Shown here piece after piece: positions 1-64,000 of a DNA stretch of 64,000 nt. The notes beneath the pieces were generated by a model that made no database searches, was not told the origin of the DNA, and worked only from the letters and a program-made list of their open reading frames with translations. Each line of letters opens with the position of its first letter. Position 1 is the stretch's first letter. Position numbers and translations under genes: made by a program. This stretch comes from Natrinema salinisoli (GTDB taxonomy: Archaea; Halobacteriota; Halobacteria; Halobacteriales; Natrialbaceae), in contig NZ_CP084470.1 in the NCBI RefSeq assembly GCF_020405205.1, positions 310,001-374,000 of the forward strand, read 5' to 3'.

Positions 1-501
1 TGCAATGGTTGCGAATCGATTTCTGTCGGACTGGCTATTGTGTCGTGTCATCAGATACTCACCACGGGACCCACTTGGACCCGATTTAGAGGGGTGTTCA
101 TAGGAATGTTCCCAATTTCGAAGGATAGGTGTGAAGTTCCCGGCGATGGTGGCCAGAAACCCGAACCCAACTCGGGCGCGGGTCAGCGAGTTGTCGGTTG
201 CTAACCGTTGTCTGCTCTCAGGGAAAGCGTCTCGTTTGCGTGGACTAGTGAACAGTCCTTACTCTGTACTTACCGCTGACTCGAGTTCGATTCTACGAGT
301 CTGTTCTGATTCTCGGACACAGCACTTTTGGTACTTACAGATGCGTAGTGAGCAGTAGTTTCACTATAACAAGTGTATAATGAATAATATTTCACCAGAG
401 TCTTGTGAACATAATCGCTGGACGACATCGTTATCTGTGTCCCATGCTTGGATCCTGTGAGCGTTCGGGGCGTGCTCACCGCCCTGATCCCTCTATCCAT
501 C
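1..501. other. left-edge stretch without a supported gene
   Basis: About 500 bases in which no reading frame looks coding. Short open frames exist here, but their composition (many Ser, Arg and Cys) is that of non-coding frames. The AT-rich part from about 355 to 420 could be a promoter for the small gene that follows. Positions 346-361 carry a 16-base sequence that recurs inverted at 3008-3023. Confidence 0.5.
346..361. repeat. 16-base inverted repeat, left copy
   Basis: TAGTGAGCAGTAGTTT at 346-361 is the exact inverse of 3008-3023. The pair flanks the small hypothetical gene, the winged-helix gene and the PAS kinase. No extended similarity was seen around it. Confidence 0.5.
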
Positions 502-711
502 ATGGAAGCCAATCACCCCTCCACTGATGCATCGGCCACATTCGAACACGAACTCAAGGAACTAATCATCTCGGCGTATGGCCGTGGAGTCACCATCGAA
601 GATATGTGGGAGTTTCCCGGACCTGTTTCCGATGCCCCGAATTGGCGAGTCACGATCGAAAAAGTGCCGCCTGCTGAGCGGACATACGATCCATCGCTGC
701 TCGAAGAGTAA
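502..711 (+). CDS. small acidic haloarchaeal protein, unknown function
   Basis: This encodes 69 aa. The frame is open from 448, but the ATG at 502 (MEANHPS...) is preferred because the 18 residues before it look non-coding. The product is acidic, with a central helix-like stretch (FEHELKELIISAYGRG) followed by a Trp/Pro-containing segment (MWEFPGPVSDAPNWRVTIE). It resembles a small protein family I have seen in haloarchaea, but no function is known to me. It has no membrane segment, signal peptide or metal-binding motif. The gene stands alone, followed by an AT-rich spacer and a small winged-helix gene on the same strand about 190 bases downstream. Confidence 0.6.
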   Translation: MEANHPSTDASATFEHELKELIISAYGRGVTIEDMWEFPGPVSDAPNWRVTIEKVPPAERTYDPSLLEE

Positions 712-901
712 TCAGGAAGCCGGACGGATAACCCGAACCGATCGACAGCATACATGGAGTGTTAGTTTTCTAGTACTATAAGTGGACAATAAGATTTATA
801 GTGATCGTTCACACACGTGGTGCCATACGTACTCTGCTGAAGTTGGTGCGCGAGGAAGTGTTGGAGAAAACGCCGTGTAGGTACAGTACCAGCAGATAAC
901 C

Positions 902-1258
902 ATGATGCCAAAAACCGGAAACCCGAACCAGCCCGACGATGAGCGCCGCGATATTACTCCGACGCAGTTTTTTACGGCCTTTTCGAACGAACGTCGGCAG
1001 CACGCAGTGGCATATCTGGCGCAAAAACCGGCAGCCGTCCGGCTCGGCGATCTGGCCGAGTACATCGCGATCAAAGAAGGCGAACCGACGTACGAACGGT
1101 ACGAGCGCGTTCTCACCGACTTGGCGCACTGTCACCTGCCGCATCTCCATGATGCGGGACTCGTTCGATACAACACGGACGAGGAACAGGTGGAATTAGT
1201 CGTCAAGCGAAATATGGTTGCGCCGTATCTGGAACTTGCCGGTCACGCTGACGCATAG
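902..1258 (+). CDS. winged-helix protein, DUF7344/ArsR-like
   Basis: This encodes 118 aa, probably a small DNA-binding protein. Residues 17-60 (ITPTQFFTAFSNERRQHAVAYLAQ onward) look like the first helices of the halobacterial winged-helix domain DUF7344. Residues 70-110 give the helix-wing part (LTDLAHCHLPHLHDAGLVRY) with the usual H-L-P-x-L-x-x-A-G-L signature. Such proteins are common single-domain regulators in haloarchaea, and their targets are mostly unknown. Two Met codons open the frame and either may be the start. The gene is convergent with a histidine kinase that ends about 70 bases downstream, so the two are not co-transcribed. Confidence 0.7.
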   Translation: MMPKTGNPNQPDDERRDITPTQFFTAFSNERRQHAVAYLAQKPAAVRLGDLAEYIAIKEGEPTYERYERVLTDLAHCHLPHLHDAGLVRYNTDEEQVELVVKRNMVAPYLELAGHADA

Positions 1259-1326
1259 ACGACTACCCTACAGTTTTTCGCGAGACGTTCCTGTGTGGTG
1301 ACGATAGTAACTTGTCAGAACGTAGT

Positions 1327-2865
1327 TTATACTGCTGGTAGTGTGAACGAGAATGTTGCTCCCTCACCGGGTTCAGAATCGACCCAAATCTCCCCGTCGT
1401 GACGTTCAATAATCCGTTCGCAGACTGCGAGACCAATTCCCGTGCCAACGTAGTCCTCACCCCCATGTAACCCCTCAAAGACTTTGAAGATGCGGTCGTG
1501 GTCCTCTGGATCGATGCCGATCCCGTTGTCGGTGACAGACACGATCCAGTCCGCTCCGTTCTGCTCGGCAGAGACATGCACCTGTGGTTGCTCCTCACCA
1601 CTGAATTGAATCGCATTCGATAACAGATTCTGAAACACCTGTTGTAACTGTCCCTCGTCACCCTTGACACGGGGAAGGGATTCAGCGGTGATTTCGGTAT
1701 CGGTCTCTTCGATTTTCATCTGAAGGTTTTTACGAACGTCGTCCAGAACAGTGTCGAGATCGACCGGCTCAAACTCATCTCCCCGTGTCTCAATTCGGGA
1801 ATACTGGAGCAGCCCATCGATCATCCTCCGCATCCGCTCAGACCCGTCAACGGCGAACTCAAGGAATTCTTCAGCTTCCTCGTTCAGTTCGTCACCGTAT
1901 CGGCTCTCTATCAGTTGCAGGTAACTTGAGACCATTCGCAAGGGTTCCTGCAGGTCGTGCGAGGCTGCGTATGCGAATTGCTCCAAGCGCTCGTTCGATT
2001 CCTCGAGATCGGCGACTAATTGTTCGAGGTCCTCTTGATACTGCTTGCGCTCAGTGATGTCTTGGGATATTGCGATAATCGAGTCTACCTCTCCATCGTC
2101 ATCAGACAACGGATGTGTTCGAAATTCAAATATCCGCCCTTGGAATTCCAGTTCAAACGTGGTTGGCTCACCATTGAGTGTTGCACGATAGTTCGATTCA
2201 ATAACCTCTAAAACTTCATCTGAATAGATATCCTGTACCCGTTCACCTCGAAAATTACTGGCGCTGATACCGATCTTCTCAAATCCTTTACCTGCAATGA
2301 GAATGTGTCGCAACTCATCGTCCAGTAGTGCAACTGCCCCGTTCGGGAAGTTCTCCGTCACGGTGCGGTATCGCTGTTCGGATTCTTCAAGGCGGTCTAC
2401 TGTTTCTTCGAGTTCTGTTTGAGTTTGCTGGAGTTCCTGATTGCGCTGTTCGAGAGTATATTCCCGTGTTTTGGCCCGTGCATCGTGGATACCTGCACCG
2501 AAGCCAGCAAGTGCAGCAAGTGCTGGGAGGATAAGGAAGTTAGCCGCTGGATCATTGAGGGAGTCAATAAGTTCTATGAAAATGAGGATGCCAATCATTA
2601 CCCCAATACCACGGAAGCACCAGATGGCAATGCTGCGAAAAAACTCAGGATGAATCTCAGTCTGCGGCAGGCGATGGCCACCATAGAGGAGGACAATGCC
2701 AGCCCCACCGACCAAGATGGAAATGGTCAAGCTTTCTGTGAATGCCGTGTCTCCAGCGACTTGGATGAACGGCCAAATAACACCAATTGAAGTGTACGCT
2801 CCCCCCAGAGCTAAAATAGCATGTCGTCCATCAACGTCAGAGAAAATTTGAGTCACAGGCTCCAT
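1327..2865 (-). CDS. membrane-anchored PAS histidine kinase
   Basis: This encodes a 512-aa orphan sensor kinase. Residues 15-126 hold about four hydrophobic segments, followed by a coiled coil (about 132-165). A PAS domain spans about 165-275 and ends in the usual DITERK. The HisKA helix carries the phospho-acceptor His303 (ASHDLQEP). The HATPase domain has an N box around 413-418 (NLLSNA), G1 DNGIG at 446 and G2 GTGIGL at 474, so it looks catalytically complete. No response regulator lies next to it, as is usual for haloarchaeal kinases, which often act with unlinked regulators. The PAS ligand is unknown. The start ATG follows an AT-rich spacer of about 200 bases. Confidence 0.9.
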   Translation of the reverse strand: MEPVTQIFSDVDGRHAILALGGAYTSIGVIWPFIQVAGDTAFTESLTISILVGGAGIVLLYGGHRLPQTEIHPEFFRSIAIWCFRGIGVMIGILIFIELIDSLNDPAANFLILPALAALAGFGAGIHDARAKTREYTLEQRNQELQQTQTELEETVDRLEESEQRYRTVTENFPNGAVALLDDELRHILIAGKGFEKIGISASNFRGERVQDIYSDEVLEVIESNYRATLNGEPTTFELEFQGRIFEFRTHPLSDDDGEVDSIIAISQDITERKQYQEDLEQLVADLEESNERLEQFAYAASHDLQEPLRMVSSYLQLIESRYGDELNEEAEEFLEFAVDGSERMRRMIDGLLQYSRIETRGDEFEPVDLDTVLDDVRKNLQMKIEETDTEITAESLPRVKGDEGQLQQVFQNLLSNAIQFSGEEQPQVHVSAEQNGADWIVSVTDNGIGIDPEDHDRIFKVFEGLHGGEDYVGTGIGLAVCERIIERHDGEIWVDSEPGEGATFSFTLPAV

Positions 2866-3007
2866 CCCCTCCTAAGAATACCGCCAATCAATTAGTGGTT
2901 CTGAATCGGGTATGAGGCAGCCCTGTTTACTGTGGTGATTCCTTTTCAGCATTCAATGTAGAGTTCGGCTCTGTTGAAATCCTCTTCTTTAGATACCTTA
3001 TGTGGGA

Positions 3008-3023
3008 AAACTACTGCTCACTA
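3008..3023. repeat. 16-base inverted repeat, right copy
   Basis: AAACTACTGCTCACTA, the exact inverse of 346-361. It lies upstream of the PAS kinase gene and just before the integrase relic. Confidence 0.5.
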
Positions 3024-3099
3024 TACGTACGAACCGAACACAGAAAGTTATGTCAGATACCGGTTGGGTTAGCTGAGTTGTGCTAGATACACAGCGCGA

Positions 3100-3438
3100 A
3101 TGTTAATCACCAGCTCACGAGGTCGGCTCAGTGAGGGCTCGATCCGCGAGGGGATCTATCGACTCACGAAACCGTGTGAGATCGGTGAATGCCCACACGA
3201 TAAGGATCCAAAGACATGCGAATACCGCGACCACAGCCAACGGTCTGGCTGTCCATCGTCGCGGTCCTCGCATGGGATTCGACGTGGATCGATCACTCAC
3301 CACTTGCGGACTGGATCTCCACAGGAGGTCGTCTCCGAACGAGCAAACGTCTCCGGCGACATCCTCGACCAGCACTACGACGAACGGACCGATCGCGAGA
3401 AGATGGAAATTCGTCGCGAGTTCCTGGAGGGGGTGTAA
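3100..3438 (+). pseudogene. tyrosine recombinase (phage-type integrase) C-terminal relic
   Basis: This open frame of 112 codons matches the C-terminal part of haloarchaeal XerC/D-type integrases. It has the Cys/His-containing insert (CEIGECPHDKDPKTCEY), the H-x-x-R box (SHGIRRGSITH) and the nucleophile Tyr in DQHYDERT, ending in REKMEIRREFL as in the family. The N-terminal core-binding domain and the first catalytic Arg region are absent, because non-coding DNA lies directly upstream of 3100. It is therefore a relic of an integrated plasmid or provirus. The debris at 3550-4030 is probably from the same element. No tRNA or att duplication was seen nearby. Confidence 0.75.
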
Positions 3439-3550
3439 CCAATGATGGACTCCACTCCACGTAGAAACAGTGTGCGTTCTACCATAGCCTCGGCAGGCAT
3501 CCGTATCGATCAAGCCCCGGCGTATACATCAGTATTCGTGGGGCGGTCAG

Positions 3551-3808
3551 TCAAGCGGGAGATGTGCCGGCGGTACGCGCTCCGATAGAGTAGACGGTAC
3601 TGACGAGAAAGCCAACGCCGCCCAGAATCACAAGTGCCGCTGCAATAGTAACAACAAAACCATTCATGGTGACACCGAGGCCAAATCCAAGGGTCGTCAC
3701 TCCGGCTGTAATTGCGGGAATCTTCTCATGGAGACTCACGGCACCGAGAGTGGCAACACCCGCAATAGCAGTCAGGATAACGCCTGCTTCTTGACCAAAT
3801 TTTGGTTC
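3551..3808 (-). pseudogene. fragment of a small membrane protein
   Basis: In this frame about 85 codons read as a plausible membrane protein. Hydrophobic segments occur around VILTAIAGVATLGAV, ITAGVTTLGFGLGV and FVVTIAAALVILGGVGFLV. Upstream of 3808 the same frame turns into Arg/Ser/Pro-rich non-coding sequence, so no good start is visible and the N-terminus is probably lost. I do not recognise the family. It lies inside a patch of decayed genes next to an integrase relic. Confidence 0.35.
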
Positions 3809-3905
3809 ACAAGCCGAGCGACACCGCGTTCGACTCGACGACGCAGCTGGCCGTCTTCCATCGGGGCTGGACGGCCGGCCACGACGCCGACGAGGAGGAC
3901 GAGTG

Positions 3906-4028
3906 ATGCAGCAGACACTCATCGGCTGTGCGTTCTACGACGCTCTGCCCGGCACCGAGACTGGTGAGGCCCATACCTGGGGGCAGGACGTCATTGAGAG
4001 GGATATCCGTTCTTGGCGACAGCCGTGA
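3906..4028 (+). CDS. short possible gene in a decayed element
   Basis: This 40-codon frame (MQQTLIGCAFYDALPG...) begins three bases after the stop of a preceding fragment in another frame that reads ...QLAVFHRGWTAGHDADEEDE. The close spacing and coding-like composition suggest two consecutive small genes of a plasmid or provirus, both cut short. I do not recognise either one. It may be non-functional. Confidence 0.3.
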   Translation: MQQTLIGCAFYDALPGTETGEAHTWGQDVIERDIRSWRQP

Positions 4029-4079
4029 CTCAAGAAGTCTGCTACCGATGGTCTGAGCGAAGAGTGAGAAGACCGTATT

Positions 4080-4394
4080 TCAGGCGTTGACCGTGGTCCG
4101 TACCTCAACCGCACCGGTTCCGCGTACCACGACGTCGTATCCTGCGTACTCGAAGGAGATTTTGTTGACAGCAGGCTCAGCTCGAGAAGTGAACAACGCG
4201 TTCAGCGCGTCTGGATTGATTGCGTCATAGAGTGGGGGCAGTTCAACCATATCCAGACCAGACGCTTCTGACACCGCCGAAACAACCGCATAGACAGGTG
4301 TATTCTCGGTGTCCTGCACCCATTCAGCGGTAGCAGATAGAGTCAGTTTAGCTGAAGAGTCATCCGTATTAACCTGTGTGCCCATCTTTCCCAT
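4080..4394 (-). CDS. HalOD1 output-domain protein
   Basis: This encodes about 104 aa. The C-terminal two thirds carry the halobacterial HalOD1 pattern: an S/A-V-S-E-A-x-G-x-D-x-x-E-L-P-P-L-Y helix (VYAVVSAVSEASGLDMVEL, then PPLYDAINPDALNALF) and the final strand pair (ISFEYAGYDVVVRGTGAVEV). HalOD1 is a small domain of unknown output function, found alone or after receiver domains. The ATG at 4394 (MGKMGTQ) or at 4385 is preferred over the upstream extension, which is Ser/Phe-rich. The gene stands alone; the next DNA upstream is the PadR/SLC13 relic. Confidence 0.75.
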   Translation of the reverse strand: MGKMGTQVNTDDSSAKLTLSATAEWVQDTENTPVYAVVSAVSEASGLDMVELPPLYDAINPDALNALFTSRAEPAVNKISFEYAGYDVVVRGTGAVEVRTTVNA

Positions 4395-4521
4395 GGATCC
4401 TGAACTCCAATACTCCGATATAAAAGGATTTCCAAACTCTGTTGAAGGAGTCACGGTCTTTCATGTTTGACGGGACGCTGTCATCCCCATTCTTATGTCG
4501 CTGACTATCAGGAGGAATTAT

Positions 4522-4608
4522 ATGTACGATCTGACCGGTTTCCAGCGTGATCTGTTGTACGTGGTTGCGGAACTGGAGGAGCCGCACGGCCTGGCTATCA
4601 AAGAAGCC
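4522..4608 (+). pseudogene. PadR-family regulator, N-terminal relic
   Basis: The frame starts with MYDLTGFQRDLLYVVAEL and continues EEPHGLAIKE, which is the first part of haloarchaeal PadR-type winged-helix regulators (usual length about 90-110 aa). After about 28 codons the similarity stops, and the DNA continues as a piece of an SLC13 transporter on the opposite strand. The breakpoint lies near 4600. The recognition helix and wing are missing, so the product cannot bind DNA as a normal PadR protein would. Confidence 0.6.
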
Positions 4609-4910
4609 GACCGTGCCGATCGAGAACGACGCTCGTCGTGGCATCACCCAGCAATAGCAGCGCCAGGAGGAAGAAAACCAGCGTGAGGTGAAACCGGTCG
4701 TCGCCGCATCGAACGAGTCGACGGCTCCCAGCACGAATAGTAGTGTAACGCTGAGGAGACTCAAGACGACGTACGGCATCGACCGGGTCAGCCACAGGAC
4801 GAGCGCCGAGAGGAACACCGCCAGCGTCCGTTGCCCTTCGACGGACAACGATGGCAGTGGGTCGAGTGTCGTTCCGACGACAAGGATACCGGCGGCCATT
4901 AGCAGTCCGG
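4598..4910 (-). pseudogene. SLC13/DASS transporter, N-terminal frameshifted relic
   Basis: Read from 4910 leftwards, the translation (GLLMAAGILVVG, SVEGQRTLAVFLSALVLWLTR, PYVVLSLLSVTLLFVLGAVDSFDAATTGF) matches residues of the intact transporter at 26949-28385 almost position for position. At about 4690 the match moves to another frame (TLVFFLLALLLLGDATTSVVLDRH), which shows a frameshift. It then ends near 4600 at the PadR relic. The first residues and the last three quarters of the gene are missing. This is a dead partial paralogue. Confidence 0.8.
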
Positions 4911-5193
4911 CCGTTTACCATGACGCTATCGATGACTCCAGCACCGACTGCTTTCCTACCCGATCTCTCATCACTCGGACCGTTGCCGCTCCCGCCCATG
5001 AATCTGATGACACCACACTAGGACCGAATTTGAACCGGCAGCACCTATTCAATTAGAACCAGTTGAAGAACGAAGGCGTTCGAAATTGAGAGGTTAGCTC
5101 TTCACCAAGAAATAATCATTATAATTCAGGCCACGCAGAAATAAGGGTACAAACATACACTTTTGTTGGTGGGCAGGAGACGAGCGACCACAA

Positions 5194-7449
<2,256 letters not shown>

Positions 7450-7692
7450 GCGGTTAAATCGATTCCTCGGTACGATCCTACTGGAATTGTCCTCCCGGTA
7501 AGTGAGCACATCCTCGATCAGCGGGTGAGTGTCCGGCAATAGGTCCTCACAAAGCGGTACGTCATCCACGACGGCGAAGTCCTCCACGCGGATCTCAGTT
7601 CCCTCGAGTCGATCGACGTGTAGCGTTGTTCTCCCCCAGCAGGGGGTGCGGGGCGACACAGCACAAGCATCGCCTCGTGAGGTGATTGAATC

Positions 7693-7893
7693 ATGGGATA
7701 CCGCGCACTTGTTGCGTACGAACGTACCGATGACCAGTACCCACTCTATTACTCTCACTGGGGTGCTGCAGACCTGAAACTGAAGTACCGCATCACGGCC
7801 GAAACCCCGTTTGGTGGCGAGGGCACCGATTCCAAGTGGACGAAACTGCTACTGGCAGAACTGGCGGATGGCCTCGAGGCAGTCGGTCGGTGA
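7693..7893 (+). pseudogene. DUF6735-like protein, truncated
   Basis: This 66-codon frame begins MGYRALVAYERTDDQYPLYY and continues SHWGAADLKLKYRIT, then AETPFGG. This is the conserved N-terminus of a halobacterial family I recognise as DUF6735, whose members are longer (roughly 150-200 aa). The frame ends soon after ELADGLEAVGR and no continuation is visible in other frames. A GAGGTG sequence precedes the ATG. It is probably a truncated relic, although a short expressed product cannot be excluded. Confidence 0.5.
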
Positions 7894-8169
7894 GGCAGTC
7901 CAAGAGATCCGCGACCGAACCTCGAGGAACGCCGAGCGGGTGTGATACAAAAGGCCAAAGGGACGATTCTGGCTGATTGGTAATCGGAGGCGCATTGATA
8001 ACCCCCGAGACGAACATATTCACTGTCGCGCTCCCCCTGCGCGACACAGATCCGATCAGCATCCACCCGTGACATCCACCTACCACGCCCGGCGGCCATC
8101 CCCTTTGTGCCCATCCGGGCGGGTTTGAGGTATTCTTCGAACACGCTAGTACGGCGCTCCTCGCGCTCG

Positions 8170-8364
8170 TTAGTGGACGTCCTCCAGCCACGTCTGTAGA
8201 TCGCTATCGACAACATCGTCGATCGTGACCCCATACTCGCTTGCTCGATCGCGGGCTACTATCCACGCCTGTCGCGCCTGATCGGGATCACGCTCTCGGA
8301 GGAACTCGTGATAGGCCACGAGAGCTTTTATGATGAGTACCTCATCGGGCGACGGCGTCGGCAT
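8170..8364 (-). CDS. small helical hypothetical protein
   Basis: This encodes 64 aa with an acidic, helical composition (MPTPSPDEVLIIKALVAYHE, then LRERDPDQARQAWIVARDRA). It starts just after an AT-rich spacer and ends in WLEDVH. It looks coding in amino-acid use, while the overlapping frames do not. I do not recognise the family. It lies in a stretch of decayed genes, so it may belong to a former mobile element or may be an orphan survivor. Confidence 0.5.
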   Translation of the reverse strand: MPTPSPDEVLIIKALVAYHEFLRERDPDQARQAWIVARDRASEYGVTIDDVVDSDLQTWLEDVH

Positions 8365-8422
8365 ACACTCCGACTAACGACTAACAATATAAAACAATCG
8401 AATTACATGTTCGCTTCGTAAT

Positions 8423-8620
8423 CTCGAGCGCGTCGACGGCCTCGCGCGGCCCGACGTCGTGCTCGCCGTCGACGGCTTCCTCACCGACGAGTTCGGCGGG
8501 ACGAATTTCCCACTCATTCACGCGGTGTTGCAGGAGCCGCGGATCGTCCCAACGCCACGGCTCATCTGTGACTATGCCCGGAACAGCCATATGACGAACG
8601 ATGAAGCCAAACGCTGTTAG
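8423..8620 (+). pseudogene. unidentified gene fragment
   Basis: Plus-strand codons from about 8423 to the TAG at 8620 read as a coding-like segment (LERVDGLARPDVVLAVDGFL, then EFGGTNFPLIHAVLQEPRI) with no start codon in a sensible place. The sequence upstream is AT-rich and not homologous to coding DNA. It is probably the C-terminal end of a lost gene. The family is not recognised. The DNA from 8621 to about 9180 shows only short interrupted frames and no gene I can support. Confidence 0.3.
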
Positions 8621-9184
8621 CAACAATTAGTCCACACCGGAACTGGGGAACAGCCCCTATGTTGCCCAGCTGCGATACTTCCTCGACTGGTCATTTTCCA
8701 ATTCACCTCGGTCATCTCCGCAATTTCGATGGCGGGACCATTCCCCGTACCGTCATCGATGATCAGAGTTACTTCCAGGCAGTCTGTGAGTACGAGAACG
8801 TCTGGGAATAATCTCTGATCGCCAAGACAACTCCCCAACCCGACTGAATTTGCATCATCGCGAGCGTCGCGAAGTCCACTACCTCTTGCCGAAGCCATCT
8901 GGTCAAGGAGCTTCTCCACGAGCAGTTCGCTGAGCCTGAGGAAGCCGTCGCCCCGAATGGTGGCCGAACCGACGATGTCCGTGACAGGCTAGTCGTCGAT
9001 GACCCACAACCATAGGACGACTTCGAGTCCAAAATGCAGGTGACGAATCTTCGGGAAGAGTGAACCCTGTCCGCGAATCCGGTCGAGTCGGACAGAGTCA
9101 CCCCAATCTCACCCTCAAGCACCGTCGAAAGGACTAGATTGCCAGCCGTTCTTGTTCGGGATGCAGAATTTACTGCCACGGACT

Positions 9185-9240
9185 AGGTGTCCACTGACAA
9201 GCCCGCGACTTTGGTCGTGGGTAGCTGACATACCCAGTTG
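9185..9240 (+). mobile_element. IS200/IS605-type right-end hairpin, solo remnant
   Basis: Positions 9202-9209 (CCCGCGAC) pair with 9214-9221 (GTCGTGGG) around a TTTG loop: an 8-bp stem with one G-T pair. It is followed by TAGCTGAC. This layout (AAGCCC stem, loop, GGG-TAGCTGAC) is the form I know from right ends of haloarchaeal IS1341/IS605-type elements, where it also forms the 3' part of the TnpB guide RNA. No tnpA or tnpB frame is detectable to its left, so it is a leftover end. Its activity as an RNA is unknown. Confidence 0.5.
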
Positions 9241-9288
9241 CTCCTATCAATACCGTCATGACCGAGGCCGCCGAAGTGGCTGAGAGCC

Positions 9289-10308
9289 ATGGGAGCAGCG
9301 CGCAATCGACAGTGGCGGCTCACGGAACGACCGACCGGCGAACCGACGGCCGACAATTTTGAACTGACTGACGACCCGATCCCAGAGCCGGGACCGAAGG
9401 AGGTGCTCGTCCGGACCGAATACCTCTCCGTCGATCCGTACATGCGCGGTCGGATGCGCGACAGCCAATCCTACGCCGACCCGTGGCCCGTCGGCGAGCC
9501 AATGCGAGCACGGGCCGTCGGCACGGTCGTCGAATCGAACCACGCCGCGTTCGAGGCCGGCGACACCGTCTTGGGCAACCTGTACTGGGCCGAGTACGCG
9601 GTCGTCGACGGCACCGACCTCGAGACGGTCGACACGGGAACGGCGCCGGTCCCGACGGCGCTCCACGTCCTCGGGATGCCCGGCCGGACCGCCTACGTCG
9701 GCACCGTCGACATTGGCGAGGTCGAACCCGGCGATACGGTCGTCGTCTCCGCCGCAGCTGGCGCAGTCGGCTCCGTCGCCGGCCAGATCGCTCGGATTGC
9801 CGGCTGCCGCGTGGTCGGGATCACGGGCCAGGACGAGAAGGCCGACTGGCTCACCGACGACCTCGGCTTCGACGCGGCGATCAACTACCGAACGACCGAC
9901 GACCTCTCGGCGGCGGTCGCCGACGCCTGCTCGCGCGGCGTCGACCTCTACTTCGAGAACGTCGGTGGGGAGGTGACCGACGCCGTCATGGACCACCTTG
10001 TCGACCACTCTCGAGTGGCCGTCTGCGGGAAGATCGCCCTCTACAACGCGGAAGAAGGCGACGACCGGCTACGCGGTCCGCGACGCCTCCACCAGCGGAC
10101 CCGCACTCGCGTTGAGGGGTTTATCGTCAGCGATCACGCCGATCGGTTCGACCACATCAATGCTCGGCTCCGGCGGTGGGTCGAGGAGGACCGGCTCCAG
10201 TATCGAGAGACGGTCACCGACGGCATCGAAAACGCTGCCGATGCGTTCCTGGGGCTGTTCGACGGGACGAATATCGGGAAACAACTTGTCCGGATCGACG
10301 CGGAGTGA
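9289..10308 (+). CDS. NADP-dependent medium-chain reductase (zinc-free MDR, curcumin/LTB4 reductase type)
   Basis: This 339-aa cytoplasmic protein belongs to the alkenal/one reductase branch of the medium-chain dehydrogenase superfamily. These enzymes use NADPH to reduce the C=C bond of conjugated aldehydes and ketones. The N-terminal catalytic domain has the family segments EVLVRTEYLSVDPYMRGRM and VGEPMRARAVGTVVES. The nucleotide-binding motif is AAAGAVGSVAGQIA near 165-178, then ITGQDEKADWL. The substrate-domain segment DLYFENVGGEVTDAV follows. Zinc-ligand Cys residues are absent, as expected. The length is normal for the family. The gene follows an IS605-like end and is otherwise alone. 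The physiological substrate is unknown. Confidence 0.9.
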   Translation: MGAARNRQWRLTERPTGEPTADNFELTDDPIPEPGPKEVLVRTEYLSVDPYMRGRMRDSQSYADPWPVGEPMRARAVGTVVESNHAAFEAGDTVLGNLYWAEYAVVDGTDLETVDTGTAPVPTALHVLGMPGRTAYVGTVDIGEVEPGDTVVVSAAAGAVGSVAGQIARIAGCRVVGITGQDEKADWLTDDLGFDAAINYRTTDDLSAAVADACSRGVDLYFENVGGEVTDAVMDHLVDHSRVAVCGKIALYNAEEGDDRLRGPRRLHQRTRTRVEGFIVSDHADRFDHINARLRRWVEEDRLQYRETVTDGIENAADAFLGLFDGTNIGKQLVRIDAE

Positions 10309-10845
10309 GCCCGCTGGGGACCCCCTCGAGCGAGTACGAACGGGCCTCGAGTCGAGCACCTCCTGTACGATCATGACGGAAGCTACTGCTCAGCACCGCC
10401 AAATGGCGTCAAAAACGTAATTGACAGCTGCTACCGATCTCCCTTCTACGAGATAATCGCGAATGCGCCGCCCCTGGGGATAGGTGAACGTGACCGTCCC
10501 GTGGAGGACCGACGGGGTCGAGAGCGGTTCTGACGGATTCCATAGTGAGAAGTAAGTATGGCCGCCGGAAGTGACTAGCCCGAGATTCCCGATGAGATGT
10601 CCCCTGAAGAGGCGCGGCAGTATCCTATCCGGTTCCTCGGACGACAAGACCTCGACGAGCACGAGGAAATCTACAACGAACTTGCGACTGAATAGGGCCC
10701 AGTCTGGTAGTCTCGGGGTGTCCGTTCATCCTTCGATACAATGTTTGTCTTCCCCGAGATGTGTCTTTAGAGAAAGCATCTCACGGGAGTGTGAGCACAG
10801 ACCTGAGGTTCAAATACCATCCCGGTTGAAATTCTGAGCCAATCG
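10309..10845. other. decayed spacer with a gene-end fragment
   Basis: There is no complete gene here. Plus-strand codons 10597-10695 (MSPEEARQYPIRFLGRQDLD, then EHEEIYNELATE and stop) read as a convincing C-terminal gene piece, cut off upstream by a TAG at 10576. An overlapping minus-strand frame of 90 codons (10390-10662) looks less protein-like. I do not recognise a family for either one. Confidence 0.35.
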
Positions 10846-11150
10846 ATGAGCAATCACTACGCCGACTTCGAGGAACTGCGGCCGACCGGTGAGGCGTCCC
10901 ACATTCCGGATGAACAAGGGTGTGATGCCGATCCCGAACGGCAACGCGTCTCGACAACACGGGTGGCTACCCCGACGAACCGTCGGACACCGGCGCGGAG
11001 TGCCAGTCCTGTGGCGCGTCGATCCCGGCTGGCCAGACGAAATACCGGTTCTGTCTCGCCAACCACCTCGGTAACGAATCCGCCAGTGCGGACGACACGG
11101 CGGACGCGACGCTCCTCGAGTTCCGTTACGTAACGTCGTCTCCCGTTTGA
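10846..11150 (+). pseudogene. frameshifted zinc-finger protein ('biosurfactant protein 1'-like family)
   Basis: The frame starts MSNHYADFEELRPTGEASHI. After about 36 codons, at roughly 10935-10965, coding potential moves to another frame that reads AECQSCGASIPAGQTKYRFC, then LANHLGNE, and stops at 11150. The Cys pattern C-x2-C with a later C and the start sequence match a haloarchaeal family often named biosurfactant protein 1, whose biochemical role is not clear to me. The frameshift and the short C-terminus show that it is broken. Its end overlaps the convergent TrmB gene by 25 bases. Confidence 0.5.
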
Positions 11151-11944
11151 ACGGTCCCAATAGGACGGTGGACCGTTTTGCGTCCGTTCTCCCAGAGGAG
11201 GTCGAAGAGTTGCGATTGAGTCCTGTAGAGCGTATTGCTCGTAGTCGAGATCCCGACGTAGCCGTCGGAGTTGGTGGCGGCGAACGCGACCAGTACGTGC
11301 GCGTTATCGTAGAGATAAATCCTCCCTTCGATGGTCTCGACGCGGCGGATGTCCATTATTTCCCCGGCACGATCGTAGACGGCGGGTTCGATCGTCTGGC
11401 CCTCCGATACGACCGCCTGGATCGTCGCTCCCGCCTCCGCCTTCCGCGTCAGTTCCTCAACGTGGTGGTTGAGAATGCGCTCGAAACTGACCGGTGTCGT
11501 TATCATCCTGATCTCCGCAGTCGCTGTGGTCGTGAGTTCGGAGAGTTTCTCGAGAATGCGGTGGCGATCGGAGTACGTCCAGCAGATCTCAGATCGCTCG
11601 CTCGGCGCCGTCTTGTCGTCGACCGCCTCCGTGAGACGTTCTCCGAGGAGTTGCATTCGAGACAGTTCCTCGTCGTACTGGCGCTGTTTGAACTCACAGA
11701 AGCGCTCGATCGCGGTCTCGGGGTCAACGGGACCGAACTTTTTCGGCCGGCCCGGTTGGACGTCGACGAACCCCTTCTGTGAGAGGTCATCGAGCGCGTC
11801 GTACACCCGCGGTTGCGGTACACCGGCACCGTCGGAGATCTCCTGAGCGGTAGAGATACCCTGCTGTAGGAGACAAGCGTACGCATGGGCCTCGTATTCC
11901 GATAACCCCAGTTCCTTGAGGTACATCGACGGGTCGGTTTCCAT
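11126..11944 (-). CDS. TrmB-family transcriptional regulator
   Basis: This encodes 272 aa from the preferred start [14 protein letters not shown] at 11944. Residues 5-75 form the TrmB winged helix ([51 protein letters not shown]). A coiled stretch follows, then a TrmB-type C-terminal domain (about 110-265) of the kind that in relatives binds sugars or other metabolites. The gene is transcribed away from the ammonium transporter, with a shared AT-rich spacer of about 420 bases, so it could control itself or that operon. The ligand cannot be told from the sequence. Confidence 0.85.
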
Positions 11945-12366
11945 ACGCCATAGACCCACATCTGTGGTTGAAGTATTTTTCCTATACCACTCATAATACC
12001 GCCTAATTGTATAATTATGGACATAGATTATACAAACATCGAATATATAGCGACAATACTGTTGATTTCAATATAGTCTCTGCTCGCACTTACTACTGGC
12101 CAGTTGTGACCAGTGTATAACACACATGCATCGATAAATGTCGAGTGAAGATGGGAGACAACCCAATAGAACGGTAATTAGTAAACTATGATTGAGATAA
12201 TACCGCGAGAAAACGATATATGTCCACAGCTCCTGTGGCAGCACGTAACGTTCACCGATCTGTCTCGTCGGGCGTCGCGTCCGACCTCGCGCGATCCCAT
12301 GGCCCCGCCAATCAGCAGACAGTCCTCGAGTCAGCAGCCGGCGACCGGCTCGATCCGGGTGAGTCG
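11945..12366. promoter_or_regulatory. divergent intergenic region between trmB-like gene and amt
   Basis: About 420 bases, AT-rich from 11975 to 12210, separate the two divergent genes. Codons from 12220 to 12366 are open in frame with amt, but their composition (Ser/Arg-rich, no membrane signal) does not look like an Amt N-terminus, so I treat them as leader. TATA-like tracts are plentiful. I did not identify a defined operator. Confidence 0.4.
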
Positions 12367-13740
12367 ATGGTAGCGATTCCGCTACAGGCCGATCCGGAGG
12401 TCGTCGCTGAGGGTGTCAACCTCATGTGGGTCCTCGTCGCGACTTTCCTCGTGTTCTTCATGCACGCGGGCTTCGGCATGCTCGAGTCTGGACAAGTCCG
12501 CTCGAAGAACGTGGCCAACCAACTAACGAAGAACGTGCTCACGTGGGGCGTCGGCGTCATCGCCTACTTCTTCATCGGTGCCGGCGTTTCGGTGGCCGTC
12601 GCCGCGCTCACTACCGGTGGGGGGATAGACGGCGCGTTCAGCTACATCAACGGCGGGTCGACAGTCTGGACGAACTGGCTGTTCGGCGCGGCGTTCTCGA
12701 TGGTGGCCGCGTCCATCGTCTCGGGTGCCGTCGCCGAGCGGGCACAACTCGGCGGCTACCTCGTGTTCACGGTGTTCGTCGGAGCGCTGATCTACCCCGT
12801 TGCGACGGGGCTGACCTGGGGCGGGGGTTTCTTAGCGGAGCTCGGATTTCAGGACTTCGCCGGCGCAGCGATCGTCCACATGACCGGCGGCATCTGCGGT
12901 CTCACCGCCGCGTACGTCATCGGGCCGCGGATCGACAAGTTCGACGATAACGGGGCCGCCAACGTCATTCCCGGCCACTCCCTCCCATACGCGATCCTCG
13001 GCACGCTCATTCTCGCGTTCGGATGGTACGGTTTCAATGTCGGGACCGCGATCGAGGTCTTTCAAGTCTCCGACGGCGGCGAACTGGCGCTCGGCGACTA
13101 CGCCTACGCGGGCCGCGTCGCGCTCAACACGGCCCTAGTGATGGGTGCCGGCAGCATCGGCGCCGCAGCCGTCGGCTACGCCCGCCGGGGCAAGGTCGAC
13201 ACGCTCATGACCGCCAACGGGCTCCTCGCGGGTCTCGTCAGCGTCTGTTCCATCGCGGCGGTCTCGAGCTGGACCGGGACGCTCGTGGTCGGCCTCATCG
13301 CTGGGATCCAGGTCCCGCTGGTGTTCGACCTGCTCGAGCGCGTCGGTATCGACGACGTCTGTGCGGTCTTCCCGGTTCACGGCTCCGCCGGCGTCCTCAG
13401 CGCCCTCGCCTACCCCTTCGTCGACACGACCTCGGCGTTCTCTGTCTCACAGCTCGTCTCGCAAATCGCCGGCGTCGTCGTCCTCGCGATCTGGGCGGCC
13501 GGAATCACTCTCCTCATCTACGGGCTACTGAAGGCCCTCGGCTGGGCTCGAGTGACCCGCGAGGAGGAAATCGAGGGACTGGACGCGTCGGAACACGGAC
13601 TCGAAACCTACCCCGAATTCGGAAAGAACTTCCTCGACGACGCCACCGCATCCGCTCGCGTTCCGGACGGAGCCGACGGGACGCCCGCCGCCGACGGCGG
13701 TGAGCGAACCGACGGCGGCGAGGTGAGCGGCGATGACTGA
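12367..13740 (+). CDS. amt: ammonium transporter
   Basis: This encodes about 457 aa from ATG 12367 ([20 protein letters not shown]). It is an Amt/Mep/Rh channel that conducts ammonium or ammonia across the cytoplasmic membrane under nitrogen limitation. About eleven hydrophobic segments follow. The Amt signature [13 protein letters not shown], the first pore His in [13 protein letters not shown] and the second in [11 protein letters not shown] are all present. The C-terminal tail after the last helix contains the usual cytoplasmic helix ([19 protein letters not shown]) that contacts PII, then a low-complexity Asp/Gly tail. The stop overlaps the PII gene by 8 bases, so the pair is co-translated. 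Confidence 0.95.
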
Positions 13741-14080
13741 CATCGAACTGGTGGTCGGCTACATTCGACCCGACAGGCTGGGCGCGGTCAAACGGGCGCT
13801 CGCCGAGGTCGGTGCGCCCTCGCTGACGGTCACGAACGTCTCGGGTCGCGGCTCGCAACCCGTGAAGAAGAGCCAGTGGCGCGGCGAGGAGTACACGGTC
13901 GACCTCCACCAGAAGGTCAAAGTCGAGTGCGTCGTGGCGGATATTCCCGCGAACGATGTCGTCGACGCCATCGCCGACGCCGCGAAGACCGGCGAAGCGG
14001 GCGACGGCAAAATCTTTGTGATGCCGGTCGAGAGCGCGTACCGTATCCGCACCGGTGCGAGCGGAACGGACGCGGTCTGA
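13733..14080 (+). CDS. glnK: PII nitrogen regulatory protein
   Basis: This encodes 115 aa of the PII (GlnB/GlnK) family. The trimer binds ATP, ADP and 2-oxoglutarate and plugs the Amt channel when nitrogen is sufficient. Visible family features are the opening strand ([20 protein letters not shown]), the T-loop ([20 protein letters not shown]), the B-loop strand ([16 protein letters not shown]) and the C-terminal RIRTG. The residue that is Tyr51 in Escherichia coli GlnK, the uridylylation site, is Trp49 here, so modification at that site is not possible. The overlap with amt supports the usual amt-glnK operon. Confidence 0.95.
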
Positions 14081-14087
14081 GTCGGTC

Positions 14088-14594
14088 ATGGATTAATTCG
14101 ACGATCGGCTCGTCGACGCCTGTCGACGAACCGGCGACGTGACCAACCGTGACGGGACAACGAAGCTCGTCCGGAGTCGATTGCGACTGCTCGAGACCGA
14201 TGACGCGCTCGAGGACGTGGCGGTCCGCGTCAATTACGACCGACTCGGCTATCGCACCGGTGTCATCCGGCTGTCGGTCGATATGATCGGCGTTGATCGC
14301 CGCGTCGAGCGACTCCAAGCGCGTCCGGCCTTCGTTACCGTCTACGAGGTGTCGGGGACGCCGGACGTCTTCGCCGTCGGCAAGTTCCCGCACGAACTGG
14401 CGCTCGCGACCTGTCTCCAGGATCTGCTGACGGCGTCCGACGTTCGATCTGTGTCGGTCGATCGCGTGGAGACGGTCTCGAGGAAGGGGCGCCGATCGAT
14501 CCACCGGTCGCGGTCCGTTCTCGCTGAGTGGCGACCGGTCGTCGATTCCGCCGCGGTGCGTTCCGTTTTCGCCGGCTTCGGTTTGAGGCAATAG
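14088..14594 (+). pseudogene. Lrp/AsnC-type regulator with eroded N-terminus
   Basis: Codons from ATG 14088 read M-D-stop, then FDDRLVDAC, resembling the first helix of an Lrp protein with an in-frame TAA as third codon. The frame then stays open to 14594. The part from about 14160 resembles the end of an HTH (KLVRSRLRLLETDDALEDV) and a RAM ligand-binding domain (FVTVYEVSGTPDVFAVGKF, then a C-terminal strand). About a turn-helix of the DNA-binding domain is also missing. Translation could start at GTG 14139, giving 151 aa without a complete HTH. It is either decaying or a RAM-only protein. It follows glnK by a few bases. Confidence 0.55.
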
Positions 14595-14734
14595 CCGCCG
14601 GTCCCGCGCTATCGGTCTCATCTCGCCGCTTACTACGATTGGGTTGTAAACAATATCCAATACGAAACCGACTATAGAGTGGATTGTCGGCTCGCTCACT
14701 CGACGAACGTCCGGTGAACGGGCCAGATCAAACC

Positions 14735-16720
14735 ATGAGTAAACAACGAGAAACCACGACAGTCGATCATCCGCTTGATCCGCTCACCGCCGACGAGATC
14801 GAAGCGGCCGTCGAGATTTTCGAGGCGGAGACGGATCTCGGCGAAGAGATACAGTACCACAACGTTACGCTTGAAGAACCATCCAAGGCCGTTGTCAAGG
14901 AGTTCGAATCCGGCGACCCGGTCGAGCGAGAAGCGACGATCGTCGCGAGGGACGACGGCGAAACGTACGAGGCAAACGTCTCTCTCACCGATCGAACCGT
15001 CCACAGGTGCGAGCACCTTCCCGAGGCCCAGCCCGCGGTGATGCCCGAGGAGATCGAGGCGGCTCGAGAGGTCGTCAAGAACGATCCCGAGTGGCGAGAG
15101 GCGGCGGCGAAACGCGGCGTCGAGAACTTCGACCTCGTCATGGTCGACCCCTGGTCGGCCAGCGGGTTCGAACCGGAAGAACACGAGGGAAAACGCCTCT
15201 GTCGGGCGCTATCGTGGATCAAGACGAGCGAGAACGACAATGGTCGTGCACGACCGATCGAAGGCCTGTTCGCGTTCGTCGATCTCGACGAAATGGAGGT
15301 CGTGGACATCGAGGATAACGGCGTTCCGGACGAGGACAGTCCGCTGCCGCCTGAGGACGCGGACTACCGGGCCGACAGGGTCGAGACGAGAGACGACTAC
15401 GAACACTTAGACGTCGTCCAGCCCGACGGTCCCAGCTGGGAGGTCGACGGAAACACAGTCGAGTGGCTCGACTGGGAGCTACAGGTCGGCTGGACCGCTC
15501 GCGAGGGACTCGTCTTCCACGACGTCACGTTCGACGACGGCGACGAATCTAGACGGGTCCTTCACCGCGCATCCGCCTGCGAGATGGCCGTTCCCTACGG
15601 TGATCCGGATCCGAACCACTCCTGGAAGAACGCCTTCGACATTGGCGAGTACCACGTTGGCCGGATGGCCAATCGGCTCACGGAGGGCTGTGACTGCCTC
15701 GGCGTCATGAAGTACTTCGACGTCGAGATGAACACCATCGAGGGCGAGGCCGAGACCCTCGAGAGCGCGATCTGTATGCACGAGGAGGACGACGGCATCC
15801 TCTGGAAACACACCGAGGAGCGCAAACCCCACACCGAGGTCCGCCGCCGCCGTCGCCTCGTCATCTCCTTCATCGCGACGGTGTACAACTACGACTACGG
15901 GTTCTACTGGTACTTCTACCCTGACGGCAGCATCGAGGCCGAGGTCCGCCTAACGGGCGTTGACTCCAACGGCGTCGTGCCGGCCGACGAGACCGCCGAG
16001 GACACCTACGGCCAGTACGCGCTCGTCGCGCCGCAGGTGAAAGCGCCCATCCACCAGCACTTCTTCAACTTCCGGCTGGACTTCGACATCGACGATAGCC
16101 CGATGCGGGCTTACGAGGTGCACAACGAACCGACGGGTAGCGAGCGCGGCCGGAAGAACGCCTTCCGGGCGAAGGAGACCCTACTCGAGCGCGAAAACGA
16201 TGCCCGCCAGGACATCGATCCGAACCGGGGGCGGTACTGGCGGATTGCCAGCAGCGAGACCGAAAACTCCTACGGACGCAGCTGCGGCTACAAGCTCGAG
16301 CCCCACACCAACGTCTCAGCGCCGATGAAGCCGACCTCGAGCTACATGCGCCGCTCCGGGTTCATCCAGAACCACTTCTGGGTGACGCCGTACGACGACG
16401 ACGAGCGGTTCGCCGCGGGCGACTATCCGAACCTCAACGACGACACGACCGGACTGCCCGAGTGGACTGAGGAGGATCGATCGCTCGTCGACGAGGACCT
16501 CGTGGTCTGGTACACGCAAGGGGTCAATCACGTACCTCGAGCGGAGGACTGGCCCATCCTGCCGGTCGAGATCGCGAGCTTCCACCTCAAGCCGGAGGGC
16601 TTCCTCGACAGCAACCCCTCGATCTCCCTGCCGCCCGAACCGTGTCACACCGAGTACGACATCACCAGCACTGGCGACGACTGTTCGTCCGGTGACGGCT
16701 GCTCATCGGCCGACGACTGA
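14735..16720 (+). CDS. copper-containing primary amine oxidase
   Basis: This encodes about 661 aa from MSKQRETTTVD. The enzyme oxidises primary amines to aldehydes with release of ammonia and hydrogen peroxide, using copper and a quinone (TPQ) formed from its own Tyr. The TPQ precursor is Tyr386 in the N-Y-D-Y motif (VYNYDYGFYW). The catalytic base is Asp302 (AFDIGEYHVG). The copper ligands are His440 and His442 (IHQHFF) and His599 (VNHVPR). The N2/N3-like domains precede the catalytic beta sandwich. There is no signal peptide, so it is predicted cytoplasmic, as often annotated in haloarchaea. The C-terminus has a Cys/Ser/Asp-rich tail (DDCSSGDGCSSADD). Ammonia from this reaction fits the neighbouring nitrogen genes. 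Confidence 0.93.
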   Translation: MSKQRETTTVDHPLDPLTADEIEAAVEIFEAETDLGEEIQYHNVTLEEPSKAVVKEFESGDPVEREATIVARDDGETYEANVSLTDRTVHRCEHLPEAQPAVMPEEIEAAREVVKNDPEWREAAAKRGVENFDLVMVDPWSASGFEPEEHEGKRLCRALSWIKTSENDNGRARPIEGLFAFVDLDEMEVVDIEDNGVPDEDSPLPPEDADYRADRVETRDDYEHLDVVQPDGPSWEVDGNTVEWLDWELQVGWTAREGLVFHDVTFDDGDESRRVLHRASACEMAVPYGDPDPNHSWKNAFDIGEYHVGRMANRLTEGCDCLGVMKYFDVEMNTIEGEAETLESAICMHEEDDGILWKHTEERKPHTEVRRRRRLVISFIATVYNYDYGFYWYFYPDGSIEAEVRLTGVDSNGVVPADETAEDTYGQYALVAPQVKAPIHQHFFNFRLDFDIDDSPMRAYEVHNEPTGSERGRKNAFRAKETLLERENDARQDIDPNRGRYWRIASSETENSYGRSCGYKLEPHTNVSAPMKPTSSYMRRSGFIQNHFWVTPYDDDERFAAGDYPNLNDDTTGLPEWTEEDRSLVDEDLVVWYTQGVNHVPRAEDWPILPVEIASFHLKPEGFLDSNPSISLPPEPCHTEYDITSTGDDCSSGDGCSSADD

Positions 16721-16939
16721 GCGCGACGGGAGTATCGACGTCGAGATCGACCGGTTCCCGGAAGCCGTTTTCGCGTTCGTTTTTACGTCCGTCAAGCAAC
16801 CGTGATATGGGAATCTCGACACCTCTCTCGGCGACAACTGTCGAGTGGTAACTAGGTTCCTTGACCCTCGCTCTCGGTTAGTAATATGATATGATACCGC
16901 TTTCATCCAGTTTTCGTCCGCCCGATCGGAGGTGTTGCG

Positions 16940-17758
16940 ATGATCGAACTGGCGGTACTGGCGCGCGTTGACCTCGCGCTGTTCTTCGTGATCGGCGCTT
17001 TCGGTGGCGCCCACTGTATCGGGATGTGTGGCCCGGTCGTATCAATGTACGACGACGCGTGGACACGAGATCCCTCGACCGGCCGACTCTCGACACAGGC
17101 GATGTACCAGCACGGGTTGTTCAACCTCGGCCGAACGACGAGTTACGCGGCACTCGGCGGGCTGTTCGGAGCGCTGGGTAGCATCCTCTATGTGACGATG
17201 GAGACACTGCTCGCAGTCACGAATGTGATCCGCGGATCAGTCGGCGTCGTCCTCGGCGTACTCATCATCTGCCACGGGATCGGTGCTGTCGTCGGCCGAC
17301 ATGGAAGCATCCTTCACAGGCTTCCGATTCCGGGGCTCTCGATCGATCGGCTCATGAGCGGCGCCTCGAGCCGACTCGCTCGTGTCGCCGACGGACCAAG
17401 TATCGTTGGGTTGGGACTGGTTCATGGCCTCGTTCCGTGTCCGATGCTATACGCCGCGTTCGTCTACGTCTTTGCCATCGGCTCTCCCACAGTCGGCGTT
17501 GCTTCGCTCGCCGCGTTCGGTCTCGGGACTGTCCCGGCGGTCTTTCTCTACGGAACGGCGCTCGGCTCGCTCGCTCCGATTCGAACGACCCGACTGCACC
17601 GCGTCCTCGGCGTTGCGTTCGTTGTTCTCGGCTACGTGCTATTCGCACATGGTGTAATGGCGCTCGGCGTCCATCTCCCTCACCCGCAGTTGCCACATTA
17701 TTTACCTAGTAAATTACCCCGCCCTACTCCGTCGGCACTGATGTGCCTGGGTCGTTGA
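16940..17758 (+). CDS. TauE/SafE (DsbD-like) family membrane protein
   Basis: This encodes 272 aa with about six hydrophobic segments. The opening FFVIGAFGGAHCIGMCGPVV carries the H-C-x-G-M-C-G-P motif typical of the sulfite-exporter TauE/SafE or cytochrome-biogenesis-like family, whose members are linked to metal or thiol transport. A second repeat has LGLVHGLVPCPMLYAAFV. The final hydrophobic helix ends in LGVHLPHPQLPHYL. The last about 20 residues (SKLPRPTPSALMCLGR) are encoded by DNA that resembles an IS605-type end in reverse orientation, so the original C-terminus may have been replaced. Its substrate is not evident. It stands alone. Confidence 0.75.
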   Translation: MIELAVLARVDLALFFVIGAFGGAHCIGMCGPVVSMYDDAWTRDPSTGRLSTQAMYQHGLFNLGRTTSYAALGGLFGALGSILYVTMETLLAVTNVIRGSVGVVLGVLIICHGIGAVVGRHGSILHRLPIPGLSIDRLMSGASSRLARVADGPSIVGLGLVHGLVPCPMLYAAFVYVFAIGSPTVGVASLAAFGLGTVPAVFLYGTALGSLAPIRTTRLHRVLGVAFVVLGYVLFAHGVMALGVHLPHPQLPHYLPSKLPRPTPSALMCLGR

Positions 17759-17775
17759 GGGGAGGGTGGTTTATG
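17706..17775 (-). mobile_element. IS200/IS605-type end remnant, reverse orientation
   Basis: Positions 17708-17729 match the reverse complement of 32909-32930 at 20 of 22 bases, including AATTACCCC and CCCTACTC. Further right, GAGGGGAGGGTGGTTTA can pair in part with the CCC-rich segment. The element end would therefore point towards the TauE-like gene and supplies its last codons. A 69-codon frame on the minus strand (17724-17933, MQRQLLRGDGVTTQLDAEYQ...) lies over and beside it. I cannot assign this frame, and it may be part of the former element. Confidence 0.4.
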
Positions 17776-18147
17776 CCGGTACTGTGTCGTCGGCCGGGCT
17801 CAACATCGAGCTGTGTTAGGAGATTCGTCGTATAGATTTCAGCCTGGTTTGGGGTTTTATTGGGTGTCAGTTTCTGATATTCGGCATCCAACTGTGTCGT
17901 CACGCCGTCACCTCGCAAAAGCTGGCGCTGCACAGCACGAGGGGGATGTAACGACGCTTTCCGGGAATTGAGTCCGGCGTCATAAGTGAGGTTTCATCGT
18001 CTAGAATTCCGGCCGTTCGATTTTCATACTGTCTCTGAACGACGCTCCTCCCCAATCATAATTATTCTTTCGTCCATTGTATACACCATCCTGTATCTGT
18101 AGAAATAATCCCACATATTTACATTAAATGCCAGATATAGACCCTAT
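17776..18147. other. spacer without supported gene
   Basis: About 370 bases between the TauE-like gene and the stress-protein gene. Apart from the unassigned minus-strand frame noted above, no coding pattern is seen. From about 18050 the DNA is AT-rich and contains TATA-like tracts that probably belong to the promoter of the universal stress protein gene. Confidence 0.4.
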
Positions 18148-18600
18148 ATGTCCATACTAGCAGCAATAGATGCGACGAATGAACACAGTGCCGTCGTCGA
18201 AACCGGACAGGATCTGGCTTCGGCCTACGGAACGGAACTGTCCGTCCTCCACATCGTCTCGCGAGAGGAGTTCGAGTCGCGCAAGGAGACCGTCGAGCGC
18301 GTCTCGGACGGACGGAGTTATAGCAAGTCCCAGCGCGAAGATGCAGCGGCGAACGCCGCAAAGGCGGTCGTCATCGAGACGCTCGAGGACGCCTCCCACG
18401 AGGGGATCTCGACCCTCGGGCGCGTCGGCGAGCCCGTTCCGGCGATTCTGAACGTCGCCGCCGATATCGGTGCCGAATACATCGTCATCGGCGGCCGAAA
18501 GCGATCACCAGCGGGAAAGGCCTTGTTCGGCAGTACGACCCAGTCCGTCCTACTCGAGGCCGATCGACCGGTCGTGACGGTGATATCAGACGAAACGTAG
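18148..18600 (+). CDS. universal stress protein (UspA family)
   Basis: This 150-aa cytoplasmic protein has the Rossmann-like UspA fold. The opening strand is MSILAAIDATNEHSAVVETG. The nucleotide-binding loop G-G-R-x-R-S-P-A-G-K-x-x-x-G-S-T-T-Q-S-V-L lies at about 113-133, so it belongs to the ATP-binding subclass. The closing strand is RPVVTVI. Such proteins respond to stress or energy status, and their partners differ. The gene is convergent with the CNNM/CBS gene, only 15 bases away, so no co-transcription is expected. Confidence 0.9.
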   Translation: MSILAAIDATNEHSAVVETGQDLASAYGTELSVLHIVSREEFESRKETVERVSDGRSYSKSQREDAAANAAKAVVIETLEDASHEGISTLGRVGEPVPAILNVAADIGAEYIVIGGRKRSPAGKALFGSTTQSVLLEADRPVVTVISDET

Positions 18601-18615
18601 TACGAAACGATGTCC

Positions 18616-19968
18616 CTACCCCTCGGTAGCAACGCTTGAATCGTCACCGTTCGAGGAGGCGGGTTCGCTGATGCGGACGCGTTTGATTCGCGCATCGTCG
18701 ACGCGTTCGACGATCAGTTCGACGCCCTCGTACACGAACGTCTCGCCGGGTTCGACTAAGCGCCCGGCGCGATTGAACACGAAGCCGGCGATCGTCTCGA
18801 ACTCCTCGCCTTCCGGAAACTCGATGGCGATCACGTCGTTGACGTCCTCGACGTTTACCTCGCCGCCGACCCGGACCGTTCGATCGTCGACGGTCTCGAT
18901 CGGGTCCGCTTCCTGCGTATCGAGTATCTCGCCGACGACCGATTCGACGATGTCTTCGGTCGTGACGATGCCCTCCGTCGTCCCGAACTCGTCGATTACG
19001 ACGACCTGTTCGACGCGCTCCCGGCGCATTTCGCGGAACAGTTCGTCGACGTGCTTGCTCTCGGGGATCTGCAGGGTCTCTTCGATATGACTCTCGAGCG
19101 AGCCGTTATCGCCCGGATCTCCGGCCTGGTAGTCGCGGACGAGATCGCCGAGCGCGACGACGCCGACGACGGTGTCGAGACCGCCCTCGTAGACCGGCAA
19201 TCGAGTGTGACCGCTCTCGATGCATTTAGCGACGGCGTCGTCGACCGTCGCAGTTCGACAGATGGCGGTGACGTCTAACCGCGGCGTCATCACCTCTTTC
19301 GCGATCGTATCGTTGAACCGTAACACGCGCTGGAGCATTTCGCGCTCGTCGGTCTCGATGATCCCCTCGCTCTCGCCGGTGCGAATCAGCTCTCGAATCT
19401 CCTCGCGGGTGACGTACGACGATTCGACGGCGGTCCCGCCGGTCAGCCCGTTGATGACGCGAGTCAGCCTATCGAACGTGACCACCAGCGGGTACAACGC
19501 ATGCTGCGAGAGCCGCAATGGTCGGGCGACCGAGAGGGCCCACGACTCCGTATTTTCGATCGCGTAGGACTTCGGAGCACTCTCGCCGAACAGCAGGACG
19601 ACGGCCGTCACCCCGAACGTAGCGGCGAGCACCGCCTCGCCCTGCCCGACGTACATCGCGAGCAGTCCCGTCGCGATCGACGACATCGCGATGTTGACGA
19701 GGTTGTTACCGACGAGGATCGTCACCAGCAGCCGGTGGGGGTCGTCCTTCAAGGCATGCACGGTCTCGGCACCGGGCGTGCCATCAGTGACGAGCGCCTC
19801 GATGCGGTGCTGGGCCAGCGAGAACATCGCGATCTCCGCCGAGGAAAAGAACCCCGACAGGACGAGCAACACGAGCAGTGTTCCGACACCGACGGCAGCC
19901 ACGAGACTCGTCGGGAGGTCGAGACCGACGACGGATTCCAGCATTGCGATCGCCGTGAGGCCGGGCAT
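18616..19968 (-). CDS. CNNM/CorC-type transporter with CBS pair
   Basis: This 450-aa membrane protein is of the DUF21 (CNNM) family, linked to magnesium or other cation efflux. Residues 15-190 contain the hydrophobic DUF21 domain (LVLSGFFSSAEIAMFSLAQHR, about three to four helices). Residues about 205-330 form the tandem CBS domain that binds adenine nucleotides (VMTPRLDVTAI, VVIDEFGTTEGIVTTEDIVE). Residues about 345-430 form the CorC_HlyC domain (VEDVNDVIAIEFPEGEEFET). Older annotations call this family hemolysin-like, but cation transport is the better supported role. It is six bases downstream of the ABC ATPase gene on the same strand and may be transcribed with it. Confidence 0.88.
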   Translation of the reverse strand: MPGLTAIAMLESVVGLDLPTSLVAAVGVGTLLVLLVLSGFFSSAEIAMFSLAQHRIEALVTDGTPGAETVHALKDDPHRLLVTILVGNNLVNIAMSSIATGLLAMYVGQGEAVLAATFGVTAVVLLFGESAPKSYAIENTESWALSVARPLRLSQHALYPLVVTFDRLTRVINGLTGGTAVESSYVTREEIRELIRTGESEGIIETDEREMLQRVLRFNDTIAKEVMTPRLDVTAICRTATVDDAVAKCIESGHTRLPVYEGGLDTVVGVVALGDLVRDYQAGDPGDNGSLESHIEETLQIPESKHVDELFREMRRERVEQVVVIDEFGTTEGIVTTEDIVESVVGEILDTQEADPIETVDDRTVRVGGEVNVEDVNDVIAIEFPEGEEFETIAGFVFNRAGRLVEPGETFVYEGVELIVERVDDARIKRVRISEPASSNGDDSSVATEG

Positions 19969-19973
19969 GGAAC

Positions 19974-22067
19974 TCAGTCACCTATCGAATCGGCATTCGA
20001 GGATCCCGGGACCTCCGGATCGTCGACCGCCGACGCGGTCGGCTCCCCGTCGTTGTCCGGGAAGTAACACGCTGCCCGATGTGTCTCGTCTCCCGTCTCG
20101 GTGATCGCCGGTTCACTCTCCCAGCACGATTCCTGGGCCTTCGGACAGCGCGGAGCGAACGCACAGCCCGAAGGGAGATCGACCGGGTCCGGTGGCTCCC
20201 CCTCGAGGAGGACGCGGGCTCGATCGGCGGTCGGATCCTTCTCCGGCGCGGCCGAGAGCAGCGACGAGGTGTAGGGATGGTTGGGCCGGTTCGCGACGCG
20301 ATCGACGTCGCCTTCCTCGATGATCCGGCCGAGATACATGATCGCCAGCCGGTCCGAGACCTGCGTCAGGCTCGCGAGGTCGTGGGAGATGTAGACGATC
20401 CCGATATCCTCGGTGTCGGCCAGTCCTCGCAGCAGGTTCAGCAGATTAACTTTTAGCGACACGTCCAGCATCGACGCAGGTTCGTCACAGATCAGGAAAT
20501 CGGGATCCAACACCAGCGCCTTGGCGACCGCGACGCGCTGTCGCTGCCCGCCGGAGAGCTCGTGCGGGTAGCTGTCCAGGAATTCTTCGGCGGGGGTCAG
20601 CCCCACCTTCTCGAGCGTCTCGACGATCGCCTGCTCCGTCTCGTCGGTGCGATAGCCGTGGATCGTCAGCGGTTCGCCGACGATCTTGCGGACGGTCTGG
20701 CGGGGATTCAGCGAGTCGAAGGGATCCTGGAAGATGATCTGGACCTTCCGCCGGAATTCCTGCAGATTGCCGTCCTGATAGTGCTCGTAGGACTCCCCGT
20801 CGAACGTCAACTCGCCTCCCGTCGGATCCTCGAGTAAGGCCATCGTTTCTCCGAGCGTCGACTTCCCGCAGCCGCTCTCCCCGGCGATGCCCAGTACTTC
20901 GGATCGGCGGACCGACAGCGAAACGCCGTCGACGGCCTTCACGTAATCGGGATCATCGCCGCGGAACTTGCTCAGGAGGTTCTGACTCTGCTCGTAGTGT
21001 TTCTCGAGGTCGTCCGTTTCGAGGATGACCTCGCCGCGGTCTGAGTCGGCGTCCCCGTCGTCGGGGATGTTCCACGTCTCCGGATCGTCGGCGTCACGTC
21101 GCAGCTGGGCCGCCTCTTTGACGCGGTGGCAGGCCGATCGGTGGTTTCGGTTGGGGAGATCGACCAGCTCAGGGTGGGACTCGCCGCACTCGTCCGTGGC
21201 GAACGGACACCGATCCTCGAAGACGCAGGCAGTCGGCTCGCGGCTCAGGTTCGGCGGGGAGCCGGGAATGGCGACGGGGTCGTCGCTCTCGTCGATCTCC
21301 GGGAAGGAGTTCTTCAACCCCATCGTATAGGGGTTCGTGGGATTGACCAGCACGTTGTCGACACTTCCCTGTTCCATCACCTTTCCGCCGTAGAGGATCG
21401 ACAATTCGTCGCAGGTCTCCGCGATGACGCCGATCTCGTGGGTGATCAACAGCAGGGAGCTGTCCATCCGCTCCTGGATCTCGAGGATCTTGTCGATGAT
21501 CTTGTCCTGAACGATGACGTCCAGCCCGGTCGTCGGCTCGTCGGCGATGATGAGGTCCGGCTCGAGCGCGAGCGCCATCGCGATGGTGACCCGCTGACGC
21601 ATCCCGCCGGAGAACTCGTGGGGATACTCGTCGATCCGGTCCGGATCGAGGCCGACGATCTCGAACAGTTCCCTGACGCGATCGCGCGCCTTGGCGTCCG
21701 TGACGTTGCGGTGGGTGTGGATCGCCTGTGCGATCTGATCGCCGGTCGACATCACGGGATCGAGCGAGTCCATCGCGCTCTGGGGGATGTAAGCGATGTC
21801 TTCCCAGAGGATGTCACGGCGCTCGGCGTCCGAGAGAGACATGAGGTCCGTCCCGTCGAACTCGATCGTCCCGCGCTCGACGGTTCCGTTCCCCGGGAGC
21901 AGTCCTAATAGCGCCTCCGCGACGGTGGATTTCCCGGAGCCAGACTCGCCGGCGAGGCCGTAGTTGACGCCCTCGTCGATACTGAACGAGACGTCGTTGA
22001 CGGCGTGGATTGTTTCGTCGTCGGTCGCGTACGTGACTTTGAGGTCTTCGACGTTGAGTAGCGTCAT
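19974..22067 (-). CDS. fused dipeptide/oligopeptide ABC ATPase (DppD-DppF)
   Basis: This 697-aa protein contains two complete ABC ATPase halves that power peptide uptake. The first half has Walker A GESGSGKST at about 41, signature FSGGMRQRV and Walker B LIIADEPTTG. Its oligopeptide C-terminal motif is CVFEDRCPFATDEC. The second half, from about 355, has Walker A GESGCGKST, signature LSGGQRQRV, Walker B LICDEPASMLD and FAPRCPKAQESC. Fusion of D and F subunits is known in haloarchaea. The start overlaps the stop of the permease gene upstream (ATGA type), so translation is coupled. Confidence 0.95.
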   Translation of the reverse strand: MTLLNVEDLKVTYATDDETIHAVNDVSFSIDEGVNYGLAGESGSGKSTVAEALLGLLPGNGTVERGTIEFDGTDLMSLSDAERRDILWEDIAYIPQSAMDSLDPVMSTGDQIAQAIHTHRNVTDAKARDRVRELFEIVGLDPDRIDEYPHEFSGGMRQRVTIAMALALEPDLIIADEPTTGLDVIVQDKIIDKILEIQERMDSSLLLITHEIGVIAETCDELSILYGGKVMEQGSVDNVLVNPTNPYTMGLKNSFPEIDESDDPVAIPGSPPNLSREPTACVFEDRCPFATDECGESHPELVDLPNRNHRSACHRVKEAAQLRRDADDPETWNIPDDGDADSDRGEVILETDDLEKHYEQSQNLLSKFRGDDPDYVKAVDGVSLSVRRSEVLGIAGESGCGKSTLGETMALLEDPTGGELTFDGESYEHYQDGNLQEFRRKVQIIFQDPFDSLNPRQTVRKIVGEPLTIHGYRTDETEQAIVETLEKVGLTPAEEFLDSYPHELSGGQRQRVAVAKALVLDPDFLICDEPASMLDVSLKVNLLNLLRGLADTEDIGIVYISHDLASLTQVSDRLAIMYLGRIIEEGDVDRVANRPNHPYTSSLLSAAPEKDPTADRARVLLEGEPPDPVDLPSGCAFAPRCPKAQESCWESEPAITETGDETHRAACYFPDNDGEPTASAVDDPEVPGSSNADSIGD

Positions 22068-22984
22068 TGGTCGGTCTGAATTTCGGGATTAATGACTTCC
22101 TCGTAGGCCCGTCCGATGAGGAACACCGATGTGGTTATCGCAGCGATACCGATGGCGGGCGGGAGCACCCACCACCACGCGACGCGTATGTTCCCCGACG
22201 CGAACACCTGCCGGAGCATTCGACCCCAGCTGGTCATCGTCGGATCGCCGAAGCCAAGGAACGCGAGACTCGCCTGTGCGGCGATGGCCCAGGCGACGCC
22301 GTATGCGGTGTAGAGGAACCCGATCGGCAACACGTTCGGCGCGACGTGGTACAGCATCGTCCGCAGATCGCTGGCGCCGCTGGCTCGAGCAGACTTGACG
22401 AACGTCCGCTCGCGGACTGACAGCACCTCCGAGCGGACGACCCGCGCCGGCATCTTCCAGAGGAAGCCGGCGATGATCGCCGTGATCAGCCAGATATTCG
22501 GCGTCACGAACGTCAACAGCAACAGCGCCATCGGCATGAACGGCAGCGAGAACGTCAGATCGGTCAGCCGCATCAGGAGTTCGTCGACCCAGCCGCCGTA
22601 GTAGCCGCTGACGACGCCGACAGTGAAGCCGAGCGCACCCGTCCCCAGACCGCCGAACAGGCCGACGATGAGCGTCGGGCGCGCGCCGGCGAGGAACTGG
22701 CTCAGGACGTCCTTCCCGAACGCCGTGGTTCCGAAGAACGCGTCTAGACTCGGGGCGGAGAGTCTGAGCACGGATCCGGTGTCGCCGCGAACGGTGTGTT
22801 CGATCGGGTCGTGGGGCGCCAGAAACGGCCCGAACAATCCGAGGAAGACGAACGCCGCGACGACGAGCATCCCCGCGAACGCCAGCGGATCCCGTCGTAG
22901 GAAGGCGAACTGGTCGCGAACGAGCGTCCACAGCGCGTCGACGCGTCTGTACAGCTCGGCCTTCGGCTTCGTTTCGGTACTCAT
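22064..22984 (-). CDS. dipeptide/oligopeptide ABC permease, DppC type
   Basis: This encodes a 306-aa inner-membrane subunit. An N-terminal helix (FAGMLVVAAFVFLGLFGPFL, then APHDPIEH) is typical of the DppC/OppC N-terminal domain. Five further helices follow. The EAA loop that contacts the ATPase is SARASGASDLRTMLYHVAPN, then VLPI. It lies between the DppB-type permease (4-base overlap) and the ATPase (4-base overlap), forming a tight operon with order A-B-C-DF. The substrate is judged from family only: peptides are most likely, but relatives also carry nickel, sugars or other solutes. Confidence 0.93.
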   Translation of the reverse strand: MSTETKPKAELYRRVDALWTLVRDQFAFLRRDPLAFAGMLVVAAFVFLGLFGPFLAPHDPIEHTVRGDTGSVLRLSAPSLDAFFGTTAFGKDVLSQFLAGARPTLIVGLFGGLGTGALGFTVGVVSGYYGGWVDELLMRLTDLTFSLPFMPMALLLLTFVTPNIWLITAIIAGFLWKMPARVVRSEVLSVRERTFVKSARASGASDLRTMLYHVAPNVLPIGFLYTAYGVAWAIAAQASLAFLGFGDPTMTSWGRMLRQVFASGNIRVAWWWVLPPAIGIAAITTSVFLIGRAYEEVINPEIQTDQ

Positions 22985-23976
22985 GCGGACCCACCTCCGC
23001 TCGTGGAGACCGTCGGATCGAAGTACGCGTAGAGGACGTCCGCAGCGAGGTTCGCGATGATAACTGCCAGCGCCATGATGAAGACCGCGGCCTGCACGAG
23101 CGGATAGTCCTGCTGCTGGATGGCCAAGACGAGTTCGCGGCCGATACCGGGCCAGCTGAAGACCACCTCGAGCAGGATCAGTCCCTGAAAGATCATACCC
23201 AGCCGGAGGGTGAAGTACGTCAGAATGGGCAGCATCGAGTTCCGGCCCGCGCGGGCCAGCTGTTCCATCTCCGAGAGTCCCTTCGCTCGGTGGAGCTTCA
23301 GGAACTCCGATCCCCGCTTCTCGACGACGCCGTTGCGGGCGAGCAACAGGAAATCACCGCTGTAGTAGAGGACGGCGACGGTGAAGGGCAGCATGTAGTG
23401 ATGGAGGAAGTCCAGCGAGACGAACGTCTCGAGGTAGCCGTCCGGCGTCGCCCGGATCGATCGCATCCCGAGCGCGGGGACGATCTCCAGATTGTATGCG
23501 AAGACGATGATGAAGAAGATCGCCGTGATGAAGACCGGCGTCGATCGCAGCAGCGTCGTCGAAACGATACTGAACTTCTCGAGGCGGCTCCCGCGATTCC
23601 AGCCGGCGTACATACCTACCACCGAACTCAGAACGGCCGTCGTCACGAGGGCCGGAACGAGCAAGATCAGCGAGTTGATCAGCCGCGGCTCGAGGACGTC
23701 CCAGACCGGCTGACTCCGCAGGATGGAATAGCCGAACTGGAAGGTCAGCAGACTCCCGAGGTAGTTGATATACTGTTTCCACATCGGCTCGTCGAGCCCG
23801 TACATCGCTCGGATCTCGTCGATCTGCGCCTGATTGAGGTTCCCCGAAGTCACGAGCGCCTCGAAGGGGCTCCCCGGCAGGAGCCGCAGAACGACGAAGA
23901 TGACCGAGACCGCGATCAGCGTCAGCAGGACGGAGATCGCGAGCCGCTTGAGCAGGAACCGCTGGAACTTCGTCAT
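22981..23976 (-). CDS. dipeptide/oligopeptide ABC permease, DppB type
   Basis: This encodes a 331-aa membrane subunit with the classic DppB start (FLLKRLAISVLLTLIAVSVI, then FVVLRLLPGSPFEAL). The extracellular segment (IRAMYGLDEPMWKQYINYLG) follows, and then five helices. The EAA loop is HRAKGLSEMEQLARAGRNSM, then LPI. The end VLYAYFDPTV is normal. It is the first permease after the binding protein gene, 185 bases downstream of it; the spacer contains no gene. Confidence 0.93.
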   Translation of the reverse strand: MTKFQRFLLKRLAISVLLTLIAVSVIFVVLRLLPGSPFEALVTSGNLNQAQIDEIRAMYGLDEPMWKQYINYLGSLLTFQFGYSILRSQPVWDVLEPRLINSLILLVPALVTTAVLSSVVGMYAGWNRGSRLEKFSIVSTTLLRSTPVFITAIFFIIVFAYNLEIVPALGMRSIRATPDGYLETFVSLDFLHHYMLPFTVAVLYYSGDFLLLARNGVVEKRGSEFLKLHRAKGLSEMEQLARAGRNSMLPILTYFTLRLGMIFQGLILLEVVFSWPGIGRELVLAIQQQDYPLVQAAVFIMALAVIIANLAADVLYAYFDPTVSTSGGGSA

Positions 23977-24160
23977 CGGTCGTCCCCCCGAATGACTGCG
24001 GTGTGGGTCGCTGACTGCGTCGCCGCGCCGACGGTCGCACGGCGGCCGACTGCGGCGCGCTCCACTCGAGCAGTGGCGCGGTCAGGGTGCCGGTTCGTTT
24101 CGGATCGGGTCCGCTCCGGAGAGTATCGGTCGATGATCGGATGCATTGGGTTTCGTCTCC

Positions 24161-26071
24161 TCATGAGAAATCGGGCTGGTCGAGATCCGCACGGCGCTTG
24201 TTCGTGTTCTCGGGCTGGATCCGCTCGACGAACGCCCCCCACGCCTCCCCGTTGGGGAATCGCAGGTTGTCGTCGCCGTCCCAGGTGTAGCCCGCCCGCT
24301 CGAGGACGGTGCGTGCGTCGTCGACGTCGTGCTCGTAGTCGGTCGTCTCGGCGTTGTGCCACGGCGTGAGCGACGAGATCGGGTTCTCGCCAGCTGGCAC
24401 CGTCGCCTGACCCTGCAGGAAGTCCTCGACGAACCCCTGGGAGTCGACCGCTTTCGCCAGCGCGACGCGAAACTCCTTGTCCCGAATCAGCGGACAGGAG
24501 AACATGAGCTTCGCGTCCAGGGGGGCGTAGCTCCCCGCCGACATTTTCTCGATACCGTCGGTGTTGGCCGCGCGGCCCGCCTGGAGGTCCGAGAGATTCG
24601 TTCCGATAGCGTCGATCGAACCGCTCTGGAGCGAGCCGATCAGCGCGTCGACGTTGCTCACGTTGATCCAGATGACGCTGTCGACGCCGGGCCCGCGCTC
24701 GGCCTGGTCGCCGAGGGCGTCGGCCCGCCAGTCGTCGTCGAACATCCAGTGACCGTCGTTGCGCGAGGCCTCGAATCGGGTCCCCTGCTCCCAGTCCTCG
24801 AACTGGAAGGGGCCGGTTCCGACGGGGGCGTCTGGGTTGTGCTGTGACGGATTGCCGACGTCCTCCCACCGGTGTTTCGGGAGAATGACGCTCCGGACGA
24901 CCCGCTGGGTCATGAACGACGCGTCGGGGTTCGTCAGGTTGAACCGAACCTCGTGATCCCCGAGTACCTCGACCGTCTCGATCGGGTCGTAGAACGGTAC
25001 CTGACTCGTGGAGGCGTACTCCTCGTACAGTTCGACGGTGAACTTCACGTCCTCGGCGGTGAACGCCTCCCCGTCGTGCCACTCGACGCCCTCGCGCAGG
25101 GTGAGCTCGACGGTAGTGTCGTCGACGAACCCGCCGCCCGTCGCCAGCGCGGGGACCACCTCGAGGTCGGGTGTAGCGTCGAACAGGCCGTCGTAGATGA
25201 ACGTCAAGCGTTTCGCCTCGGCCCCGCCGGCGGCCCACGGAAGGTTCAGCGAGTTCATCGACGTCGAAACCCCCTTGACGTAGGTCCGGTTGTCCGTCTC
25301 GGGCTGGAGGTTGACCTCGGTCCAGACGAACGAGTCCATCGTCGGGCCGTTCCCCGGCGTCTCGACGTACCCGGTCCACCGCTCCGTGTTCACGGCCGTG
25401 ATGATGTTCGGAAACAGCGTGATGAGTGCCCCGACGTCTTCGGCGAAGATCTCCTGTGCCCGATCGACGAGCTCCTCTCGTCGGGCCCGCTCGGTCGTCT
25501 GGGCCTGCTCGGTGAGGACTTCCTGTAGCTCGGGATGGTAGTAATTATCGTAATTCGAGAGCGAGCCCTCCGTCCGACGCATCAACAGCGGGTTCGGATC
25601 GAGTCCCCGCTGCGGATCGGGCCCGTGCGTGCTCATCGAAATGACTGCTTCGAGCCCGTTCGCCGTCCAACTCTGCGCGTACAGCTGATTCAACGGCCGG
25701 TCATTGAGCGTCACGGCGATTCCGAGGTCGTCGAGCCCGCGCTGGACCATCAACGCGTGCTCGCGCATCCACGGATCGTCCTCGCTCGAGAATTCGACGG
25801 GTAACGAGTCGAGGACGGAACCCGCCCTGGCGCTGTAATCCAGCGGCGGCGACTCGGCGTCGACGGTCTCCCACTCGCGCCAGTACTGCGTCTCGACGGT
25901 CTCCGGGACGCCCTCGGGCACGTCCGGCTCGAGGCTCTCGCCACGGCTACTGCTACAGCCCGCGAGCGCGCTCGTTCCGAGCGCCGCGGCGGCCGTGGCG
26001 ATATAGCCGCGTCGCGTGATCCGATCACGTGCCCCGGTGACCGAATTGTCATGGTTTTCTCTTTGCGACAT
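24161..26071 (-). CDS. peptide-type ABC substrate-binding lipoprotein
   Basis: This 636-aa extracytoplasmic protein is of the SBP_bac_5 family. The N-terminus carries a Tat-type motif (ITRRGYIATAAAALG) and a lipobox (SALAGC), so it should be exported folded and anchored by lipid on the outer face of the membrane. The mature part has family segments such as TVELTLREGVEWHDGEAFTA, then EDVKFTVELY, and PVGTGPFQFEDWEQG. The protein is somewhat longer than usual, because the N-terminal lobe precedes a second block that begins near residue 265. It heads the ABC operon. The substrate is inferred only. Confidence 0.92.
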   Translation of the reverse strand: MSQRENHDNSVTGARDRITRRGYIATAAAALGTSALAGCSSSRGESLEPDVPEGVPETVETQYWREWETVDAESPPLDYSARAGSVLDSLPVEFSSEDDPWMREHALMVQRGLDDLGIAVTLNDRPLNQLYAQSWTANGLEAVISMSTHGPDPQRGLDPNPLLMRRTEGSLSNYDNYYHPELQEVLTEQAQTTERARREELVDRAQEIFAEDVGALITLFPNIITAVNTERWTGYVETPGNGPTMDSFVWTEVNLQPETDNRTYVKGVSTSMNSLNLPWAAGGAEAKRLTFIYDGLFDATPDLEVVPALATGGGFVDDTTVELTLREGVEWHDGEAFTAEDVKFTVELYEEYASTSQVPFYDPIETVEVLGDHEVRFNLTNPDASFMTQRVVRSVILPKHRWEDVGNPSQHNPDAPVGTGPFQFEDWEQGTRFEASRNDGHWMFDDDWRADALGDQAERGPGVDSVIWINVSNVDALIGSLQSGSIDAIGTNLSDLQAGRAANTDGIEKMSAGSYAPLDAKLMFSCPLIRDKEFRVALAKAVDSQGFVEDFLQGQATVPAGENPISSLTPWHNAETTDYEHDVDDARTVLERAGYTWDGDDNLRFPNGEAWGAFVERIQPENTNKRRADLDQPDFS

Positions 26072-26196
26072 CCACTCCCACGTTACGGGCTAACTAGAAT
26101 CGTTTTACTCCCGATAGCGACCGATAGCTATCATTCTTTAAGTCGGGGAGAGAATACAGAGGGCGGTTCGCGATCGGGGGCGGATTCAGACCGGTC

Positions 26197-26862
26197 TCAT
26201 TCGCGGGGGCCGTAAATGAGTTCGAGCAACGTTCGCTCGGCGGTCCGGAGTCGCTCGTTGATCGTCGACTGGGTAATACCGAGTTCGTCCGCGAGGTCCG
26301 TCTCCGACGTTTCCCGGGGAACGTCGAAGTAGCCGTGATTGTACGCCGTCTCGAGAACTTCGAGCTGGTCGCTGGTGAGTTTCGAGACGAGCACCTCCGT
26401 TAATCGTCCGCTATCTAGCGGCTCGCCGGGCTCCTCGTTCTGGGTGACAGACAGCAGTTCGAACTCGCCGAGGGTCTCCTGCACCTCGTCGGCCATCGAT
26501 CGGAACTGATCCCAGTCCCGCGTGGTCGCCACGATTTCGAAGACGTCGTTCTGGAGGACGATTCGGTTCGGAATCGCTTCCTGGCGGAGAATCAGACTCA
26601 GGATGAACGGGTACGACTCGTTCGCCAAAATCGTGAGTCGACGGATCTCGAGCTCCTCCGAGGCGGTCGGGATCTTGCTACTGTAAAACAGCGAGACACC
26701 TGAGATCTCTTCGAGGACCGTTTCGGGATCGAATTCGGTGTTCGACGCGACGGTCAGCGATTCGATCCACGTGCCGTCTTCGACGTAGAACGCATTGTCG
26801 AGTTCGATACTCCGGACGTCGTCTAACGTCTCCTGGAGTTTCGCCATCACGCCCGTCGGCAC
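26197..26862 (-). CDS. bat-type HTH_10 regulator
   Basis: This encodes 221 aa from GTG 26862, without an evident better start. In-frame codons upstream (ILRVEFTT) look homologous to family N-termini, but no start codon precedes them before a TGA, so the GTG or the ATG seven codons into the ORF (MAKL) must serve. The C-terminal HTH_10 domain (LTSDQLEVLETAYNHGYFDV, then PRETSETDLADELGITQSTIN) is the DNA-binding domain of bacterio-opsin-activator-like proteins. The N-terminal region is the usual bat-associated sensor-like domain. It lies 125 bases upstream of the peptide ABC operon on the same strand and is a candidate regulator of it. Confidence 0.85.
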   Translation of the reverse strand: MPTGVMAKLQETLDDVRSIELDNAFYVEDGTWIESLTVASNTEFDPETVLEEISGVSLFYSSKIPTASEELEIRRLTILANESYPFILSLILRQEAIPNRIVLQNDVFEIVATTRDWDQFRSMADEVQETLGEFELLSVTQNEEPGEPLDSGRLTEVLVSKLTSDQLEVLETAYNHGYFDVPRETSETDLADELGITQSTINERLRTAERTLLELIYGPRE

Positions 26863-26948
26863 AGTCGTAAACTCGACGCGTAGAATAGGGAAATCCTCCG
26901 TACAGAGAAGAGTCCGATCCGATCATATATAGCTCACGCTTACCCGAG

Positions 26949-28385
26949 TCAAACCACAAGCGGCCAGTAGACGAGCCACGAAACAGTGGCGACGGCGACG
27001 GATAGTGCCATCGTCACGAGACCGAACGAGGCGACGTCGCGATGCGACAGCGGCCCTCGGTCCATCGACACCAGTACCGCCGTCGTATTGAAGGGAAGAA
27101 CCGTCGTCGAGCCGACGACGAGCAACACGGTGAGCGCGAGGAATAGTTGATTGATTCCGAAGACGCTCGCGAACTCGAGGACGATGGGGAGTACGACCAC
27201 GATCGCTGCCGAGGCGGTCGAGAACAAGATTCGAATACCGATCGCGATGAGTATCAGTACCGCGACGATCTGCCACTGAGCGAGCGCTGCGAACGGGACC
27301 CATCCCGTGAGGCCGTCGACCACCGCCGTAATCGCGCCCGTCGCTTCCATCGCGTCCAGAATCGATAACATTGCACCGATAAGGAAGACGATCCCCCAGC
27401 TCACCTCCGAGATGTCCTCGGCTGTGATGACCCCCACGGATGGAATCGAGAGTACGACAACCGCGGCGACGGCCGGCAACACGGTCGGGAACCCGACGAA
27501 CGAGCCGACGATCCAGCTCACGATAGCCCCGAGAAGAACCGTTCCGACGAGGCGTTGGTCCCGAGTCAATCGTGCCGTTCCGTCCCCGTCCGTTTCCAGT
27601 CGCGCGGTATCGTCCGTCTGTATCGTCACGTCTTCGTCGACCAACGCGAACAGGCCAGCGCAGAGCACCGCCAGCGTATAGAGGAGAATCGTCGGCGGAA
27701 GCATCAGTACGGCCCAGTCGACCCACGTTATCGGCCGCACCGAAGTCGCGACGATTTCGGAGGTGACCAGCGCCATTCCCCCGCCGGTCATCAACGCCAT
27801 CGACGCGATCGGGTTGACGTGACCGAGAACGAGAAACGCCGCGCTCTCGAACCCGCCGTCGGTGTCAGATCCGAGCCCGCCGGCGAGCCGCTTCACGATG
27901 GGGATGAACGTTACCGCGCGGGCCATCGCGGAGGGCATCACGAACGCCAGTGCGAGGACACTCCCGGCGACGGAGTGTAACGCACGGCGCGGCGTACTAT
28001 TCGCAGACAGTAATCGTCTCGCTAGCTGGCGGTCAAGACCGACACTCGTCGTGGCGTCGCCCAACAACAGCAACAGGAGCAGAAAGAACACGAGCGTCGA
28101 CGTGAACCCTGTCGTCGCCGCACCGAACGAATCGATGGCTCCCAGTGCGAACAACAACGTGACGCTGAGAATACTCGAGACGACGTACGGCACAGGTCGG
28201 GTCAACCACAGCACGAGCGCAGAGAGGAACACCGCCAGCGTCCGTTGTCCCTCGAGAGTCAGGGCCGCCGGTGGGGAACTCGTCACACCGAGCGCGAGTA
28301 CGATAGCGGCAGTGAGCAATCCCAAAGATTGCCACGAGAACAGCTCCGTCTTCGACATGCCCCGCACGTCGAACCGATCTCCCAT
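26949..28385 (-). CDS. SLC13/DASS-family anion symporter
   Basis: This encodes about 478 aa from MGDRFDVRGMSK (28385). It is a multi-pass membrane protein with around eleven hydrophobic segments. It belongs to the divalent anion:sodium symporters, which carry dicarboxylates, sulfate or phosphate. Typical segments are LEGQRTLAVFLSALVLWLTR, FVMPSAMARAVTFIPIVKRL, WGIVFLIGAMLSILDAMEAT, and a C-terminal VLPFNTTAVLVSMDRG. The N-terminal quarter also exists as a frameshifted relic at 4598-4910. The exact substrate is unknown. Confidence 0.88.
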   Translation of the reverse strand: MGDRFDVRGMSKTELFSWQSLGLLTAAIVLALGVTSSPPAALTLEGQRTLAVFLSALVLWLTRPVPYVVSSILSVTLLFALGAIDSFGAATTGFTSTLVFFLLLLLLLGDATTSVGLDRQLARRLLSANSTPRRALHSVAGSVLALAFVMPSAMARAVTFIPIVKRLAGGLGSDTDGGFESAAFLVLGHVNPIASMALMTGGGMALVTSEIVATSVRPITWVDWAVLMLPPTILLYTLAVLCAGLFALVDEDVTIQTDDTARLETDGDGTARLTRDQRLVGTVLLGAIVSWIVGSFVGFPTVLPAVAAVVVLSIPSVGVITAEDISEVSWGIVFLIGAMLSILDAMEATGAITAVVDGLTGWVPFAALAQWQIVAVLILIAIGIRILFSTASAAIVVVLPIVLEFASVFGINQLFLALTVLLVVGSTTVLPFNTTAVLVSMDRGPLSHRDVASFGLVTMALSVAVATVSWLVYWPLVV

Positions 28386-28559
28386 TACGGTCACCGTCGC
28401 TGCTCTGTCTGAAGAATCTGGTGACACTGCTGCCGAAATCACTGAGCAGTTTCAGAGCCGTTGTTTTCCGCTCGAGGAGGACCTCGAAGCCTCGAGATAG
28501 GCGATACGGTGTCGGCATATTCTATCTGACCCCATGTGTCGAGTGAAATAGATCATCCA

Positions 28560-29918
28560 TCAGGGTGCTCGGCTAATCGGGTTGAACACGCGCCACATTT
28601 TCCGTGGACGCAATAGCGTGGTCGGTGGCTGTTCCATCGTCAGCACCCGAAAGAACGCGCTGGACAGCGTGCTATCGGTGTGAGCTTTGTGAATCAACCG
28701 AGTGAGATACCAGCTGATGAGGTCAGTGCCGAACGGTTTGGGCCCGGTCGTTTGTGGAAACGCGAAGTCACTGCCTGCCGCCAACAACCACGCCATGTCG
28801 ATGACCTCTTCGGCCCGATCGAAAAACCGAGGCGGGAGATCCTCAAGACCGTCCCTAGCCAAGGCCTGATGAAGCTCGAGTGCCTCGAGAGCCGCCACAG
28901 ACATACCCTGCCCGTAGATCGGGTTGAAGCTCGCAATCGCGTCACCGATAACGACCAATCCATCAGGGAATCGGTCGAGGTCCCCATAGCGGTACCTTCT
29001 ATTGGTCGGGAACGGGTAATACTCGATGTCCGTAGAGACCTGTCGATGGTCGTCGAGGAGGTGCCTCACCTCAGGAGTGAGAAGGTTTGCTGCGAACTCC
29101 ACCAATCCCTCAGAGTCCGTCGGGGGATGGTCACCGTGTACGCCATGTACGCTCACCACCCAGCGGTTTCCTTCGACGGGCGCAGCCATGCCACCGCGTG
29201 TGTGCGGGGAAGACGGCGGAACGAGAAACGTGCGCAGGTCGTCGGCAGGTCGCTCGATAAAGGTGGTGCTGTAGGCCACGTCGATGCGCACCTCCTCGAC
29301 CTCCGGCGGCGTGTAGCCGTGGTTTTCGAGCCATGTCGGTGTTCGACTCGTCCGGCCAGTGGCATCCACGACCAGATCCGCGGTGATCTCCGTCTGCTCA
29401 CTACCTTCACGGAGTACCACGCCTTCCACGGCCGTCCCGGTATCGTCGAGGAGGTAGTCGGTGACCTGGCAGCCCGAGCGGATGTGAACGCCGTCGAGAT
29501 TGGAAACATGCTCTCTGACTACCTGCTCGATCAACGGTCGAGTTGCGGAGTACGTCTCCATCGGAGTTGAACCGTGGGCGAGGAAGTCTCCCTCGCCGTA
29601 GAAATTCACATCGCTGGCGAAATCGACGACAACGCCTCCAGCGGCGATGAGATCCTCTCCGAACCCGGGGAACAGGTCCTCCAACGTTGCCCGTCCGGCT
29701 TCGAGCAGCGCGTGGGGATGTGCGCCTTGCGGCACTCCTCGGCGTACAACTGGCTCGGTTGGAAGGTAATCTCGTTCGATGATCGTGACTTCAGTAAATC
29801 TGTCAGCTAGAATGCGACCTGCGAGCAGGCCAGCTATACTCGCTCCACTCACCACCGCTTTCTCACGACTTTCAGGCAGTTGATCGCCGTTGTACCGCGG
29901 AACGGTTGCTAAGGTCAT
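28560..29918 (-). CDS. FAD-dependent monooxygenase/epoxidase-like oxidoreductase
   Basis: This 452-aa flavoprotein is of the PHBH/geranylgeranyl-reductase-like fold. The FAD-binding beta-alpha-beta motif is AVVSGASIAGLLAGRILADR, a G-A-S-x-A-G variant of GxGxxG seen in epoxidase LasC-like and halogenase-like proteins. A DG-type motif (LVVDATGRTSRTPTWL) lies near 188 and the GD motif binding the ribityl chain is VIGDAIASFNPIYGQGMS near 325. No membrane segment stands out. Such enzymes hydroxylate, epoxidise or reduce lipids or aromatic compounds; the substrate cannot be told. Neighbouring genes do not suggest a pathway. Confidence 0.85.
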   Translation of the reverse strand: MTLATVPRYNGDQLPESREKAVVSGASIAGLLAGRILADRFTEVTIIERDYLPTEPVVRRGVPQGAHPHALLEAGRATLEDLFPGFGEDLIAAGGVVVDFASDVNFYGEGDFLAHGSTPMETYSATRPLIEQVVREHVSNLDGVHIRSGCQVTDYLLDDTGTAVEGVVLREGSEQTEITADLVVDATGRTSRTPTWLENHGYTPPEVEEVRIDVAYSTTFIERPADDLRTFLVPPSSPHTRGGMAAPVEGNRWVVSVHGVHGDHPPTDSEGLVEFAANLLTPEVRHLLDDHRQVSTDIEYYPFPTNRRYRYGDLDRFPDGLVVIGDAIASFNPIYGQGMSVAALEALELHQALARDGLEDLPPRFFDRAEEVIDMAWLLAAGSDFAFPQTTGPKPFGTDLISWYLTRLIHKAHTDSTLSSAFFRVLTMEQPPTTLLRPRKMWRVFNPISRAP

Positions 29919-30262
29919 GATGAAGTCACTACGACTTCGAGGGATAGGTAGTCAGCTAGTGATTATCACGCACCCAGTGGCCAACTTTCATCGTCTGCAA
30001 TGACGTTTGTGGCCATTGAAATGCCTCCAGATACCCATTCATCTGGTCAATAATGTTCGTCTGGGTTGGAGGTGTCACCCAGCGTAGCGTACAACAAGAG
30101 GTTCATCTACGCCAGCACCTCGTCGATCATGCCCTGTGCGTTGAATCGCTTGGCAACCTCTCGAACAATGAACGCACCCGAGCCGATGCCATGTATCACG
30201 TGAAACCGGGAAAAGGCCATGTTATTCAATAGCCTCTAATTCACAGCTACTAGTAGTTCAGT
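29919..30262. other. spacer with a short unassigned frame
   Basis: About 340 bases without a supported gene. On the minus strand, 30109-30222 forms a 37-codon frame (MAFSRFHVIHGIGSGAFIVR...) that looks coding-like but very short; it may be a relic. The last about 40 bases before 30263 are AT-rich and probably hold the promoter of the sensor kinase gene. Confidence 0.35.
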
Positions 30263-32416
30263 ATGAGCCCGAACTCACCTTCTACCATCAATGCGTCCGT
30301 ATTATCTAGTTCGAGGACCATCGATATCCTTCATATCGAAGACGATCAGAGGTTTGCGGATCTTGTTGCTACGTTCCTCGAACGTGAACGCGAGAGCTTT
30401 GCTATACATACTGAGACAGATCCTCAGGACGCGCTCACCACGCTCCGAGACAGTGCCACCCAGTTTGACTGCATCGTCAGCGACTACGACATGCCCAAAT
30501 TGAACGGTCTTGAGGTCCTCCAACACGTCCGAGAAGGAAATCCCGATCTTCCGTTTATCCTCTTCACTGGGAAAGGGTCTGAAGAGATTGCGAGTGAAGC
30601 GATCACTGCGGGCGTCACGGAGTACCTGCAAAAGGGCGGTGGCACCGAACAGTACCAGGTACTCGCTAACCGCATCCAGAACGCTGTCGAACGCTACTGG
30701 GCCGAACGATACCTTGACCGCGGACTCAAAGCTATCGAAACCGCTCATGACGGGATTGCCATCCTAAGCGAAGATGGTTACATCGAGTACCTGAACTCAA
30801 CGTACGCCGAGTTACTCGGGTACGAACGTGACGAACTCATTGGAATTCACTGGGAGACGCTCTACCGTGATGAAGACATTGATGATATCTATGATGTGTT
30901 GCTACCTGCTGCTAGGGACGGTCGCTGGCACGGCCATACGTCGTTCGTCCGGAAGAATAGAACTGTGATCAAGCTTGAACACACCCTCTCGTACACAGAC
31001 GACGGCTCACTCATCTGTACGCTCTCGAATCCGACCACTGACGAGTCCACCGAATCGGAACTGTCAGTGCGAGAACGAGCGATGAACGAAGCATCTGTCG
31101 GCATCACCCTCACCAACCCTCATGCCGAGGATAACCCGATCATCTACGCGAACGACGAGTTCACCGCTCTCACCGGCTACGAGAGGGATGAGGTACTCGG
31201 GCGGAACTGCCGGTTCCTCCAGGGCGAGCAAACAAGCGAAGAACCAGTGGCCGAACTTCGGGACGCAGTCGAGAACAGGGAGACTGTCACTGTCGAACTT
31301 CGGAACTACCGCGCAGACGGCACTGAATTCTGGAACCGAATCCGTATCGCACCACTCTTTGACGACAACGGCGATATCGAGTATTTCGTCGGCTTCCAGG
31401 ATGACGTGACGGAAAAGAAAACGCAGGAAACGCAGTTACGTTCACAGACTGCACGGCTCGAAGCACTTTTTGAACACTCCCCGGACATGATTGCCATCCA
31501 CGACGCTAATGGCATCATCTGCGATGTCAACCAACGCATGTGCACGGAACTCGGCTATACGGAAGACGAAGTTATCGGGAAACCCGTCTGGGAGCTCGAC
31601 ACGTCCTCCGACCCGGATCGTGCACGGTCGTTCTGGGAGGGCTTACCGACAAACACTCCACAACGGTTCGAAGGGGAACTCAAACGGAAGGACGGAACGA
31701 CAGTTTCCGTTGAAGTTCATCTCATCCGTCTCGATCTGGACGGCAAAGACCGGTTCGTGGCGATGGACCGCGACATCACCGAACAAAAGAAACAACAAGA
31801 AGAACTTGTCGATCAGAATGAACGTTTAGATCGATTTACGAGTATTGTCAGTCATGATCTCCGGAACCCTATCCAACTCGCACAGGGAAGGCTTGACTTA
31901 CTCCAAGAAGAGTGTGACAGCACTCACATCGCGGATATCGAGCACGCACTCGATCGAATGGATTCGCTCACTAAAGATTTGCTCACGCTCGCACGAGTCG
32001 GTGATGATGCAATAGAGATCGAACAGGTGGCAGTCGATGGAATTCTTCAAGAGTGTTGGGACACTGTGGCAACGAAAGACGCAACGCTCGCTGTCGAAAC
32101 GGATCGTATAGTTGCGGCTGATCGGGATCAACTCAAGCAATTATTCGAGAATCTATTCCGGAACGCGATTGAACATGCCGGTGAGAGCGTAACAGTGACT
32201 GTCGGCGAGACAGCCGACGGATTCTATGTCGAGGATGATGGTCCAGGAATTCCGGAATCAGCGTACGACGAGATTTTTGAAGCCGGATACACGACGGTAG
32301 AGAACGGAACTGGATTCGGACTAAACATTGTCTCCCGCGTCGTAGATGCACATGACTGGACGATTGCAATTACGGAGCGATCCGAAGGTGGCGCTCGATT
32401 CGAAATTAATACTTAA
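30263..32416 (+). CDS. hybrid receiver-PAS-LOV-PAS histidine kinase, putative blue-light sensor
   Basis: This encodes 717 aa without membrane segments. The receiver domain spans about 18-135, with Asp74 as the likely phospho-acceptor (IVSDYDMPKLNG). PAS domain 1 spans about 155-262. The second PAS domain, about 270-385, has LOV hallmarks: NPIIYANDEF, G-R-N-C-R-F-L-Q with Cys316, Asn in ELRNYRADG, FWNRI and Gln379 in GFQDD. PAS domain 3 spans about 392-508. HisKA carries His531 (SIVSHDLRNP) and HATPase carries FRNAIEH, DDGPGI and GTGFGL. LOV domains bind FMN and form a Cys adduct on blue light. The receiver at the N-terminus implies phosphorelay input. No obvious target lies nearby. Confidence 0.9.
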   Translation: MSPNSPSTINASVLSSSRTIDILHIEDDQRFADLVATFLERERESFAIHTETDPQDALTTLRDSATQFDCIVSDYDMPKLNGLEVLQHVREGNPDLPFILFTGKGSEEIASEAITAGVTEYLQKGGGTEQYQVLANRIQNAVERYWAERYLDRGLKAIETAHDGIAILSEDGYIEYLNSTYAELLGYERDELIGIHWETLYRDEDIDDIYDVLLPAARDGRWHGHTSFVRKNRTVIKLEHTLSYTDDGSLICTLSNPTTDESTESELSVRERAMNEASVGITLTNPHAEDNPIIYANDEFTALTGYERDEVLGRNCRFLQGEQTSEEPVAELRDAVENRETVTVELRNYRADGTEFWNRIRIAPLFDDNGDIEYFVGFQDDVTEKKTQETQLRSQTARLEALFEHSPDMIAIHDANGIICDVNQRMCTELGYTEDEVIGKPVWELDTSSDPDRARSFWEGLPTNTPQRFEGELKRKDGTTVSVEVHLIRLDLDGKDRFVAMDRDITEQKKQQEELVDQNERLDRFTSIVSHDLRNPIQLAQGRLDLLQEECDSTHIADIEHALDRMDSLTKDLLTLARVGDDAIEIEQVAVDGILQECWDTVATKDATLAVETDRIVAADRDQLKQLFENLFRNAIEHAGESVTVTVGETADGFYVEDDGPGIPESAYDEIFEAGYTTVENGTGFGLNIVSRVVDAHDWTIAITERSEGGARFEINT

Positions 32417-32857
32417 AAAAGCGGTTGCGAAGAGGGTTCATTTTCGGTTGAGCGGTTATCATTGCTGATTCTCAATGTGAATATAATAACAATACCAACA
32501 GGTTAATAGTATATCAGTTCAAACCCGGAATTGGCGAGGAATAAGATTCGGTTGTTGTCAGACTGAATCTGTCCGACTCTGAGACATACGGTCCTCGCCT
32601 CTCGAGATCGGCCACCTGCAGTCAATAGCCAGCTTGTGTCCCGATCTCGAGCCCTCCCCGATTGACACACCAGATGGGGGAAGGGAGCTCCACCACCAAC
32701 TCCTCGTTGGTGGTATTCTTAACGAATGCCTATCAAATTTGACATAACTATATTATTCAATTCTTAATAATAATTTATTATGATAATAAGTTAATTTTTC
32801 TATAAATAGAATGTAAATTCTTTCTTAGGGATGAGCTGGGATTGTGAGATTTACTTA
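32417..32857. other. AT-rich spacer with two inverted repeats
   Basis: There is no gene. CTCGAGATCGG at 32601-32611 is the exact inverse of 32641-32651 (11-bp stem, loop of 29). A second perfect stem, ACCACCAAC (32692-32700) with GTTGGTGGT (32706-32714), has a 5-base loop and is followed by TATTCTT, which could end transcripts of the kinase gene or be part of a structured RNA. From 32720 to 32850 the DNA is extremely AT-rich. Confidence 0.5.
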
Positions 32858-32930
32858 GCAGGATTAAGGCGCTAAGCCCCCATCCTCACGGAGCGAGCGC
32901 AAGCGAGCGAGTAGGGTGGGGTAATTCACT
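32858..32930 (+). mobile_element. IS200/IS605-type right end, solo remnant
   Basis: The segment GGCGCTAAGCCCCCATCC and its continuation through GAGCGAGCGC up to TAGGGTGGGG match what I know of right ends and guide-RNA tails of haloarchaeal IS1341/IS605 elements. CCCCATCCT (32878-32886) pairs with AGGGTGGGG (32913-32921), a 9-bp stem with one G-T pair. No tnpB frame lies upstream, where only AT-rich DNA is seen. It is a solo end; whether it is still transcribed is unknown. The pxpA gene starts about 60 bases downstream. Confidence 0.55.
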
Positions 32931-32992
32931 AACTCGGTAACCATGATACCTCAAGTAGGCGGACGACGAACGAACAGTATAGGTTCTGGACG

Positions 32993-33754
32993 ATGACTGC
33001 AATCGATATCAACTGCGATATGGGCGAGAGCTTCGGCAACTGGACCATGGGGCGCGACGCCGAGGTGATGCCGTATATCACCTCTGCGAACATCGCTGGC
33101 GGCTATCACGCAGGTGATCCACACGTTATGCGTGAAACCGTCACGCTCGCTGCGGAATACGATGTCGGGATCGGTATCCATCCCGGCCTCCCAGACAAGA
33201 TGGGGTTCGGTCGCCGGTCGATGGACGCGACGCCCGAGGAAGTGCGCGACTACGTCGTCTACCAGTTGGGTGCGCTGATGGCATTCGCGAATCGTCACGG
33301 AGCGAGCGTCCAGCACGTCAAACCTCACGGTGCGATGTACTCGATGCTCTCCGAGAGTGAAGCTCACTGCCGTGCCGTCATGGAAGCTCTTCTCGAGGTC
33401 GATCCTAGTCTCGTCTATTTGGCAACCGATATGAACATCTACGAGGTCGCCCAGGAGTACGACGAGTTAGACGCCGTCTTCGAAGGGTACGTCGACCTCG
33501 ACTACAACCCCGACCGCACGCTGATCGTCGAGAAAGAAGTTGAACCGAAAGATCCGGACTTGGTCGCAGATCGGGTCATTTCCATCGCGACACGGGGCGA
33601 AGTCGAGGCTGTCGACGGAACAGTAATCGACGTTCCCGCGTCGTCGATCTGTATCCACGGTGACGGGCCGAACTCGGTTGAACTACTCGAGACGATCCAC
33701 GAACGACTCGAGGCCGAAGGGATCGAACTAGCTCGCCTCGACGAATTGGTGTGA
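32993..33754 (+). CDS. pxpA: 5-oxoprolinase subunit A (LamB/YcsF family)
   Basis: This encodes 253 aa. PxpA works with PxpB and PxpC to hydrolyse 5-oxoproline (pyroglutamate) to glutamate using ATP. The signature metal-site regions are all present: DINCDMGESFGNW at the start, SANIAGGYHAGDPHVM, GIGIHPGLPDKMGFGRR, and VKPHGAMYSML. The end (ICIHGDGPNSVELLETIHER) is also typical. Length is normal. It is convergent with the biotin carboxylase gene; pxpB and pxpC lie beyond that gene on the opposite strand. Confidence 0.95.
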   Translation: MTAIDINCDMGESFGNWTMGRDAEVMPYITSANIAGGYHAGDPHVMRETVTLAAEYDVGIGIHPGLPDKMGFGRRSMDATPEEVRDYVVYQLGALMAFANRHGASVQHVKPHGAMYSMLSESEAHCRAVMEALLEVDPSLVYLATDMNIYEVAQEYDELDAVFEGYVDLDYNPDRTLIVEKEVEPKDPDLVADRVISIATRGEVEAVDGTVIDVPASSICIHGDGPNSVELLETIHERLEAEGIELARLDELV

Positions 33755-33812
33755 ACGACCCCCCTACTGCGTCGTTCGATCGGAGATCGTCCCATTGGGC
33801 GGTGCCATCCGC

Positions 33813-35168
33813 CTACTCAGACTGATTTAGCCCTTCGAACTGTTGATCAAGATATTTCGTCGTGTGGTCGCTCTCGATGAACACGTCGTCCTCGATAACT
33901 GCGAGGTGAAACGGAATCGTTGTTGAGATCCCCTCTATCTGTGTCTCCCCGAGAACTCGCTTGCTGCGTTCGAGTACCTCCTGACGGTCCTGTGCGGTAA
34001 CAATAAATTTCCCAACGAGTGAATCGTAGAACGGACTGATCCTGTCGCCCTCGTTGACACCGTCGTCGACGCGGACTCCCATTCCTGTAGGTGGTCGATA
34101 CGTTTCGAGCGTTCCCGGTGTCGGATTGAACTCCTCGTAGGGATCTTCGGCGTTGATACGGAACTCCATCGCAACACCTCGTGGGTTGACTTCGGACTGG
34201 TCGAAAGATAGTTCCTCACCTGCAGCGACGCGGAACTGTTCTTTGACGATATCGATGCCCGTCACCGCTTCGGTGACCGTGTGTTCGACTTGGATCCGAG
34301 CGTTTACCTCGAGGAAGTAGAAGTCACCGTCCTCGTAGAGAAACTCGACGGTGCCGGCACTGCTGTAACCGGCTTCGGCAACCCCCGATCTGGCGGCTTC
34401 ACAAAGCTCCTCTCGCGTCTCTTCGTCGAGGACAGGCGAGGGCGTTTCCTCGATGAGTTTCTGCTGACGACGCTGCACCGAGCAGTCGCGTTCGTAGAGA
34501 TGGCGGACGGTCCCGTGGCTGTCACCGATGACCTGAACCTCAATATGGCGTGGATTCTCGAGGAATCGCTCGACGTAGACAGCGTCGTTGTCGAAGTACG
34601 CTTCGCCCTCACGTTTGGCGTTCGTGAACGCCTCCTCGGCTTCTTCGGGGCCTGTGACGATTTTCAGCCCGCGACCGCCGCCACCGCCGTCCGCCTTGAT
34701 CGCGACCGGGTAGCCGTGTTCGTCGGCGAATGCCTTCACCTGGTCCGGATCATCGATCGGTTCGTCCGTTCCTGGAACAATCGGGACGCCCGCTGCGTCC
34801 ATAATGGCTCGTGCCTTCGTCTTTTCACCGAAGTCGGCCATCACGTCCGATGGGGGGCCGATCCAGATGAACTCGGACTCCTCAACCCGACGGGCGAACG
34901 ACTCGTTCTCCGCAAGGAACCCGTAGCCCGGATGGATCGCCTCGGCCCCAGTTTCGGCTGCTGCGTCCAGCAGCGACTCCTGATCGAGATAGCTCTTGCC
35001 GGCGACCGAGGATCCCACATGAGCTGCCTCGTCGGCGCGGCGAACGTGTTTCGCTGTTTCGTCGGCGTCGCTGTACACGGCGACCGTCTCTATTCCGAGT
35101 TCGTTGGCTGCCTGTACCACACGGACTGCTATTTCGCCTCGATTCGCGACGAGTACTTTGTCAATCAT
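33813..35168 (-). CDS. biotin carboxylase subunit (AccC-like)
   Basis: This 451-aa ATP-grasp enzyme carboxylates biotin on a carrier protein. It has the N-terminal [20 protein letters not shown], the glycine-rich ATP lid [14 protein letters not shown], the bicarbonate-site segment [20 protein letters not shown] and the catalytic [16 protein letters not shown]. The usual motif reads E-M-N-T-R-L-Q-V-E-H, so Ala and Ile replace Thr and Leu here. The gene is 17 bases downstream of pxpC in the same direction, and a carrier protein gene lies at the other end of the operon. No carboxyltransferase of the acyl-CoA type is present, so its substrate is probably linked to the Pxp proteins. Confidence 0.9.
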
Positions 35169-35185
35169 TTATTGGAGGGTCCGCA

Positions 35186-36151
35186 CTACAACGACTGCTG
35201 AATGGTCTCGAGAAGATCGTCTCGTTCTTGCCGAATCTCGAGCGCTTCTTCGACGTCGACGGCGTTGAAATCGACGGTACTGTGGGTTCGACACTGGGCG
35301 AGCGCATCGCGCTCGGGACTCACGACGGTTCCGACGGTCACGTAGCCGCCGCCCGTAACGGCGTCTCGCATCAGAATAATCGGTTGGCCGGCCATCTGGA
35401 TAGAGCCGACGGGATAGCCGAGGTCGACGACGTTGGTGACGTCCGTTCCGGCACCGAAGGGCTGCTCGCGTTCTTCGAACATGTCGGTGATATCTGGGCC
35501 CTCGAACCGGTAGCCGACCCGGTCGGCCTCGTCGGAAACTTTCCAGTCGGCGTCGAGGAACCGCTGTCGTCCCTCGTCGGTGAGCCGATAGTCACAGAGT
35601 CCCATCACGACGTTGATCTCGCTCTGGGAGTAATCCGGCCGATCCGTCTCATCGATCGAAGTGCCGAGTAGTTCGTTGGTGTCCGCTGACGACTCACCGA
35701 TCGAGAGTTCATCGCCCTCTTCGAGCGACCGACCCTCGTGGCCGCCGATTCCGATCAGGGTGTACGTCGCACGGCTTCCCATCACCGGCTCGATATCGAT
35801 ACCACCGGCGACTGCGAGATACGCACGTGCGCCTTCCGTCGCGAACTCGAAGTCGAGTGTGTCGCCGGCCTCGGCCTGGACGGCAGTCCACGTCGGGATC
35901 GGTTCGTCCTCGAGGGATGGATCCATATCTGCACCGGTAACGGCGAAGACGGTGTCCTCCTCGAACTCGATCTCCGCACCCATATAGGTCATCTCGAGGG
36001 TTGCATCTGATTCGTCGTTCCCGACGAGCCAGTTGCCGACTTTGTGGGCGAACTGGTCCATCGCGCCGGAGGGGGGCATTCCGATGTGATAGTGTCCGTA
36101 ACGGCCGGTATCCTGAACGGTCGTGACGAGTCCACCGTCGAGAATACGCAT
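35186..36151 (-). CDS. pxpC: 5-oxoprolinase subunit C (biotin-dependent carboxyltransferase-like, KipA)
   Basis: This encodes 321 aa with the family start LVTTVQDTGRYGHYHIGMP, then PSGAMDQFA, AHKVGNWLVGNDESDATLEM, and the C-terminal QPIILMRDAVTGGGYVTVGT. It is homologous to the C-terminal half of the urea-carboxylase carboxyltransferase region. With PxpA and PxpB it forms 5-oxoprolinase. It shares one base with the stop of pxpB (translational coupling) and is followed by the biotin carboxylase gene. Confidence 0.93.
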   Translation of the reverse strand: MRILDGGLVTTVQDTGRYGHYHIGMPPSGAMDQFAHKVGNWLVGNDESDATLEMTYMGAEIEFEEDTVFAVTGADMDPSLEDEPIPTWTAVQAEAGDTLDFEFATEGARAYLAVAGGIDIEPVMGSRATYTLIGIGGHEGRSLEEGDELSIGESSADTNELLGTSIDETDRPDYSQSEINVVMGLCDYRLTDEGRQRFLDADWKVSDEADRVGYRFEGPDITDMFEEREQPFGAGTDVTNVVDLGYPVGSIQMAGQPIILMRDAVTGGGYVTVGTVVSPERDALAQCRTHSTVDFNAVDVEEALEIRQERDDLLETIQQSL

Positions 36152-37053
36152 CAGTCGAGCACCTCCAGAAGCTGCTCGTTGTATCCATGTGGATCGTCGA
36201 AGAACGCCTGTATTTCGAACTCGACCCGATCGTAGTTGTACTGGTAGGTCCCGTCTTCGATCTCCGAACGAATTTCATCGTACTCGTCGCGATCGATCTG
36301 CCGGAAGTTGAGGATGTCTCCCGGGTTCGGAAGTACCATCGAGTCTTCGAACGCCGACAACTCCTGGTCGATGTCTAACACCTCGACGGGAGTTCGACCG
36401 TAGAGCTGATAGCCGCCGGCCCCGGGGACGGGATAGATCGCGGTGAACGCGCCACCGAATCCGATCGCACGGCTCGGTGTCGCCGTCCGCGGCTGCTCGT
36501 ACTTCGGCACCTCGATCTGCTCGTCGTGTGGAACCATCTGGAAACAAAAGGGAAGCCCGGGGACGAAACCGATCATCGTCACCATGTGCGGCGCGCCGGA
36601 GTGGTGGTCGATGAACGCCTGGACGGAATCGAAGCCGTTGAGTTCTGCGGAGTACTCGAGATCCGTCGCGTCCGGGTCTTGATGGCGTTCCCGGAAGTCC
36701 ATCAGCGTCTCGTGCGTCCACGGATCGTCGTAAAAGACGGGAATATCGAATACCCGTGCCTCCCACTGGTACTCCGAGACGTCGATCTCCTCCTCGAGCG
36801 ATTTCAGCTCATCGATCAGTTCGTCCGGGTGAAGCACGTTCGGATCGAACTGGATCAGGTAGGAGGCGTTCGACGGTGCAACCTCAATGAGTCCCTCGAG
36901 ACTGTTCTGACGAATCTCCTGTGTGATCGCCTGTGCTTTGAAGTTCGCGTCGAAACTCATCTCTTCGGCGAGTTCGACGAACACCCAGTCGTCCCCCCCG
37001 TACTCATATCGTGGAGACGGGAGGTCCTGTCTGGTTATCGTTTTCTCACTCAT
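36151..37053 (-). CDS. pxpB: 5-oxoprolinase subunit B (KipI family)
   Basis: This encodes about 300 aa from ATG 37053 (MSEKTITRQDLPSPRYEYGG). The longer frame upstream is AT-rich leader DNA. The family core is visible: a hydrophobic loop IGFVPGLPFCFQMV and the C-terminal GGYQLYGRTPVEVLD with NPGDILNFRQI. It is the first gene of the minus-strand operon pxpB-pxpC-biotin carboxylase. The N-terminus is longer than in bacterial PxpB (about 220 aa), with an extra acidic segment between the N-domain and the core. Confidence 0.9.
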   Translation of the reverse strand: MSEKTITRQDLPSPRYEYGGDDWVFVELAEEMSFDANFKAQAITQEIRQNSLEGLIEVAPSNASYLIQFDPNVLHPDELIDELKSLEEEIDVSEYQWEARVFDIPVFYDDPWTHETLMDFRERHQDPDATDLEYSAELNGFDSVQAFIDHHSGAPHMVTMIGFVPGLPFCFQMVPHDEQIEVPKYEQPRTATPSRAIGFGGAFTAIYPVPGAGGYQLYGRTPVEVLDIDQELSAFEDSMVLPNPGDILNFRQIDRDEYDEIRSEIEDGTYQYNYDRVEFEIQAFFDDPHGYNEQLLEVLD

Positions 37054-37238
37054 CCTACTGAATGAGAGAACGGTTATCGCTGTATAGATACCGACTAGAT
37101 AGAACGGTGAATATGTGCGATAAAACACACTACTTCGTAAACGTACCTGTCCGTACGGGTTTACACTCGTGTAGCCAAGGTGTGGCTTTGTCAAGTACTA
37201 AATATCTGGGGAGCCTCTTTAAGCGTAAGATTCCATAA

Positions 37239-37484
37239 ATGACGACAGAACATATCGAATCGCCGATGCCCGGCGTCTTCTACGCGCGACCGGATCCGGA
37301 CGAAGCAACGTTCGTTGACGAAGGTGACGAGGTCGCTGAGGGAGACGTCGTCGGATTGGTCGGTGTCATGAAGAACTTCCACGATATCACGGCCCCTGCG
37401 GACGGAACGATCACCGAGATCATCGCGGAAAACGAAGAAGAAGTCGACGCTGGTGACGAACTCCTGGTTCTCGAGACCAACTGA
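37239..37484 (+). CDS. biotin/lipoyl carrier protein
   Basis: This 81-aa protein is a single biotinyl domain. The likely biotinylated residue is Lys45 in VGVMKNFHDI; the usual A-M-K-M is changed to V-M-K-N. Flanking turns (IESPMPGVFYA, EGDEVAEGDVV, APADGTITEI, VDAGDELLVLE) match the fold. It is divergent from pxpB, with about 185 bases between the two starts. It is the obvious carrier for the biotin carboxylase three genes away. Confidence 0.9.
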   Translation: MTTEHIESPMPGVFYARPDPDEATFVDEGDEVAEGDVVGLVGVMKNFHDITAPADGTITEIIAENEEEVDAGDELLVLETN

Positions 37485-37691
37485 CGCCGTTTCGATCATC
37501 GACCGAGTTCGAGCACTGTTGACGTCTTGTGTCGTCCATTGGATGTCGATGCGTGCCCTGTCGGCTCCGCAAAGCCCCTCCTTGAGCGTGTCCACGCGGA
37601 TTACTGCAGAGAACCGGTTCGATCTCTCGTTCCTGTACGGTGTTTGTCGTCGTTCGACCCGACCGGTGCCGACGCTACGCTCGGCGATCCC

Positions 37692-38100
37692 TCATCCGGC
37701 GGTCTCGAGCTTCTGGCCGAGCGCAACGGCCATCGCTTCGTCGTACCAGTCGGTCACGATCTGGCAGCCTACCGGGTCACCGTTCCCATCTTCGCCCGCC
37801 ATGACCGGGACCGAGAGTGCGGGGTTGCCAGTAAGGTTGAACGGGCCAGTGTTGGCGATGGTCCGCAGTAGATCGGCGTCTTCAGTCACCTCTCCGTAGT
37901 CGGGTGCAGTCATCGGGGTGGTCGGAAGCAAGAGTGCGTCGTAGGTCCCGAGGCGATCGTTGACGACCGCCTCGAACTCCTGGCGAACGTTCTGTGCAGC
38001 GACGTAGCCCGCACCGTCGTCTACCGCCGTCAACGCCCGCCCGATGACGAGACGAGCACGGACGTTCTCGCCGAGTTCGTCGACGTCCACGAGGTGAGCG
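37692..38100 (-). pseudogene. amidase family C-terminal relic
   Basis: Read leftwards from about 38100, the translation (LVDVDELGENVRARLVIGRA, then DALLLPTTPMTAPDYGEVTE, and TGPFNLTGNPALSVPVMAG) matches the last about 130 residues of amidase-signature enzymes such as GatA-like or allophanate-hydrolase-like proteins. The Ser-Ser-Lys catalytic part is missing. Upstream of 38100 the frame runs over a regulator fragment on the other strand, so the gene was cut there. Its position beside the carrier gene suggests that it was once part of the Pxp/biotin cluster. Confidence 0.7.
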
Positions 38101-38321
38101 GAATGGCAGCCACGCCCGAGGTCACCGAAGCGACGCTCACTGCACGTCAGCGCGAGGCCGTCGACGCAGCGCTGTCGCTCGGCTATTACAGTATCCCTCG
38201 CGACGCGAGCTACGAGGACGTCGCCGAAGCGATAGACTATGCATCGAGTACCGTTGCCGAACACCTGCGGAAGGCAGAGGGAAAACTCGTCCGGTCCGCG
38301 TTTGGCGGCTACAGCCGGTAA
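38094..38321 (+). pseudogene. HTH_10 (bat-type) regulator C-terminal relic
   Basis: This 75-codon frame contains one complete HTH_10 domain (LTARQREAVDAALSLGYYSI, then PRDASYEDVAEAIDYASSTV and AEHLRKAEGKLVRSAFGG). Family members carry 120 or more residues of sensor region before this domain. Here that region is missing, and the frame meets the amidase relic head to head. A GTG at 38094 or ATG at 38103 could still give a domain-only protein, so residual function is possible. Confidence 0.6.
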
Positions 38322-39029
38322 CTACCGAGTACTGGGTAGATGAGCGCGGACAGCATCAACCAGCGACTCCTGTGACGGCCGGGCCTCGATGAGCGTGATG
38401 ATCCCCAAGAAGTGGGTACTGGCTGCACGAACTGGCAATCCGACGCTCAACACGAGCTCCAACGGCTCCTGATTCCATCGACAGCCAGCCGAGGCGTACT
38501 GTGCATCCGCAGACCAATCCTGAAACCGCGCCACCGGCCCGACGTCACTCCGTCCGTGCTCGAACAGTAAGATCTGCCCACCAGGTTTACACACTCGATC
38601 CATCTCCTCGAGTGCTGCCACCGGATCCGGAAACGTGCAGGTGGACAGCGACGAAATCACGGTATCAAAACTGTCGTCGGGGAATTCGAGCGCTTGTGCG
38701 TTCATCTCCTCGACCGTTCCATCGACCTCGAGGTCCTCGATCCGGTCTCGCGCCTTCGCCAACATCTCCGGACTGATATCGATCCCGACGAGGTCGACGG
38801 TGGAGGATAGATACGGGAAATTCGTCCCGGTCCCGCAGGCAACATCGAGCACTCGTCCCTCGACATCACCGAACAGCCGCTGTCGATAGCGGCCAGTTAG
38901 ACGGCGTTCGAGCCAGTCAAATCGGTCGATCCAGGAAGCACACTCCGCGTACGACTCTCGGATCTCTTCAACTGACATCGGTCGCCGTCCAGCCGGATCA
39001 CGGACGGCATCGATATTGTGTGAACCCAT
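38322..39029 (-). CDS. class I SAM-dependent methyltransferase
   Basis: This encodes about 235 aa from ATG 39029 (MGSHNIDAVRD). The SAM-binding motif I is VLDVACGTGTNFPYL. Motif II (VDLVGIDISPEMLAKA), then FPDDSFDTVISSLSTCTF and the post-motif VCKPGGQILLFEHGRS follow. The pattern is that of UbiE/Coq5-like small-molecule methyltransferases, possibly arsenite- or phosphatidylethanolamine-type, but the substrate cannot be decided. It converges with the HTH_10 relic without a gap. Confidence 0.85.
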   Translation of the reverse strand: MGSHNIDAVRDPAGRRPMSVEEIRESYAECASWIDRFDWLERRLTGRYRQRLFGDVEGRVLDVACGTGTNFPYLSSTVDLVGIDISPEMLAKARDRIEDLEVDGTVEEMNAQALEFPDDSFDTVISSLSTCTFPDPVAALEEMDRVCKPGGQILLFEHGRSDVGPVARFQDWSADAQYASAGCRWNQEPLELVLSVGLPVRAASTHFLGIITLIEARPSQESLVDAVRAHLPSTR

Positions 39030-39267
39030 AGCATGGACGTCAACGTCGAGGCTAATAGCCTTCCTTCTCGTATGTGAATTGATTTTTCGAATCCGAAATC
39101 GTTCGCATGCGATTGGCCCCATTACTTGCGTCCCGACGATACGCGGATCTCGGAATCACAATCTGTTCCGTTTTACTCTCGTATACAGGGATCGTGGCTG
39201 CTATAGTAGCCACTGAAAATTAACCATAGTGGCAGGGTCGCATTTTTGTAGCTAGCACACTCAAATC

Positions 39268-40404
39268 ATGACTGTGACCGTGCGAGAGAACAGTAGGTCA
39301 ACAGGTGATGAAGTTGCTGGTGGCCCGTTGAATAATCAACCAAGAGAAGAATATACCAGCCGCTTCCCCGTAGCAGAGCTGGCCACCTCTAACGGAACGG
39401 AAACCGTTGATAATGACACGACCAGTGTCAATACTTCGACTGTGGATAGTCTCGGTACAGCCGTTTCAGTTACCGGTCTGAGTAAGCGATTCGGTGAAGG
39501 ACAAGAGGCGATCACCGCTGTAAACGATGTCTCCTTCGACATCGAAACCGGGTCCATAGTGGGATTGTTAGGGCCAAACGGGGCTGGGAAGACGACGCTC
39601 ATCAAGTCGATCCTCGGGATGGTTCTGCCGGAATCGGGGACCGTTCGGATCCAGGGAATCGACCTCTACGATCGGCCACGTGAAGCGTACGCGTCCGTCG
39701 ATGCGATGCTAGAGGGAGCACGGAACGATTACTGGCGATTGACCGTCCGAGAGAACCTCCGGTATTTCGCCACAATCAGTGGTGTCGATCCGGATTCAGT
39801 TAGTGACCGCCACGAACGACTCCTCACGCAATTGGGACTCGCAGAGAAAGCAGACGTTCCCGTCCGCGAATTATCTCGCGGGATGAAACAGAAAGTATCG
39901 CTGGCGAGCGTCCTCGCTGGGGGAGCAGAGGTCGTCTTTCTCGACGAGCCGACTCTGGGATTGGATATCGAGAGCTCACGAACGCTCCAACGAGAGTTAC
40001 GGCGTCTCGTCGAGGAAGAAGACCTGACCGTCATCCTCAGCAGTCACGATATGGACGTCGTCGAAACGGTGTGTGACCGCGTTCTCATCATGTCCGATGG
40101 AGAGATTATCGCAGACGATACTGTAGACGCGCTTCTCCACCGGTCTGATCGACACTGTATTCGTATCACGAGTCGCGATTTCGACGACACCATCGTTTCG
40201 ACTCTCCAAAGTCGGTTCGACACGGTTCGCGTCGAGTCAGGCAACTACGGCACCCAAATCGAGGTAACGACGGACAGTGACGGACTCTACGATTTGCTCG
40301 AGCGGCTTCGTAGCGAGGAGGTAACGCTCGAGCGCGTACAAACGGTCGAGCCGGACCTCGAGGACGTGTTCGTCGATCTGACGTCCGAACGGAGGGATCG
40401 ATGA
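39268..40404 (+). CDS. ABC-2 type exporter ATPase
   Basis: This encodes 378 aa. Residues from about 66 on form one ABC ATPase domain with Walker A LLGPNGAGKTTLIKS, Q-loop-region MLEGARNDYWRLTVREN, signature LSRGMKQKVSLASV, Walker B VVFLDEPTLGLD and H-loop ILSSHDMD. A C-terminal regulatory part of about 90 residues follows. The first 66 residues are a low-complexity polar leader not typical for the family; internal starts exist, and the true start may be further in. The gene overlaps the permease gene by 4 bases. Together they form an export pump of unknown substrate. Confidence 0.9.
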   Translation: MTVTVRENSRSTGDEVAGGPLNNQPREEYTSRFPVAELATSNGTETVDNDTTSVNTSTVDSLGTAVSVTGLSKRFGEGQEAITAVNDVSFDIETGSIVGLLGPNGAGKTTLIKSILGMVLPESGTVRIQGIDLYDRPREAYASVDAMLEGARNDYWRLTVRENLRYFATISGVDPDSVSDRHERLLTQLGLAEKADVPVRELSRGMKQKVSLASVLAGGAEVVFLDEPTLGLDIESSRTLQRELRRLVEEEDLTVILSSHDMDVVETVCDRVLIMSDGEIIADDTVDALLHRSDRHCIRITSRDFDDTIVSTLQSRFDTVRVESGNYGTQIEVTTDSDGLYDLLERLRSEEVTLERVQTVEPDLEDVFVDLTSERRDR

Positions 40405-41213
40405 GTTCGCACCAGCAGGAGACAGACGCCACACCGCGGAAAGCCGGATATTATCACCTCGCACGAGCCGTTCTCTACCGCGAGTATCTGATCTTCGTTC
40501 GGTATCCCGCCAACGCCATCGGTGGTATCATCATCTCACTGTTCTTTTTCGGCGTGCTCTTCTACGGCGGGCGGATGATCGCCGGGCAAGCGCTCACCGA
40601 TTCGATCGAGGGGATCATCGTCGGCTACTTCCTGTGGACGCTGTCGGTGGGTGCGTACTCCTCCATCTCGAACGATATCGGGAGCGAAGTGCAGTGGGGG
40701 ACCCTCGAGCGCCACGTGATGTCGCCGTTCGGGTTCGCTCCTGTCGCGCTGTTGAAAGGCGTTGCAAAGATCGTCCGAACGTTCATCACGTCGACGATAA
40801 TTCTGGCAGTGATGATCGTGCTCACCGGCACGACGCTCGAGTTGCATCTCTTCACGATCGTCGTCATCGCGACGCTCAGCATCGTTTCGGTCCTCGGACT
40901 CGGGCTCGCAGCTGGTGGCGTTACCGTGCTCTACAAGCAGATCGGTAACTGGCTAAACCTCCTTCAGTTCGGGTTCATCGTGCTTATTTCTGCACCTGCG
41001 TTCGACCTCGGGTGGATGAAATTACTGCCACTCGCACACGGGAGTGCACTCCTCCAACGTGCAATGATCGACGGGCTCCGACTGTGGGAATTCGAACCCG
41101 CTGAGATAGCGCTTCTGTTCGGAACTGCCGCTGGCTACTTCGTGTTGGGGTATACCGTCTTTCAGTATGCGACCCGCCGGGCGAGACGGCTCGGCGTTCT
41201 CGGTGACTACTAA
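40401..41213 (+). CDS. ABC-2 type permease
   Basis: This 270-aa membrane protein has about six hydrophobic helices (for example GGIIISLFFFGVLFYGG, IILAVMIVLTG, IALLFGTAAGYFVLGYTVF). It belongs to the ABC-2 transporter family that pairs with exporter ATPases such as the preceding gene. The central loop (ISNDIGSEVQWGTLERHVMS) resembles the cytoplasmic coupling segment of drug and lipid exporters of this class. It overlaps the ATPase gene, so the two subunits are made together. Confidence 0.88.
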   Translation: MSSHQQETDATPRKAGYYHLARAVLYREYLIFVRYPANAIGGIIISLFFFGVLFYGGRMIAGQALTDSIEGIIVGYFLWTLSVGAYSSISNDIGSEVQWGTLERHVMSPFGFAPVALLKGVAKIVRTFITSTIILAVMIVLTGTTLELHLFTIVVIATLSIVSVLGLGLAAGGVTVLYKQIGNWLNLLQFGFIVLISAPAFDLGWMKLLPLAHGSALLQRAMIDGLRLWEFEPAEIALLFGTAAGYFVLGYTVFQYATRRARRLGVLGDY

Positions 41214-41253
41214 CAGATATGTCAGATTCGCGCTAGTTTCACCCTCAGGATTT

Positions 41254-41604
41254 GGACCGAGCGCAGATCCCTGGCGGACTCGTCGTATCGGTCGCCGTCT
41301 CGCTTTCAGCCACTCCCGCCTTCGCAAAAGAGGAGGGGGAGAGGCAGAAGGGAAAGGAGGAATTGAGGGATTCGTCGAAGGACAGGGGTTAATCGGTGCG
41401 GCACTCGTCCTTATTGGTGGCGGCATTCTATTGACATTCTGCGCTAAGAAATCGGTCAGTTGTTTCCCAAGAACGGCGTTCGGCTTGAAAATATCGCTGT
41501 TCGCACTCGCGATTATTTTGTCCGGGGTCGAATTCGACGACACGATCCCTGCACTCGGGAGACATTGGGGACTGGGAGTCGCGTTCTTTTCTTCGGAGTT
41601 GTGA
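41254..41604 (+). pseudogene. frameshifted membrane protein relic, possibly CaCA sodium/calcium exchanger
   Basis: One frame (about 41254-41395) reads like a signal-type segment (GLVVSVAVSLSATPAFAKEE) and stops at a TAA. Coding potential then continues in another frame (GLIGAALVLIGGGILLTFCA, then LFALAIILSGVEFDDTIPAL) to 41604. The second piece resembles the first repeat of calcium/cation antiporters, where G-x-E-F-D-D is usual in haloarchaeal members. Most of the protein is missing. The assignment is tentative. Confidence 0.4.
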
Positions 41605-41931
41605 CCTCCGTGCCCGCTATGACCGGCAGAATTCTCTCACTGCTATTGTTGTGTACCGCACTTTTCTCGGCAAACACGTCGAAACGAGTACCGCGCGAAA
41701 ACTGTTGGTCAGAGGTGCATTATGTTACAATATACGGTTACATTTCTTTGATATAGGTATTCTAATCACAGAATCCGATTTTGGGCCACAGTTTACGACC
41801 GGTTATAAAGGTTTGTGGGGAACTATAATGTATTACAACATACAAGCCATATGGGAAGCACATGAGTTGCCAAAATGGAGACGATCAGGTGCAGCGGTCT
41901 CGACCATCGGGATTCCCGGGGGAAGCTACCG

Positions 41932-42969
41932 ATGAGGCACAGTAGACGACAGCTGCTCGCCACGCTTGGGGCCGGAACGCTCGCAGGGTGCATAGGAGGA
42001 AGCGATAGCGAAGCGGAAGCGACGGAGGCATCGCTACTTCTCAATTGGAAACCCAATGGTCTCCACGTTCCGTACTATACCGCTATCGAACGGGGATTTT
42101 TCGAAGAGGAAGGAGTGGAACTGACCGAGATCGAACCTGGAGAGGGATCCGATTTTTCGGCGACTCAGGCCGGGTTGGGAAATACCGAATTCGCGATTAC
42201 GAGCGCCGATCAGATCCTGAACGCGAACGCGAAAGACCTCGACGTTGTCGCGGTCGGTGTTATCATGCAGCGTGGGCCAGTTCAAGTGTTCACCGCCCGT
42301 GACAATTTCGGAACGGAACTCACGGAAAGCGAGCAGTTGGCTGGTGTCACACTCGGGAGCGGTCCCGGGATGGTTCGGCAGATGACGGAAGCGTATCTCG
42401 AACACGAGGGGATCCTCGATGACGTTGAATACGTCGACAGTGGGTTCGATACGGTTCAGCAGTTGCTCTCCGGAGAAATCGACGCAGCCAGCGGCGTGTT
42501 CAGCGACGTCGTCGACGCTCGCCACCAGGGGTACGAGATCGATACGCTCTCGGTCAACGACGCGATCCCGGCCTACGGTCACGTTATCGCGACGTCGCGA
42601 TCGTTCGCCGACTCGAATCCCGACACAGTTCGATCGTTCCTTCGGGCGGCTGCTCACGGGGCAGTCTGGGCGAACAATAACCCCGACGACGCGACCGGAC
42701 TGCTCCTCGATGCCGTCCCGGAACTCGAGGACACACGCACGAATCAACGCGACAAGTGGAACGAACTCCGGACGGAGTTTATGCTGTCGGAAGCGATTCG
42801 AGAACACGGCTGGGGATGGAACGAGTCGGCCGTCTGGGAGTCGCTTCGAACCACGCTAGCGAACGGCGATTACCCCGGTGGAGAGGTGGACTCAGAGGAG
42901 GTCTGGACGAACGACTATCTCGATACGGACGACGAATACATCGGGGAATACGGTGAGCTGATCGAATAG
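41932..42969 (+). CDS. THI5/NMT1-type ABC substrate-binding lipoprotein
   Basis: This encodes about 345 aa from ATG 41932. The N-terminus has a Tat-like RRQLLATLGAGTLAGC with lipobox, so it is exported and lipid-anchored. The mature protein begins the NMT1/THI5 fold with LLNWKPNGLHVPYYTAIERG, then FFEEEGVELTEIEPG. Further segments are FAITSADQILNANAKDLD and GWGWNESAVWESLRTTLANG. Relatives bind hydroxymethylpyrimidine or related thiamine precursors, sulfonates or riboflavin. The W-K-P-N-G-L-H segment favours the pyrimidine or riboflavin type. It forms an operon with the permease gene five bases downstream. Confidence 0.88.
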   Translation: MRHSRRQLLATLGAGTLAGCIGGSDSEAEATEASLLLNWKPNGLHVPYYTAIERGFFEEEGVELTEIEPGEGSDFSATQAGLGNTEFAITSADQILNANAKDLDVVAVGVIMQRGPVQVFTARDNFGTELTESEQLAGVTLGSGPGMVRQMTEAYLEHEGILDDVEYVDSGFDTVQQLLSGEIDAASGVFSDVVDARHQGYEIDTLSVNDAIPAYGHVIATSRSFADSNPDTVRSFLRAAAHGAVWANNNPDDATGLLLDAVPELEDTRTNQRDKWNELRTEFMLSEAIREHGWGWNESAVWESLRTTLANGDYPGGEVDSEEVWTNDYLDTDDEYIGEYGELIE

Positions 42970-42974
42970 ACGGA

Positions 42975-43817
42975 ATGAGCGACGACAACTCGAAAACGGT
43001 GTCAGATCGACCGACGAGGAGGAACCCGAAGTCGTCACGGGCGGTCCGACAGCGCCTTCGCAGCCAGTTCGACGGCGATTTTCGCGGACCTGCACTCGGG
43101 ACGATACTATGCGTGCTCACCGTTGGATGCTGGCATATAGCCGTCGTCCTCGCTAACCTCCCGACCGTCGTACTTCCCTCTCCGGTGGAAGTGGGTGTCG
43201 CACTCGTCGACCTTCGCTGGATACTCGCCGGCGATGCTGCAGTAACAGCGCTGACAGCCGGACTCGGATTGGCTGCGGGGCTCGTCATCGGCACGATGCT
43301 GGCGTTTTTCATGGCCGTCTCTCGGTCCGCTGCAGCGGTTGTCCTCCCGTACGTAGTCGCGCTCCGTATCGCGCCGGTCATCGCTATCGCTCCGCTCCTG
43401 TTCCTCTGGTTCGGCCGCGGAATACCGGGAAAAGTCCTCCTCGTCACGACCTTGACCGTCTTTCCGATAACCATCGCGTCGCTCGACGGACTGCGATCGA
43501 CCCCCGAATCGTATCTCACGCTACTCCGGTCCGTCGGCGCGTCGACGTCGACGATCTTCGTCCACGTTCGACTGCCGGCGGCTGCCCCGAGCGTATTTGC
43601 CGGAGTGAAAAACGCAGCGACTCTCGCAGTCATCGGCGCGGTCGTTGCCGAGTTCGTGACGCTCGACGCCGGCATCGGGTATCGCGTGTTCGAAACATCC
43701 AGCGCACTCCAGACAGCCGAGTCGTACGCTGCACTCGCCGTCCTCTCCGGGCTCGGGCTCCTCTTTTACGGTATCCCATCACTCCTCGAACGGGTGGCCA
43801 GAACGAGATTCGAATGA
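42975..43817 (+). CDS. ABC permease, SsuC/ThiX type
   Basis: This 280-aa membrane protein of the BPD_transp_1 family has about six helices. The EAA loop is LRSVGASTSTIFVHVRLPAA, then APSVFAG. The first about 35 residues are a charged leader (TRRNPKSSRAVRQRLRSQFD). It follows the binding protein gene and converges with a second permease gene on the other strand, one base apart. There is no ATPase in this operon; the only candidate is in the opposite operon at 44586-45338. Confidence 0.88.
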   Translation: MSDDNSKTVSDRPTRRNPKSSRAVRQRLRSQFDGDFRGPALGTILCVLTVGCWHIAVVLANLPTVVLPSPVEVGVALVDLRWILAGDAAVTALTAGLGLAAGLVIGTMLAFFMAVSRSAAAVVLPYVVALRIAPVIAIAPLLFLWFGRGIPGKVLLVTTLTVFPITIASLDGLRSTPESYLTLLRSVGASTSTIFVHVRLPAAAPSVFAGVKNAATLAVIGAVVAEFVTLDAGIGYRVFETSSALQTAESYAALAVLSGLGLLFYGIPSLLERVARTRFE

Positions 43818-43818
43818 G

Positions 43819-44589
43819 TCAGGAAAGCGGCACTCGGCGTTGAACCATCCGCTGGCAGATGCCGACCAGACCGTACAACGCGACGCCGATGAACACGAGG
43901 ACGACGAGTGCGGCAATGATAATATCCGTTCGAAGGTTTTCGGAACCCAGAAGGATGAGGTAGCCGAGACCGCTGCTCGCGACGACCCACTCGGCCACGA
44001 TCGTACCGACGACAGCGAGCGTGACCGATTGTTTCAACCCGGCGAACACGTCCGGAATCGCATACGGCAACCTGAGATGAACGAACGTGTCCACCTTGCT
44101 CGCGTCGACCGAGCGGAGTAATTCGACGTGCCGTTCCGGCGTCCGTGAGAGTCCGGCGACAGTATTCAATACCAGCGGAAAGAACGTGATGAGCGCGATG
44201 AACAGGATCGCGGTCATCAACCCCGTCCCGAGGTAAATCAACAAGAGGGGAGCGACCGCTATCTTCGGGAGCACCCGGACGGTAACCAGATACGGATAGA
44301 GTGCCGTTCGGAGTACCGGGACCGTACCCAGGAGAATACCGAGTCCGAATCCGATGGCGATACCGATAGCACCGCCGTATACGACTTTTTCGAGCGTCGC
44401 GACGACGTTCCGAAAATACAACATCGGGCTGCCGAACAGTTGCGCGAGTACTGCCCCCGGAGACGGCAACAGAAACGATGGGATAGCCAGTAGTGTGGTT
44501 CCGAGCCACCACAGTGAAACGCCGACGAGCAACGCCACGAACGGGAGCACGATTTCGCTCCGCCGTACATCGATCGAGTTCCCTCTCAT
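43819..44589 (-). CDS. ABC permease, second SsuC/ThiX type
   Basis: This encodes about 256 aa from ATG 44589 (MRGNSIDVRRSEIVLPFVAL). The longer upstream frame overlaps the ATPase gene and looks non-coding. It has six helices and the EAA loop LRSVDASKVDTFVHLRLPYA, then IPDVFAG. It is homologous to the permease on the other strand. Its start overlaps the ATPase stop (ATGA), so the order of the minus operon is fusion regulator, ATPase, permease. The two permeases could form a heterodimer or serve two binding proteins. Confidence 0.88.
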   Translation of the reverse strand: MRGNSIDVRRSEIVLPFVALLVGVSLWWLGTTLLAIPSFLLPSPGAVLAQLFGSPMLYFRNVVATLEKVVYGGAIGIAIGFGLGILLGTVPVLRTALYPYLVTVRVLPKIAVAPLLLIYLGTGLMTAILFIALITFFPLVLNTVAGLSRTPERHVELLRSVDASKVDTFVHLRLPYAIPDVFAGLKQSVTLAVVGTIVAEWVVASSGLGYLILLGSENLRTDIIIAALVVLVFIGVALYGLVGICQRMVQRRVPLS

Positions 44590-45338
44590 CGTCTGTTTTC
44601 GACGCCGTCGTACAGCTCCCGTCTGATATCCGCGACCTGTTTCTGGTATTCGACGCTTCCGAGCAGCTCCGTATCCCGCCGGTCCGAAAAGTCGATCTCG
44701 AGCGTCGCTTTGATCCGTCCCGGCGTGTCCGTGACGACGACGCATCGGTCACCCAGAAACGCCGCTTCTGGAACGCTATGGGTGACGAACAATGTCGTCT
44801 TCTGTTCTCGTTCGTGAAGCCGACGGAGTTCGACGCCGAGTTGGTCTCGCGTGATCTCGTCGAGCGCGCCGAACGGTTCGTCCAGAAGCAAGACGTCAGC
44901 ATCGAGATGTAGGGCCCTGACGATAGCGACCCGCTGTTTCATCCCGCCGGAGAGCTCTCGCGGATACGCATCGATGAACCCGTCGAGTCCGACCGATTCC
45001 AACAGTGAGCGTGCCTGCGTCTCGTTCGGGGGTTTTCCCGCCATTCGGCGAAGGAACTGAACGTTCTCGAGTGCCGTCTTCCACGGGAGAAGTGTGTGAT
45101 CCTGAAAGACGAACCCGATATCACCGGCATCGCGACGGACCGCTGGTGCGTTGCCGTCTATCGTGACGGTTCCGTCGGTCGGGGACTCCAGTCCGCCGAT
45201 CACGCGCAGGAGCGTCGTTTTCCCACAACCAGACGGTCCGACGATAGTGACGAACTCGCTCGGCTGGATCTTCAGATCGATATCGGCGATCGCAGTGACA
45301 GTCTCGAAGGCGACGGTTGCGTCGTCGATAGCTATCAT
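44586..45338 (-). CDS. ABC ATPase, SsuB/ThiZ type
   Basis: This encodes about 250 aa from MIAIDDATVAFETVTAIADI. It has Walker A VGPSGCGKTTLLRVIGG, Q-loop VFQDHTLLPWKTALENV, signature ELSGGMKQRVAIVRAL, Walker B DVLLLDEPFGALDEITRD and H-loop TLFVTHSVPEA. It is the energising subunit for nitrate/sulfonate/pyrimidine-type uptake. The start overlaps the stop of the fusion gene upstream by four bases. It is the only ATPase for the two permeases at this locus. Confidence 0.92.
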   Translation of the reverse strand: MIAIDDATVAFETVTAIADIDLKIQPSEFVTIVGPSGCGKTTLLRVIGGLESPTDGTVTIDGNAPAVRRDAGDIGFVFQDHTLLPWKTALENVQFLRRMAGKPPNETQARSLLESVGLDGFIDAYPRELSGGMKQRVAIVRALHLDADVLLLDEPFGALDEITRDQLGVELRRLHEREQKTTLFVTHSVPEAAFLGDRCVVVTDTPGRIKATLEIDFSDRRDTELLGSVEYQKQVADIRRELYDGVENRR

Positions 45339-46582
45339 GATTTCGAAAACTGTTGCGTATGGGCCACTGCTGTCCGTACGCGCTCCCACTCGTCGTCACG
45401 GTGGACCCCCCAGCCCTCGTTTCGTCGGGCTCTACTATCGGCAAACGACTCGAGCGCTCGTCGGAACGTCCGCTCGATTTCCTCGTCTCCAGCGTCGACG
45501 GCGGCTGCAATTCGTCTCGCCGCCGGTGTCGGATCCGATCGCCCGGCACGCCATCCCAACATCGTCCCCGTCAGAAACCGCTCGAGCGGCTCTGTTCCCG
45601 TCTCGCTGGCCGATGGATCAACGACGAGTGACGGCCCGTAAATCGGGAACTGGTCCGCGATCGTGAGCACGTCCACTGTCTCGTCGTGGGGGAGCGCCCA
45701 CGGGTCCGAGAACGATCCCGCGACGACGTCGGCATCGCCGGTGCGGAGGGCCGCCGACTCTTCGCCCGTCGTTTCGAATATCTCGACGTCGTCGGCGACG
45801 CCTGCCTGCGAGAGGAACAGTTCGGCCAGCAGTCGCGTTTCCGTGTTCGGCGACATACCGATACAGCGATCACGGAGCTGTTCGCTCTCGGTGAGTCGCT
45901 CCCCGAAAACCGTTCGCGTCGTATACAGTACGGTCATCGCCCGCTGGTAGAGTACTGCGATCGGGGTGATCGAGTCGCCATCCCGTCGAGCATCGGTGAG
46001 GACGGCAGCACCGACGATTCCGACGTCGACGTCGCCGCCGGCGACGGCTCGAAGCGCCTGTTCCGAGCCATTATAGTGGACGAACTCGACGTCCACACCG
46101 ACGTTGTCGTACGTCCCTTCGATCTGTGCCGCATAGAACGGGACGTGAAGACCGTTCGGTCGCCAGTTGAATCCGAGGCGGATCGTGCCACGGTCGGCGG
46201 GAGTCGAACTCGACAGATCGGCGTTCGCGGTACCGATGAGTTCCGCGGCGCGCGTCGCGTACGCGTCGTGCATCGCCGTCTCGACCGTATGGTCGGTCGA
46301 CCACGCTTTCGGCGGCCGCCCTTCCTCGCTTTCTAGCGTCGTTTCCGTCACCAGCCCCCGATCGGAGAGGCGTGACAGCGCGTCAGCGACGGCCTGGTTG
46401 CCGAGGCCAGTTCCGAGGCGAATATCTATCTGTCGTGCTCGCGGGTCCTCGATACGATCGTCTTCGACGCGGCGAACGAGGTACGCGAGGACGCGACCGG
46501 ACTGCGCTCCGAGTCCGAGTCCGAGATCAGCGGCGAGCTGCTCGTCGTCACCGTCCAGCACCCAGTGCTCCGCTGCTTTCAT
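45335..46582 (-). CDS. winged-helix-THI5/NMT1 binding-domain fusion protein
   Basis: This encodes 415 aa without signal peptide or lipobox. Residues about 15-110 look like a winged helix: a first helical part (LGAQSGRVLAYLVRRVEDDR), then a recognition part (QIDIRLGTGLGNQAVADALS, then RLSDRGLVTETTLESEEGRP, then PKAWSTD). Residues about 134-415 form a binding-protein domain homologous to the lipoprotein at 41932-42969 (RLGFNWRPNGLHVPFYAAQI, GVHRDDEWERVRTAVAHT). I infer a cytoplasmic regulator that senses the transported compound with a reused binding-protein domain. It heads the ATPase-permease operon, with overlapping starts and stops. Confidence 0.85.
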   Translation of the reverse strand: MKAAEHWVLDGDDEQLAADLGLGLGAQSGRVLAYLVRRVEDDRIEDPRARQIDIRLGTGLGNQAVADALSRLSDRGLVTETTLESEEGRPPKAWSTDHTVETAMHDAYATRAAELIGTANADLSSSTPADRGTIRLGFNWRPNGLHVPFYAAQIEGTYDNVGVDVEFVHYNGSEQALRAVAGGDVDVGIVGAAVLTDARRDGDSITPIAVLYQRAMTVLYTTRTVFGERLTESEQLRDRCIGMSPNTETRLLAELFLSQAGVADDVEIFETTGEESAALRTGDADVVAGSFSDPWALPHDETVDVLTIADQFPIYGPSLVVDPSASETGTEPLERFLTGTMLGWRAGRSDPTPAARRIAAAVDAGDEEIERTFRRALESFADSRARRNEGWGVHRDDEWERVRTAVAHTQQFSKS

Positions 46583-46707
46583 CGTGCTGGCACCATTGTG
46601 GTCGTATACTTAGCGTGTCTGTATAAGCGTACTCCCGATCGAGGCTCACCTTCCGTTCTCGCCGGTTGCGGCGTGTATGATCGGCGTTCACTCGAGCGAC
46701 CAGCCGG

Positions 46708-46980
46708 TCACGCCTCTTTGACGAATCGATACGTTTCCGCGTCGTCGTCCAACTCGTTCAGGGCGATATCGACGTATCCGTGCTCCGTGATCTCGTCCGG
46801 AAGCGACCGCGTCGAACTGTATGCAGACGGGATTTCGAGGACCTCGCGGACGTCGATTTCGAGTTCGTCGGTCGCCTGCTCGAGATCGGCCTTCTCGAAC
46901 ACGATTTCGTCGTCGGTGTCCGCTCCGGCCTCGAGTTTGTTTTCGAAGACGCGGACGAGCGTGGCAGGGTACTTTCGCAT
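46708..46980 (-). CDS. small acidic protein, unknown function
   Basis: This encodes 90 aa (MRKYPATLVRVFENKLEAGA...FVKEA). It is acidic with mixed helix and strand propensity, and has no Cys, membrane segment or recognisable motif. It follows the first AAA+ ATPase gene on the same strand after about 170 bases, at the place where the second unit has a ferredoxin gene. It may belong to the dehydrogenase module. I do not recognise the family. Confidence 0.6.
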   Translation of the reverse strand: MRKYPATLVRVFENKLEAGADTDDEIVFEKADLEQATDELEIDVREVLEIPSAYSSTRSLPDEITEHGYVDIALNELDDDAETYRFVKEA

Positions 46981-47149
46981 ACAAGTCTAATACGCATAAG
47001 GTGCAATAAAACTAGTCAGGGAATACTATACAGGGGTTCTGCGGCGGTGACGGCTCCGATCCGTTCAGCCTCGATACTGTCGATTCTCCTCGAGGATATT
47101 CCGTTCCGTTCGGAGGAAAAGTATGCTCGGCCAGCGGGGTCTCGTCGTT

Positions 47150-49318
47150 TCACTGACCTGGATCGACGAACCGATCGGTATCATCGTCCCGCCGGTCGAT
47201 TTCCTCGATCGCCGCGTCGAAATGGGAGGCGGTCAGAGTGATCTGGTCGGGATCCGTCGTCGGACTGGCGACGTGCTGCCTGACCGCGACGGTCGCAGCC
47301 TCGCGACAGACGGCTTCGATGTCGGCACCGACGTAGCCGTCGGTTCGTTCGGCGAGAGTTCCGAGATCGACGTCGTCGGCGAGGGGCCGGTCCCGCGTGT
47401 GGACCGCAAAGATCTGGTGGCGCGCGTCCTCGTCCGGAGCGTCAACGTGAATGTGGCGATCGAACCGTCCGGGACGCATCAACGCGTCGTCGAGGAGATC
47501 GGGGCGGTTCGTCGTCGCGATGACGACGACGTCTTCCAGTTCTTCCAGCCCGTCGAGTTCGGTCAGCAGCTGTGAAACGACGCGTTCACCGACGCCGGCA
47601 TCGGTACTGCTGCCGCCGCGTTCGGCCGCGATCGCATCAATTTCATCGAAAAACAGGACGGTCGGCGCGTTCGTTCGCGCTTTTTCGAATACTTCGCGAA
47701 CGCCTCGTTCGGACTCGCCGACATACTTGTTCAAGAGTTCCGGTCCCTTGATCGAGATGAAGTTCGACTGGGCCTCGTTGGCCACGACCTTCGCCAACAG
47801 CGTCTTGCCCGTCCCCGGTGGCCCGTACAGCAACACGCCCTTGGCCGGTCGAAGCGCGACCCGGTCGAATGCGTCGGGGTGTTCCAGCGGCCACTGGACG
47901 GTCTCGCGGAGCCGTTGGGTCGTTTCAGCCAGTCCGCCGACGTCGTCCCAGGTCGCATCCGGCACTTCCACGAACACCTCCCGGAGCGCCGAGGGGGTCG
48001 CACTCCGGTGGGCTGCGTCGAAATCAGCTGCCGTGAGCGCCAGAGATGCTACCGTCGCGTCGTCGGGATGGTTCTCGTCCGGATGAATCCCGTTCCGGCG
48101 GAGGGTGTGTAACGCCGCCTCGCGAATGAGAATCTCCAGATCCGCGCCGACGAATCCGTGAGTGCGTTCGGCGAGCGACGCGATGTCGACGTCGGCCGCG
48201 AGCGGCATCCCGCGGGTCAGAATCCGAAGGATTTCCTCGCGGCCGTCGCGGTCGGGAACGCCGATTTCGATCTCGCGATCGAACCGGCCGGATCGGCGCA
48301 GCGCTGGGTCCAACGTCTCGGGCTGAGTGGTCGTCCCGATGACGACGAGGCTGTTGTCGGCCTCGAAATCGTCCATGAGCGAAACGAGCGGCCCGACGCC
48401 GTCGGCCGAATTCCCGGTATCGTCCCGCGTTCCGGCGATCGCATCGAGTTCGTCGATGAAGACGACCGCGGGTTCGTTCGCGGCGGCGTTCTCGAACCGA
48501 TTTCGGAGCCGTTCCGCCGTTTCGCTGCGGCGTGCTGCGACGATTGCAGGTCCGCTAATGGTTTCGACGTGGATGTCCGCCTCGTCCGCGAGCGCCTGAA
48601 CGATGAGCCGCTTTCCGGTCCCGGGCGGACCGTGCAGTAATACGCCGTTCGTCGGTTCGACGCCGAGTCGGCCGAAGACGTCGGGTGAGCACAGCGGTAG
48701 TTCGACGGTCTCTCGAATCTGAGCGATTTCCGCGTCTAGACCGCCGATATCGGCGAAGGTGATCCTCGCCGAGCCGCCGGTGCTGTCGATAGCAGTCGAA
48801 AGCTCTTCCGCGGGCTGGGGTGCTACCGAAATCCGCGTCCAGTCGCGTACGAGAACGATGTCACCCGGTGCCGCCGCAGTGATGCGGACCGGAACCGTCC
48901 GCCGAGCGGGGTCGTCTGCCCCTCGTGATCGCAGGGTGACCGGAACGACCTGGCCGACGACGACGGCTCGACTGATGAGTTCGTCTCGCAGGGAAAGATC
49001 GAAATCGGCCCCGTCGTCGAACCCTTCCGGGAGCGCAACCGTGACGCTATCAGCTGGAGAAACGTCGACCGGTTCGACAGTAACCGTTTCTCCGGCCGCG
49101 ACACCTGCAGTCCGTCGAACCAATTCGTTCGTGCGGATAGTTCCGTCGTCGATATCGTCGGTCGGCATCACCTGTGTGACTGCACGGTTCCCGTCCGATC
49201 CGCGAACGAGGAGAAAATCGCCGCTGTCGAGGCCAAGCTCGGCGAGCGTTCGACGACCGACGACTGTGAGGCCACGACCGGGATCGCTATCGGCAAGCGG
49301 CTTCATGCTGAGTTCCAT
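47150..49318 (-). CDS. CDC48/VAT-like double AAA+ ATPase, copy 1
   Basis: This encodes about 722 aa from MELSMKPLADSD (49318), chosen by comparison with copy 2. A Cdc48-type N domain spans about residues 5-170, followed by AAA domain D1 and AAA domain D2. D1 has GPPGTGKR, with Arg in place of the Thr/Ser of Walker A, Walker B VVFIDELD and the arginine-finger region RRSGRFDRE. D2 is complete: GPPGTGKTLLAKVVANEA, LFFDEIDAIAAERGG and LMRPGRFDRH. Such proteins unfold or remodel protein substrates. It is divergent from the 313-aa gene and PQQ dehydrogenase 1, which suggests an activator or assembly role like MoxR proteins in methanol dehydrogenase clusters. Confidence 0.9.
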   Translation of the reverse strand: MELSMKPLADSDPGRGLTVVGRRTLAELGLDSGDFLLVRGSDGNRAVTQVMPTDDIDDGTIRTNELVRRTAGVAAGETVTVEPVDVSPADSVTVALPEGFDDGADFDLSLRDELISRAVVVGQVVPVTLRSRGADDPARRTVPVRITAAAPGDIVLVRDWTRISVAPQPAEELSTAIDSTGGSARITFADIGGLDAEIAQIRETVELPLCSPDVFGRLGVEPTNGVLLHGPPGTGKRLIVQALADEADIHVETISGPAIVAARRSETAERLRNRFENAAANEPAVVFIDELDAIAGTRDDTGNSADGVGPLVSLMDDFEADNSLVVIGTTTQPETLDPALRRSGRFDREIEIGVPDRDGREEILRILTRGMPLAADVDIASLAERTHGFVGADLEILIREAALHTLRRNGIHPDENHPDDATVASLALTAADFDAAHRSATPSALREVFVEVPDATWDDVGGLAETTQRLRETVQWPLEHPDAFDRVALRPAKGVLLYGPPGTGKTLLAKVVANEAQSNFISIKGPELLNKYVGESERGVREVFEKARTNAPTVLFFDEIDAIAAERGGSSTDAGVGERVVSQLLTELDGLEELEDVVVIATTNRPDLLDDALMRPGRFDRHIHVDAPDEDARHQIFAVHTRDRPLADDVDLGTLAERTDGYVGADIEAVCREAATVAVRQHVASPTTDPDQITLTASHFDAAIEEIDRRDDDTDRFVDPGQ
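47279..47990. repeat. long direct repeat, AAA+ D2 region, copy 1
   Basis: About 700 bases covering the D2 ATPase domain are almost identical to 54264-54985, with a one-codon length difference, although D1 and the N domain of the same two genes are much more diverged. The abrupt change in similarity suggests recent gene conversion within an older duplication. Confidence 0.75.
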
Positions 49319-49508
49319 ACGCTTCGCTCGAGCAATAGTGTCGCAATACATATAAAAATACAGTAATATTGAGTTGGCACTTGTATGGTTTCGTTATTTC
49401 TCATACTCTGCAGATCTAGAATCTTAATTTGTACTCTCCACTCAAATGACCCGTATGTATATATCTGTAATATGACTGTAAAGATAGTAAAGTTATTTGT
49501 AGTATCAC
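49319..49508. promoter_or_regulatory. divergent promoter region, unit 1
   Basis: This AT-rich spacer of 190 bases lies between the AAA+ gene (minus) and the 313-aa gene (plus). A TATA-like tract (GTATATATCT, about 49458-49467) is about 45 bases before the plus-strand ATG, and further AT tracts lie near 49340-49375 for the minus gene. The equivalent spacer in unit 2 has a TATA-like tract at a similar distance. Confidence 0.4.
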
Positions 49509-50450
49509 ATGGCAGAAGTCAGTGGTGTTGAGATGATCAATGCTAACAGGCCACAACCAACGGCGGAAGAAGAAGCACAGTTGACCGAACACCTCGGCGC
49601 CGATAGTTCGGTTGTTGGTGAAGAACTGACGCTATCAGCGCTGAAATCGGCACTCGAGGGAGAGATCAACGACGAGTTCGCCTCGATGGGCGAGGCGATT
49701 CGAAACGATCTCGAAGGGGAACTCGACGCGGAGTTAGTCAGTTCGGCGTTGTCGGACCTCGAGACACAGATCGACCGGCTCTCGGAGGTGCGGGAAGCGG
49801 GCATCCCGGACGGGAAGCGCGAACCCGAACGACTCTACCGGGAGCTCGTCGAACCGGGGTGGCGGCTGTACGATCACCTCCTCGACGTCGGCTTCTTCGA
49901 AAGCGTCGACGCGAACGCCGTACGGTTCTCCGCCGAACACATCAGGAACACCGGTCGCGGCCTGATCGAGGCGAACCCGCTCACCTCGGAGTTAGAGGCG
50001 ATCGGCTTCGACGAAGGGGAACAGCTCAGTCTGCTCGCGGACCTAGTGAACAACGATAGGGAACTCGCGCGGTGGGTTCCGACGAAGGAGATCCCGGCCG
50101 ACGTCGAGTTCAACGTCGACTTCGTCCCACCGCTTCACCAGCGAGCCGCCGGCGGCACGCTGCTGTGGATACAGACCCTCGACGTCCACCTGTGGCAGAA
50201 ACGAGTGCTCGTTACCGACGAGATACTCGACGACGGCTATTGGGACGTCAAGGGAATGCTGGGCGGACTGTACCTGCTCGGTCGGGTCGCGCGCGAGATC
50301 GCGTCCGAGGACGAACGAACGCTCACAGACGGACAGCTGATGGCGGCACTGACGGCCAGTGCTGCCATCATGATCATCAACCAGCAGAAGATCTGCCAGG
50401 ACGTATTTTACATCACCGAAGCGATGCGGGCGGAACCAGAAGCGAGGTAA
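49509..50450 (+). CDS. conserved helical partner protein of PQQ dehydrogenase, copy 1
   Basis: This encodes 313 aa of a family I do not recognise. It is helical and acidic, with no signal peptide and no Cys-based metal motif. The best conserved block against copy 2 is RWVPTKEIPADVEFNVDFVP, then PLHQRAAGGTLLWIQTLDVH and a region ending in MLGGLYLLGRVAREIA. A second block is LTDGQLMAALTASAAIMIIN. ATG 49533 (MINANRP) is an alternative start that fits copy 2 better. The dehydrogenase gene begins six bases after its stop, so the two proteins are made together. A structural or maturation partner is the natural inference. Confidence 0.8.
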   Translation: MAEVSGVEMINANRPQPTAEEEAQLTEHLGADSSVVGEELTLSALKSALEGEINDEFASMGEAIRNDLEGELDAELVSSALSDLETQIDRLSEVREAGIPDGKREPERLYRELVEPGWRLYDHLLDVGFFESVDANAVRFSAEHIRNTGRGLIEANPLTSELEAIGFDEGEQLSLLADLVNNDRELARWVPTKEIPADVEFNVDFVPPLHQRAAGGTLLWIQTLDVHLWQKRVLVTDEILDDGYWDVKGMLGGLYLLGRVAREIASEDERTLTDGQLMAALTASAAIMIINQQKICQDVFYITEAMRAEPEAR

Positions 50451-50456
50451 TCACAG

Positions 50457-52169
50457 ATGTCAATAGAAGAAGACAGAGCGGTTCAGGCTGCACAGGATAC
50501 GGTCGTTCGAGAGACCGATAACGGTTATCGGGTACTCGGTTCGCCCGAGGAATCGGTCACCCACCAACACGACATCGATCGCATACCGCAATTCGACGTC
50601 ACCCAGGAGATGATAAGCGAATCCGGTGAGAATCCGGAGGCGTGGCTGACGTACGGCGGTAACTACGAAATGCACCGCTACACGACGGCCGACGTCATCG
50701 GCCCGGACAACGTAAGCGACCTCGAGGTCGAGTACGACATCAGGGTCGGTTCCGGGTCGAGCATGGAGGGATCGCCGGTCATCGTTCCCGGGGATCCGAC
50801 GGTGATGTACCAGTCGAACGGGCCGAATCACATCAAGGCGATCGACGCCCGTAACGGTGACGTGCTGTGGAGTTACACCTACGCGGTGCCCTCCGACGTG
50901 GTACTGTGCTGTGACGACAATAATCGCGGACCCGCCGTCTGGCAGGACAAGGTGTACATGACCACCCTGGACTCGGGGGTCGTCGCACTCAACCGGTACA
51001 CCGGCGAAGAAGAGTGGTACACGTCGACGGCGGACCACGAACGGGGCTACTCCGCGACGTGGGCACCGATCGTCCAGGACGGAACCCTCTACACGGGATC
51101 CGCCGGCGGCGAGTACGGCGTCCGGGGCTTCCATACGGCTATCGACGCCGAGACCGGTGAGGAGGAGTGGTTCACGCGGACCTGCCCCGAAGAGGAGTGG
51201 GTCGGCGACTCGATCAACCAGGCTGCCGGCACCAACTGGATGTCGGCGACGTACGACGAGGAACGGGACGTCCTGTACATGCCGGTCGGCAACCCCGGAC
51301 CGGACTTCGACGGCTCTGTCCGTCCGGGACCGAACCGCAACACGTGCGGGACGCTGTGTCTCGACGCCGAGACCGGCGAGCGCCTCTGGTTCCATCAGGA
51401 GTCGGCCCACGACGTCTGGGACTACGACTCGGCGTCGCCGCGGATGCTCATCCGCGACCTCGAGTTCGACCACCGCGACGAGATCAGAGACACGGTCGTC
51501 AACGCCGGCAAGACCGGCTGGGCGTACTCGATGGACGCAGAGACGGGCCAACTCATCACCCGATCGGATCCGGGCGTCCAGCAGCTGAACATGTTCAGCA
51601 TGACCCCGCACATCGACGACGGTCGCCGGGGGACGTTCATGCCCGGCGGGATGGGCGGCTGTGACTGGCACCCGGCGACGTACAACCACGAGACCGGGCT
51701 GGTCTACTTCAAGATGCACAACAACGCCCAGGAGGCGTGGTGGCGGTTCGAGGAGTTCGAGGAGGGCCGCAAGTACTGGGGCGGTATCCTCGAGGACGAG
51801 ACCGAAGCGATGCCCGACGAGTACAACGGCCACATCAGTTCCATCACCGCGTTCGATCCGACGACGGGGAAACTCGTCTGGCGCGACTGGATCGATAGCG
51901 ACACCTACATCTGGGGCGGAACGATGTCGACCACGACCGGCCTGATGTTCGCCGGGACCCAGAACGGCCAGTTCATCGCCTACGACGCCGCGGACGGCGA
52001 GCGCCTCTGGGAGTTCGACACCGGCGACGCTCCGCTCTCGTCCAGCCCCGTCAGCTGGTACGATCCCGACGAGGGCAAACAGTACATCGCCATCCAGGTC
52101 GGCGGTAGCGGCTGGCTCCGCCGCGGCAAGCGGGACGACCGCGTCGTCGTCTTCTCGCTGGCCGAGTGA
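50457..52169 (+). CDS. PQQ-dependent alcohol/methanol-type dehydrogenase, copy 1
   Basis: This 570-aa protein has the eight-bladed propeller fold of quinoprotein alcohol dehydrogenases, which oxidise alcohols to aldehydes. Landmarks are vicinal Cys151-Cys152 (VLCCDDNNRG), Glu219 (AGGEYGVRG), the PQQ-stacking Trp261 (GTNWMSATYD), Asn279 (VGNPGPDF), and the catalytic Asp322 with Asp324 in WDYDSA. The second Asp marks lanthanide-dependent XoxF/PedH-type enzymes, whereas calcium enzymes have Ala, Ser or Thr there. Heme motifs are absent. No Sec or Tat signal is visible, which is unusual because bacterial relatives are periplasmic. It is co-transcribed with the 313-aa gene. Confidence 0.92.
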   Translation: MSIEEDRAVQAAQDTVVRETDNGYRVLGSPEESVTHQHDIDRIPQFDVTQEMISESGENPEAWLTYGGNYEMHRYTTADVIGPDNVSDLEVEYDIRVGSGSSMEGSPVIVPGDPTVMYQSNGPNHIKAIDARNGDVLWSYTYAVPSDVVLCCDDNNRGPAVWQDKVYMTTLDSGVVALNRYTGEEEWYTSTADHERGYSATWAPIVQDGTLYTGSAGGEYGVRGFHTAIDAETGEEEWFTRTCPEEEWVGDSINQAAGTNWMSATYDEERDVLYMPVGNPGPDFDGSVRPGPNRNTCGTLCLDAETGERLWFHQESAHDVWDYDSASPRMLIRDLEFDHRDEIRDTVVNAGKTGWAYSMDAETGQLITRSDPGVQQLNMFSMTPHIDDGRRGTFMPGGMGGCDWHPATYNHETGLVYFKMHNNAQEAWWRFEEFEEGRKYWGGILEDETEAMPDEYNGHISSITAFDPTTGKLVWRDWIDSDTYIWGGTMSTTTGLMFAGTQNGQFIAYDAADGERLWEFDTGDAPLSSSPVSWYDPDEGKQYIAIQVGGSGWLRRGKRDDRVVVFSLAE

Positions 52170-52177
52170 ATCACGCG

Positions 52178-52489
52178 CTACCCCTCGTTTTTTTGCGTCG
52201 AATCGTCGTCAGCGTCTATTCGCGTCACGTCGCCGGTCGATTCACAGGTGGGACAAGCGAGCACGCCCTTAATCGCCGTCCTCGATTCCACGTGCGGGAA
52301 CGTCGCCTCGCAGTCGGTACACTGGGCGTTCCGGCGAGTACCGAGCAATGTTTGTTTTTTCGGGATGCCTTGAACGACACCGTGGCCACAGGTCGGACAG
52401 GCGAGCCCGTGGTCACCGGCTTTTTCACTCAGTCTCCGGGGGAATCGCTCACCGCAGTCGACGCAGCGGGCGTCTATCGACTGATCCAT
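52178..52489 (-). CDS. double zinc-ribbon protein
   Basis: This encodes about 103 aa from MDQSIDARCVDCGERFPRRL (52489). Four C-x2-C pairs (CVDC, CPTC, CTDC, CPTC) make two zinc ribbons, each with a C-x2-C...C-x2-C layout. The tail is Asp/Lys-rich. Such proteins are common in haloarchaea and bind nucleic acid or protein, but this one has no assigned role. It converges with dehydrogenase gene 1, eight bases apart, and lies inside the first repeated unit without a counterpart in the second. Confidence 0.75.
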   Translation of the reverse strand: MDQSIDARCVDCGERFPRRLSEKAGDHGLACPTCGHGVVQGIPKKQTLLGTRRNAQCTDCEATFPHVESRTAIKGVLACPTCESTGDVTRIDADDDSTQKNEG

Positions 52490-52701
52490 TATCGGATGGT
52501 GCTCTCGAGTGCGGTTCCCCTCGTTGCTTGCAAAGTGGGGATGTGGAAACAGAGGCAACTCACAGTTTTTTACGACTGTCGCGCCGGTCGTTCGAGCGGC
52601 GACTACCCGCCGTTCGACGGGATAGTCACCACTTCAGGGGCCGAAATCCACCGTAGTATATGAAGGTTAGCGGAACGTATCTCCTCCCGTCCTCACTATC
52701 C

Positions 52702-52857
52702 ATGGCACCGAACACGCTCACTGTCGAACTCACCGGCCGGGAAAAACGCGACGTCGTTCGTGCACTCCGTGCGTTCGCAGACGAGAAGGAGGCGGACGGA
52801 GCGTCAGCAGAAGCGGATCAGCTCCGAAGTCTGGCGAGCCGCATCGATCGCGAGTAA
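52702..52857 (+). CDS. small helical haloarchaeal protein
   Basis: This encodes 51 aa from ATG 52702 (MAPNTLTVELTGREKRDVVR...). The 14 codons upstream in frame look like leader. It has a strand followed by two charged helices (EADGASAEADQLRSLASRID). This is a typical short haloarchaeal protein of unknown function. It has the same direction as the coiled-coil gene that follows about 90 bases later. Confidence 0.6.
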   Translation: MAPNTLTVELTGREKRDVVRALRAFADEKEADGASAEADQLRSLASRIDRE

Positions 52858-52944
52858 GTTTGCTCCGTTCTCCTGGCATCGCTGCTTCCGAATATTCTGT
52901 GAACAGTGATAACTTATATCGTGCTGTGTGTTAATCTGCATCAT

Positions 52945-53442
52945 ATGTCGCCAGCTGACCACTACCGGCAGACGCCTCGAAACGGGACCGACCAGACGAC
53001 GGTCACCGAAACGACCGACGATAGAGGCGAGGATATCCCATCCGAAACGGGGACCGTTGAAGCATTAATTGAGGAAATCGTCGAATCACAGACCGACGAC
53101 TTGCGGGACGAACTCGACTCCCTCGAGCGACAGATCGAGACGGTCGACGACTTCGCTCGCATCAGTCTGAACGAGCGAAAAGTCAAACAGAACGAAGAAA
53201 AGCTCTCCGAGTTCTCGGAATCGCTCACGGCGTTCGCCGAGAAAGCGTTCAACAACATCAACGCGCTCGAGGACCGCCTCGACAGGCAGGCGCTCTTGCT
53301 CGTGACGATCCTCGACTCCCTCGAGGACGACGTCGACCTCTCGACGGTCCGTCGCTACGAGGACGATCGGCTCATCGCGGATTCCGCTCCCGACGAGCGG
53401 CTGGCGGCGGCGATCCGGGGAGAGGACGCGACTAAAGAATAG
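52945..53442 (+). CDS. coiled-coil protein
   Basis: This encodes about 165 aa from ATG 52945 (MSPADHYRQTPRNG...). The first 35 residues are polar and disordered. Residues about 40-140 form heptad-like helices (LRDELDSLERQIETVDDFAR, NEEKLSEFSESLTAFAEKAF, NNINALEDRLDRQALLLVTI). The short tail has DERLAAAIRGEDATKE. There is no membrane segment. Coiled coils of this kind often act as oligomerisation or scaffold proteins. It lies between the two dehydrogenase units and converges with the ferredoxin gene. Confidence 0.65.
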   Translation: MSPADHYRQTPRNGTDQTTVTETTDDRGEDIPSETGTVEALIEEIVESQTDDLRDELDSLERQIETVDDFARISLNERKVKQNEEKLSEFSESLTAFAEKAFNNINALEDRLDRQALLLVTILDSLEDDVDLSTVRRYEDDRLIADSAPDERLAAAIRGEDATKE

Positions 53443-53547
53443 TGCATGGGCGTACCGACAGGGAGACGAGGGCCTTCGGTTGTCGACCGACACAGGACCT
53501 GAACCAGCGCTGTCGGGCCCGTCCAGCAGAGTCGGACAGAAGCACCG

Positions 53548-54030
53548 CTACACTTCCCGTTCGCCGACGACGTTCTGGAGGTAGTCGGCGCGCCTGGCCT
53601 CGTAGATGACTTTTAGCTCGTCGCTCGCAGGTTTCGCCACGCACGTCAGTCGAAGGTTCCGGTCGTCGACTTCCTCGTCGGTCAGGAACAGGTTCATATC
53701 CATCTCGAGGTCGCCCTCGACGAGGAACGCACAGCAGTTCGCACAGGAGGCGGCGCGACACTCGAACGGCCAGTCGCAGCCCTCGTTCTCGGCCCCGTCG
53801 AGGAGGTACTCGTTCTTGTTGATCTCTATCGTCCCGTGCTCCCGGTCAGTAAGGTCGGCTGCGGCCGCCTTCTCGAAGAGACTCTCGTCGTCGCGACTCC
53901 ACCCGTGGCGCTGTAACGCTCCGTAGCTGAGATACTCCACGGTAGCAGTCTCGCCGTCGTCCGCCCGCTCCAAGCGTCGGTCGCCTCCTCGTCCGGCTTT
54001 GATGTTCGGCAGCTCCCGATCGTCAGACAT
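53548..54030 (-). CDS. plant-type 2Fe-2S ferredoxin, copy 1
   Basis: This encodes 160 aa from MSDDRELPNIKAGRGG. The cluster ligands follow the C-x4-C-x2-C...C pattern of halobacterial ferredoxins (FECRAASCANCCAF, then LTCVAKPASDEL). The acidic insertion (LFEKAAAADLTDREHGTIEI) and the segment EGDLEMDMNLFLTDEEVDDR are typical of that group. It would be a soluble one-electron carrier in the cytoplasm. It begins 91 bases downstream of AAA+ copy 2 on the same strand, so the two may be co-transcribed. It is the most plausible electron acceptor or partner for the nearby dehydrogenases. Confidence 0.9.
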   Translation of the reverse strand: MSDDRELPNIKAGRGGDRRLERADDGETATVEYLSYGALQRHGWSRDDESLFEKAAAADLTDREHGTIEINKNEYLLDGAENEGCDWPFECRAASCANCCAFLVEGDLEMDMNLFLTDEEVDDRNLRLTCVAKPASDELKVIYEARRADYLQNVVGEREV

Positions 54031-54121
54031 ACGTTCACAATGACCATCAATGTAGGTCCATTTATTTCTACGGTCGAGACCCGTTTCAGCGCACGCATGA
54101 TCGATCGGGAGAGGAGCGACG

Positions 54122-56311
54122 CTACTGTCTCGTGTCGTCGAGATCGGGCAACGGATCGGAAAGCGCGCTCGTTTGTCCGTCGCGTTCGCGGTCGACCGTC
54201 TCGAGTGCCTCCTCGAAGTGCGTAGCGGTAATATCGATTTTCCCGGGATCCGCATCCGGAGTACCGACGTACTGCCGGACGGCGACGGACGCAGCCTCGC
54301 GACAGACGGCTTCGATGTCGGCACCGACGTAGCCGTCGGTTCGTTCGGCGAGAGTTCCGAGATCGACGTCGTCGGCGAGAGGGCGGTCGCGCGTGTGAAC
54401 CGCAAAAATCTGGCGGCGCGCGTCCTCGTCCGGAGCGTCAACGTGAATGTGGCGATCGAACCGTCCGGGACGCATCAGCGCATCGTCAAGAAGGTCGGGA
54501 CGATTTGTCGTCGCGATGACGACGACGTCTTCCAGTTCTTCCAGCCCGTCGAGTTCGGTCAGCAGCTGTGAAACGACGTGTTCACCGACGCCGGCGTCGG
54601 TGCTGCCGCCGCGTTCGGCTGCGATCGCGTCGATCTCGTCGAAGAAGACGACCGACGGTGCGTTTACCCGTGCCTTTTCGAATATCTCACGGATCCCTCG
54701 TTCGGACTCGCCGACGTACTTGTTCAAGAGTTCCGGCCCCTTGATCGAGATGAAGTTCGACTGGGCCTCGTTGGCCACGACTTTCGCTAACAGCGTCTTA
54801 CCCGTTCCCGGCGGCCCGTACAGCAACACGCCTTTGGCCGGTCGAAGCGCGACCCGATCGAATGCAACGGGGTGTTCCAGCGGCCACTGGACGGTCTCGC
54901 GGAGCCGTTGGGTCGTTTCAGCCAGTCCGCCGACGTCGTCCCAGGTCGCATCCGGCACTTCCACGAACACCTCCCGAAGCGCCGAGGGATCGATGGTACG
55001 GATCCCGACGTCGACGTCGCTCGACGTTACATCGAGCGTCTCGAGAACGGCTGCATCGACCGTACCGTCGGTACCCTCGGGGTCGAGTCCGTTTCGCCGA
55101 AGCGCCTGTATCGCCGACTCGCGAATCAACCGTTCGAGATCAGCCCCGACGAATCCGTGGGTTCGTTCTGCGATCCGATCGAGATCGACGTCATTGGCCA
55201 GGGGAACACCCTCCGTGTACACGTCGAGTATCTCCCGCCGGTCATCTCGATCCGGAACCGGAACCTCGATCTCACAGTCGAACCGACCGGGACGGCGAAG
55301 CGAGGAATCGAGCGTCTCGGGGCTGGCCGTCGCCCCGACGACGGCAACTCTCGATCGGGGGTCGTGGTCGTCGAGTACGGAGACGAGCCTCGCGACCCGT
55401 CGGTGACCCCGTTCGCCGCCTAAATCGTCCGTCAGCACGTCCAGATCGTCGACAAACACTATCGCCGGCGCATTCTCCTCCGCTTGGGCCATCGCTGTCT
55501 CGAACGGATCTTCCCCGTCGGGGTCGAGCGAAACGACATCGGACCCTCGAACTGTTACAAGCGTAACGTCCGCTTCGTCAGCCAGCGCTCGAACGAGCGC
55601 CGTCTTTCCCGTCCCGGGCGGCCCGTACAGGAGGACACCGTGGGGCGGATCGATATCCAACGTCCGGAACAGTTCGGGATTCGCTAGCGGGAGTTCGACG
55701 AGTTCCCGTACCTGATCGATGGCCGCGTCGAGCCCCCCGATTTCGTCGAACCCAGTCGTCGATTCGACCGGCGGAACGAGCGACGACCCGTCGATCGACG
55801 AGCCCGAGAGCCGAACGGTCGTCCAATCGCGGACGACGACCGAACCGGACGGTTCGGTTTCGGCGACGTGAACCGGAACGCCGTGACTGGTAGCAGCGGT
55901 ATGTCCGGCACCGGAGTTCGGATCGTCCCCGACAGCAATCGTCTGCCCGGCCATCAGGACACGATCGACGAGCGCGTTCGTGAGATCGATGGCGATTTCC
56001 TCCGTCACGTCTGGGGGAAGCGAGAGCGTCAGTTGATCGGCTTCCCTCGCATTAGCTCCCTCAACTGATACCGTCTCACCGATATCGGCCCCCAAGGATT
56101 GTCGAAGCGATCGCGGGAGTCGAACTTCGCGTTCGTTCATCGTCTCACTCGTTCCGGTCCGGGCTCTGGTAGCGACCGTTTGTTCGCCTGAAACGACTCG
56201 AACAGGATCCCCATCGGCGACCTCGAGTTCCTTCATCGCGGTCGCGGTAAGCGTGGCGACAGCATCAGTGGGAGACTCCGAGCGAAGTGCCGCTTTGACG
56301 GTGAACTCCAT
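54122..56311 (-). CDS. CDC48/VAT-like double AAA+ ATPase, copy 2
   Basis: This 729-aa paralogue of the ATPase at 47150-49318 has the same domain order (N domain, D1, D2). D1 has an intact Walker A (GPPGTGKTALVRALADEA), but Walker B reads VFVDDLD, with Asp in place of the catalytic Glu. The finger region RRPGRFDCE is present. D2 is intact (FFDEIDAIAAERGG) and nearly identical to copy 1 even at DNA level from about 54264 to 54985. It is divergent from the 308-aa gene and dehydrogenase 2 and is followed by the ferredoxin gene. The C-terminal tail (SALSDPLPDLDDTRQ) differs from copy 1. Confidence 0.9.
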   Translation of the reverse strand: MEFTVKAALRSESPTDAVATLTATAMKELEVADGDPVRVVSGEQTVATRARTGTSETMNEREVRLPRSLRQSLGADIGETVSVEGANAREADQLTLSLPPDVTEEIAIDLTNALVDRVLMAGQTIAVGDDPNSGAGHTAATSHGVPVHVAETEPSGSVVVRDWTTVRLSGSSIDGSSLVPPVESTTGFDEIGGLDAAIDQVRELVELPLANPELFRTLDIDPPHGVLLYGPPGTGKTALVRALADEADVTLVTVRGSDVVSLDPDGEDPFETAMAQAEENAPAIVFVDDLDVLTDDLGGERGHRRVARLVSVLDDHDPRSRVAVVGATASPETLDSSLRRPGRFDCEIEVPVPDRDDRREILDVYTEGVPLANDVDLDRIAERTHGFVGADLERLIRESAIQALRRNGLDPEGTDGTVDAAVLETLDVTSSDVDVGIRTIDPSALREVFVEVPDATWDDVGGLAETTQRLRETVQWPLEHPVAFDRVALRPAKGVLLYGPPGTGKTLLAKVVANEAQSNFISIKGPELLNKYVGESERGIREIFEKARVNAPSVVFFDEIDAIAAERGGSTDAGVGEHVVSQLLTELDGLEELEDVVVIATTNRPDLLDDALMRPGRFDRHIHVDAPDEDARRQIFAVHTRDRPLADDVDLGTLAERTDGYVGADIEAVCREAASVAVRQYVGTPDADPGKIDITATHFEEALETVDRERDGQTSALSDPLPDLDDTRQ
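54264..54985. repeat. long direct repeat, AAA+ D2 region, copy 2
   Basis: Counterpart of 47279-47990, offset by about 6995 bases, which equals the spacing of the other duplicated genes of the dehydrogenase module. Confidence 0.75.
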
Positions 56312-56499
56312 TCGGTCTGTATTTTCGTCGCCATCTACATCAACCCGTGGGTATTGTTATCACCCATGTCCGTTCTCCCACGATTGGATGGAAAATTGTG
56401 CGAATATTCGAAATGAAATATTACAAATTGTCCCGTAAGCAGATATATGCCGTTAGTGATAACATTTAATAGCCGAGACTAGGTGTGATAGAACACCTC
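56312..56499. promoter_or_regulatory. divergent promoter region, unit 2
   Basis: This AT-rich spacer lies between AAA+ copy 2 and the 308-aa gene. A TATA-like tract (AGATATATGC, 56441-56450) is about 50 bases before the chosen ATG at 56500. Position and spacing resemble the spacer of unit 1, but I see no long conserved operator shared by the two. Confidence 0.4.
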
Positions 56500-57426
56500 A
56501 TGGGTAGGTCATACAAACCACAAATCACCGCTCGAGAGAGGGGAAAACTGACAACACAATTAGGGGTCGCCGAATCGAGCGTCGACTCGGAGCCGACGCT
56601 CGAGGAACTCCGAGACGTGATCGATTCGGGAACGGATTCGCAGTTCGCGACGATGGGCGAGTCCATCCGAAGCGATCTAACGGGGAAGCTCGAGGGAGAC
56701 GTCCTCGAGTCGGCGATTTCCGACCTCGAGGAGGCGTTCGAAGGCGCTGAAACGGTTCGTGAAACCGGTGTCCCTGCCAGACACGGCCCCGGAGACGAGG
56801 GGGTAGACGAACTCTACCGCGAGTTGATTGACCCCATCTGGGATGCCTACGATCATCTCGTCGATGTCGGCCTCTTTGAGAGTCTCGAGGAGAACCTGCC
56901 GGCGTTTACGGCGGAACACATCGATCATACGGCAAGAGAAGTAGTGAACGCGGACGGGTTGCTCGACGACCTGACCGACTGCGGCTTCGACGACCGCGAG
57001 CGGACGGCACTACTCCTGACCGTCGTCGACAATAACACGCGTCTCTCTCGGTGGGTTCCCACGCGGGACATCCCCGACGGAGTCGAATTCAACGTCGACT
57101 ACGTTCCACCGCTGTATCACCGAGCTATCGGCGGGGGATTACTGTGGATCAAGGCACTCGATAGGCATCTCGTCCAGAAGGAAATCCTCCTCACCGAGGA
57201 CATCCTTGACAACGCGTTCTGGCGGACGAAAGCGATCCTCGGGGGAGTCTACCTGTTCCTCCGGGCCGTCCGAGATATAGCCACGACTGACGGGGAGTTG
57301 ACCGACGGCCAACTGGTCGCCGCGCTCAGTGCGGGAGCCGCGATTACCATCGTCAACATGGAAGAACTGATGCAGGAAGTGTTCTGGCTCCACGAGGAGA
57401 AACGAGCGCCGTCATCGGCACGATAA
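56500..57426 (+). CDS. conserved helical partner protein of PQQ dehydrogenase, copy 2
   Basis: This encodes about 308 aa from ATG 56500 (MGRSYKPQITARERGKLTTQ); GTG 56485 is an alternative. It is homologous along its whole length to the 313-aa protein of unit 1: for instance RWVPTRDIPDGVEFNVDYVP, then PLYHRAIGGGLLWIKALDRH, and LTDGQLVAALSAGAAITIVN. The family is unknown to me. Retention of the gene directly before the dehydrogenase in both units (21 bases here) shows that the two products are functionally tied. Confidence 0.8.
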   Translation: MGRSYKPQITARERGKLTTQLGVAESSVDSEPTLEELRDVIDSGTDSQFATMGESIRSDLTGKLEGDVLESAISDLEEAFEGAETVRETGVPARHGPGDEGVDELYRELIDPIWDAYDHLVDVGLFESLEENLPAFTAEHIDHTAREVVNADGLLDDLTDCGFDDRERTALLLTVVDNNTRLSRWVPTRDIPDGVEFNVDYVPPLYHRAIGGGLLWIKALDRHLVQKEILLTEDILDNAFWRTKAILGGVYLFLRAVRDIATTDGELTDGQLVAALSAGAAITIVNMEELMQEVFWLHEEKRAPSSAR

Positions 57427-57447
57427 CGACACTAACGAGATTCAACA

Positions 57448-59172
57448 ATGGCAGCAGAAGATCAAGAAGACAAAGCCGTCAAGGCCGCAAGCGAAACGAT
57501 CGTCGAAGAGACCGACCTCGGATATCAGGTGTTCAACGCTCCGGACGAGTCGGTTCTCGACCAGCACGACACCGATCGAATCCCCCGGTTCGACGTCACA
57601 CAGGAGATGCTCGACGAGGGGAGCGGAGACCCCGAAAGTTGGCTGATGTTCGCCAACAATTACGAGGGACACCGCTACGCGACGGCCGACGTCATCACGC
57701 CGGATAACGTCGACCAACTCGAACTCGAGTACGAGATGACGGTCGGCGCGAACTCCAGCATGGAAGGGTCGCCCGTCATCGTTCCGGGCGATCCGCCCGT
57801 AATGTATCAGACGAACGGACCGAGTCACGTGAAGGCGATCGACGCCCGCGAGGGGGAGACCCTCTGGAGCTACACCTATCCCGCGCCCGAGGACGCGGTG
57901 CTGTGCTGTGACGATAACAACCGCGGCGTCGCCGTCTGGGAGGACAAGATCTACATGACCTCACTGGACTCCGGCGTCCAAGCGCTCGATCGCTACACGG
58001 GCGATGAGCTCTGGTACACGTCCACCGCGGACTACAAGGAGGGGTACTCCGCGACGTGGGCTCCAATCGTGTACGATGGCATCCTGTTCACCGGGAGCGC
58101 CGGTGGGGAGTACGGCGTGCGCGGGTTCCACTGTGCGATCGATGCGGAAACCGGGGAAGAACTCTGGCGGATGCACCCCTGCCCCGAAGAGGAGTACATC
58201 GGCGACTCGATCAAGCAGTCCGGCGGCACCAACTGGATGAGTCCGACGCTCGATACGCAGCGTGAACTGCTCTACTTCAACGTCGGCAATCCGAGCCCGG
58301 ACTTCAACGGCACCGTCCGACCGGGGCCGAACCGCAACACGTGCTCGACGATCGCGGTCGACATCCACACCGGCGAGATCCAGTGGTCCCACCAGGAGTC
58401 CGCACACGACATCTGGGACTACGACTCCGCACAGATGCGAATGATCCTTCGCGACGTGGAAATCGACCACCGCGACTACGAGGGAGATATCGTCTACAAC
58501 GCCGGGAAGACCTCGTGGACCTACACCATGCATCCGGATACCGGCGACCTGCTCGTGCGTGGCGAACCCATCACTCAGCAGATCAACTTCATGAAGATGG
58601 TGCCCCACGTCGACGAGGAGCGCGAGTACGTCATGCTGCCGGGACTGCTCGGCGGGCAGGACTGGCAGCCGTCGGCGTACGATCCCGGGACTGGTCTGTG
58701 CTACCATAAGGTGCTCAATACGCCCCACTCGGTAAAGTGGCGCAGCGAAGAGTACAGGCCCGGAGAAAAGTTCTGGGGCGGCGTCGTCGACGTCGAACCC
58801 GACGAAGAGGACGTGCCGGACGACTACAACGGCCACATCAGTGCTATCGCCGCAGTCGACCCCACCACAGGACAGGTCGTCTGGCGCGACTGGATCGACA
58901 GCGACCGGTACCTCTGGGGAGGGACGATGACGACTGCTACCGGCCTCCTGTTCGCCGGGACACAGAACGGAAACATGGTCGCCTACGACTCCGAGAACGG
59001 CGAGCGGCTCTGGGAGTTCGATCTCTCAGACAAGGCTATCGGCGGTGATCCGGTCAGCTGGTACGATCCCGGGACCGAGAAACAGTACGTCGCGATCCAG
59101 GTCGGCGGCAGCGGCTTCGTCGGTCGCGGGCCGCGCGGTGACAGACTCGCCGTCTTCTCGCTTGAAGCGTAA
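57448..59172 (+). CDS. PQQ-dependent alcohol/methanol-type dehydrogenase, copy 2
   Basis: This 574-aa paralogue of the dehydrogenase in unit 1 has the same active-site set: vicinal Cys153-Cys154, Glu221, Trp263, Asn281, and Asp324 with Asp326 (IWDYDSAQ). It therefore also carries the lanthanide-type second Asp. Heme motifs and signal peptide are absent. Differences cluster in the region after the active site (HPDTGDLLVRGEPITQQINF against DAETGQLITRSDPGVQQLNM), which may alter substrate range. A HEAT-like protein gene follows 64 bases downstream. Confidence 0.92.
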   Translation: MAAEDQEDKAVKAASETIVEETDLGYQVFNAPDESVLDQHDTDRIPRFDVTQEMLDEGSGDPESWLMFANNYEGHRYATADVITPDNVDQLELEYEMTVGANSSMEGSPVIVPGDPPVMYQTNGPSHVKAIDAREGETLWSYTYPAPEDAVLCCDDNNRGVAVWEDKIYMTSLDSGVQALDRYTGDELWYTSTADYKEGYSATWAPIVYDGILFTGSAGGEYGVRGFHCAIDAETGEELWRMHPCPEEEYIGDSIKQSGGTNWMSPTLDTQRELLYFNVGNPSPDFNGTVRPGPNRNTCSTIAVDIHTGEIQWSHQESAHDIWDYDSAQMRMILRDVEIDHRDYEGDIVYNAGKTSWTYTMHPDTGDLLVRGEPITQQINFMKMVPHVDEEREYVMLPGLLGGQDWQPSAYDPGTGLCYHKVLNTPHSVKWRSEEYRPGEKFWGGVVDVEPDEEDVPDDYNGHISAIAAVDPTTGQVVWRDWIDSDRYLWGGTMTTATGLLFAGTQNGNMVAYDSENGERLWEFDLSDKAIGGDPVSWYDPGTEKQYVAIQVGGSGFVGRGPRGDRLAVFSLEA

Positions 59173-59236
59173 CCCGCTGATCCCCGTTTTTGGCCAAGTA
59201 CTATCTGCAGCGACACGGACGATACGACCACCACTC

Positions 59237-59992
59237 ATGGCAATCAAAGACATCAGCGCGGTAGACGAACTCGAGCGAATCGTCCGGGACGACCCGACGG
59301 TTCTCCCCGAGGTGAACGAACAACTCGACAGCCGGCTCGCCAGCGACGAACTGAGCGAGCGTATGGACGCCGGGCGGGCGTTACGTGCGGCGGCCAACGA
59401 GGACCCCGAACTGGTCGCCCCCTACGAGGAGACGTTCGTTTCGTTTCTCTCCGAGGAGAGCGGTTCGCTTCGGCTGTCCGGGGCCGTCGGTATCGCCGAA
59501 CTCGCCAGTATCGAGCCGAAACGGGTCTCCGGTGTCGCACCGCAACTCGTCGACGTGCTCGAGGAGACGGTTGCACCGGCCATCGAAGAAGCGGTGATAC
59601 GGTCGCTCACTCGGATCGGAATGGCCGACCCCGAAGCGGTCGCGGACGCCGACCCGGTCGTTGCCGAGCGATTGCCGGACGCAACGTTACCGACCCAGAC
59701 GGTCATCACTCGATCGTTCGTCGGAGTGGTTCGAGAGGAACCACACCTGTTCGACGAAACCATCGCGGCGTACGCGACACTCATCCAGTCCGATCCGGAA
59801 CGAACCGTTCGGTTCGCTGCCGAAGCACTCGCCGACGTCGCATCGGCGGACCCGACCGCACTGCCACCGCTCGAGTCCGTACTCGACCGCATCGAGGAAC
59901 TCGAGGCTCACGTCGACGCCGATCCGCGACCGGACGCCGGAACGGAAATCAAAGCAGCCGCCCGGACGCTGCGCAGCGTCAAAACGGCCTGA
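59237..59992 (+). CDS. HEAT/ARM-like repeat protein
   Basis: This encodes about 251 aa from ATG 59237 (MAIKDISAVDELERIVRDDP). The codons before it in the same frame are antisense-like and unlikely to be used. Pairs of helices recur with the pattern A-x-x-A-L-A-x-x-A-x-x-D-P (GRALRAAANEDPELVAPYEE, GAVGIAELASIEPKRVSGVA, AAEALADVASADPTALPPLE), as in HEAT solenoids. Such proteins bind other proteins. It follows dehydrogenase 2 in the same direction and converges with a ferredoxin gene, which suggests a docking role. Unit 1 has no equivalent. Confidence 0.75.
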   Translation: MAIKDISAVDELERIVRDDPTVLPEVNEQLDSRLASDELSERMDAGRALRAAANEDPELVAPYEETFVSFLSEESGSLRLSGAVGIAELASIEPKRVSGVAPQLVDVLEETVAPAIEEAVIRSLTRIGMADPEAVADADPVVAERLPDATLPTQTVITRSFVGVVREEPHLFDETIAAYATLIQSDPERTVRFAAEALADVASADPTALPPLESVLDRIEELEAHVDADPRPDAGTEIKAAARTLRSVKTA

Positions 59993-60078
59993 CTCGGACA
60001 ACGCACTGATCGATTCGAAGCTGATCACGCCGTGATCGGGTTGCCAGCAGGTGGTCGTGGCCTCTCAATCTATTGGGA

Positions 60079-60537
60079 TCAGCCACCACCCGGATTCCCG
60101 TCCGCTTCCGGAGCCGCGTTGAAAACCATCTGAAGCGTATCACTTTCGGGCTTAGAGACGCAGGTGAGTCGCAAATTCCGCTCCTCGACTTCCTCGTCGG
60201 AGAGGGCAAGATTCATGTCCATCTCTGCCTCACCGCTCTTTAGGACCGCCGTACAGACGTTACAGGTGCCGGATCGGCACTGGGACCCCCACTTCAGGTC
60301 GTTCTCCTCGGCCGACCGCAGAAGCGTTTCGGTCCGATCGATCTCTATTTTCCCGTGATACCGCTCGCTGAGGTTCTCCTCCGCGGCTTTCTCGAAGAGA
60401 TCGTCGTCCTCGACGCTCCAACCGTTCCTGACGACGGCCCGATAACTGAGATACTCCAGTTCCACTGGCGGTAAATCCTCCCCATTGTCGGCGGTCTCTT
60501 TCGCCCCTGGCCCTACTGCGGGGAGCTCGATATCCAT
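60079..60537 (-). CDS. plant-type 2Fe-2S ferredoxin, copy 2
   Basis: This encodes 152 aa. Cluster ligands are CRSGTCNVC (C-x4-C-x2-C) and the distal Cys in LTCVSKPESDTL. The halobacterial segments GEAEMDMNLALSDEEVEERN and LFEKAAEENLSERYHGKIEI are conserved with copy 1, although the tails differ (Gly/Pro-rich here). The N-terminal VELEYLSYRAVVRNGWSVED is shared by both copies and is not usual in other ferredoxins, which suggests a dedicated pair for this locus. It converges with the HEAT-like gene. Confidence 0.9.
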   Translation of the reverse strand: MDIELPAVGPGAKETADNGEDLPPVELEYLSYRAVVRNGWSVEDDDLFEKAAEENLSERYHGKIEIDRTETLLRSAEENDLKWGSQCRSGTCNVCTAVLKSGEAEMDMNLALSDEEVEERNLRLTCVSKPESDTLQMVFNAAPEADGNPGGG

Positions 60538-60652
60538 ATGCTATGCTATCGTCACACACAGTTATAATTTTTCGCGACAGCCATCTCAGTCTGGAATTGT
60601 AATATATCTCGTCCGATAGCGTTCAGGCTGTCTCCTCGAGCGTACTGTTCGA

Positions 60653-61420
60653 TCACTCGGGGGCAGTGCCAACGACGATGACATAGCCGTCCTCACGCTC
60701 GACTACGGTACTGACAGTGAGTCCGGCATCAGCGACTAATTCGCTCCAGTAGGTTGCCGGTGAGGCATCCTCGTCGTGTGGGTACGGAAGCGCGAGTACC
60801 CCAACTGTCCCACCGGGTGTACAGACGCGGCGTGCTTCGGTAAGCGTCTCGCGGGCATCAGTCGCCGAGAGGTCGTGGAGCACGCGACAGAGCGTGACGA
60901 TGTCGACGGTATCTTCCTCCAACGGGATACGTGCGGCGTCCCCCCGCATCGGCGTCACCTCGACGCCAGCGAGCCGCGCGTTCCGGCTCGCTAATTGCGG
61001 TCCGTTGCCGAGGATGATTCGATCATCGAACACGTCGACCGCGAGAAGCGAGCAGCGCTCGGGGATAGCGGGTGCAAGCCCGACGAGGGATCGCCCGGTC
61101 CCACAGCCGATGTCGAGCATCCGTTCGGACTCCGAAAGCGGGATTTCGGCGGCCAGTGCGTCGTACTTTTCGCGGTCGAGTACCCAGGGTGGGGGGGATA
61201 GCAGTGACGTTGCTGCCGATCGGACTGTTGCACCTCCCCAGAGGAATAATACGAGGGTAACTGCGATCACAGTACTTCTTCGAGTTCGACGTTCGGACTG
61301 TCCGATGGCGAGCCCGGCGCTAATCGCCAACAAACCCAACAGCAGTCGGCGCCCCCGTTCCCGCCAGTGATACAGTCCGAAGTTATACCAGTGCAACGGG
61401 GTCGTTTCCCCGCCGCTCAT
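60653..61420 (-). CDS. membrane-anchored SAM-dependent methyltransferase
   Basis: This encodes 255 aa. Two hydrophobic segments near the N-terminus (LLLGLLAISAGLAIG, STVIAVTLVLFLWGGATV) anchor a class I methyltransferase domain with motif I MLDIGCGTGRSLVGLAP. It continues LLAVDVFDDRI, then VDIVTLCRVLHDL and VCTPGGTVGVLALPYP. The substrate is unknown. The gene overlaps the end of the preceding DUF4242-like gene (ATGA), so the two are co-translated. It is divergent from nothing and ends about 110 bases from the ferredoxin start. Confidence 0.82.
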   Translation of the reverse strand: MSGGETTPLHWYNFGLYHWRERGRRLLLGLLAISAGLAIGQSERRTRRSTVIAVTLVLFLWGGATVRSAATSLLSPPPWVLDREKYDALAAEIPLSESERMLDIGCGTGRSLVGLAPAIPERCSLLAVDVFDDRIILGNGPQLASRNARLAGVEVTPMRGDAARIPLEEDTVDIVTLCRVLHDLSATDARETLTEARRVCTPGGTVGVLALPYPHDEDASPATYWSELVADAGLTVSTVVEREDGYVIVVGTAPE

Positions 61421-61713
61421 TCTCCGGACAACGGTTCACCTCGACGCGTGATTTTCGTTGCCGGAAGTCCGGCTCGGTCAGCGTGTTCGCGGACTGCGTC
61501 CTCACTCTCCGCGCTGTAATGACAGAACGTCCCGACGACCTCTTCGTCGTCATTCGTCATTACCTCCGAATCCACCCAGCGAATGTCGACACCCTCATCG
61601 CGGAGTTCCTTTAGCGCCTCTCCGGATTGCTCCGCTGCCGCGTCCAGTTCGTCGGTCGTAATCGGTTCCGGAAGCTCTCTCAGGATCAGGAAGTCGTCCG
61701 TTGGTGAACTCAT
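61417..61713 (-). CDS. DUF4242-like small protein
   Basis: This 98-aa protein resembles the DUF4242 (SCO4226-type, nickel-binding ferredoxin-like fold) family: FLILRELPEPITTDELDAAA, then VDIRWVDSEVMTNDDEEVVG, then TFCHYSAESEDAVREHADRA, and GLPATKI. The pattern W-x-x-S with a following C-x-Y-x-A is characteristic. One member of the family is known to bind nickel, but the cellular role is unclear. It is translationally coupled to the methyltransferase gene. Confidence 0.7.
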   Translation of the reverse strand: MSSPTDDFLILRELPEPITTDELDAAAEQSGEALKELRDEGVDIRWVDSEVMTNDDEEVVGTFCHYSAESEDAVREHADRAGLPATKITRRGEPLSGE

Positions 61714-61975
61714 ACGTCAACCATACACACGATTCATGTATTTGTAATACTTTCGGACGTTCGTATCTCGATTCTCAATCCCTCGGCCTCATCAGACAGT
61801 CGAACCTGAGCAGCAGGCCGCCGAGACCAGTCGCCTCCGAGTCCGGGGGAGCAATCCTCTCACAGTTCGGGTTGTCGTACCGACGAGACGAGTCTAGCCG
61901 GAGTACGAGGACGATTCAGATTGTAGGGACCGTCGATACTGGACACGACTAGCAAAGCGAGCTCGAGTCACGCGC
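61714..61975. other. spacer between DUF4242-like gene and binding-protein gene
   Basis: About 260 bases. It is AT-rich next to the DUF4242-like start, where the promoter of that gene should be. The remainder is more GC-rich and has no convincing frame. Nothing else is seen. Confidence 0.4.
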
Positions 61976-62962
61976 TCACCCGCCGGTCCCCGCTGGGTTC
62001 CGGCCGATTCGTGTCGCGTACTCCCGTATCGGCGGCGCATCCCGGTCGATATACGCGTTCGTCCACGCATCATCGGGATCGACGTTGCCGTCAAGGAGGT
62101 CGGTTTCGGCGAGGAGTTCGCCGAGCCGTCGCCAGCGGTCGGCCTGATGGACTCCCCACCCCGCTTCACGTACGTGGTCGGAATACTGAAGCTCCGAGGC
62201 AGCCGCGCGGAACTTCGCCAGTTCGATCTCGCTTCGTCGCTCCAGCGTCGCATTCCGATCGACGAGCGCATCGAGCGCCGCTTCCGGGTCGTTGGTCGCT
62301 TCTATCCATCCTCGTGCGATCGCGCGAAGCAGCGATCGAACCGCGTCCGGGTCATCTTCCGCGAATTCGCGGTTTGCGACGAGCATCATCCCGTAAACGC
62401 CGAGCGACTCGCCGATGGCAAGCTCGTCGGCCCGCCGGTCGTACTCGCGTTCGAGTTCGCGCCCGTTCGTGACGACCCCGACGGCTGCATCGACGCTTCC
62501 GTCGAGTAGTTGATGTTCGACCCGGTGATGCGTGTTCGGATCCACCTCAAGGAGGTCGACGGTATCTCTGATACCGACCTGTTCCAGGGCTTGTGCGGCG
62601 AGGATCCTCGTTTTCGTCGCCGACGGTGCGACCGTCTTTCCGGCGAGCTGAGACAGGTCTGTCAACGGCTCACCGAAGACATCACGGAGCGTGTAAATCG
62701 CCGCGGGAGTCCGTTTCGTCAGCGCGGCGACTGCTAGCGGGTCGAACCCCTCGCTCCCTTTCGCGAGGACGGCGCTGGCACCCGCGAGACCCACATCGGC
62801 GCGACCGCGAGCGGTCTGTTCAGCCGCGAACGGCGAGCCGTGCCCCTCGACGAACTGAACGTCGAGCCCTTCCGCTTCATAAAATCCCTTTCGGCGGGCG
62901 AGAAAGTACGGTGCCTGAAAACCGTTTGGCTCCCAGTTGAGCTGGAAGGTGACGGTAGTCAT
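61976..62962 (-). CDS. THI5/NMT1-type binding-fold protein without signal peptide
   Basis: This encodes about 328 aa from MTTVTFQLNWEPNGFQAPYF (62962). The 42 codons upstream in frame are Arg-rich antisense-like sequence. The fold matches NMT1/THI5 binding proteins (LARRKGFYEAEGLDVQFVEG, ADVGLAGASAVLAKGSEG, GWGVHQADRWRRLGELLAE). There is neither signal peptide nor lipobox, so it is predicted to be cytoplasmic or to act with another exported subunit. It overlaps the gene upstream by four bases. Its relation to the dehydrogenase module is inferred from position only. Confidence 0.8.
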   Translation of the reverse strand: MTTVTFQLNWEPNGFQAPYFLARRKGFYEAEGLDVQFVEGHGSPFAAEQTARGRADVGLAGASAVLAKGSEGFDPLAVAALTKRTPAAIYTLRDVFGEPLTDLSQLAGKTVAPSATKTRILAAQALEQVGIRDTVDLLEVDPNTHHRVEHQLLDGSVDAAVGVVTNGRELEREYDRRADELAIGESLGVYGMMLVANREFAEDDPDAVRSLLRAIARGWIEATNDPEAALDALVDRNATLERRSEIELAKFRAAASELQYSDHVREAGWGVHQADRWRRLGELLAETDLLDGNVDPDDAWTNAYIDRDAPPIREYATRIGRNPAGTGG

Positions 62963-63951
62963 CGGTCTTCCTCCAAAAGGCGGAACGTTCCCGACGGAAT
63001 GTGGTCGACGCCGAGCGCGTTCGATCCGGCGACCTCGAGCAGCTGATCGAACAGTTGTTCCATCCCCTGAACCGTCTCGGCGTCCCACTCTCGGACGACC
63101 ATGTCGCGCCAGCCGTCCCGGATCGCCGCGACAATCACTGGCTCGTCGTCGGTCATCAGTTTCTCACCGATTTCGTCCCAGAGATCGTCGTCGGTCAGGA
63201 GCCGATCGACGGCGTCGCGATACGCCGCCGTGAACCGGCGAACGGTAGTCTCCCGTTCGGCGAGGAATTCCTCACTGGTCAGGAACGTCGACACCGGTAC
63301 GCGGTTATCCGTCCGAGCCAGACGCTGCACGACGTCGGCCATCGAAACGACCGCTTCGTACGGTCCTCGTTCCGTAATTTCGGGAACGATTTGCCAGAAC
63401 TGGAGCGCTGCATCTACTTCGCCGTCGCGAAGCATCCGGGTGAGTTCGACCTTCGAGCCAGCTTCGATTGGCGTGGCCGTTTCGTCGGGGTCGAAGCCGT
63501 AGTACGATCGACACGCCGCACGGGTGAGAATCCAGTTCTTGTCGAGGCGCCGAACGACACCGATACGGTGGCCCGAAAGGTCAGCCAATCCCCCGATATC
63601 GGTACGTTCCGGCGCCACGAGTTTACCGACCGTTCGACCGTACGGATAGATGGCAACGATATCGGCACCGCGAGAGCGTTCGCGGGCGGTGGAAATGTAG
63701 TCGATATCGATGAGATCGGCATCGCCGTCCTGTAAGCGCGCTTCGACGGTCTCCATCCCCCCTTCCAACGTGTCGGAGACGAGTTGGACGTCCAGGTGGA
63801 AGCCGTGCTCGTGGTCGATGCCAAGCCGTTTGATCGTATACAGCATGTAACGGGGGCTTCCGTTGTGTTCGAAGCGAGCACGCATAACCGGACGACCGTC
63901 GGCGGCGTCGTGGTGAGCGTCCAGCACGGCCTGTTGGCGTTCGACGTTCAT
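62959..63951 (-). CDS. second periplasmic-binding-fold protein without signal peptide
   Basis: This encodes 330 aa starting MNVERQQAVLDAHHDAADGR. From about residue 25 it resembles ABC-type nitrate/sulfonate binding proteins (RFEHNGSPRYMLYTIKRLGI, then DGDADLIDIDYISTARERSR, then LSGHRIGVVRRLDKNWILTR). There is no signal sequence. It is coupled on both sides by ATGA overlaps: to the binding-fold gene downstream and to a gene that enters from the window edge. Function is unknown: it may be a cytoplasmic ligand-binding enzyme subunit rather than a transporter part. Confidence 0.75.
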   Translation of the reverse strand: MNVERQQAVLDAHHDAADGRPVMRARFEHNGSPRYMLYTIKRLGIDHEHGFHLDVQLVSDTLEGGMETVEARLQDGDADLIDIDYISTARERSRGADIVAIYPYGRTVGKLVAPERTDIGGLADLSGHRIGVVRRLDKNWILTRAACRSYYGFDPDETATPIEAGSKVELTRMLRDGEVDAALQFWQIVPEITERGPYEAVVSMADVVQRLARTDNRVPVSTFLTSEEFLAERETTVRRFTAAYRDAVDRLLTDDDLWDEIGEKLMTDDEPVIVAAIRDGWRDMVVREWDAETVQGMEQLFDQLLEVAGSNALGVDHIPSGTFRLLEEDR

Positions 63952-64000
63952 CGTTCGATTGGTGCAACGATCGCGTCGATATCGGCGCTTTCGTCGACGA
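63948..64000 (-). CDS. partial gene at window edge (C-terminus only)
   Basis: Seventeen codons to a TGA read VDESADIDAIVAPIER. The stop overlaps the ATG of the next gene (ATGA), which supports a real coding end in the same operon. The product cannot be named from this piece. Confidence 0.55.
   Translation of the reverse strand, partial: VDESADIDAIVAPIER

Follow-up and report, generated by a model that had tools for sequence, protein, structure and literature searches.

Analysis of the 64-kb window (the whole stretch of DNA that was analysed) revealed a gene whose product joins a DNA-binding-like N-terminal domain to a binding domain of the type found in ABC importers. This locus raises the questions of whether the protein is a regulator and, if so, which genes it controls and which compound it senses. 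The gene and the parts of its product are located as follows.

45335..46582, minus strand: fusion regulator, 415 aa, ATG start
Residues 1-95 (~46298-46582), minus strand: winged helix, MarR/TrmB-like, from fold model and orthologue Pfam matches
Residues 100-120, minus strand: linker helix
Residues 130-414 (~45338-46195), minus strand: periplasmic binding protein (PBP)-fold sensor, NMT1/THI5-type, from Pfam and alignment

The Pfam search matched NMT1 (PF09084) to residues 146-352 of the regulator (E=3e-17; 63.5 bits against a gathering score of 20.5), and the same family was matched by 40/40 orthologues. The lipoprotein encoded at 41875-42969 aligned with residues 125-408 of the regulator (293 aa, 29% identical, E=5e-33), which bears out the homology between the binding domain and the nearby lipoprotein claimed in the preliminary description. 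By both sequence and fold, the nearest PDB relatives of the sensor are ThiY (3ix1), the thiamin-binding 4nmy, and Thi5, at an identity of only about 18% and within a family, NMT1, that has many ligands. Like ThiY, Thi5, and SsuA, the sensor has the NMT1 Pfam domain and a W-x-P-N-x-x-H motif, and it superposes on 3ix1 with a Z of 27.6; unlike these proteins, it is fused to a winged helix and is not exported.

The N-terminal 125 residues of the window's regulator, searched alone, gave no Pfam HTH match; among the orthologues, the N-domain matched MarR_2 in 11/40 and MarR, GntR, or TrmB in others. The preliminary description had claimed a winged helix and proposed a structure prediction of the N-domain as a check. 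This prediction was run, and the domain, modelled alone, is predicted to be a winged helix (pLDDT 93.1), with the element order H-H-H-H-strand-strand-long helix that corresponds to a winged helix followed by a linker helix. The whole regulator was modelled in AlphaFold2 with 40 orthologues (mean pLDDT 91.5, pTM 0.90). MarR-type regulators, TrmBL2, and archaeal Lrs14-type proteins were the closest folds to the N-domain, with Z values of about 9-11. These values are moderate, but numerous unrelated entries sharing this fold concur and span the entire domain. The fusion of a winged helix with an NMT1 domain is real.

A signal peptide was found in none of the regulator orthologues, the start position aligns in about 55 of them, and the protein has no membrane segment (maximum 19-residue hydropathy, 1.43), in agreement with the earlier claim that it has no export signal. 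Identity as an ABC solute-binding protein was rejected because the protein has neither an export signal nor a lipobox. The orthologues are labelled "ABC transporter substrate-binding protein" by PGAP, so that an unnamed regulator family, widely conserved in haloarchaea, is filed in databases as an ABC transporter receptor. That label would suit a moonlighting or inert protein, i.e., a former ABC solute-binding protein with an added winged helix, no longer exported and without a regulatory role. This reading is highly improbable, since both domains keep invariant residues despite wide divergence in the orthologue alignment and since the dyad described below tracks the presence of the regulator.

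The reuse of a transport-type binding fold as the sensor of a regulator had been described as rare. This is wrong because the LysR regulators, the most abundant family of bacterial transcription factors, have a sensor of the same fold (PMC4486848). They share with the regulator an N-terminal DNA-binding domain, a linker helix, a C-terminal type II PBP-fold effector domain, and a cytosolic location (PMC4486848), and CbnR and OxyR appeared in the fold search with the regulator. The switching logic is similar, but in the regulator an NMT1/THI5 sensor is paired with a winged helix of the archaeal MarR/TrmB-like kind. LysR membership was rejected, as HTH_1 was matched by 0/40 orthologues and LysR_substrate (PF03466) scored 13.5 bits on the regulator, under the cut-off of 28. 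TrmB and TrmBL2 share the winged helix and the long linker helix (TrmBL2, Z 9.9 over 100 residues), and the TrmB winged helix was matched in 1/40 orthologues; however, the sugar-binding domain of TrmB is unrelated to the C-terminal sensor, and the presence of NMT1 in its place rules out membership in the TrmB family. ThiR-type archaeal regulators are defined by an HTH and a ThiN domain. This type was rejected as well, because ThiN was unmatched in the Pfam search of the window protein and 40 orthologues, the sensor being NMT1. The C-terminal domains of CmpC and NrtC from cyanobacterial importers likewise reuse a transport PBP as a cytosolic sensor (folds 9uak and 8wm7), but there the PBP domain is fused to an ATPase and acts on transport rather than on DNA. 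PBP-fold sensors are thus common, as in LysR, and it is the pairing of a winged helix with NMT1 that is new. Literature searches, mainly of papers outside subscription, gave no account of this fusion or of PQQ import in haloarchaea.

The regulator gene lies among the genes of an ABC importer.

41800..41834, no strand assigned: candidate operator, imperfect dyad TWAAAYNWTT-N6-AAWNRTTTA, over the BRE/TATA of the lipoprotein-permease operon
41875..42969, plus strand: importer lipoprotein (Tat, solute-binding, NMT1 family, ThiY-like)
42975..43817, plus strand: ABC importer permease A
43819..44592, minus strand: ABC importer permease B, likely ATG at 44592, overlapping the ATPase stop
44586..45338, minus strand: ABC importer ATPase, its ATG at 45338 overlapping the regulator stop codon

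As had been stated, the regulator heads an ATPase-permease operon: the stop codon of the regulator gene and the start codon of the ATPase gene share nucleotides, and the ATPase gene in turn overlaps the gene for permease B. The lipoprotein and permease A genes form a plus-strand operon that converges on it. In the orthologous loci, the ATPase gene is immediately downstream of the regulator in 40/59, a permease gene is downstream in 38/59, and a converging lipoprotein gene is present within 5 kb in 38/59. The mature Cys of the lipoprotein is conserved, and an alternative start is possible at 41932.

A motif search of the importer promoters of 22 loci revealed a conserved 30-nt block (25.7 bits, versus 13-14 in shuffled sets), which contains the BRE, the TATA box, and an upstream arm. 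The window was then scanned with a motif model made from other genomes, its own site being left out, and the best match within the 64 kb was 41800-41834 (15.3 bits for the minus strand and 13.9 for the plus); the motif sites of the window and of locus L065 were placed by eye. In three relatives that bear the importer but not the regulator, the upstream arm scored -10.8, 2.2, and -16.4, compared to a median of 11.8 in regulator-bearing genomes, and the dyad was absent or degraded; these genomes probably represent one lineage and therefore count as one independent observation. The regulator gene has a basal promoter of its own, with a TATA box 25-35 nt 5' of the ATG in most orthologues, and a search across the orthologues for a shared operator upstream of it yielded this TATA box only. 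The preliminary description had named two spacers as operator sites: the one at 41.7-41.9 kb holds the best candidate (41800-41834), whereas the one at 46.6 kb has only the basal TATA.

The architecture bears out the sensor role that had been assigned to the protein, which is probably a cytosolic one-component regulator of a cofactor-import/PQQ-dehydrogenase system. A dimer would bind the dyad through its winged helices and, most likely, block TFB/TBP at the lipoprotein-permease promoter; repression is favored because the dyad overlaps the BRE/TATA. Closure of the PBP cleft on a ligand would shift the linker helix (residues 100-120) and with it the spacing of the winged helices, so that DNA binding is switched. 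The ligand itself would belong to the PQQ-dehydrogenase system.

Clustering of 60 loci revealed PQQ alcohol dehydrogenases, a ~313-aa protein, Na/Ca exchangers, and aldehyde ferredoxin oxidoreductase as recurrent neighbours of the regulator, together with ferredoxin, CDC48-type ATPases, and additional PBP-fold proteins. VOC genes are also present in the regulator islands. The window contains the following of these genes.

49509..52169, plus strand: pair 1, ~313-aa protein and signal-less PQQ alcohol dehydrogenase (HDVWDYD, lanthanide-type)
56485..59172, plus strand: pair 2, ~313-aa protein and signal-less PQQ alcohol dehydrogenase
61976..62959, minus strand: signal-less ThiY/Thi5-like PBP-fold protein, family SBPc
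62959..63951, minus strand: signal-less PqqT-like PBP-fold protein, family SBP12 (A5), keeping the PqqT LDKNWIL motif

The link between the regulator and PQQ alcohol dehydrogenases spans many haloarchaeal genera. A PQQ alcohol dehydrogenase is encoded in 57/59 regulator-bearing genomes versus 11/332 others; the Fisher p=1e-54 for this association ignores relatedness and is an upper bound on its strength, as it overstates the independence of related genomes. The nearest PQQ dehydrogenase gene lies <=20 kb from the regulator in 46/59 genomes, while ~0.8 would be expected by chance. Eight genomes have a close PQQ enzyme but neither the regulator nor a close lipoprotein, so the importer is not the sole route. 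One Natrinema-type clade has kept the regulator and the PQQ enzyme with no local importer. This arrangement suggests that the role of the regulator extends beyond its own transporter to the PQQ system. In the loci of this clade (L077-L081, L085, and L086), the regulator adjoins an amphi-Trp gene, and several of them also have genes for an ArsR-like wHTH protein and a Na/Ca exchanger by the regulator.

Hydroxymethylpyrimidine (HMP), riboflavin, and sulfonates had been listed as candidate ligands. This list finds no backing in the conserved context, which is PQQ-dependent alcohol oxidation: no thiamine, riboflavin, or sulfonate genes recur across about 60 regulator neighbourhoods, whereas genes for PQQ enzymes do. 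A role in regulating the uptake of HMP/thiamine precursors (or of riboflavin/sulfonates) would agree with ThiY, 4nmy, and Thi5 as the best PDB relatives and with the importer lipoprotein, the profile of which matches ThiY/Thi5 and not PqqT. Given the neighbourhoods, the low identity to these relatives, and the many ligands of the family, it is nevertheless rather improbable. Somewhat less unlikely, but still doubtful, is that the regulator responds to a compound of the PQQ-dehydrogenase pathway, either its alcohol substrate or an aromatic/aldehyde intermediate, and that the importer brings in that substrate. Catabolic regulators usually follow substrate induction, and aldehyde ferredoxin oxidoreductase, ferredoxin, and VOC genes share the islands; simple alcohols, however, need no ABC importer, and the PqqT homologue indicates cofactor handling.

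The two PQQ alcohol dehydrogenases of the window (50457-52169 and 57448-59172) are 64% identical to each other, and both have the lanthanide-type D-x-D motif. The ~313-aa protein encoded 5' of each has no Pfam match, and the promoters of the pairs are AT-rich, with no strong shared motif emerging. A hydrophobic N-terminal segment was found in 0/34 clustered PQQ dehydrogenases, including both from the window; HD-x-WD-x-D is kept in 32/34 and a vicinal Cys-Cys motif in 29/34. Their best solved relative is the quinoprotein ethanol dehydrogenase 6zcv, which we take to be the lanthanide-dependent PedH, and the extra Asp aligns. From these sequence features, i.e., the missing hydrophobic N terminus, the mostly kept D-x-D, and the aligned Asp, the haloarchaeal enzymes look cytosolic and lanthanide-type. 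Bacterial PQQ alcohol dehydrogenases, where studied, are periplasmic. CDC48-type AAA ATPases (47150-49351 and 54122-56311) adjoin the PQQ dehydrogenase genes; by analogy, they are possibly the counterpart of the MoxR-type activators of bacterial methanol dehydrogenase.

Searching 29 regulator-bearing haloarchaeal genomes for PQQ biosynthesis revealed PqqC in none (absent from 29/29) and no PqqE over the cut-off; the positive control, S. meliloti pSymB, gave 428 and 610 bits. The PqqE matches in haloarchaea were rejected as generic radical-SAM proteins, far under the cut-off and seen in most control genomes too. Judged by gene content, these haloarchaea are apparently unable to make PQQ, a vitamin-like cofactor, so that PQQ must come by import if the enzymes use it; PQQ is probably imported. 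In these islands, PQQ alcohol dehydrogenases that appear cytosolic in archaea occur with a cytosolic PqqT-like protein and without PQQ biosynthesis, which raises the question of how PQQ, and perhaps lanthanides too, enters archaeal cells through the cytoplasmic membrane and by what means the cells sense it.

PqqT binds PQQ with a Kd of 50 nM and assists the uptake of external PQQ, and mutation of its Lys142 alters metal affinity (PMC12124388, PMC12828617). The profile of the SBP12 family (A5) matched PqqT over 285 positions (E=4e-30, against 0.07 for the PDB entry that came next), and its LDKNWIL motif includes the Lys142 position (9b1u numbering, inferred offset of 27). In Azospirillum, the gene for the homologue is flanked by that for a PQQ dehydrogenase on one side and by those for its own permease and ATPase on the other. 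PqqT of Methylobacterium (9b1u, 9ooz) thus has a sequence relative, SBP12, in the same island and shares its fold with the sensor of the regulator (Z about 20), but the regulator profile itself found no match to PqqT at E up to 1. This likeness of fold was rejected as a ligand clue, being unspecific: many NMT1 proteins score equal or better. The signal-less PBP-fold proteins show about 75% mean column identity, compared to 54% for the importer lipoprotein, and are perhaps PQQ carriers or XoxJ-like activators. Related islands have three overlapping signal-less PBP-fold genes (SBP14, SBP12, and SBPc; L141 19108-21967), and the window holds two of them, SBP12 and SBPc, at 61976-63951.

PQQ is a plausible putative ligand of the regulator and the likeliest single candidate, because PQQ enzymes and a PqqT homologue, all apparently cytosolic, occur in a host that lacks PqqC and PqqE. 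Tentatively, the regulator may be a direct PQQ sensor, whose operon would import PQQ for cytosolic lanthanide-type dehydrogenases with the help of the PqqT-like carrier. Against PQQ, the profiles of both regulator and lipoprotein point to ThiY/Thi5 rather than PqqT, and the SBP12 protein has no signal peptide and is hence not the receptor of the importer. That the regulator senses exactly the imported compound, as had been proposed, is plausible; a segment reading G-E-E in the regulators differs in the lipoprotein and in the signal-less paralogues, so that the ligands of the three need not match.

Bacterial PQQ-dehydrogenase clusters include the PBP-like helpers XoxJ and PedG as well as ABC importers that have been linked to the uptake of lanthanides (PMC7391723, PMC12997753), and a metal ligand was therefore kept as a candidate. 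By analogy with Lut and PedA1A2BC, the importers of lanthanide-dependent clusters, which carry lanthanides (PMC7391723, PMC12997753), the ligand might be a lanthanide or calcium chelate, as would suit the D-x-D motif of the enzymes and the Na/Ca exchangers. This is quite unlikely, as the sensor domain is nearest to binders of organic ligands. Na/Ca (sodium:proton) exchanger genes lie by the regulator in 35/59 loci (for example, L141 7018-9168), and their products could be there to provide Ca2+ or lanthanides or to clear them.

Among 84,980 species genomes scanned, the fusion turned up in Halobacteria only; there, a full-length orthologue occurs in about 59/391 genomes, several families apart. 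In a tree of NMT1 domains, regulators, lipoproteins, and signal-less paralogues each fall on one branch side (SH-aLRT 100, 84, and 99), and the fusion therefore probably had a single origin. A plasmid of Natrinema sp. SYSU A 869 (L142 12001-13380) carries a 92% identical regulator that is split into several annotated ORFs by frameshifts or sequencing errors.
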